58,163 nucleotides of DNA from a virus (IMGVR_UViG_3300017917_000687:1-58163), one strand, 5' to 3'. Shown: positions 1 through 58,163, counted from the first letter of the stretch. Numbers and translations are program-made. The notes: generated by a model not told the origin, from the letters alone.

Positions 1-783
1 ATGCTCACAGGAACAACAACGGTGACTGTCGGCAGCTACACCGTTACGGTAGGCGGCGGCGGCTCCGGAGGCCCCTCTGCCGCATGGGGGAGCAGCGGCA
101 GCAACAGCAGCTTTGGCTCGTTCTCGACATCTACAGGCGGCGGCCGTGGCGGCACGTTTAACAACGGGCCATCGTCCGGCGGCTCTGGTGGCGGCTCCGG
201 TGGCGCACCACTTGGAGGGGCTGGGACATCCGGGCAAGGCAACTCGGGCGGGGTTGGCGCACAAGCCGGCATCAACGCTATCGCCAACGGTGCCGGCGGC
301 GGTGGCGGAGGAGCTGGCGGCGCAGGCCAGGCGGCTTTTTACTGGTACGACGACACAGTCAATTTCTTCTATAAGCCTGGGGTTGGTGGTAACGGAAGCT
401 CAAGCTCAATTTCAGGCAGCGCAGTCACATACGCTGGTGGTGGAGGTGCTGGTTGCGCGTCCACAGCAAACCCATCCCACTACGACAACTTCAACTTCAC
501 GCAGGCCGGAGGCTCTGGTGGCGGTGGCGCGGGCGGCAATGCGCGAACCAACACTGCTGGAGCAGCTGGCACCGCCAATAGTGGCGGCGGAGGTGGGGGC
601 GGCGCACAAACCATTGATGACATCACCCGCTCAGCAGGCGGCAATGGCGGCTCAGGAATTGTCGTTGTCCGATACCTGACATCCTCAGGCATCAACGCGA
701 CCGGTGGCACAAAGACAACTTCCGGCTCGTACACGGTGCATACCTTTACGGCCACCGGAACCCTACAGATTCTCGGGGGGTGA
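1..783 (+). CDS. Glycine-rich tail fibre/adhesin, 3' part (gene cut by window start)
   Basis: C-terminal 260 residues of a very glycine-rich protein (long GGGG, GGSGG and GGAGG runs) ending in a motif with GIVVVRY followed by a short Thr-rich tail. The ATG at base 1 is almost certainly an internal codon: the usual order in such fibres is YLVVAGGGG, a poly-Gly run, then MLTGTTTVTVG. The matching N-terminal part is at the far end of the window (57940-58163), so the genome is probably circular or circularly permuted. Glycine-rich fibre domains form polyglycine-II sandwiches in some phage adhesins; that role here is inference. Directly joining base 58163 to base 1 does not keep the reading frame. 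Confidence 0.85.
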   Translation: MLTGTTTVTVGSYTVTVGGGGSGGPSAAWGSSGSNSSFGSFSTSTGGGRGGTFNNGPSSGGSGGGSGGAPLGGAGTSGQGNSGGVGAQAGINAIANGAGGGGGGAGGAGQAAFYWYDDTVNFFYKPGVGGNGSSSSISGSAVTYAGGGGAGCASTANPSHYDNFNFTQAGGSGGGGAGGNARTNTAGAAGTANSGGGGGGGAQTIDDITRSAGGNGGSGIVVVRYLTSSGINATGGTKTTSGSYTVHTFTATGTLQILGG

Positions 784-784
784 C

Positions 785-1135
785 ATGGCTCACTTTGCAA
801 AGCTCAACGAAAACAACATCGTGGTCCAGGTGATCGTCGTATCGAACAGCGACACCCTCGATTCAGATGGAAACGAAAGCGAAGCGAAAGGAATTGCCTT
901 TTGCCAGAGTCTTTTCGGGGAGGACACCCGCTGGGTTCAGACGAGCTACAACGGCAACTTCAGGGTGCGGTATGCGGCCATTGATGGTGAGTACGACGAG
1001 GGTCGTGACGCCTTCATCAATCCCTGCCCCTTTCCGTCCTGGAGCCTTGATCAGGTTGATCTTGAGTGGAAGCCACCCGTACCTGCCGGACCAGGACAAT
1101 ACATCTGGGACGAGCAGAGCCAAGCATGGTCGTAG
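785..1135 (+). CDS. Conserved small phage protein next to tail fibre
   Basis: 116 residues starting MAHFAKLNENN. The ATG lies one base after the stop of the fibre gene, with a G-rich stretch (CGGGGGG) just upstream as ribosome site, so it is translationally coupled. Proteins with this start and with the pattern PFPSW and a C-terminal W near the end are common next to tail-fibre genes in many phages and have no assigned function that I know. No signal peptide or membrane segment is visible. A structural or fibre-associated role is inferred only from position. Confidence 0.85.
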   Translation: MAHFAKLNENNIVVQVIVVSNSDTLDSDGNESEAKGIAFCQSLFGEDTRWVQTSYNGNFRVRYAAIDGEYDEGRDAFINPCPFPSWSLDQVDLEWKPPVPAGPGQYIWDEQSQAWS

Positions 1136-1181
1136 GGACCGACCGAAGGCCTAAGTTGATAAAGATGAAAGAGCAGTAACC

Positions 1182-1412
1182 ATGGATCAGGTTGATGTAT
1201 CCCACCGGGAAATCTACGACAGGCTGATAGCTGTCGAACACAAGGTCGACAAGATCGACCGCGCAACCGAGGACGTCGTTGCGGCATTCAATGCGGCGCA
1301 AGGCGCGTTCACCGTGCTCGAGTGGCTAGGCAAGCTGGCAAAACCCATCCTGTGGGTTGGAGGTGTCATCACCGCCATCGGCATTATTTGGCAGAACTTC
1401 CGTGTGAAGTAA
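1182..1412 (+). CDS. Small membrane protein, holin candidate
   Basis: 76 residues: a charged, probably coiled N-terminal half (EHKVDKIDRATEDVV), then one clear hydrophobic segment near residues 50-70 (PILWVGGVITAIGIIW) and a short basic tail. It is the first gene of the lysis cassette that runs to the endolysin at 3065. A single C-terminal membrane span after a helical N-terminus fits a class III-like holin or a membrane-anchored accessory protein. No catalytic motif is visible. Functional call by context only. Confidence 0.7.
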   Translation: MDQVDVSHREIYDRLIAVEHKVDKIDRATEDVVAAFNAAQGAFTVLEWLGKLAKPILWVGGVITAIGIIWQNFRVK

Positions 1413-1423
1413 GGGGTAGAGGT

Positions 1424-1906
1424 ATGGAACCCATCACGATGGCCTTAACAGCCATGGCTGCCGTCCAAAAGACGGTGTCCATGATCAAGGAGGCATCCAA
1501 GACTGCGGATGACGTGCGGAGCCTCGGGCCTCTGCTTGGCAGGTACTTCGAGCAAAAGCATGAGGTCACCAAGGCTTTGAATACCGCCAAGAAAAAAGGC
1601 GGCTCCAACATGGCTCAGGCCATTCAGATTGAGCTCGACCTCAAGGCTCAGCGCGACTTCGAGGAGCAAGTAAAAGGCCTGTTCTTCCCCAACAACATGG
1701 ACGTCTGGAACGCGATCATGGTGCGCGTCGCCCAGATGAACCAGCAAGACAAGATTGACGCTCAGCTCGCTCGTGATCGGGCGTTGCGAGCCAAGCAGGA
1801 CCAAGAAGAGTTCATCGAGATTCTGATCGTTGTCGGCGGCGTGCTCCTCATCTTTCTGATCGTCGGCTTCGGTATTTACTTGGTCCTGTCGGGGAAGATG
1901 CAATGA
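1424..1906 (+). CDS. C-terminally membrane-anchored protein of lysis region
   Basis: 160 residues beginning MEPITMALTAMAAVQKT. I chose this ATG rather than the upstream one because a ribosome site (AAGGGGTAGAGGT) directly precedes it. Residues 1-130 are helical and charged; residues about 133-157 are strongly hydrophobic (ILIVVGGVLLIFLIVGFGIYLVL), giving a tail anchor. The stop overlaps the start of the lipoprotein gene by 4 bases. It could be a second holin, an antiholin or another membrane component; I do not recognise the family. Confidence 0.75.
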   Translation: MEPITMALTAMAAVQKTVSMIKEASKTADDVRSLGPLLGRYFEQKHEVTKALNTAKKKGGSNMAQAIQIELDLKAQRDFEEQVKGLFFPNNMDVWNAIMVRVAQMNQQDKIDAQLARDRALRAKQDQEEFIEILIVVGGVLLIFLIVGFGIYLVLSGKMQ

Positions 1907-2127
1907 GGATGTCTGCCCTTTTGCTGCTTTTTTTGATTGCCGGTTGCGAGGACAAGTACCGGTATTTCTGCCAGAACCCCGACAACTTCGCCAAGGCCGA
2001 GTGTCAGAAGCCGAAGTGTCTTTTCACGCAGATGTGTCCCGAGTACTTAGTCGCGCCAATACTGGAGAAGCAAATCAATGCCATTCAACATACTCAACCC
2101 GCATCCGAAGCAGCACCTAACCGCTGA
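1903..2127 (+). CDS. Small predicted lipoprotein, cysteine-rich
   Basis: 74 residues with a short signal sequence and lipobox (LLLFLIAGC), so Cys15 (Cys13 if the second ATG at 1909 is used) would be lipidated. After it come a CQNPDNF segment and further cysteines (AECQKPKCLFTQMC), which could form disulfides in the periplasm. It overlaps the previous gene by 4 bases and the next by 50. Lying before Rz/Rz1, it may be an extra outer-membrane factor for lysis or superinfection exclusion; that is inference. Confidence 0.75.
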   Translation: MRMSALLLLFLIAGCEDKYRYFCQNPDNFAKAECQKPKCLFTQMCPEYLVAPILEKQINAIQHTQPASEAAPNR

Positions 2128-2584
2128 CGACATTGAAGTCAGAATCTGGGGTTTTGTGGTCGTCACGGTGACCTTGATCCTCTGCTTCATCGTAGTTTCC
2201 ATGCTGTACTCGGTGACGTTCGTCACCCAGCCGATCAAGTCGATGGCACCCATCGACCAGGCGTACACCAAGATGCTTAACGACATCGTCCTGCTGATCG
2301 TCGGCGGGATCGGTGGCGTCATGTCCAAGCGTGCAACGAGAGCTGCGGCAGAGTCGATCGCGCCCAAGCCTCCAGCTCCAGCGCCAGCGCCAGCAGCAGG
2401 GGGTGAGCCCCCAAAGCCGCCAGCCCATCCGGTAACTCCTGACTGGAACTGGATGGGCTACCAGAACCCTGAGCTCGACGAGTCTTGGGTACCGCCTCCT
2501 CCACCCACTACACCGGCCAACTACATCCCGCCGGAGGCTGAGGAGATTGCGCACGAGCGCGCTGCTGCCAGGAGTGAGGCATGA
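2078..2584 (+). CDS. Two-span membrane protein with proline-rich tail, holin candidate
   Basis: 168 residues. Two hydrophobic segments: about residues 23-50 (WGFVVVTVTLILCFIVVSML) and 68-82 (DIVLLIVGGIGGVM), followed by a long Pro/Ala-rich cytoplasmic or periplasmic tail (PAPAPAP, PPPPPTTP). The start is supported by GGAG 10 bases upstream; the gene overlaps the lipoprotein gene by 50 bases and the Rz gene by 4. Two spans plus position before the spanins makes it the best class II holin candidate in the cassette. Confidence 0.75.
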   Translation: MPFNILNPHPKQHLTADDIEVRIWGFVVVTVTLILCFIVVSMLYSVTFVTQPIKSMAPIDQAYTKMLNDIVLLIVGGIGGVMSKRATRAAAESIAPKPPAPAPAPAAGGEPPKPPAHPVTPDWNWMGYQNPELDESWVPPPPPTTPANYIPPEAEEIAHERAAARSEA

Positions 2585-3081
2585 GCATCCAGCGAGTTGG
2601 CATCGCCGTCCTGATCACCCTGCTGGTGATCTTCGGCATTTACCGGTTCGGCTTCGATGAAGGCTGGACCGAGCGCGACATTGAGATGCAGGCCGAGATC
2701 GCCAAGAAGAATGAAGAGGCTCGGCAAACAGAGCAGCGCCTGAGCGAGCAGATCAACACCCACGCCACAAAACTTGAAGAGGTCAACCATGCTCTCGATC
2801 AAAAGTCTTCCGCCCTTGATCGCGCTATCCGTACTGGCCGGGTGCGCCTCCCCGCCCCCAGTTGCGTACAAGCCCCCGCAAGTCCCGCCCCTGCCGCCGT
2901 CAATCTCGAAACAGCCAGCCAATCTGACCGACAGGCTGACCCAAATCCTGATGCCGAGCGAGCAACCCTCCTCGCAATTGCCCAAATCGTCGCCGACGGC
3001 GACCGGGCAATCAACCAGCTCAACGCGTGCATCGACGCCTACAACGCAGTAAGGGATCAGCTCAATGGCAGTTACCGCTGA
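2581..3081 (+). CDS. Rz: Rz-like inner-membrane spanin (i-spanin)
   Basis: 166 residues. An N-terminal signal anchor (residues about 5-22, VGIAVLITLLVIFGIYRFG) is followed by a long charged coiled-coil region (EIAKKNEEARQTEQRLSEQ) facing the periplasm. This is the standard Rz architecture, which pairs with an outer-membrane Rz1 lipoprotein to fuse the two membranes in the last step of lysis. An Rz1 gene is embedded in another frame at 2789-3052. The ATG overlaps the preceding stop (ATGA). Confidence 0.85.
   Translation: MSIQRVGIAVLITLLVIFGIYRFGFDEGWTERDIEMQAEIAKKNEEARQTEQRLSEQINTHATKLEEVNHALDQKSSALDRAIRTGRVRLPAPSCVQAPASPAPAAVNLETASQSDRQADPNPDAERATLLAIAQIVADGDRAINQLNACIDAYNAVRDQLNGSYR
2789..3052 (+). 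CDS. Rz1: Rz1-like outer-membrane lipoprotein (o-spanin), nested in Rz
   Basis: 87 residues read entirely inside the Rz gene in another frame. Start ATG at 2789 has GAAGAGG upstream. Signal peptide with lipobox LSVLAGC, then a proline-rich mature part (SPPPVAYKPPQVPPLPPS) typical of o-spanins. Fully embedded Rz1 genes are known from lambda-like phages. A TTG start 15 bases upstream (2774) is possible but less likely. Identity is well supported by architecture and position, not by residue-level homology. Confidence 0.85.
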   Translation: MLSIKSLPPLIALSVLAGCASPPPVAYKPPQVPPLPPSISKQPANLTDRLTQILMPSEQPSSQLPKSSPTATGQSTSSTRASTPTTQ

Positions 3082-3676
3082 ACAGCTACAGAAGCTCAAG
3101 ATCAATCCAGAGCTCACCCAGGCCTTCAACCAAACCTTCGAGACCTGGGGCATCACCACGATGCGCCAGCAAGCCGCTTTCATTGGCCAGTGCGGACACG
3201 AGTCTGGAAACTTCAGGGTGCTCGAGGAGAACCTGAACTACGCTGCCGATCGCTTGATGAAGATCTGGCCTAAGCGCTTTCCTTCGATCGAGGTTGCGCA
3301 GCCGTACCACCGCAACCCTCGCAGGATCGCCAACAAGGTGTACGCCAACCGGATGGGGAACCGAGACGAGGCATCCGACGATGGCTGGCGGTTCCGTGGC
3401 TCAGGATGGGTTCAGCTCACCGGCCACGACAACTTCTATCACTTCAGCAAAGCGATGGGCGTGGACTTCGTGAAGAAGCCCGACCTGGCGCGCACGCCGG
3501 AGTATGCCGCTCAGAGTGCTGGCTGGTTCTGGGCGACCAAGGGTTGCAACCAGATCGCTGACTCAGGCGATTGGAAGGCCCTGACCAGGCGCATCAACGG
3601 CGGCGAGATCGGTCTGGCTGACCGGATCAAGCACACCCAGGAGGCGATGCAGGTTCTGTCAGCCTCCCACGGATAA
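3065..3676 (+). CDS. Endolysin, glycoside hydrolase family 19 (chitinase-like lysozyme)
   Basis: 203 residues, one domain, the usual length for phage GH19 endolysins that cleave the glycan strands of peptidoglycan. Visible hallmarks: AAFIGQCGHESGNF with the catalytic Glu at residue 46, the EENLNYAADRL segment, and the second conserved block RFRGSGWVQLTGHDNFY. No signal peptide, so it needs a holin for export. It overlaps the end of the Rz gene by 17 bases and closes the lysis cassette. Confidence 0.92.
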   Translation: MAVTAEQLQKLKINPELTQAFNQTFETWGITTMRQQAAFIGQCGHESGNFRVLEENLNYAADRLMKIWPKRFPSIEVAQPYHRNPRRIANKVYANRMGNRDEASDDGWRFRGSGWVQLTGHDNFYHFSKAMGVDFVKKPDLARTPEYAAQSAGWFWATKGCNQIADSGDWKALTRRINGGEIGLADRIKHTQEAMQVLSASHG

Positions 3677-3697
3677 TTCCGAGCAAGCGAGGACACC

Positions 3698-4009
3698 ATG
3701 AAAGCATCCAACGTCAAGCGTGAAGGCGGCAAGCTGGTCTACCGAGGCCACGAGTTCGACGGCTTCAACAAGCCCAAGAGCGCGCCTTCCGGGGCCAAGG
3801 AAAAGAAGATGGTCCTCGCCAAGAAGGGCGACGAGGTCAAGTTGGTCCGCTTCGGCCTGCGTGGCATGGAGGACTACACCCAGCATAAGGACGAGGGTCG
3901 CCGCAAGAACTACCTGGCTCGTTCGGGCGGCATCCGCAACAAGAGCGGAGAGCTGACGAAGAACGATCCGTTCAGCGCCAACTACTGGGCGCGGCGCGTA
4001 CTTTGGTAA
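3698..4009 (+). CDS. Conserved small basic phage protein (DUF5754-like)
   Basis: 103 residues, very basic. The C-terminal block RRKNYLARSGGIRNKSG followed by NDPFSANYWARRVLW is strongly conserved in many phages, where it often lies among structural genes. I cannot assign a function. It sits between the endolysin and a 540-residue structural protein and reads in the same direction with normal spacing, so it is probably a virion-associated or nucleic-acid-binding small protein. Confidence 0.85.
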   Translation: MKASNVKREGGKLVYRGHEFDGFNKPKSAPSGAKEKKMVLAKKGDEVKLVRFGLRGMEDYTQHKDEGRRKNYLARSGGIRNKSGELTKNDPFSANYWARRVLW

Positions 4010-4013
4010 TCAC

Positions 4014-5636
4014 ATGCCAACAGCAAGCATCAAGGCATTCGACGGGCTCAAGCCGGCTCTAGACCCGGTCCTGCTGGACCAGGGCGCGGCCCAGGTCGCC
4101 AGCAACGTCAAGCTCGTCTCTGGCGCAATCGTGCCTCTCAAGGGCGCCACCACCCTTAAGGCGCTTACAAAGACCGCTCCGCAGACGATCTACCGCTATG
4201 GCGACTCCTCCGTCGAGACGGAGCATTGGCTCGAGTTCCTGAGCCGCACAGATGTGATGCGCTCGCCGATCATCGACAACCAGTTTGGCATGCTCTACTG
4301 GGCCGACGGCACTCAGGTCAAGTACGCGCCAAACAGTCTGATCCTCTCGGGGTCTTCGTACCCAGGCGCCAGCTACAACCTCGGCGTACCGGCTCCGTCT
4401 GACAAGCCGACCGTCACGGGAACTGCGCCTGCGGCCGACGCCAAGTCTGTGACGCTGACCGTGGTCTACACCTACGTCACAGCGTACGGCGAGGAAGGCC
4501 CGCCATCTCCTGCCTCTGAGGTTGTCACACTGGACCCGCAGCAGAGCATTGTTGTGGGCAACATGGCCACCGGTCCAGGCGGCCCATACAACATCACGCT
4601 CAAGCGTATCTACGTTTCCTCCACGGTAGGCTCCGACGCTGAATTCCAGTTCTGGAAGGAAATCCCGGTAGCGAATTCAAGCTCGACCGGCTCTTACAGC
4701 CAGTCCGCACTTGGCGAAGCCATTCCATCGACCGATTGGGTGGCCCCTCCTGCGGCGCTGAAAGGGCTGCGGATGATGGCCAACGGCATTGCCATCGGCT
4801 TTCTTGAGAACACCGCTTACGCCTCCGAGCCGAATCTGCCTCACGCCTGGCCTCACCAATACCCCGCCGACTACAAGATCGTTGGAGCGGGAGCGTTTGG
4901 CCAATCGGCCGTGTTTCTGACAAACGGGTTTCCGTATGTCCTGTCTGGCGTAGACCCCGCAGCAATGAGCTTCGAGAAGCTCTCTTTGCCGCAGGCATGC
5001 GTGTCGATCGACTCGATTGTTGAGACCGGCAACGCCGTCTACTACGCCTCCCCTGATGGCTTGGTCGTGATCAGCTCAAGTGGCATTGATATCGCCACGA
5101 AAGACCTTCTCACGCCGGAGCAGTGGCGGGCCTACAACCCGTCGAGCATCAAGGCGGCGCTGCACGAGAACCGTTATGTCGGCCTCTATCAGAAGTCCGA
5201 TGGCTCTCGCGGAGTCATGATCTTCGACTTCTCTGGTGCCGGTGCGAAGTTCACCACGTCTGACATCAATGGTGCAGCCGCAATCACTGCGATGCATTAC
5301 GACGCCCGCAGCGACACCTTGTACCTGGCTCAGGGGACCAACATCGTCCGTTACGACAGCGGCAGCCCCCTGACCTACACCTGGCGCTCCAAAACCTTCA
5401 GGATGCCGTTCCCGATCAACATCGGCTTCGGACAGATCGTGGCTGACGTTTATCCAGTGACGATGAAGGTGTACGCGGATGGCCAGCTCAAGGCCACCAA
5501 GACCGTCACGGACAACAACCTGTTTCGCTTGCCCTCGGGGTTCAGGGCAATGGACTGGGAGATGGAGCTGGTGGGCAGCTCCAAGATCACCCAGGCCATG
5601 ATCAGCACATCAACCATTGAGGCCAAGGGCACATAA
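4014..5636 (+). CDS. Predicted virion structural (tail) protein
   Basis: 540 residues, mostly beta-rich with a mid-region (residues about 125-245) resembling an Ig/FN3-type module (TLTVVYTYVTAYGEEGPPSPAS). The N-terminus (IKAFDGLKPALDPVLLDQGAAQVASNVKLVSGAI) is typical of a family of podovirus tail or stopper-type proteins usually found upstream of fibre genes. No enzyme motif. Cotranscribed with 5646 and 6477. Function by context. Confidence 0.8.
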   Translation: MPTASIKAFDGLKPALDPVLLDQGAAQVASNVKLVSGAIVPLKGATTLKALTKTAPQTIYRYGDSSVETEHWLEFLSRTDVMRSPIIDNQFGMLYWADGTQVKYAPNSLILSGSSYPGASYNLGVPAPSDKPTVTGTAPAADAKSVTLTVVYTYVTAYGEEGPPSPASEVVTLDPQQSIVVGNMATGPGGPYNITLKRIYVSSTVGSDAEFQFWKEIPVANSSSTGSYSQSALGEAIPSTDWVAPPAALKGLRMMANGIAIGFLENTAYASEPNLPHAWPHQYPADYKIVGAGAFGQSAVFLTNGFPYVLSGVDPAAMSFEKLSLPQACVSIDSIVETGNAVYYASPDGLVVISSSGIDIATKDLLTPEQWRAYNPSSIKAALHENRYVGLYQKSDGSRGVMIFDFSGAGAKFTTSDINGAAAITAMHYDARSDTLYLAQGTNIVRYDSGSPLTYTWRSKTFRMPFPINIGFGQIVADVYPVTMKVYADGQLKATKTVTDNNLFRLPSGFRAMDWEMELVGSSKITQAMISTSTIEAKGT

Positions 5637-5645
5637 GGAGCAACC

Positions 5646-6470
5646 ATGCCGAAAAGCATTCGACGCGCAACCGTAACGCGCACCGTCACCTTCACCGCAA
5701 CAATCGACGTTCCAGGCTACCCGGAGGAGACCGATGCCAACATCCTGACGCTGGCAGGCGGCGCCGCAGGTAACACCGGAACCCTGTCGATTGCCGAGCT
5801 TCTGGCTGGATCGATCGCGGCCAACGGCGCAATTTCTCGCGCCAACTGGTCGGTGACCGGAACCAGCACGAACGTGGAGACCTACATCTCCCGCCCAGCC
5901 AGCACAGCCCTTTCGCTGGGTACGAGGGTGGCCTCGACCAACCCGCCGGCCGGATACGCCGCCGCTTCCGGGAAGATGTTCGTGGTCACGACCGCTGGCA
6001 CGACTGGCTCAAGCTCGACCGAACCCAACTGGAACCTGACAGACGGCGGGACTACGACCGACGGCACTGTCACGTACACCACCATCCCCAAGTTTCCGAC
6101 GTTCAACAACTTCGCCATCAACACCGCCTACACCGCAGGCCAGATCGTCCGTCCGTCTGCAAGCTCGTTGCGCGAGTACCTGGTGGTCACCTCCGGAACG
6201 TCGGCTGGCACTGCGCCCACTTGGACAAATGCGGACAACGCCGGGGACAGCCTCACGACTAACACTGCCGTTCTTCGCGCACTGATCACCGTCAAGGCAT
6301 ACGCGTCGCTGACCACTTTCGCTCTCGGCGACGTCGTTAAGCCGACCAGTTCGTCAAGCGAGGAGTACATCGTGACCGTTGCCGGCACCACCAGCACAGC
6401 GACATCGCTCTCCACCACGGTGGGCAGCAGCACCACCATCGGGACGGTTACGTTCAAGCGCATCGTGTAA
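5646..6470 (+). CDS. Predicted tail/decoration protein, Thr/Ser-rich beta repeats
   Basis: 274 residues, rich in Thr, Ser, Ala and Gly. After an N-terminal 70 residues there are three similar beta-hairpin-like repeats, each carrying a TAGQIVRPSASSLREYLVV-type or LGDVVKPTSSSSEEYIV-type strand pair (around residues 85-140, 155-205, 215-270). Such repeats are seen in phage head-fibre and tail-appendage modules. Start ATG has AAGGAGCAACC immediately upstream. No membrane segment. Confidence 0.75.
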   Translation: MPKSIRRATVTRTVTFTATIDVPGYPEETDANILTLAGGAAGNTGTLSIAELLAGSIAANGAISRANWSVTGTSTNVETYISRPASTALSLGTRVASTNPPAGYAAASGKMFVVTTAGTTGSSSTEPNWNLTDGGTTTDGTVTYTTIPKFPTFNNFAINTAYTAGQIVRPSASSLREYLVVTSGTSAGTAPTWTNADNAGDSLTTNTAVLRALITVKAYASLTTFALGDVVKPTSSSSEEYIVTVAGTTSTATSLSTTVGSSTTIGTVTFKRIV

Positions 6471-6476
6471 TCGGTC

Positions 6477-9400
6477 ATGAGTGAGACTCGCGTCCCGGCC
6501 ATCCCGTCGGTAACCAGCGCCAACATCACCGATGTTGCGAAAGCCATCAAGCAGTTGCTTGATGTCCGAGAAGGCGTTGTCGGCGATCCTCTGGATGCCA
6601 ACGTCACCTTCCGGGACCTCATCAACGCCGGCGCGGTCACGTTGCGTCCTGGCTGGAACGGCTCTGGCAGGCGCCCAGTCATCCCGCCTTGGGTTGAGCC
6701 TGACGGCTACGACCCGACAACTGATCTGACTATCCCGCCAAGGCCGGAAGGCTTCACGGTGACGGGGCTGTTCGCCACCGTGCAGTTGCAGTGGAACACG
6801 CCCGGATACCGCAATCACGCCTACGCCGAGGTGTGGCGCTCAAACACCAACGTGCTTGGAAACGCGGTGCGGATCGGCACCAGCGACACGCGGTTCTACG
6901 TTGACAGCCTTGGCGGCTCTTCGAGTGCCTACTACTGGGTGCGCTTTGTCAGCGTAGCCAACGTCACCGGCCCATACAACGCATCCGAAGGAATACTTGG
7001 GCAGACGGCCCAAGACCCTGGCTTGCTGCTTGATAGCCTGACCGGGCAGATCACAGAGAACGAGCTGTACAGCAGTCTGGGAGCACGAATCGACCTGATT
7101 GACGGGCCAGCCACTCTTGCCGGTAGTGTTGCGGCCCGGCTCGCCGCAGAGGCCACCGAGAGAGCCACCGCGATCGCAGCAGAGGCGCTTGCTAGGACAA
7201 CGGCCATCAACCTGGAGGCTGCGACTCGAGCGACCGCGATTCAGCAGGAGGCGGATCAACGTACGAGCGCCATCGACTCCGCGACCAGTTCACTTCAGAC
7301 GCAGATCGACTTGCTCTCTGCGGCCAGCACTGGGGACATCGGCGAGGTTCTATCCGTCATCAAGTCGGAAGAGCAGTCGAGGACATCTGGCGACCAAGCA
7401 ATTGCGTCGCAGAGCAATCTTCTGCTCACGCTTAGCAACGGTAACGCCGCTGCAATCCAGACGGAGGCTGCGACCCGGTCCAGTGCCGATGGAGCCCAGG
7501 CCTCAACCCTAAGCCTGCTGTACGTCAACAGCGGAGATGCCAAAGCGGCCGTCCTGAATGAGCAGAACGCCAGGGTTGCAGGGGATACCTCGACTGCCAG
7601 TCAACTGTCCGCACTTAAGGCCAGCTCAGACAACAACACGGCAGGCATAGCGGTCGAGCGTTCTGTCAGCGCGGCGTCAGACTCCGTTCTGGCCAGCCAG
7701 GTCACGGCGTTGACCGCCAATTACGGAGCGGCAAGCTCGGCGATCCTGAATGAGCAAGAGGTTCGAGCAAACGCAGATGCGGCCTCGGCCAGCGTGTCAT
7801 CTTCTTTGGCATCCTCTATCGCGGCCAGCAGCTCGGCAATTCAGGTCGAGCAGTCAACTCGGTCAACCGCCGACACATCTCTGGCAAGCCAGGTCACGAC
7901 TATCGCGTCGGAGACAGCCAGGGCCTCTGCCGGCCTTCAGGTCGAGCAGCTCGCCAGAGCCAGCGACACCTCGGCGCTGTCGTCTCAGATCACCAATGTC
8001 TCGGCAATCTCTGGGACAACCTCCTCCGCGCTACGCATCGAGCAGCAGACAAGCGTGGATCGTGACAGCGCTCTTTCGAGCCAGATCACAGGCTTCACCT
8101 CGGCTCTTGGGGGCACCCTTGCCACGCTCCAGGTTGAGCAGCAAGCCCGTGCCGACGCTGACTCGGCGGTATCCAGCCAGATCGTTCGCGCTTTGGCGAG
8201 GACTGATGACGCTACCGCAGCCTTGGTTGTCGAGCAGACCGCACGGTCTAATGCGGACAGTGCCTTCTCGGGACAGGTCGGGTCGTTTTCCGCGATCTTC
8301 GGGTCGAATGCTGCGGCCCTGGTGTCCGAGCAGTCTGCGAGGGCTACCGCTGATTCAGCCTCTGCAAGTCAGCTCCTGAACCTGAACAGCTCGATTGGGA
8401 CGAGCGCATCGGCTCTATCCAGCGAGGCTATCTCGCGCTCAGCTCAAGACGGCGCCCTATCCTCTCAGGTTCTCAACCTGTCGGCGGCCACCAACGGCAA
8501 TTCAGCGGCGATCCGCTCCGAGATTCAGGCACGCACCGACCAGTACACATCCGTCAGCAGCGTCGTCACTACGCTGCAAAGCTCTTCTGCGGGGAACACT
8601 GCCGCGATTCAGCAAGAGGTCACCACCCGATCGACCGAAACCGGCAGCCTGTTCGCTAAGTATGGCGTGAAGGTCGATGTCGCTGGGCACGTGTCCGGGT
8701 TCGGCCTTCTCTCTACAGCCAACAATGCAACGCCGACCAGCGCATTCGGCGTACGTGCGGACCAGTTCTTCATCGCGCCGCCGTCCGTTGCCAGCGCCAC
8801 TGCGCCCACACAGAACCTGTACAACGGCTACGTCTGGCTCGACACCAGCGTCACTCCGAACGTCACCAAGTACTACCTGTCCGGCAACTGGGTGACAACG
8901 TCGCCTCGTCTTCCGTTCATCGTGCAGACGACGCCGACAACTATCAACGGCGTCTCCGTTCCTGCTGGTGTGTACATCGACACAGCCTTCATTCGTGACG
9001 GAACGATCACCAATGCAAAGATCGGCAGTGCCGCCATCGACGACGCAAAGATTGCAAACCTGAGCGCGACGAAGATCACGGCTGGCTACCTGGATGCTGA
9101 TCGTATTCAAGCCGGGACGATTGATGCTGCGAAGATCGTCGCCGGAAGTATTACTGCCACTCAGATTGCCGCCGGTGCTATCACCGCATCAAAGATTGAC
9201 GCTAACGCGATAACGTCGGAGAAGATTTCTGCCGGGTCGATCAATGCAGACAAGATTGCATCGAACGCAATCACCTCTGAAAAGATTCTTGCTGGCTCAG
9301 TTACCGCGACAAAGATTGACTCGAGGGGCCTGGACATAAAGGACTCTGCGGGGAACATTGTTCTGTCCGCTGGCGATGCCGCCGCCATCAAGTACGGCAA

Positions 9401-10361
9401 CGGAGCGAACCTGGTTGTCGATGACGGCTTCTATGACCCGACGCGGTATGTCAGCAATAACCTCTTCATCGCAGCATGGCCAACAGGCTTTTCCCCGTCG
9501 GACGGCGGTAATCAGCAGCCGGTAAAGCGCTTTCTCAGAATCGGGTCGACGGCTGGGACGTTCGATCTCTCCTCAATTTCTTGGACTATTACGCAAGGCA
9601 AGAGGTACAGGGTTCGCCTCTCGATGTTTATGTCGTCGGACTTTGACGGCTTTATCATGCCTGCGGTTCACATACCGAACGTCGCGTGGGCCGTCCCAGG
9701 TCCTGTGGTTTCCGACCCCCAAGGGGCATTCCCAAACGGTCATACAGGTCTTTCGTGGGGCCGTGGCGGATGGCTTACTCGAGAGGCCGTGTACACGGCG
9801 TCAGACTTTGCAGCGAAGCAGGCGCAACTTCGGATTGCTGGCCGCATTGCTTCCGGCTACTGCGAAATCTACATTGAGATGTTCCTGATCGAGGACGTAA
9901 TTACCTCGGGGAACATCAGCACATACATCGCGGACGCCGCGATCACCAACGCAAAGATTGGTAACGCGCAGGTTGATACCCTGACCATTGCTGGCAACGC
10001 CGTAACCGTGCCCAAGGTCGTATCCAGATATGACATTTCTTGGGGAGTTGATTCTGGTCAGGTGTACCTGAGCACCAGCATCGAAATGAACCAGTCTGGG
10101 TTGGTGTTTGCGGCCCTCTCTGTCTCACAGGGCTTCCCCTACGGCTTTCAGTCTTGGAACGCGTGGCTGTACATCAACGGTGTCCCAGTGTTCGCAGCCG
10201 GCGGCACTAGGCCGGGAGACTCAATCTCCCTGTCTGGCGCAGCGTACGTCACCGTACCGGCGAACCAGGTGGTTACTGTTCCAGTTCAGTTTGTTCACTA
10301 CGGACCGTCAAGCATGGGGATTTCTCAAGCCACTCTGTTTGTGATGGGGGCCAAACGATGA
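6477..10361 (+). CDS. Large tail fibre/tip protein (J-like, DUF1983-type C-terminal region)
   Basis: 1,294 residues. Residues about 75-165 form a fibronectin III-like module (EGFTVTGLFATVQLQWNTPG). Residues about 225-725 are degenerate repeats of roughly 30 residues with the pattern (A)IQxEQxxRxxADxALASQV, likely a long trimeric coiled coil. Residues about 725-840 resemble the DUF1983 region of lambda J-type proteins (YGVKVDVAGHVSGFGL). Residues 841-948 hold a ladder of AGxIxAxKI repeats, and the last about 340 residues form a beta-rich, probably receptor-binding tip. It is followed with a 4-base overlap by a fibre-assembly type gene. Confidence 0.85.
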   Translation: MSETRVPAIPSVTSANITDVAKAIKQLLDVREGVVGDPLDANVTFRDLINAGAVTLRPGWNGSGRRPVIPPWVEPDGYDPTTDLTIPPRPEGFTVTGLFATVQLQWNTPGYRNHAYAEVWRSNTNVLGNAVRIGTSDTRFYVDSLGGSSSAYYWVRFVSVANVTGPYNASEGILGQTAQDPGLLLDSLTGQITENELYSSLGARIDLIDGPATLAGSVAARLAAEATERATAIAAEALARTTAINLEAATRATAIQQEADQRTSAIDSATSSLQTQIDLLSAASTGDIGEVLSVIKSEEQSRTSGDQAIASQSNLLLTLSNGNAAAIQTEAATRSSADGAQASTLSLLYVNSGDAKAAVLNEQNARVAGDTSTASQLSALKASSDNNTAGIAVERSVSAASDSVLASQVTALTANYGAASSAILNEQEVRANADAASASVSSSLASSIAASSSAIQVEQSTRSTADTSLASQVTTIASETARASAGLQVEQLARASDTSALSSQITNVSAISGTTSSALRIEQQTSVDRDSALSSQITGFTSALGGTLATLQVEQQARADADSAVSSQIVRALARTDDATAALVVEQTARSNADSAFSGQVGSFSAIFGSNAAALVSEQSARATADSASASQLLNLNSSIGTSASALSSEAISRSAQDGALSSQVLNLSAATNGNSAAIRSEIQARTDQYTSVSSVVTTLQSSSAGNTAAIQQEVTTRSTETGSLFAKYGVKVDVAGHVSGFGLLSTANNATPTSAFGVRADQFFIAPPSVASATAPTQNLYNGYVWLDTSVTPNVTKYYLSGNWVTTSPRLPFIVQTTPTTINGVSVPAGVYIDTAFIRDGTITNAKIGSAAIDDAKIANLSATKITAGYLDADRIQAGTIDAAKIVAGSITATQIAAGAITASKIDANAITSEKISAGSINADKIASNAITSEKILAGSVTATKIDSRGLDIKDSAGNIVLSAGDAAAIKYGNGANLVVDDGFYDPTRYVSNNLFIAAWPTGFSPSDGGNQQPVKRFLRIGSTAGTFDLSSISWTITQGKRYRVRLSMFMSSDFDGFIMPAVHIPNVAWAVPGPVVSDPQGAFPNGHTGLSWGRGGWLTREAVYTASDFAAKQAQLRIAGRIASGYCEIYIEMFLIEDVITSGNISTYIADAAITNAKIGNAQVDTLTIAGNAVTVPKVVSRYDISWGVDSGQVYLSTSIEMNQSGLVFAALSVSQGFPYGFQSWNAWLYINGVPVFAAGGTRPGDSISLSGAAYVTVPANQVVTVPVQFVHYGPSSMGISQATLFVMGAKR

Positions 10362-10675
10362 TTACGTATTTCATCGAGCGTGGTGGGGCGGTGGTGGCCC
10401 AGGGCGTCTGCGAGGAAGATCAACTGGACAGTGTCGATCGAATGGGCGGCAGGCTTGTCCTTGAGACCAGCCTGCCAAAGGCTTCCCCTCCGGCGGACTT
10501 TACTGCCCTCATTAAGCGACGCGAACTTTTGGAGGCGTCTGACTGGACGCAACTGCCGGATGTCCCGCTGGAGACTAAGGCGCTTTGGGCGACCTACAGA
10601 CAGGCCCTGCGGGACATCACTGACCAGCCGGGCTATCCCACGAATATCTCCTGGCCGGAACCGCCCACCACCTAA
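10358..10675 (+). CDS. Tail fibre assembly/chaperone-like protein
   Basis: 105 residues, starting MITYFIERGG inside the stop of the fibre gene (ATGA). The C-terminal half has the pattern LEASDWTQLPDVP followed by WATYRQALRDIT and PGYPTNISWPEPP, the short motif shared by many phage tail-assembly chaperone and fibre-assembly proteins. The pairing directly downstream of a giant fibre supports the role. Confidence 0.82.
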   Translation: MITYFIERGGAVVAQGVCEEDQLDSVDRMGGRLVLETSLPKASPPADFTALIKRRELLEASDWTQLPDVPLETKALWATYRQALRDITDQPGYPTNISWPEPPTT

Positions 10676-10685
10676 AATCATCGAT

Positions 10686-11132
10686 ATGCGTGACCAGCAG
10701 ACTATCGAGAAGCTCAACCACTTCTTCCGTGGCAACACAGACGCTACGGAGTTTGCGTTGATGCTCATTCATGTCTGTGACGTATGGGACGACTTGACCG
10801 ATAAGGATGAGCCCGTCAGCCAAGAGGCGCTGAATCAGGCTTTTTGGTACTGCCTGTCGGGAATCCCTCGCAACGGCTTCTATCGGCGATTCGTCGAAGA
10901 GCTGACGCCTCTCATCGAGACTGGAATCTTCAACTGGATTGCTGCCGATGTACTCATGGCCAGGGGTGGCCAGAAGGAAATGGAGATCGCCAACATCATT
11001 CGACATGACATTGGCGACGTATTTGTACACATGGCACGCCTCATCGGCGGCTTCGAGTGGGCCTCATCTGTGACGCCGGAGATCAAGCTCCTGATCCAGA
11101 ACGACACGCTCGAAGAGTTCATCAAGGAGTGA
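10686..11132 (+). CDS. Conserved phage hypothetical protein, helical
   Basis: 148 residues from ATG at 10686 (MRDQQTIEKLNHFF), predominantly alpha-helical and acidic, no membrane segment or catalytic motif. An in-frame ATG 306 bases upstream would overlap the previous gene completely and is rejected. It lies directly before the internal virion proteins (11136 onward), so a virion or assembly role is possible. Family seen in podoviruses of proteobacteria; function unknown to me. Confidence 0.8.
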   Translation: MRDQQTIEKLNHFFRGNTDATEFALMLIHVCDVWDDLTDKDEPVSQEALNQAFWYCLSGIPRNGFYRRFVEELTPLIETGIFNWIAADVLMARGGQKEMEIANIIRHDIGDVFVHMARLIGGFEWASSVTPEIKLLIQNDTLEEFIKE

Positions 11133-11135
11133 GTT

Positions 11136-12179
11136 ATGGGATGGGCAGGCGGAAGCGCACCAGCACCTGATCCGCAAGTCGGCCGAGCCGCACTTATGCA
11201 GGCTCAACTTGCGAAGGAGTCATACGACTTCTACAAGACCACGTACCAGAACGACCTTCTGCCCATGATGCAGAAGGACCTGGCTCTTCGAGAGGAATTG
11301 GGGACCAGGCAGCTCGACATCATGAGCCGCCAACAAGGCCAGGCTGAAGAGCAGTGGAAGCTCTACAAGGACACTTATCTTCCGACCGAGCAAAAGGCCG
11401 TTGAAGATGCGATGGGGTATGACTCCAACGAGAACGTCGACCGCCGCATGGGCATTGCCTCGGCCTCGGTCAATCAGCAGTTCTCGAATGCGGCCCAACA
11501 GAACGCCCGCAACCTTGCTAGATATGGGGTAAACCCTAACTCGTCAGCTTTCGCGAGAGAGAACGCCAAGCTGATGACGAACCAGGCGCTTGCGTCTGCT
11601 GGAGCGCAGACGGGCGCAGCGTTCGACACTCTTGATCGTGGAATTGCGCTTCGTGCGGGCGTGGCGGACCGGGCCAGGGGTGTGACTGGCACCGTCGGCA
11701 ATTTCCTCAACAGCGCAAGCGGCACCGGCGTGAATGCTGGCAACACCTCGAGCCAGGGGATCAGCACGTTCCAGCAAGGCATTGGGACGATGGGGCAAGG
11801 CTTCCAGACCGCAATGCAGGGCTACAACAACCAGGCGAACATCCTCAATCAGGACTTCAGCAACCGTCTCCAGTCGTACAACGCGAGCCAGTCTGGCTGG
11901 AATTCTCTGCTGGGGGCCGCTGGCTCTATCGGCGGGATGATGTTGGCAGGTCCAGCCGGCTCGGCTGGAGCGCGTCTAGGCACGAAGCTGTTTGGGCTGA
12001 AGGACGGCGGCGAGGTCGATGGCCCAGGCGGCCCTCGCGATGATGCCGTCCCCGCCATGCTTTCTCGCGGCGAGTTCGTGCTCAACGAGGGCGCGGTCAA
12101 GCACTTCGGCCTGGCCAAGCTCACCAAGATGAATGAGGTCGGTCTGAAGAATCAGCAGGCCCGTGGACTGAGGGGTTAA
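11136..12179 (+). CDS. Internal virion (ejection) protein candidate 1
   Basis: 347 residues. Gln/Ala-rich helical N-terminal two thirds (LAKESYDFYKTTYQNDLLP, QQNARNLARYGVNPNS), a glycine-rich hydrophobic stretch near residues 255-285 (SLLGAAGSIGGMMLAGPAGSAGA), and a conserved C-terminal block (DGPGGPRDDAVPAMLSRGEFVLN). That last block, with its GEFV motif, recurs in phage tape-measure and ejection proteins. Order upstream of another helical protein and the giant protein matches the ejection-protein cluster of podoviruses. Confidence 0.8.
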   Translation: MGWAGGSAPAPDPQVGRAALMQAQLAKESYDFYKTTYQNDLLPMMQKDLALREELGTRQLDIMSRQQGQAEEQWKLYKDTYLPTEQKAVEDAMGYDSNENVDRRMGIASASVNQQFSNAAQQNARNLARYGVNPNSSAFARENAKLMTNQALASAGAQTGAAFDTLDRGIALRAGVADRARGVTGTVGNFLNSASGTGVNAGNTSSQGISTFQQGIGTMGQGFQTAMQGYNNQANILNQDFSNRLQSYNASQSGWNSLLGAAGSIGGMMLAGPAGSAGARLGTKLFGLKDGGEVDGPGGPRDDAVPAMLSRGEFVLNEGAVKHFGLAKLTKMNEVGLKNQQARGLRG

Positions 12180-12181
12180 TC

Positions 12182-13288
12182 ATGGCTGGAATTGCCGCAG
12201 GTTTGGGCGCCCTTGGTGAGGGCTTTGTACGTGGCGTCAAGATCGGCTCTGACTTGGCTGATGCGGAAACGCGTCGAGGCCTTATGGATCAGCAGATCGC
12301 TCGTGAGAAGGCGCAGATCGAGAAGGAGAAGACCCTCTCCGATCTCCGCACTCAAATCGCCAACGAGGTTGCAAGCTTCAAGCCTGCTGGGCCTGACGAT
12401 ACCGAGGGGTTTAACGCTTATTACGACCGCCTCAAGCCTCTGATGATGAAGCAGGCCGCCCTGTCTGGCGTTGACCCCCTGCTGGTAGAGCAGTCCATCG
12501 ACGACAAGCGCAAGAGCAAGTACGCCGAGCGCTTGTACACCGCGCTTGGAGACATCCAGGCCGGCAACCCTGTCGGGTTTGAAAAGCTCAAGCCGGTCTA
12601 CAACCAGATGTTCAAGGACAAGGGGACGTTGATTGGCGGGGCCTACGATCAAAAGACCGACTCGGTCACGATGAACTTCACCGCCCCCGGTGACGAGAGC
12701 GGCAAGCCCCAGTCCATGACTTTGCCGCGTGAGGCCTTTGTGAAGCAGGCATTTGCGTACCTGAACACCAGCGACGCGATCAGGTTCGAGACTCAGGACC
12801 TCGCGAGACAGGCGTCCGAAAGGCGCAAGGAAGCTTTCGAGTCCGGAGAGAACGAGAAGAATCGCGGGCTCAAGCGCGACCTCAGCAAAGAAGACAACGC
12901 AGCCGCAGAGCGCCGCACAATCATCAGTGGTGAGTACGGCCTCAAAGCCGCTGGCGCCAGAGCCTCCGTCGGCTCAGACGAGAAGGTCCAGGCCCGCTAC
13001 GAGAAGAACTACGACGACTTCCGCAAGGATTTGGGCACCGCGTTCGGGTATGACCCGAAGAATCCGCTCCAACCCAAGGACGCTCTCGAGAACTTCAACA
13101 AGAGCGCTGCGGCAGCGACCAACATCTGGAAGGCCACTTCGAAGAGCGGCGCCAACCTGTCCGCCTCAGAGGTTCGTCAGGTCATGGAAGCGGTCTCGCA
13201 AGGCAAGGAAAAGACCATCAACGAGAAAGACGGGTGGAGGCTGGTCGAGGTCGGCTCCATCAAGGCAGTTGTTCCGGCTCTGAAGTAA
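12182..13288 (+). CDS. Internal virion (ejection) protein candidate 2
   Basis: 368 residues, highly charged and helical, with coiled-coil potential in residues 15-60 (LADAETRRGLMDQQIAREKA) and 205-245. No membrane span. It starts 2 bases after the previous stop and ends 14 bases before the giant protein. By analogy with T7 gp14-16 and Bcep22-like phages, the three genes 11136-22278 probably encode the proteins ejected with the DNA. No sequence motif proves this. Confidence 0.78.
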   Translation: MAGIAAGLGALGEGFVRGVKIGSDLADAETRRGLMDQQIAREKAQIEKEKTLSDLRTQIANEVASFKPAGPDDTEGFNAYYDRLKPLMMKQAALSGVDPLLVEQSIDDKRKSKYAERLYTALGDIQAGNPVGFEKLKPVYNQMFKDKGTLIGGAYDQKTDSVTMNFTAPGDESGKPQSMTLPREAFVKQAFAYLNTSDAIRFETQDLARQASERRKEAFESGENEKNRGLKRDLSKEDNAAAERRTIISGEYGLKAAGARASVGSDEKVQARYEKNYDDFRKDLGTAFGYDPKNPLQPKDALENFNKSAAAATNIWKATSKSGANLSASEVRQVMEAVSQGKEKTINEKDGWRLVEVGSIKAVVPALK

Positions 13289-13302
13289 CGAGGTTTTGAA
13301 TC

Positions 13303-16300
13303 ATGACCGTCCCTGTGTTTGATCTTGGTGCGGGCGCAACCTCGGAACCCGCACCGCGACGCGGGCTTACGGGCCCCCGAGAGGTTCCTGTTTTTGACCT
13401 TTCGGGCGAATCTCAGCCGACCGAGACCATCTACAAGGACAAGTCTGACGCCGACCGTGATGTCGTAGCCGCCAGATACCGTGCCATGTTCGGCATGGAA
13501 AAGAAGGAAGAGCCGCCTAAGCGTGGACTCACCGGCGTCCTGTCCGACCTGGGCACATCCCTCTTCGAGGGCGCCAAGTCCACCGGCCGTTCGCTCGGCG
13601 CTGCTGGCAACACCATCACCGGCGATCTCAAGGACGTCGAGCAGTATGGCGAGGCCCAGCGTGCTGCCGCCGTGAACGAGCCTCAGGCCAAGCGTGCCTT
13701 GATGGACGAGATCGAGGCCCGCAAGCAGGCCGACAAGGACCCTGGCGTCCTGTCCGCGATCAGGAACGTCGGCGCGGCCATGGCCAACAACCCGGAGGGC
13801 GCAGCCCAGTTCATTGCTGAGCAGGCTCCGAACTCCGTGGTCTCCCTCGGCGCTGGCCTGGCTGGCGCCAAGGCTCTTGGTACCGCTGGCCTGGCGTTCG
13901 GCCCCGCTGGTGCTGCCATCGGCGGCGTCACCGGCTTCCTGGGCGGCATGTTCCTCGGCAACTTCATGCTCGAGACCGGTGGCAACGCCATCGAGAAGTC
14001 CAAGGGCGGGTTTACCCAGGACGAGCGCGGAGAAGCTCTGCGTGAGGGCGCTGTCAAAGGCGGCGTGATCACCGGCGTGGATGCCGTCACCCTGGGTGCT
14101 GGCGGCAAGCTGGCCAAGACACTGAACAAGGCTGCGCTCGAGGCTGGCGCAAAGGCTGAAGCCAAGGTCCTGGCTGACGCTGGCGTCGACGTCACGAGCC
14201 GCGCAGCGATTGAGCGAGCTCTTGCCAACCCGGAAATCCGCGCCTCGGCCAAAGAGGCTGGTCGTCTGGCGGCAAAGGAAGCCAGCACCGTCGGCTCTAA
14301 GGTTGCTCGAGCTGGCGCCGCCATCACCACAGAGACCGCTGGTGAAGGCCTTGGCGAATACCTGGGTGAGCTGGCCGCGACCGGCAAGTCTGATGTCTAC
14401 GGCGCAGTCATGGAGGCTGCTGCCGGATTCACGCAGAGCGCTCCAGAGGCTGCGTACACCCTGTCCAAGACCAGCGGCAACGACCTGGACGCCAAGGGCA
14501 TCCAGTCCGCAAAGCTGGACCCCGCAGCCCCTCCGGCACCCGGAACTCAGGCTCCCCCGGCCGCCCCGCCAGTCGACCCAAACGCTCCCTTGCCCAAGTC
14601 CGAGCTCGAGGGCATGCCCCGCATGAGCTGGATGGAGATGAACGAGACGCTCCAGGCCAACCCTGGGGTGCTTGCTGTGTTGCAGCAGGACGCCCAGACC
14701 GATGCCGAGCGCGACATCGTCAACAAGGCCATCGCCCGCTCTGAGGTCGGTGACCTGGTCCAGCAGATCGCCGAGAGCCCCGAGCGCTTGAATGCCGCCC
14801 GTGCGCAGCTCTCCAGCGAGGAGTACGTCGACTTCATGGATGACGTGCGCTCATCCTTGGAGCAGTACGCCACCGCCATGCCCCCGTCTGGCACGTTCAA
14901 GGCGCCTACCCCTGAGCAAGAGCGCCTGAACTTCCTGAACGAGGCACAGTCCAACGAGGACTTCCAGCGCCAGCAGGACGAGGAAGCGGAGCTCATCCGA
15001 GCTGACGCTGCCGCCCAGCAGATGAGTGTGCGCAAGACCGCTGCCCCCGCCCAGGAAACTGGCGGTGTGGATGTGGCCAACATGACCACGCCTGATGGCA
15101 CGGTCGTCCCGCTCGACGAGAGCAACCGCGCTGGCTACGAGGCGTACTTCGCCGGTCGCGGCGCTGACATCAACGGCCTGACCAACCCTGCCGTGCGCCA
15201 GTCGGCCATGCAGAACGTCATGCAGGAGATGGCCAAGGTAGGGTTTACCCCAGAAGAATCCAGAGAAATCCTGAATCGGGAAGAGCCGTCTGCTCCGGTC
15301 ACCGGCCGCGAGGGCACGTTTGAGAACCTGTCTCAGACGATGTCCCGCGAGTTTGGCGAGCCAGTCGAGAACTTCCGGCAGACCAAGGCGCCGAAGTACT
15401 TCCAGCGCATCGGCAACCTGTTCGGCGTCAACATCGTCGCCTACAACTACACGGGCAAGAACCCCGCGATCCGCAAGAAGGCTGGCCGCTACATCGCTGG
15501 CGCCAATGGCAAGGGCACGGTCCTGCTCAACCTGACGACCGCTGACAACGCGGCGCTGTTCGTCTTGGGTCATGAGGTCTATCACGACCTCGAGCGTCGC
15601 TTCCCGCAGCAGGCACAGCAGCTCGCCCTGGAGATCAAGTCCTACCTGAGCAGCACGGCGCAGCAGCGCTACAAGCAGTTCTACGAGGGCAGGGGCCAGG
15701 CCGGCAAGACCGACAGCGAGATCACTGCCGACGTCATGGGCGTCATGTTCACGGACCGCAAGTTCTGGGAGCAGCTCGGCCAACGCAACCCTTCCCTGCT
15801 CGATCGCGTGCTGAGCGTGCTCAACACCATCATCGACAGCTTCCGCGCCAACGCAGGCAACAGCCGTCAACAGATCGGCAAGGAGATCGCGCAGTTCGAG
15901 AAGGTGCGCGACATGATGGCTGAGTTCGCCAGCCAGGGCATCGGGCAGACCGCTCAGACCCGTGGCCGCGCACAGCCTGCCGCAGCCCCCGCTCAAGTCT
16001 CCGACATGGACGAGATGCCTGAGCGCTCCAAGGCTGACGAGATCGCCTACCAGAAGGTGATCGAGCATCTGCGCAACGGCAAAGACTTCCTTGCCGTCAG
16101 CGTCTGGAAAGGCCAGAAGCTGGGCGCCAAGGGCTTTGGCAAGCTGGAGGACGTGATCCAGGCCGTGAAGGCTCCTCAGCCAGAAGTCCGGACCCCGGAC
16201 GGCAAGCGAGCTGACGAACGCAAGCGCTACGGCGACTACGTCAATCGTGAGGGTCAGCTTGTACGCAACCCGAATGCGGCCCAAGTAGCACGCACTGACG

Positions 16301-19300
16301 AGACACCGATCAGCGACGACCAGGAAGGCATGACCTTCACGTCTCCTGCTCCTCAGCCCAAGGGCAAGAAGGCCAAGAAGGCGCCATCCCCGAACGACGT
16401 CCGCGTTGAGACTGCGCCCGAGGAGCTTGGCCTGCCCGCGACTTTCGAGGAGTCTGGCGGTCGTCGCCTGGACCCGGCAGGCACCAAGTCGGAGCCTGTC
16501 GAGCGAGAGCTGGATGCGCCCAACAAGTTCGAGTCCAGGCCCGACCAGCAGTATTCGATTGGAGTTGGCCGCTTCTCCCGTACCGGGCTTAGCGACAGCC
16601 AGATGCGCCTGCGCGACAAGCTCGAGGGCCTGGTCCGCCAGTTCACTCGGCCCAAGTTTTTCGAGGACACGGTGCTTCTGTTGCAGAAGCAGATCGCCGA
16701 CGTTGACTCCCGCCTCAAGGCGCTCAACACCCTCGAGGTCGATGGCAAGAAGTTCTACGCCAAGGACGAAGCTGACGAGGCGCCTGGCCTGTGGGGTCTG
16801 TACGACGAGAACTCGTACGACCGCATGGAGAAGGGCTTCCGCCCAGACAAGCCCACCACCAAGGACGAGCTGCTTGCCGCCCGCCGTCAGCTCTCCTCCG
16901 AGCTTGAGCAGGTCCGAGAGAAGAGCATCTCGGCCAAGGCCCGCCTGTTCAACAAGGCGCGGGCACGCCTCCTCGACGAAATCTACAAGGCAGTCGACAT
17001 TGCCACCGCTGGCGGCATGAAGCGCGCCAAGGCTCTCGAGACTGCAAGCCCGTTCCTGAGCTCGCTTCAGTTCGATCGCCGCGGCAACACGCAGGAGGAA
17101 ATCCTGCGCATGCGCTCTGAGCAGGTCAACGCCGAGCGTGAGGCTGCCGAAGAGGCCTTCGACATCCCTGAGCAGATGGGCATGTTCGACGGCGCACGCG
17201 TGGTCATGGGCCTCATCTATGACACGGCACGCAAGGGCCCCGCTCCTGTCAGCGACAACCGCAGCGCCAAGGAGCAGGCAAATGACGCAGGCAAGATCGA
17301 CGTCAAGATTGGCTCACGCCCTGAGCTTCTGAGGCTTCTGGAGCGCGGCCTGCGTGACGGCGACTTCTCCTACGACGACGTCGACAACGCCTTCCGCGCT
17401 CTGCGCCTTGACCTGCCCCGCATCATCATGGATGTCGGTGGACAGCTCGCCATGCGCAAGCGCCTCAAGACTCACCTCGAGGAGTCTGGTGCCGCCCGCT
17501 TTGCCCGCATGGAGTGGCTGGTCAGTATGGATCGGGTCCTGCGTGCGCGGCCTGGCCTGCGTGACCAGTTCACCCCTGGCGAGATTGCTGCATACGAGCA
17601 GGCGTTTGCTTTGCGCAGCGTGCTCAAGACGCGTCGTGATGACGTGGAAGAGCAGCGTGTTGGCGACACGGTTGAGGACGCATTCCCGGCGTTCCTGTTC
17701 AACAACTACACGCTTGACCAGGCGTCCAAGGACCGAGAGCTCAACAAGTGGCTCGAAGGACAAGGCCGCAACGCATGGCTTGAGGACGTGGCTTACGCCC
17801 TGCGCGCACGCCCCGACCTGTCTGATCAGATCCTGAGCAAGCTGGGTGAAGACCGCGCCGCATTCGATGCGCACATCGACAGGATCAAGGCTGCGCGTGA
17901 CACCGATTCATTGATTGCGGCCAAGGCCCCGGCCTTCGCCGAGCTGCGCAACATGGACTACTTGCGCAAGATCGTCATGGACGATCAGAGCCTCACCAAT
18001 GAGGATCGCCGTCGAATCCTGTCTGGGGAGTTTGGCCCGTCCGCCCTTATCAACAGCGCTCCAGGCCAGGCAGTCAATGACTACGAGCGGGTCTACAAGA
18101 CTATCGCCAACTCTGAGCTGGCCGAGCTGCCAGGAATCAGGGACACCATCGCCAAGGTCCAGGCCCTGGTGAGTGGCATCGACCCCGACACTGGTGAGAT
18201 TTTCCAGAACAGGGAAGAGGCAGAGGCTGCTGCCGCCGACTTCGTGGACAGCGTCTTCATGAACGCCGACATGACGGCGGCATCGCGCTCCAACCTCGGC
18301 ATGAAGTACAGGCCGGATGTTGGTTTCGGCATGTCGGTCGAGGCCGCTGGAGATCGTGACCTGGGCCTACCCAGTCAGGTGTACGACACCGACCAAACTC
18401 TGGAGGACCTCCAGAACGCTGGCCTCATCACCGAGGCAGATGTTGAGTCCATGTCGAACCTTGAGAGGTTTGGCCTGGATGAGGACTCCGAGCTGACTGA
18501 CGACGGCAATGAAGGCGCGGCGCAAGACGTCGCCGCCGATGAGGCCGACAGCTCCGCCGGGACGGCCAGGATTCCCCGCGCACTGCGCGGCGGTGAGGAG
18601 TACCGCTTCCGCAAGGGCTTCTTCAACGGCAACCTGGTCCCGGCCGTGGTGTCCGAGCACCTGAACAAGATCGCCTCCCGCTGGGCTGGCGCTCCCAACA
18701 TGGTGATCGTGCCCAACGTGCAGAGCCTGCCCGCAGAGCTGCTCGAGAAGGTCATGGCCAAGCTGGGCAGCAACATGTTCGCCAAGGGCCTGTACTACAA
18801 CGGCGACGTCTACATCTTCACCGACCACGCCGAGTCCCTGGCTGACGCCGAGTTCACCCTGTTCCATGAGGTGCAGGGTCACTTCGGTATGCGTGCCTTC
18901 CTCGGCGCTGACTTCGACGCCTACCTCGACCGCCTGTACAAGACCAACCCAGACATCCGCCGTGCTGCCGACCAGCGCATGGCTGAAGACCCGATGGGTC
19001 CGCTCGAGGCTGTGGACGAGGTCCTGGCCGACATGCAGGTCGATGGCCGCAATCAGGGGATGTTCCAGGCCTACGTCGGCAAGGTCATTGCCGGCCTGCG
19101 CAAGATCGGCATGGAGCGCGTGGCCAACTGGATCGCCAGCCAGGGCAACTTCGAGGTGGCCTACCTGCTGCGCGGCGCCAAGGATGCTGTTCGCCGTGGT
19201 GATCGCCCGTCCATCGGCGCGCCCGACGACCTGCGTCTGGCTTCTACCCGCACCCCGTACGAGCTGTTCTCCGCCAAGGACGGCAAGACCGTTGCGTACG

Positions 19301-22278
19301 CCCGCTACAACCCGGTGCTCGATCGCTGGTCGATCTTCACTGCCACTGGTCCTGACATCCGCCAAGGGTTCAACACCGCCATCGAAGCCGACTTCGAAAA
19401 GGTGGTCACGACCATGCGCAAGATGGGCCGCGTTGAGCGACGTCTGCGCTCTGGCGTGTACGTGGACAACAAGATTCCGTCCGACCTGGCCAAGATTCCA
19501 GACTTCCGCATCCTGTCTGAGGACATCAACTTCACCAGCGTCGAGGGCTTGAAGAACGCCTGGAAGCTGGTCAAGCGCAACGGCGCCATCAGCCTCCAGA
19601 ACGAGTACATCCCGGTGTTCGAGGTGGTCAACCACCTGGAGCGCCAGGGCAAGATCGCCGAAGCGTTCGATGTGCGCGGCGACCTCGAGGGCCTGTACGA
19701 GCGCCGCACCGGAGCCAAGCTCGAGAAGTACCGCAAGCAGTACGAGAAGCCGCTGATGAAGCTGGTCGAGCAGCTCGGCAAGGAAGGTGGCAACACGACC
19801 CTCGCCGAAGCGTTCCCCAGCCTTGCGGCCTCGTTCAAGGACAGCCGCCTGGGCAACCTCAGTTTGATCGACGCCTACCTGGGCGCACGTCACGCGCACG
19901 AGCGTAACGCCCAGATCGCTGGCATAAACAAGGATCGCCCCGAGAAGCAGGACGGCGGCTCTGGCATCTTCAATGCTGACGCAGACCTGATCCTCAACAC
20001 GCTGTCCCGTCAGCCCTACGCCAACACGCTCAGCGAGATGACTCACATCCTCCAGGAGATGTCGTCCATCAAGCTCGACGAGATGTACCAGTCGGGCATG
20101 ATCGGCAAGAAGGAGCTCGAGGACCGTAGCAAGTACAAGTACTACGTCAACCTGTCCGGCATCAACGACAAGATTGACCAGTTCGACAACCCCGTGATCC
20201 TGGCAGGCGGTCCTAAGTTCGGCACTCGCAAGGACATGAGGGCATACGGTCGCGGCGACGCTGCCACCAACGTGCTTGTCCGCACTCTTCAGTCGTTTGA
20301 GTCTGCCGTGATCCACGCCGAGAAGAACAAGGTCAAGCAGAAGGTGCTGGCCATGTTCGAGATCAACTACGACCCCGACTTCGTGGTTATCAACAAGCAG
20401 GCGATGGTGCGCAAGCTCGACGAGAACGGGCAGGTCACCGAGGCCACTGACGACAAGTACCTCCAGAACCGCGACGTGATGGTCGTGCATGTGAGGGGCA
20501 AGCCCGTCACGATGGAGTTCAAGCAGAAGGGTCCTGGCTCTTTTGCCGAGGCCATCAACGGGATGATCTGGCCCCCGCAGGCAACCGACCCAATCCAGCG
20601 TTTTGCTGGTCGCGCCAACCAGATCATGGGCCAGATGCTGACCACCTGGAACCCGGCCTGGGTGGCGGTCAACTACACCCGTGACTTGCAGAGCATGTAC
20701 TTCAACGCCGTCACCGAGGGGAAGATCACCCGCGAGATGGCCAAGGAGATGATCAAGCTCCAGATTCCAGCCATGAAGGCTGCGTTCCACATCGCCACGG
20801 ATGGCAAGAAGGGAGCCACCGCACGGCAAGACATGCTCGACGCATACAACGAGATGCGCGATGCCGGTGGTGCAACCAGCTTCCTGAACCTGCGCAGCCT
20901 GGAGAACCAGGTGCAGGAGCTCGAGCGCCTGATGGACCCCAAGAAGCCCGGAGGTATCAAGCAGTTCGCCGTTGCGGCCGCCGACTTCATGGAGTCGTAC
21001 ACCATCCCGGTCGAAATGGCTCCGCGTATCGCCGCCTTCAAGGTCATGAAGGACAACGGCTACAGCGCCGAGGAGGCCGCACGGTTTGCCGGTGACATCA
21101 CCGTGAACTTCAACATGCGCGGCTCGAACAAGCTCATGCGCAACCTGTTCCTGTTCTTCAACCCTGCCGTGCAGGGCGCGAACAAGATGTACCGCCTGGC
21201 CAAGGAGAACCCCAAGACGTTCGGCAAGATTGCGATGGGCATGGCCGTGTTCGGCTTCATGACCAACATCATTGCTCGCGCTCTGGGCGGCGAGGACGAC
21301 GACGGCATCGACAAGCTCGATAAGGTGCCGGTGTTCAAGCGCGCCACGTCCATCGTGCTGTGGCCTGACATGCCGTTCGCCGCGATCCCGATCCCGTACG
21401 GCTGGAACGCCTTCTACGCCGCAGGCAACTTCATGGCGGACACCCTCTGGGCTGGATCGCAGTCGGCGTCCACCACCGCCAAGCGGATCGCTGGCACGGC
21501 CTTCGAGTCGTTCTCTCCGCTGGGTGGCGCCATGCTGGATGCAAGCAGCACCGGAGTCGGCGTCCTGAAGACCGTCACCCCGACCGTCTTCTCCCCGGTG
21601 GTGGACCTGATCCTCAACGAGAACCGCTTCGGCGCACCCATCGCCAAGGAGGCCTCGATGTTCGGCGGGGCAAAGCGCTCGGACGCCCACATGAACTTCG
21701 ACTCGGCTAGCCCGATCTCGACTGCCGTGTTCCGTGGGCTGAACAAGCTGACCGGCGGCGACAAGGTTGAGTCCGGCGTCATCGACGTCAACCCCGGCGC
21801 GTTCGACTACCTGGTCAGCGGCTACATGCCTGGCCTGGCCGCAGAGACCTACAAGCTCGCCTCATGGGCGACTCGCAAGGCTCTGGGCTACGACACCAAG
21901 GAGGCCGCGATCCCGATCGTCGACCGCCTGACCGCCAAGATTCCCGAGGGCTACAACTTCGGGATGCTGCGCAGGGCCGAGACGTTCATCAAGACCAAGG
22001 TGGACGACTACGAGATCAACAAGGGCAAGCGCGAGGACATCCTCAAGGAGTACCCGAACCTGGGCACGGCCAAGTCGATCATCGCCGCGACCGACTACCA
22101 GATCGGCCAGCTCCGGCAGGCTCGCAACCAGCTCGAGGAAGCGGACATGCCCGAGGACAGGAAGGTCGAGATGTACAACCTGAGCCGCCAGCGCGAGAAG
22201 GAGATCGTGGCCAGGTCCGTGCAGCTCCTGCTCCAGACCAACCCGCAGATGCGCAAGGTCCTGCTGGCCAACGACTGA
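13303..22278 (+). CDS. Giant polyvalent virion protein with two metallopeptidase-like motifs and an LPD38-like C-terminal domain
   Basis: 2,991 residues, 15% of the genome. Residues about 170-232 form a Gly/Ala-rich hydrophobic stretch that could insert in a membrane. Residues about 680-830 form a zincin-like domain with HEVYH (757-761) and a possible third ligand near 806-810. Residues about 1755-1900 carry HEVQGH (1855-1860), the HExxGH variant seen in polyvalent proteins. Residues about 2440-2720 match the large-polyvalent-protein-associated domain LPD38 (FMESYTIPVEMAPRIAAF, then FLFFNPAVQG, then hydrophobic segments). Such proteins are packaged and injected with phage DNA (established for the class). 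Likely roles here are genome ejection and early takeover in the cell. Confidence 0.9.
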   Translation: MTVPVFDLGAGATSEPAPRRGLTGPREVPVFDLSGESQPTETIYKDKSDADRDVVAARYRAMFGMEKKEEPPKRGLTGVLSDLGTSLFEGAKSTGRSLGAAGNTITGDLKDVEQYGEAQRAAAVNEPQAKRALMDEIEARKQADKDPGVLSAIRNVGAAMANNPEGAAQFIAEQAPNSVVSLGAGLAGAKALGTAGLAFGPAGAAIGGVTGFLGGMFLGNFMLETGGNAIEKSKGGFTQDERGEALREGAVKGGVITGVDAVTLGAGGKLAKTLNKAALEAGAKAEAKVLADAGVDVTSRAAIERALANPEIRASAKEAGRLAAKEASTVGSKVARAGAAITTETAGEGLGEYLGELAATGKSDVYGAVMEAAAGFTQSAPEAAYTLSKTSGNDLDAKGIQSAKLDPAAPPAPGTQAPPAAPPVDPNAPLPKSELEGMPRMSWMEMNETLQANPGVLAVLQQDAQTDAERDIVNKAIARSEVGDLVQQIAESPERLNAARAQLSSEEYVDFMDDVRSSLEQYATAMPPSGTFKAPTPEQERLNFLNEAQSNEDFQRQQDEEAELIRADAAAQQMSVRKTAAPAQETGGVDVANMTTPDGTVVPLDESNRAGYEAYFAGRGADINGLTNPAVRQSAMQNVMQEMAKVGFTPEESREILNREEPSAPVTGREGTFENLSQTMSREFGEPVENFRQTKAPKYFQRIGNLFGVNIVAYNYTGKNPAIRKKAGRYIAGANGKGTVLLNLTTADNAALFVLGHEVYHDLERRFPQQAQQLALEIKSYLSSTAQQRYKQFYEGRGQAGKTDSEITADVMGVMFTDRKFWEQLGQRNPSLLDRVLSVLNTIIDSFRANAGNSRQQIGKEIAQFEKVRDMMAEFASQGIGQTAQTRGRAQPAAAPAQVSDMDEMPERSKADEIAYQKVIEHLRNGKDFLAVSVWKGQKLGAKGFGKLEDVIQAVKAPQPEVRTPDGKRADERKRYGDYVNREGQLVRNPNAAQVARTDETPISDDQEGMTFTSPAPQPKGKKAKKAPSPNDVRVETAPEELGLPATFEESGGRRLDPAGTKSEPVERELDAPNKFESRPDQQYSIGVGRFSRTGLSDSQMRLRDKLEGLVRQFTRPKFFEDTVLLLQKQIADVDSRLKALNTLEVDGKKFYAKDEADEAPGLWGLYDENSYDRMEKGFRPDKPTTKDELLAARRQLSSELEQVREKSISAKARLFNKARARLLDEIYKAVDIATAGGMKRAKALETASPFLSSLQFDRRGNTQEEILRMRSEQVNAEREAAEEAFDIPEQMGMFDGARVVMGLIYDTARKGPAPVSDNRSAKEQANDAGKIDVKIGSRPELLRLLERGLRDGDFSYDDVDNAFRALRLDLPRIIMDVGGQLAMRKRLKTHLEESGAARFARMEWLVSMDRVLRARPGLRDQFTPGEIAAYEQAFALRSVLKTRRDDVEEQRVGDTVEDAFPAFLFNNYTLDQASKDRELNKWLEGQGRNAWLEDVAYALRARPDLSDQILSKLGEDRAAFDAHIDRIKAARDTDSLIAAKAPAFAELRNMDYLRKIVMDDQSLTNEDRRRILSGEFGPSALINSAPGQAVNDYERVYKTIANSELAELPGIRDTIAKVQALVSGIDPDTGEIFQNREEAEAAAADFVDSVFMNADMTAASRSNLGMKYRPDVGFGMSVEAAGDRDLGLPSQVYDTDQTLEDLQNAGLITEADVESMSNLERFGLDEDSELTDDGNEGAAQDVAADEADSSAGTARIPRALRGGEEYRFRKGFFNGNLVPAVVSEHLNKIASRWAGAPNMVIVPNVQSLPAELLEKVMAKLGSNMFAKGLYYNGDVYIFTDHAESLADAEFTLFHEVQGHFGMRAFLGADFDAYLDRLYKTNPDIRRAADQRMAEDPMGPLEAVDEVLADMQVDGRNQGMFQAYVGKVIAGLRKIGMERVANWIASQGNFEVAYLLRGAKDAVRRGDRPSIGAPDDLRLASTRTPYELFSAKDGKTVAYARYNPVLDRWSIFTATGPDIRQGFNTAIEADFEKVVTTMRKMGRVERRLRSGVYVDNKIPSDLAKIPDFRILSEDINFTSVEGLKNAWKLVKRNGAISLQNEYIPVFEVVNHLERQGKIAEAFDVRGDLEGLYERRTGAKLEKYRKQYEKPLMKLVEQLGKEGGNTTLAEAFPSLAASFKDSRLGNLSLIDAYLGARHAHERNAQIAGINKDRPEKQDGGSGIFNADADLILNTLSRQPYANTLSEMTHILQEMSSIKLDEMYQSGMIGKKELEDRSKYKYYVNLSGINDKIDQFDNPVILAGGPKFGTRKDMRAYGRGDAATNVLVRTLQSFESAVIHAEKNKVKQKVLAMFEINYDPDFVVINKQAMVRKLDENGQVTEATDDKYLQNRDVMVVHVRGKPVTMEFKQKGPGSFAEAINGMIWPPQATDPIQRFAGRANQIMGQMLTTWNPAWVAVNYTRDLQSMYFNAVTEGKITREMAKEMIKLQIPAMKAAFHIATDGKKGATARQDMLDAYNEMRDAGGATSFLNLRSLENQVQELERLMDPKKPGGIKQFAVAAADFMESYTIPVEMAPRIAAFKVMKDNGYSAEEAARFAGDITVNFNMRGSNKLMRNLFLFFNPAVQGANKMYRLAKENPKTFGKIAMGMAVFGFMTNIIARALGGEDDDGIDKLDKVPVFKRATSIVLWPDMPFAAIPIPYGWNAFYAAGNFMADTLWAGSQSASTTAKRIAGTAFESFSPLGGAMLDASSTGVGVLKTVTPTVFSPVVDLILNENRFGAPIAKEASMFGGAKRSDAHMNFDSASPISTAVFRGLNKLTGGDKVESGVIDVNPGAFDYLVSGYMPGLAAETYKLASWATRKALGYDTKEAAIPIVDRLTAKIPEGYNFGMLRRAETFIKTKVDDYEINKGKREDILKEYPNLGTAKSIIAATDYQIGQLRQARNQLEEADMPEDRKVEMYNLSRQREKEIVARSVQLLLQTNPQMRKVLLAND

Positions 22279-22407
22279 GGTGTGTCATTTTCAGACAGTT
22301 GCAGTGCGTATCTGGGCGTACAAGGAGAGCGGCCTTCGTACGGTAGGTTGTTGATTCCACTACACCCAGCTACACACTACTACCTGTCTGCACACCCCGG
22401 AGACCGG

Positions 22408-22452
22408 CTGTTAATCCGTAGGTCCCTGGTTCGAGCCCAGGTCGGGGAGCCA
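22408..22452 (+). other. attP core: 3' half of a tRNA-Asn gene
   Basis: The run from CTGTTAATCC (anticodon GTT with its loop) through GGTTCGAGCCC (T-arm) to GGGGAGCCA is the 3' half of a bacterial tRNA-Asn including the encoded CCA. No 5' half lies upstream, so it is not a full tRNA. It sits 82 bases from the end of the integrase gene. The standard reading is that integration into the host tRNA-Asn gene recreates an intact tRNA from this phage-borne 3' end. The true core may extend a few bases either side. Confidence 0.88.
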
Positions 22453-22491
22453 AATAAATCAAGCACTTAGAGCAAGTTGCTTGAGCCCTCT

Positions 22492-22530
22492 AAAGGGCAC
22501 TGTGCAGAAAACGTACAGTGCCCTTTTTCT
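22492..22530 (+). terminator. Strong rho-independent terminator after giant gene and attP
   Basis: Perfect 12-bp stem AAAGGGCACTGT/ACAGTGCCCTTT with an 11-base loop, followed by TTCTTT. It ends rightward late transcription and lies at the convergence with the leftward integrase gene, which stops at 22534, so it may act for both directions. Confidence 0.88.
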
Positions 22531-22533
22531 TTC

Positions 22534-23613
22534 CTAAGCCACCGCCTCAAGGAACGGCCGGGCCAACCCGTTACCAACCCCAGGCTGCGACGCGATCATC
22601 TGCTCGATCACGAACGCATGCTGCGCCAGGTGCGAGACGTTCAGATGGGCATACCGCTGCACCATCTCCACCGACTTCCACCCGCCCAGCTCCTGCAACC
22701 GGTCCAGACTCACCCCCGACTGACGCAACCACGAGGCCCAGGTGTGCCTCAGGTCATGCCAGCGCAGGTCAACTAGCCCCGCCACCTCCAGCGCCTTCCT
22801 CCACATCTTGGGCGGGATGTCGGAAATCTCCTGCCCATCGAGCCGAGGAAACACCAGCTCCTTGTGCAACCCCATCTGCGCCTTGACCGCCGCCTGCGCA
22901 GTCGGCGACAGCGGGATGGAAAACGGCAAGCCGTTCTTCATCACTTGCTGCGGGAAGGTCGCCACCGTCAGCCCACCCTGCACCGACAGATTGCTCCAGC
23001 GAAGCCCAAACACGTTGGCCCGCCGCAGCCCCGTGGTCACCGCAAACCTCGCGGCCGAACCGTACGGCTCGGGCAACGCCCTGGCCAACCGCTCGAACTC
23101 CGGAGGGGTGAGGAACCTCATCCGCCAGTCCCCCTCCTCAAGCATCTTGAACTTGGGTGACATCGGAATCCACAACCACTCCCGAGCCGCCGCCAGCATC
23201 ACCGACCGCAGGAACGCCAAGTGCCTGTTGACGGTGGCCGGCTGGACCACGCCCTCGCCCCGCAGCTTGGGGCGCCCAACCTCTTCGTCCCGAATGTCGG
23301 CGACCACATCAGGCGTCACCTCATCGAGGTAGTTCACACCCACCTCGGCCAGCTCACGCTTCCAGAATGCGTCGTACCGCAGATCATCCTGGTGGCTGCG
23401 CTTGTCCCGGTGCTCGGCCAGCCACTTGTTGGCGGCTTCCTCCCAGGTGTGCCTCGGCTTTTGCTTCAACACCCGCTGACTCCAAGCCTCGTGCTTGAGC
23501 TTGTCGTGCAGCTCCTGTGCGGCAGACTCATCCTCGGTCTTGCATGAGCCGCGATACATCCGGCCCTTCACAGAAAACGAGTACCACCACACGTTCCCAC
23601 GGCGATGAATCGT
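22534..23613 (-). CDS. int: Tyrosine-family site-specific integrase
   Basis: 359 residues from the ATG at 23613 (ribosome site GGAG 6 bases upstream; the longer frame from 23649 lacks one). An N-terminal arm-type DNA-binding part with AP2-like look (RRGNVWWYSFSVKGRMYRGS) is followed by a SAM-like core-binding domain and a C-terminal catalytic domain. Catalytic residues visible: Arg in TTGLRRANVFGLRW, HxxR in WHDLRHTWASWL, the later Trp/His region GGWKSVEMVQRYAHL with the nucleophile Tyr. Next to attP in tRNA-Asn, as expected for a temperate phage. Confidence 0.95.
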   Translation of the reverse strand, partial: TIHRRGNVWWYSFSVKGRMYRGSCKTEDESAAQELHDKLKHEAWSQRVLKQKPRHTWEEAANKWLAEHRDKRSHQDDLRYDAFWKRELAEVGVNYLDEVTPDVVADIRDEEVGRPKLRGEGVVQPATVNRHLAFLRSVMLAAAREWLWIPMSPKFKMLEEGDWRMRFLTPPEFERLARALPEPYGSAARFAVTTGLRRANVFGLRWSNLSVQGGLTVATFPQQVMKNGLPFSIPLSPTAQAAVKAQMGLHKELVFPRLDGQEISDIPPKMWRKALEVAGLVDLRWHDLRHTWASWLRQSGVSLDRLQELGGWKSVEMVQRYAHLNVSHLAQHAFVIEQMIASQPGVGNGLARPFLEAVA

Positions 23614-23666
23614 CATGACTTCTCCGATCCGCCGAAGGCCGCGTTGCAAGAATACAACGGCCTGCG

Positions 23667-23690
23667 GATTCGTGTAAAGCTTTGTGTTGC
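23667..23690 (-). promoter_or_regulatory. Divergent copy of the TTTACACGA element upstream of int
   Basis: Read on the minus strand this is GCTTTACACGAATCC, about 60 bases before the int start. It shares the TTTACACGA core with the five copies at 32904-42131 but not their upstream half. Could be part of the integrase control region. Weakest member of the set. Confidence 0.35.
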
Positions 23691-23700
23691 TGTAGGTGGC

Positions 23701-23919
23701 TTAGCGAGAAAGGGGTGGGGTACTCGCATCCGTCCGGTCGTATGGAGGGGTGGCCACTTCATCTCCGAGTACCCCCAGAGAACCCTCGCTTGACCGGTGC
23801 ATGCTACGGACGCTTTCCCCCGTAATCTCGGCGCGGCCACACGCCTTGCACACCCACTGCTGCCGGTTGCCTGACAGCGTGGATGTGGCGATGTGACCGC
23901 CGCACTGGCAGATCAGCAC
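23701..23919 (-). CDS. Small zinc-ribbon protein
   Basis: 72 residues from a GTG start (GTGCTGA overlap with the stop of the gene before it). Two knuckles CQCGGH and CKACGRAE make a likely four-Cys zinc ribbon in residues 4-30. The C-terminal half is Ser/Thr/Pro-rich and looks disordered. Possibly a DNA-binding accessory or directionality factor for the integrase downstream; no direct evidence. Confidence 0.7.
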   Translation of the reverse strand: MLICQCGGHIATSTLSGNRQQWVCKACGRAEITGESVRSMHRSSEGSLGVLGDEVATPPYDRTDASTPPLSR

Positions 23920-24197
23920 AGACCTGCCTCATGCCTGCGCTGCTGGAGCAGGTAGCCCTCAAGCTCCCACACCTTATCCAGCGCGTTCTCCCAGGCCACC
24001 TTCTCGCCGATGGCCTTGTTGAACTCGAGCGGGTCGATGCAGGCGCTGGTGCCCGTTACCGTGAACCCGTTCTTCAGCGTGAGCTGGCACACCGTGGTCG
24101 TGCTGTCGCCCAGGCGCCAGTAATCCGCACGCTTGACCGTCTCCAGGATGTCGCCCATGGTGAGCTTGTTGGGCAGAGTGTTGGCTTGTTCGCGCAT
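23913..24197 (-). CDS. Phage gp49-like protein
   Basis: 94 residues from ATG 24197 (GTG at 24200 also possible, overlapping the previous stop). The segment LTMGDILETVKRADYWRLGDSTTTVCQLTLKNGF followed by CIDPLEFNKAIGEKVAWENALDKVWELEGYLL is recognised in full as the pattern of the small phage family often annotated as gp49/gp66-like; the description here splits it. Function unknown. Follows the Tad2-type gene in the leftward operon. Confidence 0.85.
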   Translation of the reverse strand: MREQANTLPNKLTMGDILETVKRADYWRLGDSTTTVCQLTLKNGFTVTGTSACIDPLEFNKAIGEKVAWENALDKVWELEGYLLQQRRHEAGLC

Positions 24198-24658
24198 CAC
24201 ACCACCTCCCAGTCATCGGCCAGGATGTCGGTCTGGCTGGCCACCCACGGCACCACCTTGTCGTCGGCCGTCTTCATGGCCAGGAACCCACGCAGCGGCA
24301 GATGCCCCACATTGCCCTGCATGAACACGTCCCAGGCGTCCTTCTCCACGTAGACGACGAACATGCCCTTGCCGTTCCAGCCGTCACGCGCAATGCGCAG
24401 CCCGTCCTTGGCCGCCTCGATGGCCAGCCCAAAGCTGAGCCCCGTCGTCTCCCGATAGGCCCGCTCGAACACCGAGCGCGGCGACCACGAGATGTACCCC
24501 TTGTGCTTGGGGTGGTTGGACTTGCCACCGTCCAGGTACTCGACCAAGTAGCCATCGTCGGCCGGGTCTTCGTCGGCCGGCACATCCCAGCCACGGTAGG
24601 CGTTGTATTCGCCACGGGTCATGGGGGCGGCCTGAACCTGCTTGACCCCGATGTACAT
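24197..24658 (-). CDS. DUF2829 / Tad2-type anti-Thoeris protein with N-terminal extension domain
   Basis: 153 residues from ATG 24658 (AUGs at 24664 and 24679 are alternatives; 24679 overlaps the previous stop). Residues 1-70 form a domain common in phages (MTRGEYNAYRGWDVPADE, DDGYLVEYLDGG, KGYISWSP). Residues about 75-153 are DUF2829: LSFGLAIEAAKDGLRIARDG, WNGKGMFVVYV, then AMKTADDKVVPWVASQTDIL and ADDWEV. DUF2829 is the Tad2 fold, shown to sequester the signal molecule of Thoeris defence. That this copy binds such a ligand is inference, but the conserved blocks are intact. Confidence 0.88.
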   Translation of the reverse strand: MYIGVKQVQAAPMTRGEYNAYRGWDVPADEDPADDGYLVEYLDGGKSNHPKHKGYISWSPRSVFERAYRETTGLSFGLAIEAAKDGLRIARDGWNGKGMFVVYVEKDAWDVFMQGNVGHLPLRGFLAMKTADDKVVPWVASQTDILADDWEVV

Positions 24659-24675
24659 CAACATCTCCAGTCCTT

Positions 24676-24873
24676 TCATTCAATCATCTGAAGCGCCGTC
24701 ATGAGCTGCGTCACGGTGACGTTCGGCTTCTTCATGATCTTGATCGCCGCATCGCGCTGCTTCATCCAGTGCCGGGTGTCCTGAATGGAGCCGTTCCGGA
24801 TTCGCTCAGGCACCTTGTTGATCTTCTCTTCAAGGCGCTTGCGATAAATCTCGCGGGTGTTCTGGTCGTCCAT
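24676..24873 (-). CDS. Small charged hypothetical protein
   Basis: 65 residues, helical and basic (YRKRLEEKINKVPERIRNG), no cysteines or membrane span. It lies immediately before the DUF2829 gene with an ATGA junction, so the two are translationally coupled. Not recognised. Confidence 0.65.
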   Translation of the reverse strand: MDDQNTREIYRKRLEEKINKVPERIRNGSIQDTRHWMKQRDAAIKIMKKPNVTVTQLMTALQMIE

Positions 24874-24876
24874 GGC

Positions 24877-25017
24877 TCAACACCCAAAGCCAACACAGAA
24901 CAGCTCCTTGGCCGTGCGCACCAAGAACCCCGCGAACACAAAGAACGCCGCCCACATGGCCACGATCAGCACGATCGTCGTCAGCCACTCAAACGGCGTG
25001 TAGAGGTTTCGCCTCAT
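24877..25017 (-). CDS. Single-span small membrane protein
   Basis: 46 residues starting MRRNLYTPFEWL, with AAGGA upstream in the end of the previous gene. Residues about 10-34 are hydrophobic (LTTIVLIVAMWAAFFVFAGFL), and the tail has two Cys (FCVGFGC). Positively charged start suggests N-in topology. Candidate for superinfection exclusion or other small membrane effector; unproven. Confidence 0.6.
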   Translation of the reverse strand: MRRNLYTPFEWLTTIVLIVAMWAAFFVFAGFLVRTAKELFCVGFGC

Positions 25018-25018
25018 C

Positions 25019-25255
25019 TCACACCATCCTTTCAAGGTCATAGAGCTTTCGCCGACCACCGACCACCGCCTCGGCAAACTTCGCCGACTCGCGGGCCGTG
25101 GTATCTCCCAGCTCTTGGCGCCACTTCTGGTACAGCGCCATGCGCCGGGTGGGCGAAGACATCGAAGACGCTTCGCGAACCCTAGCGATCAGACGCAGGC
25201 GCGACTGGCGCAGCTCCTGCGCCCAGCGCTGCTCTTGTTCCAGCGAGTAGCTCAC
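25019..25255 (-). CDS. Small helical hypothetical protein
   Basis: 78 residues from a GTG start that overlaps the previous stop (GTGA). Arg/Glu-rich helical sequence (QRWAQELRQSRLRLIARVRE). No recognisable domain. Part of the leftward early operon. Confidence 0.65.
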   Translation of the reverse strand: MSYSLEQEQRWAQELRQSRLRLIARVREASSMSSPTRRMALYQKWRQELGDTTARESAKFAEAVVGGRRKLYDLERMV

Positions 25256-25704
25256 ACGAACCCCACCAGGTCGGGCGGCGCCCAGCCTTGTGGCTTGCCG
25301 ATCTTGCCGCCAGGAAGAATCACTGGCTTGCCATCGACCAGCTTGGCGTCGTTGCTGGCCAGCACTGCCTCGTCGGCGCCTTCCTTGTCGAAGTCAGCCA
25401 GGTAGGCGATGCCGTTGCCAGTCACCTCGCGGTCACACAGGGCATCGAGTGCTTCGATGCGCCTGTCTTCCGGGATGCGAGCCATGATCACGGCCTTTTT
25501 GAGTAGCGTGCCCAGGCGCTCCAGGCCCTCTGCGAGAGCCTCGAGCTGATCCTGATCGAACTCCGAGTCAAGCTCGATGTTGGTCAGGAACTCGGCGTAC
25601 TCCTCCATGTCGCAGCCGATCTGCACCGACAGGTTCGCCACAGTCTGGCCCTTGCCGCAAGCTTGCAGCCACATGGCGGTGCGCTGGAAGTTGGAGTGCG
25701 GCAT
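25252..25704 (-). CDS. MazG-like / phosphoribosyl-ATP-pyrophosphohydrolase-fold nucleotide hydrolase
   Basis: 150 residues. All-alpha core with acidic residues in EEYAEFL (residues 34-40) and in RRIEALDALCDREVTGNG, then the characteristic tail ASNDAKLVDGKPVILPGG and KIGKPQGWAPPDL. This pattern is shared with phage MazG-like/PRA-PH proteins that hydrolyse (d)NTPs to monophosphates plus pyrophosphate. In phages such enzymes adjust nucleotide pools or blunt (p)ppGpp signalling. Substrate here is unknown. Confidence 0.8.
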   Translation of the reverse strand: MPHSNFQRTAMWLQACGKGQTVANLSVQIGCDMEEYAEFLTNIELDSEFDQDQLEALAEGLERLGTLLKKAVIMARIPEDRRIEALDALCDREVTGNGIAYLADFDKEGADEAVLASNDAKLVDGKPVILPGGKIGKPQGWAPPDLVGFV

Positions 25705-25904
25705 CAGTCCGTGCCCCCAACATCTGTGGACGCGGCGCCTGCGCCACCGTCATTCGCACGCTGCGCGGCAAGCTGCTGCTCGGCTTGGTTCTTGATCTTG
25801 AACCACGAGTCGGCGACCTGCTCGAATGGCATCTTGGCCAGCGCTTGCAGCACGGTCTGAGTCTCGCCGATGTTCAGAGTCAGGGTGATTTCATTGGGGG
25901 TCAT
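25704..25904 (-). CDS. Small hypothetical protein
   Basis: 66 residues from ATG 25904 with GGAAG 8 bases upstream; the longer frame starting at 26078 lies inside another gene and is rejected. Sequence TLTLNIGETQTVLQALAKMPFEQVADSWFKI resembles a family of small phage proteins made of one beta strand and two helices, function unknown. Low-complexity Gly/Ala tail. Confidence 0.7.
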   Translation of the reverse strand: MTPNEITLTLNIGETQTVLQALAKMPFEQVADSWFKIKNQAEQQLAAQRANDGGAGAASTDVGGTD

Positions 25905-25905
25905 G

Positions 25906-26247
25906 TCAGTCTTCCTTAAGTTTCCAGATGGTCTTTGGCGAGCCGTGGCAGGTCGCACTCTTTTGCTTGCTGTAGCCGGCGGCGTAGACGTGGCCAGCGC
26001 GAGCCACCTTCCTAGCCACGAAGCCCCACGCACGGTTGTCGGGAGGGGAATCGAACCCGAGCTTTTCAGCCCAGACACGAACGTCCTCCGTCATGAATCC
26101 ATCCGGGTGCTGGATGGCGTAGAGCACAAACAAGTCCTCTGCGTCAGACGCCCATCCACTGTTCACGCGTTCGGCGTGAGCGGCGGCGGTCATCATCCCG
26201 GTCTTGGCGCCGAGATCGGCCAGGCCTGCGTCGAGTACCGCTGTCAT
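25906..26247 (-). CDS. Winged-helix-like conserved phage protein
   Basis: 113 residues. The segment GFMTEDVRVWAEKLGF then PPDNRAWGFVARKVARAGHV, ending in SATCHGSPKTIWKL, is a pattern found in phage early regions and looks like a winged helix-turn-helix with a C-terminal wing. Probably DNA-binding, possibly linked to replication. Start overlaps the stop of the preceding gene (ATGA). Confidence 0.75.
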   Translation of the reverse strand: MTAVLDAGLADLGAKTGMMTAAAHAERVNSGWASDAEDLFVLYAIQHPDGFMTEDVRVWAEKLGFDSPPDNRAWGFVARKVARAGHVYAAGYSKQKSATCHGSPKTIWKLKED

Positions 26248-26534
26248 CGCGCAACTCCTTGCAAGCGGTCCGAGACAAGCTTGGCGTAGCCAGCGATGTC
26301 AACCCACGAATCAGCGTAGTTCGGATCGCCGTTGAGGATGCGAGCAATCTTGTGCGCGATCATGCTCAGCGCTTCGCTCTGGTCAGGCGCCAGCTCGCAG
26401 CGGCGATCTTCGGCGTACTGCCAGATGAGCTGCTTGAGGTGCTGCGAGATTTCGGCTTGACCGATGAACTTGCCGTAGCGAGTGCCGCGCTCTTCGAGCG
26501 TCTGGGTGATCTGATCAGGCTGCTGCTGCGACAT
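26244..26534 (-). CDS. DUF6378-type conserved phage protein
   Basis: 96 residues from ATG 26534 (GGAG upstream); longer frame from 26684 overlaps the helix-turn-helix gene and is rejected. The core EERGTRYGKFIGQAEISQHL followed by SEALSMIAHKIARILNGDP and NYADSWVDIAGYAKL is a widespread all-helical phage domain of unknown function (DUF6378 as I recall). Related in look to MazG-type folds. Confidence 0.82.
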   Translation of the reverse strand: MSQQQPDQITQTLEERGTRYGKFIGQAEISQHLKQLIWQYAEDRRCELAPDQSEALSMIAHKIARILNGDPNYADSWVDIAGYAKLVSDRLQGVAR

Positions 26535-26697
26535 CTGCGGCTCCGTACTGACTACGCAGGAAGTTGTCGAGATCGTCTTTGCGAAAGCGCCACTGACGCC
26601 CCACCTTCCCCGAAGGGATGCGCTTTTCTCGCGCAAGCTTGCGCAGTGAAAAGACGCTAAGACCCAAGTACTCTGCTGCTTCAAAAATCGACATCAT
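26515..26697 (-). CDS. MerR/excisionase-type helix-turn-helix protein
   Basis: 60 residues: SIFEAAEYLGLSVFSLRKLA, EKRIPSGKVGRQWRFRKDDL, DNFL. This is the classic helix-turn-helix_17 / excisionase family pattern with the R(Q)WRF wing. It could be the excisionase (directionality factor) for the integrase in the same operon or a regulator. ATG at 26697, with a second at 26694; overlaps the upstream nuclease gene by 17 bases. Confidence 0.85.
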   Translation of the reverse strand: MMSIFEAAEYLGLSVFSLRKLAREKRIPSGKVGRQWRFRKDDLDNFLRSQYGAADVAAAA

Positions 26698-27547
26698 TTT
26701 CAATTGCCCCTTCTATTTGTTGACTGGCTTGAGCGGCCTTGAACTGAGCGCAGAAGGCGGCCACTTCGCAGTACTCCTCACATCTGCGGTTGCGCCCAGG
26801 TCGCTCTTGCACAAAGTGGCCTGGAGGAATTTCCCCAAGCTCAGACAGGATGGGAACGACACGCTTGGCTCGTTTCCCACCCTCTTTCATGAGGGCGTAG
26901 GTGGTGCCCTCATACCAGCGCTCCTCGTCAGAGCACTGGATGTCCTCGCCAGCTTCACTGCGCTTATGCAAAGAAACCTTTTCGCGGACAAAGGACTCGC
27001 ACTCTTCCAACGGCCAAACAGCCACGTCAATTACCTTGATGGCTTGCCGGGGATAATCGTCGCGCCGTTGCGACTCGCTGCGCTTCCAGTCACGGAAAAT
27101 TGCAACAACTTGTAGCCGGTCGATCTCGTAGCCATTCTTGTGTGCAAGCCAACGCAGCACGTTGAGCTGACGCTCCCACGAGGGATCGCCGTCCGCTTTG
27201 TAGACAGAGCAGACCTTCCAGTCTTGCAGCACACCGTCGGACAGGTGCATACGATCGAACTGGCCGCTGACCTTCCATCCGTCGATCTCTGCATACAGTC
27301 GCTGCTCGACCATGGCGCTGGTCTCGGCTCGCTCAAGGACTGCGTGAACAGCCTGGCCCATCACGGCCCACACGCGCTCTGACACATCCTCGACCACCGA
27401 GTCCTTGTGCTGCTTGAACAGCGTGCGCCGCTTAGGCGCATCAATGAGCTTGGTGACCGAGATGTCGCCGCCACCGGTGTACGGGTCATTCATGACCGCG
27501 TGAACGAACGCGTCAGGAAGCCCGTGAATGTTGGTGTAGTTCGGCAT
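26681..27547 (-). CDS. RecB/Cas4-like PD-(D/E)XK exonuclease
   Basis: 288 residues. Catalytic core visible in VSGQFDRMHL and VLQDWKVCSVYK (D-x-n-D-x-K). A histidine in GQAVHAVLE precedes it, as in RecB-type nucleases. The C-terminus carries a cysteine cluster (RRCEEYCEVAAFC), which with an earlier Cys (IQCSDEERW) could hold an Fe-S cluster as in Cas4/AddB. Adjacent to SSB-like and Erf genes, so it likely resects double-strand ends for annealing recombination. Confidence 0.82.
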   Translation of the reverse strand: MPNYTNIHGLPDAFVHAVMNDPYTGGGDISVTKLIDAPKRRTLFKQHKDSVVEDVSERVWAVMGQAVHAVLERAETSAMVEQRLYAEIDGWKVSGQFDRMHLSDGVLQDWKVCSVYKADGDPSWERQLNVLRWLAHKNGYEIDRLQVVAIFRDWKRSESQRRDDYPRQAIKVIDVAVWPLEECESFVREKVSLHKRSEAGEDIQCSDEERWYEGTTYALMKEGGKRAKRVVPILSELGEIPPGHFVQERPGRNRRCEEYCEVAAFCAQFKAAQASQQIEGAIENDVDF

Positions 27548-27555
27548 GGCTCAGC

Positions 27556-27840
27556 TCAGAACGGGATGTCCTGCTCACCGATCTGCTCGGCACGAGGAGC
27601 CTGCTGGCGCTGGTAGCCACCGCCGTTGCCGCCCTGCTTCTGGTACTTCGGGTCAGGCAGCTTCAGCACGCCCGCCTCAAACGGGTTGCCGCTCTTGCTG
27701 ACCTTGTTCCAGATGGCGACTTCGTACTTAGTGCCGTCAGGGAAAGTCACAGTACCGGTCTTGCTTGGCGCCTTGCCGCTGGTGGCGCGGGTGTTCTCGA
27801 AGAGGATGATCTCGATCTGGTTGTTGTACGTGGCGGACAT
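27556..27840 (-). CDS. Single-stranded DNA-binding protein-like
   Basis: 94 residues. A short OB-like beta-rich part (IEIILFENTR, TVTFPDGTKYEVAIWNK), a Gly/Gln-rich linker, and the SSB-type acidic tip EQDIPF at the C-terminus. That DIPF tip is the partner-docking motif of bacterial SSBs. Small size means perhaps a minimal SSB or modulator. Located between the nuclease and the Erf gene. Confidence 0.78.
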   Translation of the reverse strand: MSATYNNQIEIILFENTRATSGKAPSKTGTVTFPDGTKYEVAIWNKVSKSGNPFEAGVLKLPDPKYQKQGGNGGGYQRQQAPRAEQIGEQDIPF

Positions 27841-27843
27841 TGA

Positions 27844-28446
27844 TTACTCCTGTGTTGCTGGGGTTTCTTTGGATTGCAGGCGAGTGATGACCTCCTTGGC
27901 CTTAGCCATAGGCAGCTCGCCGAGGTGGTCGATCCCGTAGGCCTTAGTGATGGCGGCGAGGTCGACGCCCTTCGTCTTGGCCAAGTTCGTGATCGTGTTG
28001 ACCTCCAGCTCGGTTACGTAAGCCGGGGTCCGCGCTGCGGGTGCAGCGGTAGGGGCGCGACGAACGGGAGGCGCGGCCGTGGCGGCGTTGCCGTCGTCGT
28101 CTTCGGGCGCAATGCCGCAGGCAGCCATCAGGCTGTAGCGACGTGCGTAGGTGAGCGCAGAGCCGTAGCCCTGGGCGTCGTGCTTCGATGCGGGCACGTG
28201 CAGCTTGCCGGCGCTAAAGGTCTCGCCGCTCTCGTGGATGAAGGTGGTCTCCACGATCACGCCGCTGTCGCACTCATGGGTCTGCTGAATCAGGGCAAGA
28301 CCGTTCTCATTGAGCGCGTCGATGACGGCCTCAACGCAGGTCGCCAGATCGGCGTACTTGCTCCGGAAGTGGGGATTGGCGCTCTGCTTGAGAGCCGGCC
28401 CGAACGCTTTTTGCGCACGAACCAACGCTGATGCGATTTCTTTCAT
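27844..28446 (-). CDS. Erf-family single-strand annealing protein
   Basis: 200 residues from ATG 28446 (MKEIASALVRAQKAF). The hallmark SANPHFRSKYADLATCVEAV with GYGSALTYARRYSLMAACGI is the ERF signature. The N-terminal longer frame lies in the control region and is not used. ERF proteins anneal complementary single strands for phage recombination and genome circularisation. First gene of the leftward operon, starting near the divergent control region. Confidence 0.9.
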   Translation of the reverse strand: MKEIASALVRAQKAFGPALKQSANPHFRSKYADLATCVEAVIDALNENGLALIQQTHECDSGVIVETTFIHESGETFSAGKLHVPASKHDAQGYGSALTYARRYSLMAACGIAPEDDDGNAATAAPPVRRAPTAAPAARTPAYVTELEVNTITNLAKTKGVDLAAITKAYGIDHLGELPMAKAKEVITRLQSKETPATQE

Positions 28447-28776
28447 GGGTTCTCCGTGGTTGGGTTCACAATCTCTTGCGATAGTTTTTTTCTTCTTGAC
28501 TATCGCGGCGACTTGTGAAGCGGATTGTAGTTGCAGGAGCAACAGGGTTGCGTAGGTAGTTCCACCAATGGCAGACGACTAAGTGCGCCAGATAATGCAA
28601 CCCCTTGTTTCGCCTACGTTTTTTTAGATGTTCAACCGAGTTCTTGGGTAGTTCCAAAGTTCTCGGCGCAGCTTAACAAAAGGGTCGGCGGTACGCAGAG
28701 GGCCGGCAATGCTCATACCTATCTAATAGGTGTTCGCTATTGCTACACACAGCAACGTAGAACTACACGGAGAGAA
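28447..28776. promoter_or_regulatory. Divergent early control region with palindromes
   Basis: 330 bases without a gene between the leftward erf and rightward primase operons; AT-rich relative to the genome. Inverted repeats seen: GCGATAGT/ACTATCGC (28478-28485 and 28499-28506, 13-base spacer), GTTGC-AGGA-GCAAC (28530-28543) with another GTTGC at 28548, ACCTAT-CTA-ATAGGT (28717-28731), and TTGCT/AGCAA (28740-28755). GGTAGTTCCA occurs twice (28555 and 28648). I see no clear consensus sigma-70 promoter, although TTGACT at 28496 is a possible -35 box. Probable operators and divergent promoters. Confidence 0.7.
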
Positions 28777-30489
28777 ATGAAGACTTTTGAAGATTTCGGA
28801 ATAGACCTGAGAGGACGGTCTGGGGAGGAGGTCAAGACCACCTGCCCGCAGTGCTCGCACACCCGGCGCAAGTCGAGCTACCCGTGCCTGAACGTGAACA
28901 CCACGAAGGGCATCTGGCACTGCCATCACTGCGGGTGGTCCGGCGGTCTGGGCAGCGGCGTGATCAACCGCAGCGCCCCGCCATCACGGCGCGTCTACCC
29001 CAAGCCAGAGTTCCGCCCAGCCGGGCTGAGTGACCGGGCGCATGAGTGGTTCACCAAGCGAGGCATCACCACCGAGGTGTTGATCCGCAACCGCATCAGC
29101 ATGGAGCGGGTGTGGATGCCTCAGATCGAGGACGAGGTATCAGCCATCGCCTTCCCCTACTACAAGGGCGGCGAGGTGGTGAACGTGAAGTACCGGGATG
29201 CCGTCAAGAACTTCCGTCAGGTGGCCGGCGCCGAGAAGATTCTCTACAAGTACGACGACATTGCCGACGAGCGCACGATCATCTGCGAGGGGGAAATGGA
29301 TGCCCTGTCGCTGGAGGTTGCAGGCTTTCAGCACGCGATCTCTGTCCCCGACGGCGCCCCAGAGGTACGCGCCTCCAACTTTGAGAAGAAGTTCGAGTTC
29401 CTCGATGACGAGCGGCTCGATGGGGTCAGGCAGTGGGTGCTGGCGGTGGACTCCGATGAGCCGGGCCGCAAGCTTGAAGACGAGCTGGCCCGCCGCCTTG
29501 GCCGAGAGAAGTGCCTGCGCGTGATCTGGCCCGAGGACTGCAAGGACGCCAACGAGGTCCTGCAAAAGCACGGCGCACAGCGTTTGCGCGAGTGCATTGA
29601 GGATGCCAAGCCCTTCCCTGTCGAGGGCGTCTTCTCCATTGACGACATTGCCGATGACATCGACCAGATGCTGGAGTTCGGCATGGTCCAGGGGGAACCC
29701 ACCGGCTGGGGTTCGGTCAACGGGCTGTACAAGCCGGCCCCAGGTCAGTGGACCCTGGTCACTGGCATCCCCTCGATGGGCAAGTCCGAGTGGCTCGATG
29801 CCCTGGCGGTGAACATCGCCGAGAACGCGGGCTGGGCCTTTGGCGTTTGCTCTCCCGAGAATCAACCCATCTCTTGGCATGCGGCCAAGCTGATCGAGAA
29901 GCGCATGGGCTCACGCCTCGTGGCTGGCCAGGTCGATCGGGCCAAGTTCGCCGATGCCAAGGAATGGATGAACCAGCACTTCCATTTCATCATGCCCGAG
30001 GAGCCGAGCCTGGACGCCGTGCTGGCCAAGGCCAAAGTTCTGATCCGGCGCCACGGGATGAAGGGTCTGATCATCGACCCGTACAACGAGTTGGATCACA
30101 CCAAGCGCAAAGACGGCGTGAGTGAGACCGAGTACGTGTCTCTGTTCCTCACCCAGATGCGCAAGTTCGCCAGAGACAACCAGATTCACATCTGGCTCGT
30201 GGCGCACCCCGCAAAGCTGATGAAAGACAAGGACGGGAGCTACCCCGTACCCGACGGCTACACCGTCTCCGGCTCAGCGCACTTCTACAACAAGGCCGAC
30301 AACATCATCGCCGTTCATCGGGACACATCTAACCCGCATGCGGCCACCGAGGTCCATGTCCAAAAGGTGCGAAGCCGCTGGCTTGGCAAGCGTGGCGTGG
30401 CGTACCTGAAGTGGCAACCCCAGTCCGGCCGGTTCACAGAGTTCAACGGGGCGTACTCGCCGCCGACAGGAGAAGGGAATGACGAGTGA
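28777..30489 (+). CDS. Primase-helicase (T7 gp4-type)
   Basis: 570 residues from ATG 28777 (ribosome site ACGGAGAGAA); an 82-codon upstream extension lies in the control region and is rejected. Zinc-binding domain Cys23-Cys26 and Cys49-Cys52; TOPRIM motif with Glu171 (ICEGEMDAL) and LAVDSDEPGRK; DnaB-type helicase with Walker A GIPSMGKS (330-337), Walker B IIDPYNE (around 434) and the following HPAKL motif. It would unwind DNA and lay primers at the phage fork. No DNA polymerase gene is visible, so the host replisome would be needed. Confidence 0.95.
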   Translation: MKTFEDFGIDLRGRSGEEVKTTCPQCSHTRRKSSYPCLNVNTTKGIWHCHHCGWSGGLGSGVINRSAPPSRRVYPKPEFRPAGLSDRAHEWFTKRGITTEVLIRNRISMERVWMPQIEDEVSAIAFPYYKGGEVVNVKYRDAVKNFRQVAGAEKILYKYDDIADERTIICEGEMDALSLEVAGFQHAISVPDGAPEVRASNFEKKFEFLDDERLDGVRQWVLAVDSDEPGRKLEDELARRLGREKCLRVIWPEDCKDANEVLQKHGAQRLRECIEDAKPFPVEGVFSIDDIADDIDQMLEFGMVQGEPTGWGSVNGLYKPAPGQWTLVTGIPSMGKSEWLDALAVNIAENAGWAFGVCSPENQPISWHAAKLIEKRMGSRLVAGQVDRAKFADAKEWMNQHFHFIMPEEPSLDAVLAKAKVLIRRHGMKGLIIDPYNELDHTKRKDGVSETEYVSLFLTQMRKFARDNQIHIWLVAHPAKLMKDKDGSYPVPDGYTVSGSAHFYNKADNIIAVHRDTSNPHAATEVHVQKVRSRWLGKRGVAYLKWQPQSGRFTEFNGAYSPPTGEGNDE

Positions 30490-30779
30490 CCTACCGCAAC
30501 AGAAAGCTGCTCGACCTGGCTAAGGGGCAGCGCTGCGTGATGTGCGGAGCCGACGACGGAACGATCGTCTCTGCGCATAGCAATCTTGGTGAGCACGGCA
30601 AAGGCTGGGGCCACAAGGCTGACGACAGCATGGTCGCGTGGCTCTGCCACCGCTGCCATACCGAATACGACCAGGGTCACAAGATGAGCAAGGAAGAGAA
30701 GCGCGACTTCATCCTGACCGCCATCGCCAAGACCTATCGGGAGATGTGGATCAAGGAACTGATTGGAGTTGCGAAGTGA
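30486..30779 (+). CDS. YbcO/DUF1364-like nuclease
   Basis: 97 residues with a GTG start overlapping the primase stop (GTGA). Two metal-binding CxxC pairs, CVMCGADDG and CHRCH, together with SAHSNLGEHGKGWGHKADD and a downstream YDQG motif. These match the small HNH-like (beta-beta-alpha metal) recombination nucleases of the YbcO family found in the nin-type region of lambdoid phages. Confidence 0.85.
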   Translation: MTYRNRKLLDLAKGQRCVMCGADDGTIVSAHSNLGEHGKGWGHKADDSMVAWLCHRCHTEYDQGHKMSKEEKRDFILTAIAKTYREMWIKELIGVAK

Positions 30780-31153
30780 ACGAAGAATTTTTCCAGAGCG
30801 TTGGAAACATCCGCGAGGTCTCGATGGACATGCTCAAGAGCGTGCGTGCCGTCAAAGGTGAGAACTATGCGCGGGTAGTCCACGCAATCATTCTGTGTGA
30901 CCAGGTGGACGGTGTGCTCGACGTCTTCGAGCAGGGCGCGGACGAGGCCACCAAGCCGGTCGCCGAGTACCTGCATACCGCCGGCGGCAACATGATCGGC
31001 CGGATCATGGACTACCTGATCCGTGCGTCCAGCCTGTCTGAGGCCCAGGTCAAGGAGGCGTTTGAGGACGCCAACCGCATCCAGCAGAACACCTACAACT
31101 TGGTCAGCCGGGCTCATGACCTGGCCGACCAGGGCCGAGTGATGGGGGAATGA
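30776..31153 (+). CDS. Helical hypothetical protein of replication operon
   Basis: 125 residues from a GTG start that overlaps the previous stop (GTGA). Fully alpha-helical, acidic. No motif recognised. Overlaps the next gene by 4 bases, so tightly coupled. Confidence 0.75.
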   Translation: MNEEFFQSVGNIREVSMDMLKSVRAVKGENYARVVHAIILCDQVDGVLDVFEQGADEATKPVAEYLHTAGGNMIGRIMDYLIRASSLSEAQVKEAFEDANRIQQNTYNLVSRAHDLADQGRVMGE

Positions 31154-31362
31154 TGCTTACAGAGAACCTATCCCTCCAAGGCTCACGCGACATCAGTGGG
31201 TACGTTGCGACGTGCTCTCGCTGCGATGTCCGCAAGCCCACTAACGATGGCGTCTATCTCGGCAAGACCAAGTGGGTCTGCGGGAAGTGCTGGAGACAGA
31301 AGGCAACGCGCCCGACCGGAGCCGTGGCTGCGCTGGCCGCAGAGAAGCGGGGGTGCCAATGA
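31150..31362 (+). CDS. Small zinc-finger protein
   Basis: 70 residues with two CxxC knuckles, CSRCDVRK and CGKCWRQ, 19 residues apart: a likely four-Cys zinc ribbon. ATGATG at the start, overlapping the previous stop. Position between replication genes suggests a DNA- or protein-binding role. Confidence 0.72.
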   Translation: MMLTENLSLQGSRDISGYVATCSRCDVRKPTNDGVYLGKTKWVCGKCWRQKATRPTGAVAALAAEKRGCQ

Positions 31363-31616
31363 AGACCTACTGGGACCGCAACACCTGTCAGCACGTAGTC
31401 CGTGACGGCGATGTCTCCAAGGTCATTCACGGCCACGGATACCACCACCAGGGCGAGTCGTCTTGCGAACTGACCAACACAGGCAATGGTTACATCGCCA
31501 AGTTCCCAGCGAGTGCGAGCACACATCAGGACTACTACGTCTGCCTTGACTACGCGCAGGCCTATGACCTTGTGCTGGCGCTGTCCGCCTTCAAGAAGGA
31601 GATGGGATTCCTATGA
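31359..31616 (+). CDS. Hypothetical protein, His/Tyr-rich
   Basis: 85 residues from ATG 31359 (ATGA overlap). The longer frame beginning at 31272 is out of context and overlaps the zinc-finger gene. Notable HGHGYHHQGE cluster that could bind metal. Not recognised. Confidence 0.7.
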   Translation: MKTYWDRNTCQHVVRDGDVSKVIHGHGYHHQGESSCELTNTGNGYIAKFPASASTHQDYYVCLDYAQAYDLVLALSAFKKEMGFL

Positions 31617-32041
31617 GCGCTGGCAAAGTCGTCCGTAACGCGGGCTCGCACCGCATCCTGTACGCGCTGTCGTTTGGCGTGAAGACCAGCAAGGAACTCA
31701 AGCTTGTGGTCGGCGCCATCAACAGCATCAGCCGCTTCGACGGCGAATACATGCTGCGCCTGGTAGGCGGCGGCTACGTGCGCAAGGTTCACAAAGGCTG
31801 GGCGCTCACCAAGAGCGGCGAGTCCAAGCTCGAAGAACTGGGACCGGTCCACGGCCTGAACCCGCAGTCCAGAAGCTACCGAGCCACGATCATGAAGGCG
31901 CCCGAGTACGTGCCAGGACGAGATAACCACCGCACCCCGGTGCGTCCTGGTTCCGAAGACTTCCTCAGATACCCAAGCCGCATGGGGGACACCCTGCACT
32001 ACCGCGACGGCCGCACAGAAAGGACTGAACATGGACATTGA
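31613..32041 (+). CDS. Winged-helix-like hypothetical protein
   Basis: 142 residues. Residues 5-75 look like a winged helix-turn-helix (HRILYALSFGVKTSKELKL, YMLRLVGGGYVRKVHKGWAL, TKSGESKLEEL), as in transcription-type DNA-binding proteins. The C-terminal third is basic and probably disordered. Overlaps both neighbours by a few bases. Could regulate the switch between early and late genes; unproven. Confidence 0.7.
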   Translation: MSAGKVVRNAGSHRILYALSFGVKTSKELKLVVGAINSISRFDGEYMLRLVGGGYVRKVHKGWALTKSGESKLEELGPVHGLNPQSRSYRATIMKAPEYVPGRDNHRTPVRPGSEDFLRYPSRMGDTLHYRDGRTERTEHGH

Positions 32042-32363
32042 AGAGATGCTCGAGCTGTATCGCCAGCTCGCCGATCGGTACGCGCCCGCACGGGCAGCTC
32101 GTGGATACCTTGAGGACTACAAGAAGTCCTGCCTGGCGATGCTGATGAAGGACGCCGAGAAGGCCGGGCACAAGGCCGTTGCGGCACAGGATCGTGAGGC
32201 TTGCGCACACCCCACCTATCAAAAGCTTCTTGAGGACCTGAGGCAGGCCGTCTTTGAGGAGGAGAAGGTGCGCTACCACCTCAAGGCAGTCGAGCTTCAG
32301 ATCGAGCTGTACCGCACCAAGAGTGCCAACGAGCGTGCGGAGCGCCGCGCATACGGGGCGTAA
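32031..32363 (+). CDS. Coiled-coil hypothetical protein
   Basis: 110 residues, almost entirely helical and charged, with heptad-like spacing (LRQAVFEEEKVRYHLKAVEL). Ribosome site AAGGACTGAAC before the ATG. Not recognised. Confidence 0.72.
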   Translation: MDIEEMLELYRQLADRYAPARAARGYLEDYKKSCLAMLMKDAEKAGHKAVAAQDREACAHPTYQKLLEDLRQAVFEEEKVRYHLKAVELQIELYRTKSANERAERRAYGA

Positions 32364-32365
32364 GC

Positions 32366-32818
32366 ATGGCCAAGATCAACAGCCGAGCCAAGGGGGCAAC
32401 CGCCGAGCGAGAGTTCATCAAGGAGTTGAGCGAGTTCCTGGGGGATGCGCTGACGGAACCGATGAAGCGCAACCTGGAGCAGACCCGCAAGGGTGGTCAC
32501 GACATCGTTGGTCTCGATGGGTTTGCCATTGAGATCAAGAGGTACAGGAGGGTCAAGGAAGGTGACATCGTCCGCTTCTGGGAGCAGGCCGTTGAGCAGG
32601 CCAAGCGGGTGGGCGCCGAGCCTGTCCTCGCATACCGGGAGGACTTCTGCTCTTGGCGCGTGCGAATCCCGTGGGGGTTCATGATGCCGGAGATAGGGTG
32701 GGACGAGGATGTGGACTTCACCCTAGAGCTGTCGCTGAAGGCTTTCGCTACCATCGTGCGCGAGAAACTACTGAGTGATTTGCAAAGCAACGAACCACCA
32801 CATAACATCGCGGCATGA
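32366..32818 (+). CDS. PD-(D/E)XK nuclease, Holliday-junction-resolvase-like
   Basis: 150 residues. KGATAEREFIKEL gives the first conserved Glu, RKGGHDIVGL the Asp and FAIEIKRYRR the E-x-K: the PD-(D/E)XK core of archaeal-type Hjc resolvases and phage relatives. Last gene of the replication operon and followed by a terminator, so it probably resolves recombination or replication branches. Confidence 0.85.
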   Translation: MAKINSRAKGATAEREFIKELSEFLGDALTEPMKRNLEQTRKGGHDIVGLDGFAIEIKRYRRVKEGDIVRFWEQAVEQAKRVGAEPVLAYREDFCSWRVRIPWGFMMPEIGWDEDVDFTLELSLKAFATIVREKLLSDLQSNEPPHNIAA

Positions 32819-32868
32819 GGCGTTGAGGCATGTGCCTCCACCCAAATGTGGTGAGCTGCAACACGAGG

Positions 32869-32897
32869 CCCCCGGCATAGTCCGGGGGTTTTCTTTT
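32869..32897 (+). terminator. Rho-independent terminator of replication operon
   Basis: Stem CCCCCGG/CCGGGGG with a CATAGT loop and a following TTTTCTTTT, 50 bases after the nuclease stop. Confidence 0.88.
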
Positions 32898-32903
32898 GGG
32901 GCG

Positions 32904-32927
32904 GTCGTGTAAATATCGACTCGGCGC
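32904..32927 (-). promoter_or_regulatory. TTTACACGA element, copy without a downstream gene
   Basis: Minus-strand read CGAGTCGATATTTACACGAC. It follows the minus-strand terminator at 32935-32964 just as other copies follow terminators, but downstream on the minus strand there is only the 3' end of a plus-strand gene. Either a relic of a lost gene or the start of an antisense transcript. Confidence 0.5.
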
Positions 32928-32934
32928 GCCTGGT

Positions 32935-32964
32935 TGAAAAAATAAATGGGGGCTGATGCCCCCA
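32935..32964 (-). terminator. Terminator of leftward accessory operon
   Basis: On the minus strand: TGGGGGC/GCCCCCA stem with a 4-base loop followed by TTTATTTTTT. Confidence 0.85.
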
Positions 32965-32968
32965 CTGG

Positions 32969-33322
32969 TTACTGGAAAAACTCCTTGATGCGCTGCCACA
33001 GGGAGCGCTCAGGGCCACGAATGATGGTGATCGAGCCCGGCTCCACCAGCACGGGCTCGGGCAGGCTCATCTTGAGCTGCTCAGGATCACTGCTTTTGCG
33101 CCGGTGCTTGACCTTCTCTGGCTTGGTGGTGCGTGCCTTGGTGTAGTCGTCAAAGCCTGGCCATACACCAGCACCACGCAAGACCCCGTAGATGGTTCCC
33201 TTTGGGCGCTTCATTGCGCTGGCGATCTCCTTGACGTTGCCAGCCCCAGACGTCCAAAGCTCCAGTATGTTTCGGCGCTCGGACGGAGTGACGCGGATGT
33301 ACTTGGTTCCAGTTCTGCTCAT
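32969..33322 (-). CDS. Helix-turn-helix DNA-binding protein
   Basis: 117 residues from ATG 33322, which overlaps the stop of the next upstream gene (ATGA); the longer frame starting at 33406 has no such support. Residues about 10-52 read as a homeodomain-like helix-turn-helix (SERRNILELWTSGAGNVKEI, ASAMKRPKGTIYGVLRGAG). The rest is basic and probably extended. Last gene of the leftward block; a regulator of lysogeny or accessory genes is possible, and it is one of few repressor candidates. Confidence 0.75.
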   Translation of the reverse strand: MSRTGTKYIRVTPSERRNILELWTSGAGNVKEIASAMKRPKGTIYGVLRGAGVWPGFDDYTKARTTKPEKVKHRRKSSDPEQLKMSLPEPVLVEPGSITIIRGPERSLWQRIKEFFQ

Positions 33323-33522
33323 AACTGAAATGTCTTTCTGAGGAATGCCTCCTTGTTCCTGCGCCAGCGGTGATCGCTTGGTGAGACAGGAAAGATGACG
33401 TTGCAAGACTGGTCACCCTTTCGGATGACCGCCTTGATATGCTTGCCGCTCTGCTCCATGACCTCGAGCCGTAGCCCGAGGCCTTTGATGAGTCGACGAA
33501 TTTCTAGGTGGTGGCGGTCCAC
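33319..33522 (-). CDS. Small basic protein with HicA-like look
   Basis: 67 residues: GLGLRLEVMEQSGKHIKAVI then FPVSPSDHRWRRN. The GKH-x-x-A plus later PSDHR pattern belongs to a widespread small phage family with a dsRBD-like alpha-beta fold, distantly similar to HicA toxins. Catalytic His of HicA may correspond to that in GKH. No HicB partner is evident next to it. Function unknown. Confidence 0.7.
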   Translation of the reverse strand: MDRHHLEIRRLIKGLGLRLEVMEQSGKHIKAVIRKGDQSCNVIFPVSPSDHRWRRNKEAFLRKTFQL

Positions 33523-33770
33523 TCCTTTCCCTTCTTGATGTTTACTTCCTCCGGTGGGTAGCCGTCCGGATACTGGATGTATCCGTTGCTGGTGATGGTC
33601 GTATCCGGGTGAACGCGGAAGGACATCATTACCGGAGAGTGTGTGATGCGCTGGACTCGTTGGCGTGCGACCTCAACGGACGGCCCTCTTGCGCGAGAGC
33701 CGTCTTTGCACACCAGCAGATACTCCAGCTCGACAGGCTTATGACTGATTGCCTTCATTGCTGGCGTCAT
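33504..33770 (-). CDS. Hypothetical protein
   Basis: 88 residues. LEYLLVCKDGSRARGPSVEVAR followed by a beta-rich part; no known motif. Overlaps the next gene by 19 bases and the previous by 32 in a different frame, showing tight packing. Confidence 0.65.
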   Translation of the reverse strand: MTPAMKAISHKPVELEYLLVCKDGSRARGPSVEVARQRVQRITHSPVMMSFRVHPDTTITSNGYIQYPDGYPPEEVNIKKGKEWTATT

Positions 33771-33930
33771 TGACTGTCTGGATGAGGCTTGTAAGTTCGC
33801 TGTGAATCGGTGTTGGTATCAGATCAATCTCCTTCATGTCGTTGAGTGCGATGTTGATCTGGAGAAGACGGAATACGTCAGCCGACGCATCCGTAATCTC
33901 CAGCTTGACGTGTTCCTTCCAGTGGTCCAT
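33739..33930 (-). CDS. Small acidic protein beside amidotransferase/amidoligase pair
   Basis: 63 residues from ATG 33930 (strong ribosome site GGGAGGG); the longer frame upstream is a shadow of the amidotransferase gene. Sequence MDHWKEHVKLEITDASADV is helical and acidic, ending DASNEGNQS. Immediately downstream of the amidotransferase gene (13-base gap), so probably the third gene of that operon. It could be a substrate or carrier peptide, but nothing in the sequence shows that. Confidence 0.68.
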   Translation of the reverse strand: MDHWKEHVKLEITDASADVFRLLQINIALNDMKEIDLIPTPIHSELTSLIQTVNDASNEGNQS

Positions 33931-33943
33931 TTCCCTCCCGTGC

Positions 33944-34930
33944 TTAGCTGATGAGGCTGGGCGTGATGGAGTCGGTGGCGAACAGGTCGGCGATCCACTC
34001 GGCTGCCGTGTCCGGGAACTCGTCGACCAGGTCCTCGACGTCATCGACGTCGTCGTACCAGTACGAGAGCAGCGCTGCCGCCTTGTGCGGTGCGTCGAAC
34101 ACCCACTGCTCGACACCAGCTACTCCGCGACGCGACCACTGGTTGTGTGCCGCCTTGACGTACGGGCTGATCTGCGCTGCGGTGTACGTCTGCTTGGGGA
34201 TTCCTTTGTAGCTGGACTTGGTGTCCTTGCTGTCTGAGATGTACGAACCCTTAGCCTCGGTCGTGCCGGTTCGCCAGGTGTCGTAGTAGTCCTCGAACTC
34301 GTCGTCAAAACGGCTGCGGTAGCCGCCGTACCCGGAGTACATGTTGGTGTAGCCGCCGGTGCGCTCTCCCGTGAACTTGTGATACGACCAGGCGTAGGTG
34401 TTGGACAGCCAGGCGTTCTGGTAGTTGACGCCAGCGTGTGCGTTGATCACCACGACCGCGCCGTCTGCACGCACCAGTGCGAACTTGTTGCTGCGGCCGA
34501 TGAGCTCGCCCACGAACTTCTGCCAGTTGACGTCGGTCAGCAGCTCGGGGTTGCCGATGAGCGCCGGACGGATGAAGTTCTGAATGAAGTGCCAGGTGTC
34601 GGACTTGGCCTTGTCTGCGGCGTTGCCGGTGGACAGGATGCCGTTGTGTGCGAGCCAGACGTCGTCGGTCACCTTGTAGGGGTGGCAGTTGTCGAAGTCG
34701 ATGTCGCCGTGCGTCTGCATGCGTGCGTGCCACACGCAGTTCTTGCCCTCGGCGTGCTTACGGTAGAAGTCGACGAACTCCTGCGCGTTGGCGGGCAGGC
34801 ACTTGAAGATGTGCAGCTTGTCGCCTTCGGCGTACATGATGCCGAGGCCGTCCTGGTTCTTGGTGTAGACGTCGGCGAGGAACTCATCGCTGAAGGTGGA
34901 CTGGGTGGTTTGCTGAACGAGAAGACACAT
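33944..34930 (-). CDS. Class II glutamine amidotransferase (Ntn hydrolase)
   Basis: 328 residues beginning MCLLVQQ; Cys2 becomes the N-terminal nucleophile. Conserved blocks of the GATase II fold: GLGIMYAEGDKL, VWHARMQTHGDIDFDN, WLAHNGIL, and FALVRADGAVVVIN. About 190 residues are catalytic; the C-terminal 140 residues are Tyr/Gly/Asp-rich and novel to me. GATase II supplies ammonia from glutamine. It lies 28 bases downstream of a predicted amidoligase, matching the phage amidoligase-amidotransferase modules predicted by comparative genomics. Confidence 0.86.
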   Translation of the reverse strand: MCLLVQQTTQSTFSDEFLADVYTKNQDGLGIMYAEGDKLHIFKCLPANAQEFVDFYRKHAEGKNCVWHARMQTHGDIDFDNCHPYKVTDDVWLAHNGILSTGNAADKAKSDTWHFIQNFIRPALIGNPELLTDVNWQKFVGELIGRSNKFALVRADGAVVVINAHAGVNYQNAWLSNTYAWSYHKFTGERTGGYTNMYSGYGGYRSRFDDEFEDYYDTWRTGTTEAKGSYISDSKDTKSSYKGIPKQTYTAAQISPYVKAAHNQWSRRGVAGVEQWVFDAPHKAAALLSYWYDDVDDVEDLVDEFPDTAAEWIADLFATDSITPSLIS

Positions 34931-34958
34931 GTTGGTATTTCCTTGGTTGGGTGTTTGC

Positions 34959-36299
34959 TTAGGCGGTCTCGAGACGGTTCTCGAGATACGGGACGAGCAT
35001 GTCGGTGTCGCCGGACTCGTCGGACCGGATGAAGTCCATGAACTTGTCGGCCTTGAGCTGGCGGATCGACGTGGTCGAGCGGCCGCAGAACTCGACGAGA
35101 GCGTTCGAGAACTGGATCGCAGCCATGACCGACTCGTACTTGAGACTGCCCTTGAAGATGCGGAACTCGATGGTCTTGCGCGGCGTGATGTTCACCGCCT
35201 CGTACCGGTCGTTGGACTCTGCCGACTGGCCGATCTTCTTGTCCTTAATTTGGCAGTAGCCCTCGGCGTAGCGGCGGGCGACAGCACGGATCAGGTCGGC
35301 GTTGTCCGGATCGTTGACGAACGACACGATCTTGGCGATCTGCAACTTCGACAGCCCCTCCTTGCTGACGTGGATGTGCAGGCCACAGGTTGTAGTGTTG
35401 TGCGAGCGCAGGCTGCGGACGGCGTTCTTGTCTTTGAGCCAGGCCCAAAGATCACGATGCTTGTCCAGACCCATGGGCTGGCTAATGATCTCGAAGCCGT
35501 TGCTTAGTGAGCCGTCGTTCTCGAAGAACACGTTGGCGCCGAACTGCTCGTTGTTGATGAGCTTGTGCAGCTCCAGCGCCTTGTCACTGCGGTTGTTCTC
35601 TCTGAGTACTTCGACCTCAAGCTCGACGCCGAGGTAGCGCTTCTTCATCCGGGTCCAGTCGCTGACCTGAGGACGCTGCGATCCCTTGCTGCTGTGGTAG
35701 TTGCCGATGACCCGAGAAGCCGGGCTGTAGTCGACGTGGTAGTACTCATCGTTGTTGTCGTCGTACTCGAAGTTGTCGTCGTCTTCGTGGAAGACGCAGC
35801 GGTTGCCGTACTGGTCGTAGCCGTCTCGTGAACTGTCGGAGTAGACGTATTCATCGTAGTAATCGGACCAGCGGTAGCTGTTCTCGATGCAGTTACGGCA
35901 GACATCTGCGGTGTCATCGGAGTAGTGGCTGCGCACCTGATTGCGCAATTCCCACTCACCGCAGTCGTCGCAGCGGACGATGATGTCGCGGTTATGCAGG
36001 TAGTCGATGCATTCTTCGGAGTCGTCGGCGCATTCGTACTTGCTGAACCAGTCGCTGAAGTCTCCGATCTCGTAGCTGCTGTAGCGATCAAGCCATAGCC
36101 TAAGGTGCAGCAGCATGCAGCCTTCTTCTCCGTTCATGCCCGACTGGACAAGGGACTTGATGCCAGTGAGGTGGCAGATGTCGAAGAGTTGATCGACGTC
36201 GCCGCCTTGTAGTGCCCGATTGGTAACGAGCGTTGCGAACCTGAGCTTCTCTGCGTAGCTTGCTGCGGCCAGGCGTTCCAGGTATGGATAGTTCTTCAT
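34959..36299 (-). CDS. Predicted amidoligase (COOH-NH2 ligase, GCS/GS-like fold) with zinc ribbon and acidic insert
   Basis: 446 residues. Residues 1-90: helical domain. Cys110, Cys113, Cys134 and Cys137 form a zinc ribbon. Residues 141-192 are extremely Asp/Tyr-rich (YDEYVYSDSS, EDDDNFEYDDNNDEYYHVDY). From residue 222: the amidoligase core with GVELEVE (224-230), ENDGSL (260-265), GFEIISQP, CGLHIHVS (305-312) and TIEFRIFKGS (376-385). These are the metal and ATP-site motifs of the predicted COOH-NH2 ligases. It likely joins an amine or ammonia to a carboxylate of a peptide or cell-wall component; the actual substrate is unknown. Starts after its own terminator and leader. Confidence 0.85.
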   Translation of the reverse strand: MKNYPYLERLAAASYAEKLRFATLVTNRALQGGDVDQLFDICHLTGIKSLVQSGMNGEEGCMLLHLRLWLDRYSSYEIGDFSDWFSKYECADDSEECIDYLHNRDIIVRCDDCGEWELRNQVRSHYSDDTADVCRNCIENSYRWSDYYDEYVYSDSSRDGYDQYGNRCVFHEDDDNFEYDDNNDEYYHVDYSPASRVIGNYHSSKGSQRPQVSDWTRMKKRYLGVELEVEVLRENNRSDKALELHKLINNEQFGANVFFENDGSLSNGFEIISQPMGLDKHRDLWAWLKDKNAVRSLRSHNTTTCGLHIHVSKEGLSKLQIAKIVSFVNDPDNADLIRAVARRYAEGYCQIKDKKIGQSAESNDRYEAVNITPRKTIEFRIFKGSLKYESVMAAIQFSNALVEFCGRSTTSIRQLKADKFMDFIRSDESGDTDMLVPYLENRLETA

Positions 36300-36304
36300 A
36301 GACC

Positions 36305-36316
36305 TTCCGTGGTTGG
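36305..36316 (-). promoter_or_regulatory. Shared leader motif CCAACCACGGA before amidoligase
   Basis: Minus-strand CCAACCACGGAA directly before the amidoligase ATG; ACGGA serves as ribosome site. Near-identical leaders stand before erf (28453-28464), the amidotransferase (34939-34951) and the 43514 gene (43496-43506). Confidence 0.6.
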
Positions 36317-36342
36317 AAATAAAAAACCCGCCGATTGGCGGG
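36317..36342 (-). terminator. Terminator before amidoligase
   Basis: Minus-strand stem CCCGCC/GGCGGG with AATC loop and TTTTTTATTT tail. Another hairpin (CCCTCCT/AGGAGGG) lies at 36388-36408, in the 125-base gap between 36299 and 36425, which holds no gene. Confidence 0.88.
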
Positions 36343-36424
36343 TCACGAAATGTGCAGACAGCTCTACTTACAAACAGCAGGAGGGGCTACCCTCCTCCGA
36401 AAGGAGGGAAGCCACTCCCATGAA

Positions 36425-36901
36425 TCACCCCACGGCTGGAAGCACCCTTGCTTTCCTTAGCTTGAGCTGTTGCAACACGTAGTCGAGTGCTGCCTCGAGC
36501 TCGGCGACGGTGCAAATCTCAAGCTGCGCGTCGTGTACTTCCATCGCCGTGTTTAGAGCAACGAGCTCTGGCCCGGTGAGCACGAAGCGTTTGTGCTCGA
36601 CGGCACGATGGCAGCACGCATAGATGGCGTCTTGCGCCGCTCTGATCTCAGTCTTGTACTCGTCGCCAATGCGCTTGATAGCCAGTGCCTCTGTGACGTT
36701 GAGCGCCTCGATGATGATGCTGATGACATCCTTGTCTGCCTTTCCTTGGCGCAGGAGATCGACTGCGTTGTGGTTCTTGATCCGGGTGTTGAGGATGATC
36801 GAGCCGCCGCCAACCTCAGCTGCCTTGAGCATGCCGCTCTTGAGCCACGCCATGACGTCGAGCCTGACTCCCTTGGGTTTGTACTTGCTGCGCTTTCTCA
36901 C
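36425..36901 (-). CDS. Conserved phage hypothetical protein
   Basis: 158 residues from GTG 36901 (ribosome site GGAGGGCGGGC; GTGA overlap with the previous stop). The N-terminal RKRSKYKPKGVRLDVMAWL followed by LNTRIKNHNAVDLLRQGKA is a conserved pattern in many phages; all helical. Function unknown. The longer frame to 37171 is a shadow. Confidence 0.8.
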   Translation of the reverse strand: MRKRSKYKPKGVRLDVMAWLKSGMLKAAEVGGGSIILNTRIKNHNAVDLLRQGKADKDVISIIIEALNVTEALAIKRIGDEYKTEIRAAQDAIYACCHRAVEHKRFVLTGPELVALNTAMEVHDAQLEICTVAELEAALDYVLQQLKLRKARVLPAVG

Positions 36902-37047
36902 GCCCGCCCTCCGTTTTTCTCGCGCAGCTCTGCATCGATGGCGGCGATCAGCTGCATGCCGCTGTACTGTGAAGTCAGGAGGACGATGTCGGCGTTGCTG
37001 CCTGGCAGTGCGGCCAGGACGATTGCCCTGTACGCACGCTTGGTCAT
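36898..37047 (-). CDS. Small hypothetical protein
   Basis: 49 residues (MTKRAYRAIVLAALPGSNAD...). Ribosome site GGAAGAGG 5 bases upstream; both ends overlap neighbours by 4 bases (ATGA, GTGA), which supports it strongly despite its size. Not recognised. Confidence 0.7.
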   Translation of the reverse strand: MTKRAYRAIVLAALPGSNADIVLLTSQYSGMQLIAAIDAELREKNGGRA

Positions 37048-37220
37048 GCTGGCCTCTTCCATGTGACGGTTGCCTCAGCGGCGTACCAACCAAGCGCCTT
37101 GTGATCGTCGATCTCAACCTGGTCTGGCCAGCCGAGAGCGATGGTCCACGCGTGAGCCTCATCCTTGGCATGGCCGAGCCAGTAGACGCCGCCTGGTGAG
37201 ACGATGACCCAGGGCATCAT
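37044..37220 (-). CDS. Small hypothetical protein, Trp-rich
   Basis: 58 residues from ATG 37220 (ATGATG overlapping the previous stop). Beta-rich, with several Trp (PWVIVSPGGVYWLGHAKDEA, ALGWYAAEATVTWKRP). Related in look to small phage proteins annotated as unknown. Confidence 0.65.
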   Translation of the reverse strand: MMPWVIVSPGGVYWLGHAKDEAHAWTIALGWPDQVEIDDHKALGWYAAEATVTWKRPA

Positions 37221-37399
37221 TTGCCGTCCTCCCGGTTGATCGGGATGTACTGGCAGTTCTCGTCGAACGAGTTGACGCACTCGAACTGCGGCGTGCGTGG
37301 ACCCCAGGTCTGATCCTCGTGATTGGCCCAGCGTTGGCAGCGTTTGCAGTTGTGATCAGGCAAGGTGACGTTGCACCTGGCGTAGTCATACGGCAGCAC
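37217..37399 (-). CDS. Small cysteine-containing protein
   Basis: 60 residues from a GTG at 37399 (GGAGAC upstream); an ATG at 37453 is possible but lies deep in the previous gene. CKRCQRWANHED with further Cys (ARCNVTLP, FECVNSFDENCQY) suggests a metal site. Not recognised. Confidence 0.6.
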   Translation of the reverse strand: MLPYDYARCNVTLPDHNCKRCQRWANHEDQTWGPRTPQFECVNSFDENCQYIPINREDGK

Positions 37400-37880
37400 G
37401 CTTGTCTCCTTTCGGCCAGCCAAGCTTGGCAAGATCAGATACGACGTTGGCAATCACTGGCAGAGAGCGATCAACTGGAGACATGTCCTTTGGCGCGTAC
37501 TTTTCAAACTCAGGGAATGCCTTGATGAATGACTTGATGGTGGTGCATGCCATGACAGCGCTTTTGAGCTGCTCACGCGCTGCCCTGATGTCTTCATCCT
37601 CTTTCTTGAACTTAGCGAGTGCCTCAGTAACCACTGAACTTGGAGCGTCGCCAATCACAACTGTTCTGCTACTCCAGTTCATGTCGTCGTAGATGATGTC
37701 GCCGACATGATGTGTCGCAAGCGCATGAGGTGTGCGCTTGAAAATCTTGCGGCACTCAGGTGACATCGCTTTGACGACGGCGTCCTGAACGATCTGCTTG
37801 CGCTTTGATTTGTCAGGCTTGGGTACATCAGCCATCACTGCACGCACGATGGCTTCCTTCTGGTACTTCTGAAGTCTCAT
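37386..37880 (-). CDS. Possible Nmad5-type (nucleotide-modification-associated) protein
   Basis: 164 residues from ATG 37880 (GGAGAACCGAGGA upstream). The start MRLQKYQKEAIVRAVMADV and the later segment LKSAVMACTTIKSFIKAFPE followed by FEKYAPKD resemble my memory of the Nmad5 family. Nmad domains were predicted from gene neighbourhoods of DNA-modification clusters. No modification enzyme is evident nearby. Family call tentative; gene call firm. Confidence 0.65.
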   Translation of the reverse strand: MRLQKYQKEAIVRAVMADVPKPDKSKRKQIVQDAVVKAMSPECRKIFKRTPHALATHHVGDIIYDDMNWSSRTVVIGDAPSSVVTEALAKFKKEDEDIRAAREQLKSAVMACTTIKSFIKAFPEFEKYAPKDMSPVDRSLPVIANVVSDLAKLGWPKGDKRAAV

Positions 37881-38038
37881 TCCTCGGTTCTCCTTTCGAT
37901 CGGCTTGGCCAGCAACCAATTGTCGCCGAGCAGGCGAACCTGGCGCACCCACTGACGCTGGTACGAGCGGTTGTGCTCACGCGGGATGAGCGGGTTGTTG
38001 AAGTGTTGGCGCACACGGCGCAGGACTGTGGTGTTCAT
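37877..38038 (-). CDS. Small basic hypothetical protein
   Basis: 53 residues, Arg/Gln-rich (TVLRRVRQHFNNPLIPREHN). Strong ribosome site AAGGAGTGATC before ATG and an ATGA overlap with the next gene support it. Possibly nucleic-acid binding. Confidence 0.68.
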   Translation of the reverse strand: MNTTVLRRVRQHFNNPLIPREHNRSYQRQWVRQVRLLGDNWLLAKPIERRTEE

Positions 38039-38040
38039 GA

Positions 38041-38472
38041 TCACTCCTTCTTCAGCAGTTTCTTGACGCCGCTTTGTTCAGCCTCGAACACGCGGTCGAT
38101 CCACTCGGTCAGCTCCCTTGCAAAGTTCTCTGTGTCCTCGATCAGGCCCAGCGCATCGCAGTACTCGTTGAGCAGTGACGCCATCATCGAGGAGTGTGCG
38201 TGGCCAGCCAGCGTCACGGGAATCTCCGACTTCGGCTCTGCCTGGATGATCATCTGGCTGAGCGCCGCGTTGACGTGGACTGCCTTGTTCACGGTCAGTC
38301 CGAAGTCCACAGCCATCAGGTACTTCTCACCCTTGATGGCTCGGATGTTCTCCCTGATCTCGTGAGCAGACTCGAGTGCCTTGTCCAGTTCGTTGTCTGG
38401 CTTGGCCCTCTCTTCTGCCTCGAGCTGCGCGTTGATTTTCGCTATGGTTTCAGCGTCGACGTTGATGTTCAT
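38041..38472 (-). CDS. Acidic helical hypothetical protein
   Basis: 143 residues, alpha-helical throughout, no motif recognised. Directly preceded on the minus strand by a terminator and a TTTACACGA element, so it is probably the first gene of a transcription unit. Confidence 0.72.
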   Translation of the reverse strand: MNINVDAETIAKINAQLEAEERAKPDNELDKALESAHEIRENIRAIKGEKYLMAVDFGLTVNKAVHVNAALSQMIIQAEPKSEIPVTLAGHAHSSMMASLLNEYCDALGLIEDTENFARELTEWIDRVFEAEQSGVKKLLKKE

Positions 38473-38483
38473 TTGTGTTGCCT

Positions 38484-38507
38484 TACGTGTAAAGATTGAG
38501 ACGGGAT
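38484..38507 (-). promoter_or_regulatory. TTTACACGA element
   Basis: Minus-strand ATCCCGTCTCAATCTTTACA followed by CGTA, 12 bases before the ATG of the 38041-38472 gene and just after the terminator at 38515-38542. Confidence 0.6.
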
Positions 38508-38514
38508 TACCCCA

Positions 38515-38542
38515 CTGAAATGAAAACGCCCCCGAAGGGGCG
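38515..38542 (-). terminator. Rho-independent terminator
   Basis: Minus-strand stem CGCCCC/GGGGCG, TTCG-type loop, then TTTTCATTTC. Confidence 0.82.
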
Positions 38543-38562
38543 CTGCTTGGCTCAGTTCACGA

Positions 38563-38712
38563 TCATGTGAACCAGAGGTAGACGCCGTGGATGATGCCGA
38601 TCGGAAAGCAGATCGCGCCAGCCAGGAGCAGCACCCAAGATGCAGTCTTGAAGCAGAAGAAGATGTGCGTGAGCCAGGACAGCAACGCGGTGATTCCAAT
38701 GATCCAGCCCAT
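38563..38712 (-). CDS. Small two-span membrane protein
   Basis: 49 residues: MGWIIGITALLSWLTHIFFC and ASWVLLLAGAICFPIGIIHG form two hydrophobic helices. Starts 2 bases after the previous stop; ends just before the terminator. Too short for most gene finders. May alter the host membrane. Confidence 0.65.
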   Translation of the reverse strand: MGWIIGITALLSWLTHIFFCFKTASWVLLLAGAICFPIGIIHGVYLWFT

Positions 38713-38714
38713 GA

Positions 38715-39119
38715 TTACCACCAGCAGTCGTAGACCACAGCTTGGCCATCGGCGATGGCGGCTCGTGCTTTGGTGACAAAGTCCCTGACCTCTTGAACCA
38801 GATCGTCTGTCATCTCTTCCTCTGAACCCCAGAAGAACCCCGAGGCTGGACGCAGGTCCTTGGCCTCATCCCAGAGTTTGTCCAGGTCGGCTGGCATGAG
38901 CCTGACGGTGTTGCAGTTGAACGGCATGGCGGTGCCACCCTTCCTGTAGTACAGGTCAGCCATCCACTGGTGCAGGTTGTTGAACTTGCGCCAGTAGGCG
39001 AACTCGGTGTCGACGCCGTCGCGTGCCTTGCCGTTCTCGAAGATCTGGTCGTTGAGATCGACCTGCTTGTCCCCGAGCCGATCGGCTGGCGCGGTGTACG
39101 CGTACATATCAAGACCCAT
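38715..39119 (-). CDS. Conserved MGLDMY-type phage protein
   Basis: 134 residues from ATG 39119 (CAAGGAGAAACAC upstream). The start MGLDMYAYTAP, the FAYWRKFNNLHQWMADLY core and the end AVVYDCWW characterise a common phage and prophage family of unknown function that I have seen misnamed after metabolic enzymes. Overlaps the previous gene by 11 bases. Confidence 0.82.
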   Translation of the reverse strand: MGLDMYAYTAPADRLGDKQVDLNDQIFENGKARDGVDTEFAYWRKFNNLHQWMADLYYRKGGTAMPFNCNTVRLMPADLDKLWDEAKDLRPASGFFWGSEEEMTDDLVQEVRDFVTKARAAIADGQAVVYDCWW

Positions 39120-39357
39120 GTGTTTCTCCTTGTTGCTCAATGTGTCGTTGTGCAGCCTTTAGCTTGAATCCAAGGCTGCGATTCTCTTTGGTGAGCTGCT
39201 TGACCTCTTCCTCCAGGGAGATCAGACGCAGTCGCATGTACTCGAGCTGCATGGCCTGAGCGTGGATCGTCTCGGTCTTCATGCGCTCGGTAGTCTTGGC
39301 CGCTTTCTCGGCCGCTGTTGCTGGCGCAGTTGCCAGGCCTCTGGCGAGCTCGCTCAT
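39109..39357 (-). CDS. Coiled-coil hypothetical protein
   Basis: 82 residues from ATG 39357 (ATGA overlap). Residues 30-78 form a continuous heptad pattern (MRLRLISLEEEVKQLTKENR) predicting a coiled-coil dimer. Not recognised. Confidence 0.7.
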   Translation of the reverse strand: MSELARGLATAPATAAEKAAKTTERMKTETIHAQAMQLEYMRLRLISLEEEVKQLTKENRSLGFKLKAAQRHIEQQGETHGS

Positions 39358-39572
39358 CCGCCCACCTCGCAGACGCCGCACCAGAACCAGGTGTTGTGGT
39401 TGCGCTCCGTGATCATTTGGTTGGCGTCAGCGCCGCAGTCGTTGCACGGCGGATGAGTTCTGCCCGTGTACTCAGGGCTGGTTGACCTGGTGACCGGCGT
39501 GCTGATCACCGGTCTGTCAAACATGGTGCTGGGCGTCGGCGTTCCCAGCCTGAAGTCCAGGCGGATGGTCAC
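39354..39572 (-). CDS. Small zinc-ribbon protein
   Basis: 72 residues from a GTG (GTGA overlap with the NinX-like gene). CNDCGADANQMITERNHN then FWCGVCEVGG give a four-Cys metal site in the C-terminal half; N-terminal half is Thr/Pro-rich. Confidence 0.7.
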   Translation of the reverse strand: MTIRLDFRLGTPTPSTMFDRPVISTPVTRSTSPEYTGRTHPPCNDCGADANQMITERNHNTWFWCGVCEVGG

Positions 39573-39892
39573 TTCAGATCCTCCGGCACTTCAATCTCGT
39601 CGCCCAGCTTGGATGCAACGTAGCACCGCATGGCTGCGATCAGGGGTGTAGGGCCGTCCTCGCAAAAGGTTGCCTTCGGGGTTGCTGCGCACCAGTGTTC
39701 GTTGCCACTGTCCCAAAACCAACCAAGTTTCTCCCGCTCAATAATCAGCCCGCCTTGGGCCCAGTCGGTGGAGTAGTTGACTCGGTTCAGGCGCTTGTAT
39801 GTGCGCCATGCCCGCATCTCTTTGCCATCGCATTTCGCCACCGCCCAATCGAGCGCGGCTCCGGTCAGTTCACTTGTCTTGATCTTCATCAT
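39569..39892 (-). CDS. NinX/DUF2591-like protein, copy 1
   Basis: 107 residues. MKIKTSELTGAALDWAVAKC, followed by NYSTDWAQGGLIIEREK and TPLIAAMRCYVASKLGDEIE: the DUF2591 pattern of lambda NinX. Function unknown; common in phage accessory blocks. A paralogue lies directly upstream at 39903-40244. Confidence 0.88.
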   Translation of the reverse strand: MMKIKTSELTGAALDWAVAKCDGKEMRAWRTYKRLNRVNYSTDWAQGGLIIEREKLGWFWDSGNEHWCAATPKATFCEDGPTPLIAAMRCYVASKLGDEIEVPEDLK

Positions 39893-39902
39893 CTTCTCCT
39901 TG

Positions 39903-40244
39903 TCAGTTAGTCAATTCATCAGGCACTTCGACGGTATCACCCAGCTTGCTTGCACAATAGCAGCGCATGGCTGCGATCAGAGGGGTGTCGCCAGTCATTC
40001 TGGCGGTGACGCGGGCGCCATCCAAAAAAGCAACCCAACGCCCGCCGCGCGTGCCTACGCGCATGGTTATGCGCTCCCGCTCAATGATCGGCCCGCCTTG
40101 TGACCAGTCGGTTGAATAGTTGCCATCGTTGGCCTCACGCATCCCGTCGATGTAGCTTTCCAATCTGTCGGCGCTTGCGCCTTCACACTTCGCCACCGCC
40201 CAATCGAGCGCGGCTCCTGTCAGTTCACTTGTCTTGAGAAGCAT
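39903..40244 (-). CDS. NinX/DUF2591-like protein, copy 2
   Basis: 113 residues from ATG 40244 (TGGAGGGACC upstream). MLLKTSELTGAALDWAVAKC, NYSTDWSQGGPIIERERI, TPLIAAMRCYCASKLGDTVE. Clear paralogue of the gene at 39569-39892: the ends are nearly identical and the middle (residues 24-40 and 60-80) has diverged. Confidence 0.88.
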   Translation of the reverse strand: MLLKTSELTGAALDWAVAKCEGASADRLESYIDGMREANDGNYSTDWSQGGPIIERERITMRVGTRGGRWVAFLDGARVTARMTGDTPLIAAMRCYCASKLGDTVEVPDELTN

Positions 40245-40476
40245 TCGGTCCCTCCAGTAGTTCGATGGCTTCTTGCAGATGCGCGCGGGCATCTGTGATT
40301 GAGACGGATTGGTGCTCAGTGTCAGCCAGCCAGTCGTTGAGCAGGAACTCGGCTTGGCGAATTTTGTCGAGTACCTTCTCGCACGCGGCGGTCAGGTCTG
40401 CCGTGCGCTGCATGAAGTACAGGAACGGCTTGTCCTGCTCAGCGGTCAGCTCGTAGAGCTTCTTCATCTGGCCCAT
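40225..40476 (-). CDS. Helical hypothetical protein
   Basis: 83 residues, helical; AGGAAAGA ribosome site before the ATG. Overlaps the next gene by 20 bases. Not recognised. Confidence 0.68.
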   Translation of the reverse strand: MGQMKKLYELTAEQDKPFLYFMQRTADLTAACEKVLDKIRQAEFLLNDWLADTEHQSVSITDARAHLQEAIELLEGPNASQDK

Positions 40477-40714
40477 TGGTCTTTCCTTTCTGTTTCTCCA
40501 TGTACTTGGCTAGGGCCTTGCGCCCCTTTTCGGTAAGCCTTCCCCTGGCGATGAGGTTGGTTGATGTCTTGACGGTTTCGCCTGCACCGAGCAGCCCGCG
40601 CCGGCGCAGAGACCAGTAGGTGTTCCACGACCCAGGCCTGTCGTTGTACATCTTGAATCCCCACCCATCGGCGAACATCTTGAGCATGAAGGCCTGCTGT
40701 GGGGACAGGCTCAT
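40439..40714 (-). CDS. Winged-helix-like hypothetical protein
   Basis: 91 residues from ATG 40714 (CGGAG 8 bases upstream; a TTG at 40720 overlapping the previous stop is possible). The layout NTYWSLRRRGLLGAGE then RGRLTEKGRKALAKYM is typical of a winged helix in which an LTEKGRKAL wing follows the recognition helix. Probable DNA-binding protein. Confidence 0.7.
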   Translation of the reverse strand: MSLSPQQAFMLKMFADGWGFKMYNDRPGSWNTYWSLRRRGLLGAGETVKTSTNLIARGRLTEKGRKALAKYMEKQKGKTNGPDEEALRADR

Positions 40715-40716
40715 GG

Positions 40717-41085
40717 TCAATACTCCGAGGTCAGCATCAGGACGTCGCCCTGAATGAAAAAGCGCCAGTTGCCTGTCGGGCAGTCGGTTGCGTCGATCGG
40801 CCTGCTCTTGAGCGTGTGCCCGTTGCCGTCGGTCACCACGATGCAGGCGGAGGAATCCTCGCGCACGAGCAGCTCAATGGTCAGGAACCCTTCGCACCTG
40901 GCCAGGTCCAGAAGCTCGGTGCCGATGATGTCGAGGAACCAGTAGGCTCCACCGCCTGCGTTCTCGGCGAAGTACTTCACGCCGTCGGTGTACTTGAGCC
41001 AGCGGTACAGCGGGTTGACGTAGTACTGCTCGGTGCCGATGAACTGCGCCAGGTTGGATTGAAGTTCGATGGTGTCGGTTGTCAT
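40717..41085 (-). CDS. DUF6876-like conserved phage protein
   Basis: 122 residues. LQSNLAQFIGTEQYYVNPLY, YTDGVKYFAENAGGGAYWFL, then VVTDGNGHTLKSRPIDATDC and DVLMLTSEY. I recognise the overall pattern as DUF6876, a family of unknown function found widely in plasmids and phages. First gene of its unit, with a TTTACACGA element 7 bases upstream. Confidence 0.8.
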   Translation of the reverse strand: MTTDTIELQSNLAQFIGTEQYYVNPLYRWLKYTDGVKYFAENAGGGAYWFLDIIGTELLDLARCEGFLTIELLVREDSSACIVVTDGNGHTLKSRPIDATDCPTGNWRFFIQGDVLMLTSEY

Positions 41086-41091
41086 GTCAGG

Positions 41092-41115
41092 CTCGTGTAA
41101 ATCTCGGGTTGGGAG
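41092..41115 (-). promoter_or_regulatory. TTTACACGA element
   Basis: Minus-strand CTCCCAACCCGAGATTTACA then CGAG, 6 bases before the ATG of the DUF6876-like gene. The terminator of the gene upstream is directly adjacent (41126-41152). Confidence 0.65.
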
Positions 41116-41125
41116 CGGTTGCTGG

Positions 41126-41152
41126 AAAAGAAAAAGGGAGCCGAAGCTCCCT
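41126..41152 (-). terminator. Rho-independent terminator
   Basis: Minus-strand stem AGGGAGC/GCTCCCT with a TTCG tetraloop, then TTTTCTTTT. Textbook structure. Confidence 0.9.
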
Positions 41153-41171
41153 TGTCACGGGGTCAAGCTGA

Positions 41172-41384
41172 TCACCTGGCATCGAGGATGGCGACGACCT
41201 TGGTCAGCGTGTCTTCCAGCGCGGCGATCTTGGCCTTGACCTTGGTCGACTCCGTCTTGACCGCCTGAAGGCCGGCGATCTCAGCCTCCAGATTCTTGAT
41301 GCTGTCGATGAGCTGCTCGTCGGTGAGCGTGGTCACGTCGACGTTGTTGATGAAGGTGATGTTCTTGATTTCGATGGAAGCCAT
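41172..41384 (-). CDS. Probable separately translated C-terminal product (nested, in frame)
   Basis: 70 residues starting MASIEIKNITF. The sequence CAGGAGAACAAC stands before this ATG, a stronger ribosome site than that of the full gene. The product would be one beta hairpin plus a coiled coil (residues 20-68). Either a fusion of two once separate genes or a two-product gene. Confidence 0.5.
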   Translation of the reverse strand: MASIEIKNITFINNVDVTTLTDEQLIDSIKNLEAEIAGLQAVKTESTKVKAKIAALEDTLTKVVAILDAR

Positions 41385-41789
41385 GTTGTTCTCCTGGGAG
41401 AGTTGGGTTTCGGGTTGGCCGTTGATGGCCTCTGGGGTTGTTTTGGCGGCGCGCAGGACTTTGCCGGCAAGCCAGCCAAGGCCTTCGCGGTGGCAGAAGC
41501 TGATGTGCTTGCAGAAGATGTCGTCGTCGCCGAACTTGGCGCGGATCATCTCTGGGCTGAGCAGGTACTCGAGCGCCATCAGCCTGATGTAGACCTTTTG
41601 CGTGTTCGCGCAGTCGACAAGGCAATGCTTGGACCGCAGGCGCTCGATCATGTAGTCGACCTTGTTGGCGAACGCCTTGAAGTTGTGATCGAGGTTCAGG
41701 CAGTCGTGAAGTTCAAGGTACCAGGCGACGTCATTGACGATCGCCAGGAAGTACTGGTCGTGCCAGTACTGAAGATCATCTTGTGTCAT
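41172..41789 (-). CDS. Two-part hypothetical protein with internal start
   Basis: 205 residues. Residues 1-135 form a helical domain (WYLELHDCLNLDHNFKAFAN, KVYIRLMALEYLLSPEM). Residues 136-205 (MASIEIKNITFINNVDVTTL onward) form a short beta part plus coiled coil and are preceded by a perfect internal ribosome site. Preceded by a TTTACACGA element and followed by a terminator, so it is a single-gene unit. Family unknown. Confidence 0.75.
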   Translation of the reverse strand: MTQDDLQYWHDQYFLAIVNDVAWYLELHDCLNLDHNFKAFANKVDYMIERLRSKHCLVDCANTQKVYIRLMALEYLLSPEMIRAKFGDDDIFCKHISFCHREGLGWLAGKVLRAAKTTPEAINGQPETQLSQENNMASIEIKNITFINNVDVTTLTDEQLIDSIKNLEAEIAGLQAVKTESTKVKAKIAALEDTLTKVVAILDAR

Positions 41790-41802
41790 TCATTGGTTTC
41801 CT

Positions 41803-41826
41803 CTCGTGTAAATATCGAATCGGGAG
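41803..41826 (-). promoter_or_regulatory. TTTACACGA element (best-conserved form)
   Basis: Minus-strand CTCCCGATTCGATATTTACA then CGAG, 13 bases before the ATG of the 41172-41789 gene. Confidence 0.65.
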
Positions 41827-41874
41827 TGGTTCCCAAAGAAAGAGGCTTGGGTTTTCGTCGGCGGCATGCGTCTT

Positions 41875-42099
41875 TCATTCATGCGCTGGCAGGTACAGCG
41901 GTTTTGGGTTGTAGATGTCGTCAGGCTTCTTGAACCTGAGGAATCTATGACCGAGGGCATTGGTTCCTATCCATGCTGTCGGTGGCACATCTTGTTGTCC
42001 GTGGTAAACGGGGATGTCCTTGTTGCCGTGGCTGCACAGCAGATCGAAGCCGCCACACTGCAAGCACTGGTAACCGACTGGATGTTTTGAGCTGTTCAT
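41875..42099 (-). CDS. Small zinc-ribbon-like protein
   Basis: 74 residues; YQCLQCGGFDLLCSHGNKDI provides Cys/Cys/Cys/His ligands. GAGAGG ribosome site. The C-terminus is Pro-rich. Preceded by a TTTACACGA element. Not recognised. Confidence 0.68.
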   Translation of the reverse strand: MNSSKHPVGYQCLQCGGFDLLCSHGNKDIPVYHGQQDVPPTAWIGTNALGHRFLRFKKPDDIYNPKPLYLPAHE

Positions 42100-42107
42100 T
42101 TGCGCCT

Positions 42108-42131
42108 CTCATGTAAATATCGAATCGGGAG
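42108..42131 (-). promoter_or_regulatory. TTTACACGA element (TTTACATGA variant)
   Basis: Minus-strand CTCCCGATTCGATATTTACA then TGAG, 8 bases before the ATG of 41875-42099; identical to the 41803 copy at 23 of 24 positions. Confidence 0.65.
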
Positions 42132-42140
42132 TAGCTCTTG

Positions 42141-42173
42141 AGAAAAGAAAAGGGGGTGACCGTAGCCACCCCC
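42141..42173 (-). terminator. Rho-independent terminator
   Basis: Minus-strand stem GGGGGTG/CACCCCC with an 8-base loop and TTTTCTTTTCT tail, directly after the 42191-42634 gene. Confidence 0.88.
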
Positions 42174-42190
42174 CTGTTCCACCGACCGGC

Positions 42191-42634
42191 TTAGAACGGA
42201 GCCGGTTCTGCGTGCGCTGTGGGCTGCATTCCCACCACACGGCGTTCGACCGGCATCGGCTTAGCCAGTCGTTCCAGGCACGTTGCCATCAGCATCTTCA
42301 CGGCGTTGTCCACGTCGTCCTGAGACTTGCTGTCGTCCAGCATGGCTCGCTGGATGGCTTGAACCTGCTCGAGAATCTTGACCTGGGTCATCGCCTCACG
42401 AATACCGGCACCGGGTAGCTCCTTGCCACACCAGCCTAAACCCACTCCGAGCATGTACGCAGCACCAAGAACCCTCTCAGGTGCCGGCGCAGTCTCCTGC
42501 TTGGCAATCTCAGCAGCGATAGCCTTGCTGGCCTCGTCTCGCGTAGCAGGTACCTGTAGATTGCGCTTGGCAAACCACTCGATCTGCTTCTCGGTCGGGG
42601 CATTGGCATTCAGGGATTTGGTAGTGAAAAACAT
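42191..42634 (-). CDS. Helical hypothetical protein
   Basis: 147 residues; NANAPTEKQIEWFAKRNLQV at the start is similar to a small SAP-like or TEK-type N-terminal motif seen in phage proteins, then a helical body. GAAAGGA ribosome site. Function unknown. Confidence 0.72.
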   Translation of the reverse strand: MFFTTKSLNANAPTEKQIEWFAKRNLQVPATRDEASKAIAAEIAKQETAPAPERVLGAAYMLGVGLGWCGKELPGAGIREAMTQVKILEQVQAIQRAMLDDSKSQDDVDNAVKMLMATCLERLAKPMPVERRVVGMQPTAHAEPAPF

Positions 42635-42684
42635 GATGAAGTCCTTTCAAGACATACAAGGGTTGAGAAAACAAACACAAGAGA

Positions 42685-42716
42685 AAGCTGGCTGGCTCTC
42701 TCCAAAGGAGAGCCAG
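42685..42716 (-). terminator. Terminator-like hairpin
   Basis: Minus-strand CTGGCTCTC/GAGAGCCAG, 7-base loop, then a T-rich run. Similar in stem and loop to hairpins at 36388 and 43160. Confidence 0.65.
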
Positions 42717-42728
42717 ACAGATTTCGGC

Positions 42729-42902
42729 TCAGCGGGAGATGTCATCCATCCTGGCGACAGCCCAGCAAGCAATGGCTAAGCACAAAAGGATGGGAAGACA
42801 GAACAGCTCGAATCTCAGGCCATAGGTCTTGACGACCAGTAAACCCAAGTACATGGCAGGAACAGTTGAGGCCACAGAAAGGCCAGCGATGGTTGCGTAC
42901 AT
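42729..42902 (-). CDS. Small two-span membrane protein
   Basis: 57 residues: TIAGLSVASTVPAMYLGLLV and LFCLPILLCLAIACWAVA are hydrophobic. Ribosome site TTGGAG 8 bases before the ATG. Short gene supported by its neighbours (3-base gap to the next) and by the following terminator. Confidence 0.65.
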   Translation of the reverse strand: MYATIAGLSVASTVPAMYLGLLVVKTYGLRFELFCLPILLCLAIACWAVARMDDISR

Positions 42903-42905
42903 TGA

Positions 42906-43034
42906 TTAACTCCAAGAGGTTGTAAAAGGGTTGTAGCCAGCTTTGAGAAGCTCAGCGAAAGCTTTCAGGCTCATGGGTTTGAGCCGTCGTTGATGGCAGT
43001 AAGCCAAATACCGTTTGTAGAGGGTTTCAGGCAT
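42906..43034 (-). CDS. Very small basic protein
   Basis: 42 residues (MPETLYKRYLAYCHQRRLKP...). Weak ribosome site, but the frame is open, close-packed and basic like many phage effectors. Most upstream gene of the leftward accessory block. Confidence 0.45.
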   Translation of the reverse strand: MPETLYKRYLAYCHQRRLKPMSLKAFAELLKAGYNPFTTSWS

Positions 43035-43513
43035 GGGTTAGATCGAAAAGTTGTTTGAGATCAATGGGTTGGAGAGATTGAGATGTTGGGGGTTATGGAA
43101 TAACCCACGAAGGAGCCGGATTCCATACGTTTTGGTCATCAATCCACCCAAGTAGGTGGCTACCTCTCTCCGCAGGAGAGGTAGACAACTACGCATTTAG
43201 TACACAGACGGTAGCTAACCCATTGAAAATGCTGGGGTTACTACGGATTACTGGTCAGTGCTGGAGGTAGTGGTGGTGGAGGCCCCCGGTATGGCCAGCC
43301 ATGGTAGTGATACGGGGGTATGAGGACTCCAGCACGTATAGGATCACTCGTACGAGTCCACTCATTTACCCCGTGTGACGCTTATTTAGGCCCGTGGCTG
43401 CGTTTTCCGGGGGTAGCCGGGGGGATACCCCCATGTGGACCAGAAAAACGCCCATAGGGGGGCCAAAGGAACCCCGGTTAGGATGATTTTCTGGATCAAC
43501 CACGGAGATAGAC
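43035..43513. promoter_or_regulatory. Structured non-coding divergent region
   Basis: 479 bases with no convincing gene between leftward and rightward units. It holds hairpins CTACCTCTC/GAGAGGTAG (43160-43184), a large nested fold (outer GTGCTGGAG 43258-43266 with CTCCAGCAC 43327-43335; inner CCCCC-GGTAT with ATACGGGGG; central ATGG/CCAT), and a second nested fold (GCGTTTT 43400-43406 with AAAACGC 43445-43451; GGGGGTA 43409-43415 with TACCCCC 43426-43432). Probably promoters plus a structured leader or small RNA. Confidence 0.65.
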
Positions 43514-43786
43514 ATGCTCAAAGCTCACGAAGTGCAGGCTTTCCTCAGGCAATTCGAGCCTTTGAGGGAGGTAATGGTCGAGGAGACCAGTCAATTTGTT
43601 TACGCCCCATGGCATGTGAAGCTTCATGGGACGGTTTTGGTCTATGGTGAGCCTCACGGCTTTGAGGCCGAGCTGGACTTGCGTGAGTTCGGTGGCCAGG
43701 ATGACCTGATGAAGCTGGCAAAGCAGCTTCTGTACGCCTTCGCTGGCGCTGCTGAACACGTCAAACGCGGTCAGGCTGTTGCTTAA
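43514..43786 (+). CDS. Conserved-looking hypothetical protein
   Basis: 90 residues (MLKAHEVQAFLRQFEPL...), alpha-beta, acidic. The leader CAACCACGGAGATAGAC is nearly the same as that before erf, amidoligase and amidotransferase. Isolated rightward gene between two non-coding regions, perhaps a regulator of packaging or late expression. Not recognised. Confidence 0.75.
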   Translation: MLKAHEVQAFLRQFEPLREVMVEETSQFVYAPWHVKLHGTVLVYGEPHGFEAELDLREFGGQDDLMKLAKQLLYAFAGAAEHVKRGQAVA

Positions 43787-43803
43787 TTTTTAAGCAGCGC
43801 TCT

Positions 43804-43953
43804 ATAGATAACCATTACATAGATAACCACCGACTATTCACCAGAGTGAATAGGAGGAACTACAGTAAGTAAGTGGTTATCTATTTTTTTAGTTAGTCTC
43901 AGTATTAGGGAATACCGGTTTTCTCTAGAGACTATCTGTAGATGGTTATCTAT
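43804..43953. repeat. Four copies of ATAGATAACCA, two direct and two inverted
   Basis: Direct copies at 43804-43814 and 43819-43829 (15-base period); inverted copies TGGTTATCTAT at 43874-43884 and 43943-43953. Between them is the inverted repeat CTATTCA-CCAGAG-TGAATAG (43834-43853). The stretch is AT-rich in a GC-rich genome. Organisation suits a replication-initiation iteron region, a repressor operator cluster or a packaging site. Confidence 0.75.
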
Positions 43954-44197
43954 ATATTGCAAGGAGTGTGCCAGTTTTGGGGTTGGGCTTAGGTTCAGAA
44001 CCCCAGTCACACTGGACGGACCATGTAGCCATGGGTGACCCCAGCGGTTGGTGGGGACATAACCTCCGCAGCGCAGGCCAGGTGTCTCCGTGGACGGTCC
44101 TTTCCTCCTTGGTGACTGCGCCGACTGACCCACGTCACGGGTCATCTTCTCGGATTAAGTTCTAAGTCCGCTGGGCTTGTGTTTACAATCCGCCCGC
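43954..44197. other. Non-coding stretch before tRNA genes
   Basis: No supported gene. It contains a direct repeat GGACGG(A/T)CC (44015 and 44093) and a hairpin TGACCC/GGGTCA followed by TCTTCTC (44126-44151), which may be a weak terminator. One open frame of 44 codons (44031-44165) has no ribosome site. Confidence 0.5.
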
Positions 44198-44271
44198 AGC
44201 GGGAAGGCCAAGTGGCCCGGCAGGTCTCATAAGCCTGACTGAGCGTGGCGCGATACCACGTCCCGCTTCCA
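44198..44271 (+). tRNA. tRNA-like gene with CAT anticodon (Met or Ile2), atypical
   Basis: Acceptor AGCGGGA/TCCCGCT with T discriminator and encoded CCA; anticodon stem CAGGT/GCCTG with loop CTCATAA; T-arm CGTGG/CCACG. Unusual points: the T-loop is CGCGATA, lacking the near-universal TTC start, position 8 is A instead of T, and the D-stem cannot form four pairs alongside the anticodon stem. It may be degenerate or a tRNA mimic. Confidence 0.5.
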
Positions 44272-44274
44272 AAT

Positions 44275-44360
44275 GGAGCTTGGCGTGCAGGGCACAAACG
44301 GGGCTTGAACCCCCGGCCACTTGGGGACAGGTGAGGGTTCGATTCCTTCAGGCTCCGCCA
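44275..44360 (+). tRNA. tRNA-Ser(TGA)
   Basis: 86 bases. Acceptor GGAGCTT/AGGCTCC with G discriminator and CCA; anticodon stem CGGGG/CCCCG with loop CTTGAAC (anticodon TGA); long variable arm ACTT/AGGT as in class II tRNAs; canonical T-loop TTCGATT. The D-arm (GTGC/GCAC) has a very short loop, which is odd. G73 and the long variable arm agree with serine. Confidence 0.78.
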
Positions 44361-44412
44361 AACCACCAGCCACAATTCTCGCAAAGCCACCAACAGAACC
44401 AATGAGGTTGAT

Positions 44413-44655
44413 ATGGCAGCGAGATTGCGCAAAAACCACCAAGAGGAAGTACGGGCAAAGATTCAGGCCTCGGCTCTGATTAACGTACTCACCGCATGCG
44501 CCACCGGCAAGCAGGACCTTTCGTCCACCCGGCTGACCGCAATCAAGATTCTCCTGGACAAGAGTCTGCCCGACCTGTCCGACGTGAAGATCGAGCACAA
44601 CACTCAGGGCATCACGTTCAACCTGAACACTGGCGTCAAGCCAAAGGCTGAATGA
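44413..44655 (+). CDS. Small terminase subunit candidate
   Basis: 80 residues, helical and basic at the start (RLRKNHQEEVRAKIQASALI), ending in a short beta part. The stop overlaps the large terminase start (ATGA). Position and size fit a minimal TerS-like DNA-recognition protein; the family is commonly found before TerL in podoviruses. No classical helix-turn-helix is obvious. Confidence 0.72.
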   Translation: MAARLRKNHQEEVRAKIQASALINVLTACATGKQDLSSTRLTAIKILLDKSLPDLSDVKIEHNTQGITFNLNTGVKPKAE

Positions 44656-46109
44656 GCGGGGAAGTCGCCAATGCACCAGAGGCGGTCACCTACTATCCGC
44701 CTGGTCCTGTCGCTGCCGAGTTTCATCAAGACTCCAACTTCGTTCGAGGTCTCATGGGGCCTGTTGGTAGCGGCAAGTCATCTGCCTGCTGCTCTGAAAT
44801 CGTCATGCGTGCTCTTGCCCAGCGACCCTGGCTCGACGGTGTGCGTCGGTCCCGCTGGGCAGTTATCCGTAACACGTACCCGGAACTGAAGTCCACGACC
44901 ATCAAGACGTGGCAGACCTGGTTCCCGCAAAACGTGGCGCCCATCCGCTGGGACACGCCCATAACCAGCTTCATGCGCATCGATGACATCGGCGATGGCA
45001 CCTCGATGGAGCTGGAAGTCATCTTCCTGGCGCTCGACTCCGAACTCGACACCGGCAAGCTGCGCTCACTTGAACTGACTGGCGCCTGGATCAACGAAGC
45101 CTCCGAAGTTCCCAAGGCCGTCTTCGACATGTGTACGCAGCGTGTCGGGCGCTACCCCTCCAAGCTCAAGGGCGGTCCGTCCTGGTGCGGCGTCATCATG
45201 GACACCAACCCTCCAGACGACGACCACTGGTACTACCAGCTCGCTGAGGTCGATACGCCCAAGGGTTGGCAGTTCTACCGCCAGCCAGGTGGCCTGTACC
45301 TCGATCATGACGCCGACGAGTACAAGCCCAACCCTGACGCCGAGAACGTAGACAACCTGCCCAACGGGCACGGCTACTACCTCCAGCAGCTCGGCGGCAA
45401 GCAGGACACTTGGATCAACGTCTTCCTGCTCGGCAACTACGGCACCACCTCTGACGGCAAGCCCGTCTTCCCCGAGTGGAACGACAGGGTTCACGTCAGC
45501 GAGAAGCCGCTGGAGCCTGTGCGCGGCCTGCCAATCGTTTTGGGATGGGACTTCGGCCTTACCCCGGCGTGCATCATCGGCCAGCAAATGCCCAACGGCC
45601 GCCTTCACATCCTCGAAGAGATCATCAGCGAAGACATGGGCATCCGGGAGTTCGCCTCGGATGTCGTTCGGCCGATCCTCACCAACCGCTACAACGGCTT
45701 TGTCCGCTTCAGTGACGGCGACCCCGCCGGCGCGATCAGGGCACAGACCGACACCCGCACTTGCTTCATGGAACTGAACGAGTGCGGCATCCCCACCGAG
45801 CCCGCCGATACCAACGACTGGATACCCCGGCGAGAATCGGTGGCGTACTTCCTCACGCGGATGATCGACGGAGGACCAGCCCTGCTGCTGGACCCGAGAT
45901 GCACGACTCTGCGCAAAGGATTCAATGGTCGCTACCGCTACGAGCGCATGAAGACTTCAGGCTCGGCACGATACAGGGACCGCCCAGTGAAGGATGCGTT
46001 CTCGCACCCTCACGACGCTCTCCAATATTTGTGCATGCGGGTGCGCAGCGGTCTGAGGCCAGTCAGGGCTCGCCAGGTCGTCAACGCATCCAGTAGGGGC
46101 TGGACATGA
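44652..46109 (+). CDS. terL: Terminase large subunit
   Basis: 485 residues. ATPase: Walker A GPVGSGKSS (residues 36-44), Walker B region LELTGAWINEASE with the catalytic Glu, coupling region FLALDSELDTGKLRSLELTG. Nuclease: GWDFGLTPA (first Asp), DGDPAGAI, and HPHDALQY near the C-terminus. It packages DNA into the procapsid and cuts it. The packaging type (headful or cos) cannot be told from sequence alone. Confidence 0.95.
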   Translation: MSGEVANAPEAVTYYPPGPVAAEFHQDSNFVRGLMGPVGSGKSSACCSEIVMRALAQRPWLDGVRRSRWAVIRNTYPELKSTTIKTWQTWFPQNVAPIRWDTPITSFMRIDDIGDGTSMELEVIFLALDSELDTGKLRSLELTGAWINEASEVPKAVFDMCTQRVGRYPSKLKGGPSWCGVIMDTNPPDDDHWYYQLAEVDTPKGWQFYRQPGGLYLDHDADEYKPNPDAENVDNLPNGHGYYLQQLGGKQDTWINVFLLGNYGTTSDGKPVFPEWNDRVHVSEKPLEPVRGLPIVLGWDFGLTPACIIGQQMPNGRLHILEEIISEDMGIREFASDVVRPILTNRYNGFVRFSDGDPAGAIRAQTDTRTCFMELNECGIPTEPADTNDWIPRRESVAYFLTRMIDGGPALLLDPRCTTLRKGFNGRYRYERMKTSGSARYRDRPVKDAFSHPHDALQYLCMRVRSGLRPVRARQVVNASSRGWT

Positions 46110-48121
46110 AAATGGGACTTGCAGTTGCGGCAACAGAGCCGCCCATCCAGGTCGACGTTCTCGTCGACGAGAAGAACAAGCTGATCGACACGATCGGCAC
46201 CGAGCTGGCCGCCCACGTCAATGACTGCTGGAGCCGAGCCAAGTTCGCCAAGACCGAGATCACCGAACGACTGCTCCAGTGCGAGCGCCAGCGTCGCGGC
46301 GTCTACGACCCCGACAAGGCGATGGACATTGCCAGGACCGGTGGCTCAGACATCTACATGCGCATCACAGACGTGAAGTCTCGCGCAGCAGCCAACTGGA
46401 TCAACGACGTGATGATCAGCGGCGGGCGCCGAGCCTTCCAGCTCGACCCATCAAAAGAGCCTGAGCTGCCGCCAGAGATCAGCGCCGGGATCGTGGACCT
46501 GGTTCGCATGGAGATGCAGGCCTTCGTGGAGGCCGGTGGCGAAGTCCACCCCGAAGCATTCCGCGTTCGCATGGAGCAGGTCCAAGACGAGATCATGGAC
46601 AAGATGCGTGAGGAGGCGAAGCTCAAGGCCTTCCGCATGGAGAACAAGATCGAGGACCAACTCAACGAGGGTGGCTTTGACGCCGCCTTCCGCGAGTTCG
46701 TGGACGACTTCGTCACCTACCCCACGGCGATCCTCAAAGGCCCGGTCATTCGGCGCAAGAAGGTCATGCGCTGGGGGCCGAACTACAAGCCGATCATCCT
46801 GACGGACTTCAGCCGCAAGATCGAGCGCGTATCGCCGCACGACGCCTTCCCCTCGCCCAACTCGAGCACGATCCACGACGGCTACTTCATCGAGCGCCAC
46901 CGCCTCACCCGCGCAGCGCTTGAGTCCATGAAGGGCACGCCTGGCTACAGCAACGACGACATCGACCAGGTGCTCGAGCGATTTGGCGACACCGGCTTTC
47001 GCCAGTGGCTGATGGGCGACCAAGAGCGCGATCGACTTGAGGGTAAACCCCACTCCCGCCTCTACACCAAGGACGTGATTGAGGCTGTCGAGTACTGGGG
47101 CAGCGTGAGCGGCAAGATGCTGATGGAGTGGGGCTACAAGGAAAAGAGGCTCGACCGCCACAAAGAGTACGAGGCCAACATCTGGGTCATCGGACCGTTT
47201 GTGATCAAGGCGATCCTCAACCCCGATCCTCTCGGCGCCCGCCCCTACGAGATTGCCCAGTGGGTTCCGATCCCTGGCAGCTTCTGGGGCACCGCCCTGC
47301 CAGAGCAGATGCGCGATGTGCAGACCTTGTGCAACGCCAGCGCCCGCAGCCTGGCCAACAACATGGGCATCGCATCAGGACCTCAGGCCGAGATTCACGT
47401 AGACCGTCTGCCTGACGGCGAAGACGTGACCTCGATGTTCCCCTGGAAGATTTGGCAGACCACCTCCGATCGTACGGGCGGCGGTCAGCCAGCAGTCAGG
47501 TTCTTCCAGCCGAACATGAATGCCCAGGAGCTGATGGCTGTCTACCAGTACTTCAGCAAGCAGGCCGATGAGGTGACGGGCATCCCGTCCTACGTGTACG
47601 GCAACTCCGCTTCTGGCGGCGCTGGCCGCACGGCCTCTGGTCTGAGCATGCTGATGGACAACGCGGCCAAGGGCATCAAGTCGGCGATCTCCTCGATCGA
47701 CGCGGTGGTCTCAAGCCTTGTCTCGCGCCTGTACGTCCACAACATGATCTACGACTCGGACACCTCCTGCAAAGGCGACTTCAAGGTCGTTGCCAAGGGT
47801 GCGATGGGTCTGGTGGCCAAGGAGCAGCTCCAGGTCCGCCGCAACGAATTCCTGCAAGCCACAGCCAACCCTGTCGATCTCCAGATCATCGGCTCGCAGG
47901 GACGCGCCTACCTCCTGCGGGAGGTGGCCAAGACGCTCCAGATGGACACCGACAAACTGGTCCCGACGACCGAGCAGATCGAGTTCCGCCAGGAGCAGCA
48001 GCAAGCCATGCAGATGGCTATGCAAGCGCAGCAGGCGTCTATGCCACAGCAGCAGGCACCAGCGACACTCGATGCAGCAGGCAATCCGGCCGGCGGCGTG
48101 GAAGCAAACCTCGTTCAGTAA
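46106..48121 (+). CDS. Portal protein
   Basis: 671 residues, ATGA overlap with terminase. Long podovirus-type portal with conserved parts WVPIPGSFWGTALPEQMRDV, SYVYGNSASGGAGRTASGLS and a C-terminal Gln/Met-rich barrel-like tail (EQQQAMQMAMQAQQ). Forms the 12-subunit ring for DNA entry. Position between terminase and scaffold confirms the call. Confidence 0.92.
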   Translation: MKMGLAVAATEPPIQVDVLVDEKNKLIDTIGTELAAHVNDCWSRAKFAKTEITERLLQCERQRRGVYDPDKAMDIARTGGSDIYMRITDVKSRAAANWINDVMISGGRRAFQLDPSKEPELPPEISAGIVDLVRMEMQAFVEAGGEVHPEAFRVRMEQVQDEIMDKMREEAKLKAFRMENKIEDQLNEGGFDAAFREFVDDFVTYPTAILKGPVIRRKKVMRWGPNYKPIILTDFSRKIERVSPHDAFPSPNSSTIHDGYFIERHRLTRAALESMKGTPGYSNDDIDQVLERFGDTGFRQWLMGDQERDRLEGKPHSRLYTKDVIEAVEYWGSVSGKMLMEWGYKEKRLDRHKEYEANIWVIGPFVIKAILNPDPLGARPYEIAQWVPIPGSFWGTALPEQMRDVQTLCNASARSLANNMGIASGPQAEIHVDRLPDGEDVTSMFPWKIWQTTSDRTGGGQPAVRFFQPNMNAQELMAVYQYFSKQADEVTGIPSYVYGNSASGGAGRTASGLSMLMDNAAKGIKSAISSIDAVVSSLVSRLYVHNMIYDSDTSCKGDFKVVAKGAMGLVAKEQLQVRRNEFLQATANPVDLQIIGSQGRAYLLREVAKTLQMDTDKLVPTTEQIEFRQEQQQAMQMAMQAQQASMPQQQAPATLDAAGNPAGGVEANLVQ

Positions 48122-48130
48122 GGAGCCACC

Positions 48131-48358
48131 ATGGCGATGAAACCATTCCAGGGTAAGCAGACGAAGAAGGAAGAGATGGCCGAGGCGAAGGCCGTCCGTT
48201 CCGGGAGAGTCTCCCCCGCCCAATACGCCGCCAAAGAAAAGGCCGAGGGCGACAAGAAGCCCAAGTCCGCTCTGATGGCAAAAGGCAAAGCATTGGCCAG
48301 CGGCAAGATGTCAGCAAGCCAGTACGCGGCAAATGCCACCGGCAAGCCAAAGAAGTGA
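48131..48358 (+). CDS. Small Lys-rich basic protein
   Basis: 75 residues, 21 of them Lys or Arg, with a repeated pattern SGRVSPAQYAAKEKA and SGKMSASQYAANAT. AAGGAGCC ribosome site. Lies between portal and scaffold; perhaps a DNA-associated or capsid-internal protein. Confidence 0.75.
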   Translation: MAMKPFQGKQTKKEEMAEAKAVRSGRVSPAQYAAKEKAEGDKKPKSALMAKGKALASGKMSASQYAANATGKPKK

Positions 48359-48366
48359 GGTGAGCC

Positions 48367-49194
48367 ATGGGATACGTACCTGACTGGCAGCGCCAGAACA
48401 TGAAGAAGACCGGCTCGTCCGGTCCGACCACCTCGCCCAGCCGCAAGGATTTGGGCAGCCTGTTCCACAGCTCGCCTGCCCCGCAGAGCAAGAGCGTCAC
48501 CAAGCCGATGCGACTGGCTGACGGCGACACCGAAGAGACCTACAAGCAGCGAGGCCTGGAGGCTTCGTCCGGCGACAACGTAGGCTTCTTCGAGCGCCTG
48601 CGCATGGGGAACATCGACCAGCCTGGCAGCGAGGCGTACAACCGCTTTGGCGCCGGCCGTGGCAAGGAAGTCGACGCAGAGACGACGCGCCTGGCCAATC
48701 GCTCCGCAGCAGCCGCAGAAGCTCGTGACCGCGACCTCGAGTCGATGGACACCAACACTGGCGCCTCCGCCCCGGCTCCCCGCTCTGAGTACACGGTCAA
48801 GACCACGGCAGCCGACTTCCAGCGCACCGACAAGGACACGACTCCGGTGTCGGTCTCCCGCAGGAGCGTCGCGCCTGTTCGCAAGGCCTCCTCAAGCGTC
48901 TCTGGCTCGACCTTCAAAGCGGCGGATACCAATGAGTCTGCTGCTGAGACTGCCCGCCTGAGCCGCCGCCCATCCATGCCAGACCAGACGGATTCGGAGA
49001 CTCGCCGACTGGCCAGCGCGCCGCGCCCCGTCGCGAAGTACGAAGCGCCCTACGACCGATTCAACCGCGAGAACCGTGAGCGTGCAGCCGCCCGCTCGTC
49101 ATCTCGTGAGGCCGAGCGCGAAAGGCTGCGTGAGAACGTGCGTAGCGGCAGCTCTGGAGAGATCGATCCAAAAACATTACTGCCTAAGCGCTGA
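48367..49194 (+). CDS. Hypothetical virion-region protein, disordered and charged
   Basis: 275 residues rich in Arg, Ser, Thr and Glu with low hydrophobicity. A recurring ETxRLAxR-type block (DAETTRLANRSAA, AAETARLSRRPSM, DSETRRLASAPRP) is present three times. Seems intrinsically disordered. May be an internal capsid or assembly protein. Confidence 0.72.
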   Translation: MGYVPDWQRQNMKKTGSSGPTTSPSRKDLGSLFHSSPAPQSKSVTKPMRLADGDTEETYKQRGLEASSGDNVGFFERLRMGNIDQPGSEAYNRFGAGRGKEVDAETTRLANRSAAAAEARDRDLESMDTNTGASAPAPRSEYTVKTTAADFQRTDKDTTPVSVSRRSVAPVRKASSSVSGSTFKAADTNESAAETARLSRRPSMPDQTDSETRRLASAPRPVAKYEAPYDRFNRENRERAAARSSSREAERERLRENVRSGSSGEIDPKTLLPKR

Positions 49195-49427
49195 TGCTTT
49201 CAAAACCACCAGTTAGGCTTATCGCAGCGTTGGCATCGTTGGATGGCAACAGTGATTTTGAGGAGGTGTGCAAGTGGCTCGATGAGTCGATGCGCGCCAT
49301 CCAGAACGAAGCTGCATTCACGCGGGATGAAGTTCAGACCAGGTGGATGCAGGGAGCGACCCAGGTGCTTGATGAGTTTCTGAACAAGAAGCGCACGGCC
49401 AGGGACACGCTCCACAAGATGAGGTGA
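49194..49427 (+). CDS. Small hypothetical protein
   Basis: 77 residues. LASLDGNSDFEEVCKWLDES is a helical pattern common in small podovirus proteins placed just before the scaffold. ATG shares one base with the previous stop; no ribosome site of its own, so translation is probably coupled. Confidence 0.75.
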   Translation: MLSKPPVRLIAALASLDGNSDFEEVCKWLDESMRAIQNEAAFTRDEVQTRWMQGATQVLDEFLNKKRTARDTLHKMR

Positions 49428-49551
49428 TTCGCCCCGTCGGGGCAAACCGCAGGACCAGCAGCGGATTGTGCTGGCACCGAGAACACCGGATCGAACTCAG
49501 GGAACACCCGGCAGGGCTCCCGAAAGGAAGTGAAGGCTCAAGGAGTTGGAA

Positions 49552-50499
49552 TTGAACCTACCACGCGCCGTCATTGAGGCGGAAAGAAAGGCAGACGAAG
49601 CTCTTCAACGACTGCAACAGGCTCGACAGCCGCAGCAGGCAGATGGGAACGGAACGCCACCCGTTGACCCAAATCCGGCGGTAGCCCCCACGGCGACCCC
49701 GAGCGAACCAGCAGCGCAGGCAAACGCTGCAACCCAGAACACCCCAGCAGCCCCGGCCAGGGCGGCGGGAGACGAAGAAACCTGGGAAGCACGATTCAAG
49801 ACGCTGACCGGCAAGTACAACGCCGAGGTTCCGCGACTGCATGCGGCGCTCAAAGAGCGTGAAAGCAAGTTGAATAGCCTGACCGAAGAGGTGGAGGCGT
49901 TGAAGGCGCGACTGGCCACTCCCCAGGAGAAGCTGGTCAAGCCTGAAGAGGTGAACGAGTTCGGTGAACCACTGGTCGACCTTATCCGTCGCGCAGCTCG
50001 AGAAGAGGTGCAGACCAAGGACGGCGAGATCGCGGAACTTCGCAGGAAGCTCGAGCAGTTGAGCGGTGCCACGACGGCAAGCGTCGAGGTCAGCTTCTAC
50101 GATCGTCTCGGTATGGCGGTGCCTGACTGGCGGGCCATCAATGACGATCCCGAGTTTCACACCTGGCTTGGTGAAGTCGATGACCTCACCGGCATGCAGC
50201 GCCAAGACATTCTGTCGCAGGCTGAGGAGAAGCGCGATGCGGATCGCGTTGCCAGATTCTTCAGTGCGTTCAAGAGGGTTCAGCAAGAAAAGTCGGCAGC
50301 AAGCCACAACTCGTTGGAGTCGCAAGTAGCCCCAGAGGCTACACGCGTACCCGAAGCTCCGAAGGGCAAGAAGCTCTGGAGCCGAGGGGAGATCGCAGCG
50401 TTCTACGCAGCAGATCGTCGCGGCGAATACACCGAGGAACAGGCTTCTGCCATTGATGCAGAAATCCAGCTCGCCATCCGCGAAAACCGAGTGCGGTGA
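49552..50499 (+). CDS. Capsid scaffolding protein
   Basis: 315 residues from TTG 49552, which has AAGGAG 6 bases upstream (a TTG at 49546 is too close to it). Pro/Ala/Gln-rich N-terminal part, long coiled coil (VPRLHAALKERESKLNSLTE) and a helical C-terminus (SAIDAEIQLAIRENRVR). Placed directly before the coat gene, the standard scaffold position. The TTG start may limit expression relative to coat protein. Confidence 0.8.
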   Translation: MNLPRAVIEAERKADEALQRLQQARQPQQADGNGTPPVDPNPAVAPTATPSEPAAQANAATQNTPAAPARAAGDEETWEARFKTLTGKYNAEVPRLHAALKERESKLNSLTEEVEALKARLATPQEKLVKPEEVNEFGEPLVDLIRRAAREEVQTKDGEIAELRRKLEQLSGATTASVEVSFYDRLGMAVPDWRAINDDPEFHTWLGEVDDLTGMQRQDILSQAEEKRDADRVARFFSAFKRVQQEKSAASHNSLESQVAPEATRVPEAPKGKKLWSRGEIAAFYAADRRGEYTEEQASAIDAEIQLAIRENRVR

Positions 50500-50526
50500 C
50501 GAGCTACAAAGTTCTAAGGTGACATC

Positions 50527-51510
50527 ATGTCTCTCGCAGTAAGCGGCAACTACTACGGCGCCGGCTCCGGCACCGACTCCTACAGCGGCGCCTCTGGGTT
50601 CATCCCTGAGGTATGGTCTGGCAAGCTCCAGGTCAAGTTCTACAAGTCCACCGTTCTCGGTGAGATCACGAACAACGACTGGGAAGGCGAGATCAAGGGC
50701 CAAGGCGACAAGGTCTACATCCGCACCATCCCGACCATCAACATCAGCAACTACCAGAAGGGCATGAACCTGACTTCCCAGGTTCCGACCAGCACTCCTC
50801 TGGAGCTGAGCATCGACAAGGGCAAGTACTTCCAGGTCGTGCTGGACGACGTGGACGAAGTCCAGGCCGACGTCAAGCTGATGGACATCTTCACCAACGA
50901 CGCAAGTCAGCAGATGAAGATTGCCATCGACGGTGACGTTCTGGGCAACGTGTACGCCGATGCAGCCACCGCCAACAAGGGTGCCACCGCTGGCGCCATC
51001 TCTGGCGACATCAACCTGGGCGCTACTGGTGCTCCTCGTGCCATCACCAAGTCCAACGTCCTCGATCTGATCCTGGACATGGGCCAGTGCTTGGACGAGC
51101 AGAACGTGCCCGAAGATGGCCGCTGGCTGGTGATCCCCGCCTGGATGGCTGCCATGATCAAGAACTCTGATCTGAAGCAGGCCTACCTGACTGGCGACAG
51201 CGTCACCCCGCTGCGCAACGGCAAGATCGGCATGATCGACCGCTTCACCGTGTACATCAGCAACAACCTGTCCAAGGTCACCGACCTGGGCAGCGATGCT
51301 GCTGCTGGCGGCACCGGCGGCGCTGCTGACAAGTCGGCCTGGAACATCATGGCCGGCACCCGCGACGCCATCTCGTTCGCTTCGCAGATCACCAACGTCG
51401 AGAGCCTGCGTGCTCAGACCACGTTCGGCAACATCATGCGCGGCCTGAACGTGTACGGCTACAAGGTCACCAAGCCCGAGGCCCTGGTCCACGGCTACGT
51501 GTCCAAGTAA
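50527..51510 (+). CDS. Major capsid (coat) protein, HK97-like fold
   Basis: 327 residues. Starts SLAVSGNYYGAGSG; typical coat features: E-loop region GDKVYIRTIPTINISNYQKG, a P-domain helix (AQVD-like stretch DDVDEVQADVKLMDIFTNDA) and a later RFTVYISNNL strand. Looks like a coat protein of P22-like or N4-like podoviruses. Followed by the strongest terminator in the window, as expected for a highly expressed gene. Confidence 0.92.
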   Translation: MSLAVSGNYYGAGSGTDSYSGASGFIPEVWSGKLQVKFYKSTVLGEITNNDWEGEIKGQGDKVYIRTIPTINISNYQKGMNLTSQVPTSTPLELSIDKGKYFQVVLDDVDEVQADVKLMDIFTNDASQQMKIAIDGDVLGNVYADAATANKGATAGAISGDINLGATGAPRAITKSNVLDLILDMGQCLDEQNVPEDGRWLVIPAWMAAMIKNSDLKQAYLTGDSVTPLRNGKIGMIDRFTVYISNNLSKVTDLGSDAAAGGTGGAADKSAWNIMAGTRDAISFASQITNVESLRAQTTFGNIMRGLNVYGYKVTKPEALVHGYVSK

Positions 51511-51527
51511 TCACGCCAACCCGTGAG

Positions 51528-51559
51528 GGGGAGGGGGTAACTCCCCTCCCCTTTTTTTA
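51528..51559 (+). terminator. Strong terminator after coat gene
   Basis: GGGGAGGGG/CCCCTCCCC stem, 6-base loop, then TTTTTTT-A-TTTTTT. It probably lowers expression of the downstream tail genes relative to the coat. Confidence 0.92.
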
Positions 51560-51571
51560 TTTTTTGGCTCC

Positions 51572-51826
51572 ATGGCAAAACTCCTCAAGCAAACGACAAC
51601 CGGCCACATCTACATGTGGACCGAGAACCTGGCCTCCCGCAGCGACATGGAGGTCTACGACCCCACACCAGCCCTGGCTTCCGAGCCAGAAAACACCAGT
51701 GAGAATCCTGTCAACACCAGCGCGGATGAGCCGGAAACAGACCTCGAGGTCGCCAAGGCAGCGTTTCGCAGACAGGTCACCAAGCTGGGACGTAAGCCCA
51801 GCTCACGAACATCAGGTGCTCCATGA
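51572..51826 (+). CDS. Small hypothetical protein after coat gene
   Basis: 84 residues; starts MAKLLKQTTTGHIYMWTENL, a pattern seen in small phage proteins that follow the coat gene, perhaps a head-decoration or completion factor. Acidic linker in the middle. Overlaps the next gene by 4 bases. Confidence 0.72.
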   Translation: MAKLLKQTTTGHIYMWTENLASRSDMEVYDPTPALASEPENTSENPVNTSADEPETDLEVAKAAFRRQVTKLGRKPSSRTSGAP

Positions 51827-52512
51827 TCGTCTCCGACATCCTTGGCCGCGTACGACCGGTACTCAATGACAGCGATGCATCCGCTTATCGCTGGTCGAAC
51901 ACCGACCTGATCAGCTACATCAACGACGCTTGCAAGCTGATCATCATCAAGCGGCCGGACGCCAACACAAGCTTGTCATCGATCACCCTGGCGGCGGGTG
52001 CAGTTCAGGCGGTTCCCGACACCGCGTACCGCCTCATAGACATCGTCTGCAATCTTGCAGCGGATGACTCTCAGGGCCGGGCCATCACGCTGATTGACAG
52101 CACTGTGATCGACGCCTTCAACCCGAGCTGGCGCTCTGGAACCAAGTCCTCGACGGTCAAGCACTACATCTACGACCCTCGCAATAGCAGGCGCTTCGAG
52201 GTCTACCCGCCCGTCAACGCAGGCGCAAAGATTCAAGCGAAGCTCGCCGCATACGTAGGCGCCGCCTCACAGACGACGGACACGGTAGGTCTGCGCGATG
52301 AGTACATGGAGCACATCGTCTGCTTCGTGCTCTACAAGGCGTACAGCCGTGACATGGAATTTGCCGGCAACGCAGAGCTGGCCGCGAGTTACCTGTCCCT
52401 GTTCAACGGGATGCTCGGCGACAAGACGATGGCAGACAACGCTTTCGCCCCGGCGATGAACCGACCTGGCGATCAGCCCAGCATCCCGGCCCAGCAGATT
52501 GGAGGCGTCTGA
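51823..52512 (+). CDS. Head-tail adaptor protein
   Basis: 229 residues. SDILGRVRPVLNDSDASAYR followed by WSNTDLISYINDACKLIIIK is the start of the phage adaptor family I recall as DUF6682. It also includes EYMEHIVCFVLYKAYSRDME, a conserved helix. Expected to sit below the portal ring. Confidence 0.85.
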   Translation: MIVSDILGRVRPVLNDSDASAYRWSNTDLISYINDACKLIIIKRPDANTSLSSITLAAGAVQAVPDTAYRLIDIVCNLAADDSQGRAITLIDSTVIDAFNPSWRSGTKSSTVKHYIYDPRNSRRFEVYPPVNAGAKIQAKLAAYVGAASQTTDTVGLRDEYMEHIVCFVLYKAYSRDMEFAGNAELAASYLSLFNGMLGDKTMADNAFAPAMNRPGDQPSIPAQQIGGV

Positions 52513-53162
52513 TGGCGTCCTATGAAGACTTCTTCCCGTACGTCATGCCAGAGGTGATCGGCGCTCCTGAGCCGCTGGTCGTCCAGGCGATCCGCAATAC
52601 CTGCATTGAGTTCTGCGAGAAGAGCTTGATCCTCACTCGCGATCACGATCCGGTGACGATCAGCCAGAACATCGTCGACTACGACCTCGAGCCACCGGCT
52701 GGCTACCTTGTCGTCAAGGTGCAGAAGGCCTGGCTCGACAACCGCGAGATCACGCCTCTGGCTCCTGACTTCGTGAGCGACCCAGCTGTCTACAACCGGC
52801 TCTTCAGTACGTACCAGGCTCGCGGCAGCACGCCTACGGCGTACCTCCAGAAGGACGCTCGCACGATCTCCGTGTGGCCCCTGCCTGATCGGCAGTACCG
52901 CAACGGCCTGACGATGCGTATTGCGCTCAAGCCCACCAGGGCATCGACCACGATCGAGGATGAGATCTTCGAAGACTACGCCGAGGCGATTGGTCAGGGC
53001 GCTGCGTATCGCCTCCAGGTGAGCGTTGGCAAGGCGTACACGAACCCAGAGATGGCCGTCATCAACAAGGGCTTGTTCGACCAGGCGATCAACGTCGCCA
53101 GGCAGCGAGCCTCACGCGGCCATGTGCGCTCGAACCTGAGCGTGAAGATGAGGAAGATCTGA
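52512..53162 (+). CDS. Head-tail connector/tail protein
   Basis: 216 residues. Helical N-terminus (IRNTCIEFCEKSLILTRDHD), beta-rich middle and the ISVWPLPDRQ segment typical of podovirus connector or neck proteins. Start shares one base with the previous stop. Confidence 0.8.
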   Translation: MASYEDFFPYVMPEVIGAPEPLVVQAIRNTCIEFCEKSLILTRDHDPVTISQNIVDYDLEPPAGYLVVKVQKAWLDNREITPLAPDFVSDPAVYNRLFSTYQARGSTPTAYLQKDARTISVWPLPDRQYRNGLTMRIALKPTRASTTIEDEIFEDYAEAIGQGAAYRLQVSVGKAYTNPEMAVINKGLFDQAINVARQRASRGHVRSNLSVKMRKI

Positions 53163-53494
53163 TGGCCAAAATCAATCTCGTGCAGGGCGACAACCTGCCA
53201 TACATCAAGCTGACATTGAGCGACCCGTCGACCGGCGCGGCGATCAACTTGTCCGATTCAGAGATTGTTGTTCGCGTGCGCTTTCGCGCAGCGGGCAGCA
53301 GCACAGTCCTGTCAACGATCACCTGTGAAAAGGTGGGCGGTGGCACTGGCGGTCAGGTCCGATTCAACTTCGGGCCAGGCGTACTCGACGTTGAGCCAGG
53401 CCCCTACGAGGGCGAAGTCGAGGTGGATTTCGATGGTCAGCTTCAGACCGTCTATGAGGTCCTCAAGTTCAACGTCCGTTCCCAGTTTGCATAA
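53162..53494 (+). CDS. BppU N-terminal-like beta-sandwich protein
   Basis: 110 residues. INLVQGDNLPYIKLTLSDPS with later SEIVVRVRFR and VEPGPYEGEVEVDFDGQLQT has the layout of the small BppU-like domain used in baseplate and fibre attachment. May link tail to fibres. Confidence 0.78.
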   Translation: MAKINLVQGDNLPYIKLTLSDPSTGAAINLSDSEIVVRVRFRAAGSSTVLSTITCEKVGGGTGGQVRFNFGPGVLDVEPGPYEGEVEVDFDGQLQTVYEVLKFNVRSQFA

Positions 53495-53504
53495 GGAGTA
53501 AACC

Positions 53505-53939
53505 ATGTCCGCAATGTCCGATTTTCTCGAGAACAAGCTCATCGACCAGCTCTTCCGTGGCCAGGCCGCGCCCACGACCACTACCCTGTACGTTGGCCTG
53601 TTGACCGCAGCGCCCTCCGACTCCGGCGGTGGCACTGAGGTCTCTGGCGGCTCCTACGCTCGCGTTGCCGTGACCTCGTCGCTGGCCAACTGGGCTGGCA
53701 CTCAGTCGGCCGGTAGCACCACTGCTTCGTCCGGCTCCGGTGGCCAGACCAGCAACAACGCCGCCATCACGTTCCCTACGCCCTCCGCTGGCTGGGGCTT
53801 GGTAACGCACTTCGGCGTCTACGACGCTTCGACCGGCGGCAACCTGCTGTTCTGGGGCGCGCTCACCATCGCCAAGACGATCAACCAGGCTGACACGGTG
53901 ACGTTCCCCGCAGCGTCTTTGTCGATCACCTTCGCGTAA
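53505..53939 (+). CDS. Conserved tail/fibre-region protein
   Basis: 144 residues. SDFLENKLIDQLFRGQ and TLYVGLLTAAPSDSGGGTEV followed by YARVAV: a well-conserved small phage structural family near fibre genes. Beta-rich with Gly/Ser-rich centre. Function unknown. Confidence 0.85.
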   Translation: MSAMSDFLENKLIDQLFRGQAAPTTTTLYVGLLTAAPSDSGGGTEVSGGSYARVAVTSSLANWAGTQSAGSTTASSGSGGQTSNNAAITFPTPSAGWGLVTHFGVYDASTGGNLLFWGALTIAKTINQADTVTFPAASLSITFA

Positions 53940-53954
53940 TCGCTTGGGTCCGCG

Positions 53955-55757
53955 ATGTTGCTGAATGCGTCACTTCTTAACCAGCTCGTCCTGAACGGGC
54001 GGTCTGGGACGCTTCAGCAGCTCGCGGGGGCAATCACCGCCACCGCAGCGACATCCGGGGCTGTTGCCAAGACGGCTCGCGCTGCTGGCGCCATTACAGG
54101 AGCAGCAAGCCCTGTCGCGTCGGCATCCCTCACCAAGAGACTGGCTGTCGCCGGGAACGCTTCTGTTGGCACGGTGGCCAACTTCATTGTTGGCTACAAA
54201 GTTGCGTCTGCCGTAAGCGTCTCTGCTTCGACCGCCGCACAAGTCTCGCTCGGTTTCAAGCTGGGATCTGTCCAGACCGTCACGGCTTCGGTAGCTGGCG
54301 CGGCCGCAAAGACCTCCAGGCAGTCTGCCGCCATCTCTGCATCGACAAGCGTGTCTGGCGCGGTCAGCAGGTCCGCGAATCTTGCGGCGTCCCTATCCGT
54401 GGGGGCGACAGCGTCTGCGTCAGTCAGCAAGACTTCCAGCCAGCTCGGCGCAGCCTCCGTGTCCGCAGTTGTGTCGGGGGCAGCCTCAAAGACCAGCACG
54501 CAGTCAGCCGGGGCTTCTGTCGTCGCGCTGGCGTCCGGAATTTTCAACGTCGACTTTGTTGTTGCCGCCGCAGCCTCTGTGGCAGCAACGCATTCCGCCG
54601 CGCTCAGCAAGACCAGCACGCAGTCTGGCTCAGCCTCGACGAGCGGCGTCACTGTTGGTGCTGCTGATCTGACGAAGGTGCTTGCATTCGTCGGCAACAC
54701 GACGGCCACCATCACCGCCGTCTCGAGCGTCGCCAAGGTGTCTGCCGCTGCCGCGAGCGCCACTGCATCGACCTCCGGACTGGCGAGCCTGATTAACCCG
54801 CTTGCTGCGCTTGGCGTGAACGCCGTTGCGCAAACGGCTGGCGCGGCCCTGATCGTCAAGAACATTGCTTTTGCTGGAAGCGTGGTCGCGTCTACGTCGT
54901 CTTCTGCCGCCATCGAAAAGCTGATGGCGGTCAACGCTGACGCGGTCGCCTCAACATCCAGTGCGGCTGACATCGAGAAGTCGATTGCTGCTGGCGGCTC
55001 CGCAACTGTGACCCCTGTTGCGCAGGCTGCGGTCTCGAAGAACATGAGCTTTGCTGGCTCCGCAACGATGACCGTTGCCTCTGCGCCAGCAAGCATTACC
55101 AAGTCGCTGGGCATCACGGCCCAAGCGGTTGCCTCTACCGCATCTTCTGCCAGCGTTACCAAGTCAATGTCGATGACCGCGTTGGCGACAGCGCAGACCT
55201 CCGGGGTGGCCTCGGTAACCAAGAGTGTTGCCTGCGCTGGCTCAACCGGCGCGACCACATCTGCGTTGCTGGGGGTCCAGAAGCCAATCGGGTCGTCCGT
55301 CATCTGCTCGATGTCTGTTGCAGATACGGCTCTTGCCGTGTTCAAGAACATTTCTGGCGCAGGAGATGAGGTCTCGACCCTTGTTGGGCAGCTTGCCGTC
55401 ACGGTCAGCATGGTCGGGATGTCGGAGTCGTTTGCGATCAGCGATACGACACTGCACATCACCAAGAACGCCGACGGCTACTCGCTGGCGACGGTGGTCA
55501 CACAGGGGAATCTGCGCCGCCTCTACATCTACACCGATGTTCTGGCGGCTGTTGTTTTCCAAGGCCTGTCTGCTTCCGTAGTCGCTGACCAGATCGACGT
55601 GCGGGCCGAAGTGCAGCAGCTTTCGGCCGCTTCTGTTGCCGGGGCCTTCGCCGTGAGCGCAGAAGTTGTTGGTGACTTCTCGCTGTCCTCTGAGGTCAGC
55701 GGCCAGATCAGCGTTGTTGCTGAGCTGGAAACGATTGAGATGAAACGGGTAGCGTAA
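53955..55757 (+). CDS. Ala/Ser/Val-rich repeat protein, probable fibre or appendage
   Basis: 600 residues, about half of them Ala, Ser or Val. After residue 20 it consists of about 15 degenerate repeats, each with a pattern like (V)SKTSTQSAxASVxAxxSGx or ITKSLxxxAxAVASTxSSAS, until residue about 485; the last 115 residues are different and more polar. Likely a repetitive, extended virion shaft. I know no named family for it. Confidence 0.78.
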   Translation: MLLNASLLNQLVLNGRSGTLQQLAGAITATAATSGAVAKTARAAGAITGAASPVASASLTKRLAVAGNASVGTVANFIVGYKVASAVSVSASTAAQVSLGFKLGSVQTVTASVAGAAAKTSRQSAAISASTSVSGAVSRSANLAASLSVGATASASVSKTSSQLGAASVSAVVSGAASKTSTQSAGASVVALASGIFNVDFVVAAAASVAATHSAALSKTSTQSGSASTSGVTVGAADLTKVLAFVGNTTATITAVSSVAKVSAAAASATASTSGLASLINPLAALGVNAVAQTAGAALIVKNIAFAGSVVASTSSSAAIEKLMAVNADAVASTSSAADIEKSIAAGGSATVTPVAQAAVSKNMSFAGSATMTVASAPASITKSLGITAQAVASTASSASVTKSMSMTALATAQTSGVASVTKSVACAGSTGATTSALLGVQKPIGSSVICSMSVADTALAVFKNISGAGDEVSTLVGQLAVTVSMVGMSESFAISDTTLHITKNADGYSLATVVTQGNLRRLYIYTDVLAAVVFQGLSASVVADQIDVRAEVQQLSAASVAGAFAVSAEVVGDFSLSSEVSGQISVVAELETIEMKRVA

Positions 55758-57943
55758 TGCCAGTCTTGTACGCAAACAATGCAGCCTCGAGGCTCTCTGC
55801 CTCGATCACGAACACGGCCACCAGCTTCTCGGTGACCTCAGGCACTGGCGCTTTGTTCCCGGCCATCACCGGCGGCGACTACTTCTACGCCACGCTGATG
55901 GATTCGGCGGGCAACCTTGAGATCGTGCGCGTCACGGCCCGAGCCACCGACACGTTTACTGTCACCCGCGCTCAGGAGGGCACAACCGCCCGCGCATACG
56001 CGGTCAATGACATCGTCGAGCTGCGCATCACTAAGGCGATGCTTGATGACTTGAAGGGTGAGCGTCTGGCGCTTGCTGGAGGCACCGTAACAGGCCCGAC
56101 CACCTTTAACTCTTCGATTCTGTTCAACGGCGGCGTGGGTGGCGGGGAAGGTGGTGAGGTGTCCTTCTCCAAGCCGGCGACGACAAGTCTTGCCGGCAAT
56201 GTTGTTCTTGATATTCAAACGAACTCCGTTCGTTTTTACGAGGCCGGCGGCACCTTCCGTGGCGCATCGCTGGACCTGACCGGGTGCGCCGGAGGCGCTG
56301 GCTCCATTCTTGTGCATTCATCCAACGTCGGAACTTACGCGGCAACGCTCGGCACCGCGCAGACTATCACTGGTTTGAAGACGTTCTCGGGTGGGGCAAT
56401 CCTTGGCAACACGGTTTACCCGAACTACGCAGCGGTAATTGATTTTAGTGAGGTCGCTGGCACCTGGAAGCGAATCGCTCAAGTCACCAGCCCCAACCAG
56501 CAGTACTCGACTATTGGTTTCCGTGTTGTGGTTCTTGACCCGCAGGGCAACCACATGCACACAGGGGCCGTGGACGCAATGCGTAGCGAGATCTACGACG
56601 TGGCATGCGTCCGCACCAATGACACTGTGCTCGACACGCCAGACGCTTGCTATGTTCGTGGACCGAGCAACCGAATTCGTGCCGTCAAAACAGCCACAGG
56701 CACTTACGAGATTCAGATTCAGAATGCTGCTCAGTACCGCGAGTACAGGGTCGATATTCGCGTAATTGCGTTCAACGGCAGCCACACCGTTGCGTACTTT
56801 GCAGGCGACACTGCTGCCGCAGGAACAGCTCAGTACAACGCTTCTGTAAGCACAACGGCAACTGACTTCTTCCAGAACATTTCTGCCAGGCAGCTCACAT
56901 CGAGCGTCGCAACCGGCACGGCTCCGCTAGTAGTCACATCAACTACCAGGGTGGCCAACTTGAACGTGGCCACTGCGGGCAATGCAGACACCGTTACAAA
57001 CGGGGTCTACACGACCGGCGATCAAACAATCAACGGTCTTAAAGCGTTCCCAACAGCAATCCTGCCCAGCAATGGCAGTTACCTCAGTGGCAGCGCGTAC
57101 TTCGGATCGGGCGCTTGGAGAAACTACAACCCCAATCAAAACGGCTGGGCCATCCGCAATACCGGCGGAATCTTTACCCTGTTCGCGGGGACGTCGAACT
57201 CAGCAGCAGCGGCCGGAACCGCTTTTACGGACTTCCAGGAACGGTTTCGGATCGACAACAGCGGGAACGTGACTGCTACAGGTACCGTGACCTCCACTGT
57301 TGCCACTGGTGCGGCGCCGTTTGCGGTCACCTCGACCACACGAGTTGCCAACCTCAACGTAGCAACCGCTGGCACCGCAGACACGCTGACGACGGCTCGC
57401 ACCATCAACGGCGCGAGCTTCAACGGCTCTGCAAACATCACCACGACAAGCTGGGGCACAGCTCGCACACTCACCATTGGCAGTACGGGTAAGTCTGTTG
57501 ATGGCTCTGCTGCTGTCTCTTGGACCCTGGCGGAAGTCACCGGGACAACGGCAGCGCCTCAGTTCGGTTCTGTTGGAGTCGGCACTGCGGCCTCTGGAAC
57601 GACAGGCGAGATCCGGGCGACCAACAACATCACCGCTTACTTCTCGTCTGACCGCAAGTGGAAAGAGAACATTCGTCCCATTGAGAATGCTCTTGATGTT
57701 GTCGAGGCGGTTGGCGGAAAGCTGTTCGATTGGACTGATGAATACATCACCGAGCGCGGTGGTGAAGATGGGTACTTCGTCAGGAAGGAAGACTTCGGCG
57801 TCGTCGCTCAAGACCTGCGGGATGTCTTTCCGCTTGCGGTGAGAGAGCGTCCGGATGGCTCTCTCGCTGTTGACTACGAGAAACTCTGCGCGCTGGCTTT
57901 TGCGGCAATCTCAGAGCTGCGTCGGGAGGTGCGTGCGCAATGA
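55757..57943 (+). CDS. Tail fibre/spike with C-terminal S74 self-cleaving chaperone
   Basis: 728 residues. N-terminal adaptor-like domain (FSVTSGTGALFPAITGGDYF), repeated beta blocks with VANLNVATAG twice (residues about 395 and 530), and C-terminal peptidase S74/ICA domain (YFSSDRKWKENIRPIENALD, then EDFGVVAQDLRDVFP and VDYEKLCALAFAAISELRRE). The SDRKWKENI motif holds the Ser and Lys used for self-cleavage after trimer folding. Likely receptor-binding fibre or depolymerase. Confidence 0.88.
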   Translation: MPVLYANNAASRLSASITNTATSFSVTSGTGALFPAITGGDYFYATLMDSAGNLEIVRVTARATDTFTVTRAQEGTTARAYAVNDIVELRITKAMLDDLKGERLALAGGTVTGPTTFNSSILFNGGVGGGEGGEVSFSKPATTSLAGNVVLDIQTNSVRFYEAGGTFRGASLDLTGCAGGAGSILVHSSNVGTYAATLGTAQTITGLKTFSGGAILGNTVYPNYAAVIDFSEVAGTWKRIAQVTSPNQQYSTIGFRVVVLDPQGNHMHTGAVDAMRSEIYDVACVRTNDTVLDTPDACYVRGPSNRIRAVKTATGTYEIQIQNAAQYREYRVDIRVIAFNGSHTVAYFAGDTAAAGTAQYNASVSTTATDFFQNISARQLTSSVATGTAPLVVTSTTRVANLNVATAGNADTVTNGVYTTGDQTINGLKAFPTAILPSNGSYLSGSAYFGSGAWRNYNPNQNGWAIRNTGGIFTLFAGTSNSAAAAGTAFTDFQERFRIDNSGNVTATGTVTSTVATGAAPFAVTSTTRVANLNVATAGTADTLTTARTINGASFNGSANITTTSWGTARTLTIGSTGKSVDGSAAVSWTLAEVTGTTAAPQFGSVGVGTAASGTTGEIRATNNITAYFSSDRKWKENIRPIENALDVVEAVGGKLFDWTDEYITERGGEDGYFVRKEDFGVVAQDLRDVFPLAVRERPDGSLAVDYEKLCALAFAAISELRREVRAQ

Positions 57944-58163
57944 CACTTCCAGCTTCAGGCGCCATCACCATGTCTCAGATCAACACTGAGCTTGGATTGA
58001 CCTCGACCGCATCAATCGACCTGAACAACACCACTGTGAGGCACCTGGCCGGAAAACCGACGGCCGGATCGGCAATATCCATGAGCGACTTCTACTCCAA
58101 GACGGGGCAAGCCTCTATCGAGTATTTGGTCGTGGCTGGCGGCGGTGGCGGCGGCGGTGGCGG
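57940..58163 (+). CDS. Glycine-rich tail fibre/adhesin, 5' part (gene cut by window end)
   Basis: First 74 codons: MTLPASGAITMSQINTELGL, then MSDFYSKTG and IEYLVVAGGGGGGGG. ATG overlaps the stop of the previous gene. The N-terminal part (GAITMSQINTEL with the SMSDFYSK block) is a widespread fibre N-terminus. It continues as poly-Gly into the missing junction and then into 1-783. Confidence 0.88.
   Translation, partial: MTLPASGAITMSQINTELGLTSTASIDLNNTTVRHLAGKPTAGSAISMSDFYSKTGQASIEYLVVAGGGGGGGG

Follow-up and report, generated by a model that had tools for sequence, protein, structure and literature searches.

A two-gene amidoligase and class II glutamine amidotransferase module in a podovirus-like phage genome

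Gene pairs encoding an amidoligase and a glutamine amidotransferase have been annotated in phages for more than 10 years and have been credited with either cell-wall modification or nitrogen metabolism. Iyer et al. 2009, as summarized in PMC10580990 and PMC11318856, predicted that the phage amidoligase and amidotransferase modify the cell wall as a guard against superinfection. A larger cassette of two amidoligases, an ATP-grasp protein, GGCT, and an amidotransferase is found in RIO-1-like, LUZ24-like, and phiEco32-like podoviruses (PMC5498523), and Phage-ZRK32 is described in part of PMC10945688 as having amidoligase, amidotransferase, GGCT, and glutathione-synthase-like genes. Marvin and the OM43 phages were already known to carry a reduced form with two genes (PMC10580990). 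Outside the phage pairs, MurT-GatD amidates the D-Glu of peptidoglycan (PMC3267633). The portions of the cited literature that treat the phage pairs report no substrate or enzyme test, in line with the original prediction for the present locus, which was made from the DNA alone and described the phage examples as lacking known substrates.

Here we analyzed one such pair in a 58,163-base virus record with a GC content of 60%, the whole of which is referred to as the window. The window contains podovirus-like genes for a terminase, portal, capsid, and internal virion proteins. Its portal best matches those of Rhizobium phages at 34% identity, with the HMO-2011 type more distant, and no close relative among cultured phages turned up in a DNA-level search. 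An integrase gene lies beside a stretch that resembles the 3' half of a tRNA-Asn (22402-22453 and 22534-23649, minus strand). By inspection, this half comprises a CTGTTAATC anticodon loop, a T arm, and a GGGGAGCCA end; ARAGORN called no full tRNA there. The stretch is probably the phage attachment site, and the phage is therefore likely temperate. A complete tRNA-Ser(TGA) is located just upstream of the terminase gene (44275-44360, plus strand), and Rfam gave no match anywhere in the window. Two other genes are worth recording: one for a 2,991-aa protein (13303-22278, plus strand) with LPD38, a large polyvalent protein associated domain, near its C-terminus, and one for an Nmad5 (nucleotide modification associated) protein (37386-37952, minus strand; E 3.6e-12), about 1 kb upstream of the module. 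PADLOC returned no defence-system match.

The module is a block of three genes on the minus strand. The amidoligase gene (34959-36299) encodes a 446-aa protein of Pfam family Amidoligase_2 (PF12224). It is separated by a 28-nt spacer (34931-34958) from the class II glutamine amidotransferase gene (33944-34930), the 328-aa product of which starts MCLLVQQT and has Cys2 as its nucleophile. The third gene (33739-33930) is an ATG ORF of 63 codons plus a stop, preceded by a GGGAGG ribosome site. The 28-base gap, the Cys2 nucleophile, and the strong ribosome site of the 63-residue gene were thus all read correctly in the original prediction. Judged by their sequences, all three genes evolve under purifying selection, with dN/dS values against the relative L001 of 0.27, 0.17, and 0.12 for the amidoligase, amidotransferase, and 63-aa genes, respectively.

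The locus most resembles the two-gene form. Mycobacterium phage Marvin gp105-106 and Methylophilales phages MEP401/402 have the same two families in the same order and on the same strand, with zinc-ribbon cysteines before the catalytic domain and without GGCT, ATP-grasp, or the second ligase COOH-NH2_lig (PF14395); searches of Marvin, MEP402, and MW202733 gave no matches to any of these three. The window differs from Marvin and MEP401/402 in that amidoligase identity is only 26-28% and in the presence of the 63-aa gene, no homologue of which was found in those loci. With the LUZ24/tf/PSA-HP1/phiEco32-type cassette, the window shares an Amidoligase_2 protein, a class II amidotransferase, a small gene, and a position close to replication genes. 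Unlike that cassette, it has no matches to PF14395, to ATP-grasp (query LUZ24 gp21), or to GGCT/AIG2 (PF06094), whereas PF14395 and PF06094 were detected in LUZ24 and tf as positive controls, and the tf control for ATP-grasp scored 2.9e-93. The LUZ24 amidoligase is itself very distant, at 22 bits to a model of the window amidoligase family. The module is a reduced form related to the LUZ24/phiEco32-type cassette and groups with the two-gene Marvin/OM43 form; this kind of gene pair has already been described, and the window adds another member.

The amidoligase matches PF12224 with an E value of 1.7e-9 and 38.4 bits (cut-off 22). The GVELEVE (224-230 region), CGLHIHVS (305-312), and TIEFR (376-380) motifs on which the ligase had been predicted are all present in the 446-aa ORF. 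Across 50 phage homologues, the window included, G224, E226, E228, D262, G263, S264, E270, H308, H310, R343, N370, T376, E378, and R380 are invariant, and with them the ExE, HxH (GxHxH), and ExR active-site motifs. In a profile alignment to bacterial GS, GVELEVE falls on the ExE strand, CGLHIHVS on GSGMHVHVS, and TIEFR on RVEFR; the score is weak (P 0.006) and the GS profile thin, but the three motifs all pair up in order, consistent with the fold result. The AF2 model (pLDDT 90.2) was matched by Foldseek to GmaS, gamma-glutamylmethylamide synthetase, at E 2.8e-6, and to GS, YbdK, PafA, and Dop at E values below 1e-3. VIA-align gave Z scores of 13.5 to YbdK (1r8g; 213 residues, 3.8 Å), 12.7 to plant glutamate-cysteine ligase, and about 12 to glutamine synthetases, with the structural matches covering residues 213-446. 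A PDB profile search with the amidoligase alignment returned only chance hits, though the fold search was clear. Looking for the lack of a GCS/GS-like active site, we found instead the GS/GCS fold with invariant motifs. From its motifs and predicted structure, the protein is a GS/GCS-fold amidoligase with complete motifs, and its most likely activity is ATP-dependent carboxylate-amine ligation.

The catalytic domain (approximately 213-446) is preceded by an N-terminal helical region (1-103), a zinc ribbon (C110/C113/C134/C137), and an acidic, Tyr/Asp-rich beta region (141-192). Both the ribbon and the acidic insert had been noted from the sequence, and both are present. Among the 50 amidoligase homologues, C113, C134, and C137 are invariant and C110 is lost in some. 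The further suggestion that the insert could be the acceptor did not hold up: the region is predicted to be folded into short beta strands, with 10-residue blocks at pLDDT 87-96, and in homologues it is non-acidic or carries extra cysteine pairs. Its D/E content is 18-32% in the nearest clades and 7-14%, or weakly acidic, in others; further cysteine pairs replace it in L060, L065, and L089; and one bacterial relative has LIM-like zinc units at this position. Given the model confidence and the variation among homologues, we reject the insert as a disordered acceptor. The insert may instead be a degenerate array of zinc units that binds a partner or the acceptor, and the zinc ribbon and beta region together probably recognize the acceptor.

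The amidotransferase matches Pfam GATase_4 (PF13230) at E 6.1e-6 and 25.8 bits (cut-off 23). An NCBIfam search gave only weak GlmS matches far below cut-off. Its glutamine-site residues R..TH(G), HNG, and D are present and align to GlmS. Preservation of Cys2 was checked in the relatives, and the residue was found in 48/48 phage partners, in which N25, H68, R70, G97, D111, and N177 are likewise invariant; T73, H83, H95, and N96 are each missing or changed in one sequence only. Among the matches listed, Cys2 is also present in 74/74 bacterial partners. In the AF2 model (pLDDT 82.8), an Ntn domain (1-190) is followed by a disordered linker (193-240, very low confidence) and a C-terminal helical domain (251-318). 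Foldseek matched the model to the GlmS glutaminase domain (E 4.7e-7), and structural comparison gave Z 11.9 to EgtC and Z 11.5 to GlmS over residues 2-197. Residues and model agree that this is a class II (Ntn-hydrolase) amidotransferase with complete glutaminase residues, a predicted glutaminase.

Relatives were collected by scans of IMG/VR and of bacterial genomes, from each of which the best 80 were kept, so that the sample is biased to the closest. Among the matches listed, the amidotransferase gene adjoins the amidoligase gene on the same strand in 79/81 viral loci, and in the two exceptions (L084 and L086) the contig ends at the amidoligase. After dereplication, the pair is kept in 65/69 phage loci among the matches listed; no other real same-strand neighbour in these 69 loci is nearly as common. 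An amidotransferase neighbour is present in 76/80 of the listed bacterial loci, which are mostly from Clostridia with recombinase genes nearby. In 48 of these 80 Clostridia-type, mobile-element-like loci, a DUF960-family protein is encoded just upstream of the pair, a third partner that might give a clue to the substrate. The pairwise distances of amidoligase and amidotransferase are correlated (Mantel r 0.81, 0/5000 permutations), a value uncorrected for phage phylogeny. The pair occurs in phages of Mycobacterium, Methylophilales, Acinetobacter, and Clostridia. As far as gene sequence and order can tell, it is real and widespread in phages and co-inherited as neighbours. The enzyme assignments and the module as originally proposed are borne out by the family models, the invariance of the catalytic residues, the predicted folds, and the conservation of gene order. 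The phage amidoligases L014 and L017 have no such amidotransferase nearby, so the amidoligase fold can work with another donor. In L014 (Clostridioides phage AR1086-1, 4967-7776), the amidoligase gene is followed by that of an RlaP-type nucleotidyltransferase and preceded by one for a DUF1653 protein.

Homologues of the 63-aa protein were found as 16 other ORFs, or approximately 12 distinct loci, of the 81 viral loci. In the nearest relatives, they are mostly encoded directly after the amidotransferase gene; L024, where the homologue is upstream, and L048, where it is about 2.5 kb away, are exceptions. LUZ24 and tf also have a gene of 69-73 aa after the amidotransferase. The products of these genes, LUZ24 gp20 and tf_23, were considered as homologues and rejected for lack of detectable similarity. 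The 63-aa gene is conserved and real but is not an obligate part of the module, and its product may be a factor of the window's clade.

Each enzyme gene is preceded by a leader of the form CCAACCA(C/A)GGA: CCAACCACGGA before the amidoligase gene (36306-36316, minus strand), where the GGAAGG that follows is probably the ribosome site, and CCAACCAAGGA before the amidotransferase gene (34940-34950, minus strand). A third exact copy, of CCAACCACGGA, is found before the ERF recombinase gene (28453-28463, minus strand), and a copy with one mismatch precedes the ORF at 43514-43786 (43496-43506, plus strand). Because there are three exact copies against approximately 0.06 expected for two 11-mers by arithmetic estimate, the leader looks like an element common to several phage genes. 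It is not kept in relatives, where only the ribosome-site-like AAGGA part recurs. The shared leader that had been noticed before both enzyme genes is therefore genuine, but the joint control it was taken to suggest is not borne out, and with copies before unrelated genes and no conservation in relatives, we reject a module-specific control site. A terminator-like hairpin with a T-run (36325-36344, minus strand) is located some 25 nt upstream of the start codon of the amidoligase gene. This hairpin is kept in 10 phage leaders (the window, L001, L006, L007, L019-L023, and L033), across which the loops vary and some paired changes occur. The hairpin region has a folding z of -4.15, and a second strong hairpin lies upstream in the window. 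No sigma-70-like promoter was found in 33000-40000. Expression of the module by read-through, antitermination, or attenuation control is possible.

For the chemistry of the pair, we consider glutamine-dependent amidation of a carboxylate by a two-gene module to be the probable answer. The amidotransferase Cys2 would hydrolyze glutamine and release NH3, which, by analogy with GS chemistry and with the unrelated MurT-GatD, would be passed to the amidoligase. The amidoligase would phosphorylate the acceptor carboxylate with ATP and convert the resulting acyl phosphate into a primary amide. Such a product would differ in mass by -0.984 Da, the value to which the suggested search for a +17 adduct is to be corrected. 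Since the window has no second ligase, ATP-grasp, or GGCT, the amidoligase is the obvious partner of the amidotransferase. As a possible mode of action, MurT-GatD offers the same division of labor, in which a ligase and a separate glutaminase subunit bring about carboxylate amidation. MurT is similar to Mur ligases, and GatD belongs to the class I (triad) amidotransferases, whereas the window combines a GS-fold ligase with a class II Ntn amidotransferase; because both partner folds or classes differ, the two systems are analogous, not homologous.

As acceptor, we tentatively rank host cell-envelope precursors, namely the carboxylates of the peptidoglycan stem peptide, first, on account of published proposals that are themselves predictions (PMC5498523, PMC10580990). 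Amidation of such precursors would change the envelope in the course of infection or lysogeny. Second comes a protein of the host or of the phage, and the wide host spread of the pair would also be compatible with a universal protein or metabolite as the target. A bolder version has a small chance of being right: the pair would amidate a specific host or phage macromolecule, through a protein modification or peptidoglycan amidation not known so far, with the zinc ribbon as targeting domain and the 63-aa protein as specificity factor or substrate, and would work as an exclusion or counter-defence device for temperate phages as well as for mobile elements of bacteria.

The amidoligase could also join an amine-bearing amino acid or peptide to a carboxylate, with the amidotransferase-like protein trimming or feeding. 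Such peptide-type ligation would agree with YbdK as the top structural match by Z, glutamate-cysteine ligase next, and PafA and Dop among the Foldseek matches, as well as with the view that the LUZ24/RIO-1 type cassette makes unusual peptidoglycan linkages (PMC5498523). We nonetheless find it rather unlikely. The Z scores of YbdK and GS differ by only about 1, which is close to a tie, and the window lacks the remaining ligases of the large cassette. Ammonia as the group handed over is indicated by the glutaminase residues, which essentially all of the 48 partners preserve. That the pair instead feeds glutamine or glutamate nitrogen into amino acid supply during infection, as proposed in part of PMC10945688 for Planctomycete Phage-ZRK32, seems very unlikely: the relevant part of that study infers it from cultures to which phage was added and gives no test of enzymes or mutants, the window has neither the GGCT nor the ATP-grasp partner, and the conserved zinc-ribbon cysteines and N-terminal parts of the amidoligase are not obviously needed by a small-molecule enzyme.

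A modified-small-protein system of three genes, with the 63-aa protein as dedicated acceptor, would account for the low dN/dS of the small gene, its conservation after the amidotransferase in the nearest relatives, and the placement of the small LUZ24 and tf genes. It is highly improbable given that the homologues are limited to about 12 of the 81 viral loci and are not always adjacent, that the LUZ24 and tf proteins are dissimilar, and that no conserved carboxyl-terminal motif was found in the 63-aa alignment. The protein had been put forward as a substrate to examine; its gene is conserved, but only a minority of module-bearing phages have it. DNA base hypermodification, which the Nmad5 gene upstream of the module brings to mind, is barely credible, as other base-modification enzymes were not found among the window proteins scanned and the same pair is present in bacterial genomes, at many loci with recombinase genes.

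Glutamine-dependent amidation thus remains the reading we prefer for this compact, complete, and strongly conserved pair. Lacking the rest of the cassette enzymes, it offers a clean case with a defined chemistry, the formation of a primary amide (-0.98 Da). That phages of many lineages and mobile-element-like loci of bacteria carry the pair suggests that mobile DNA in general benefits from it.
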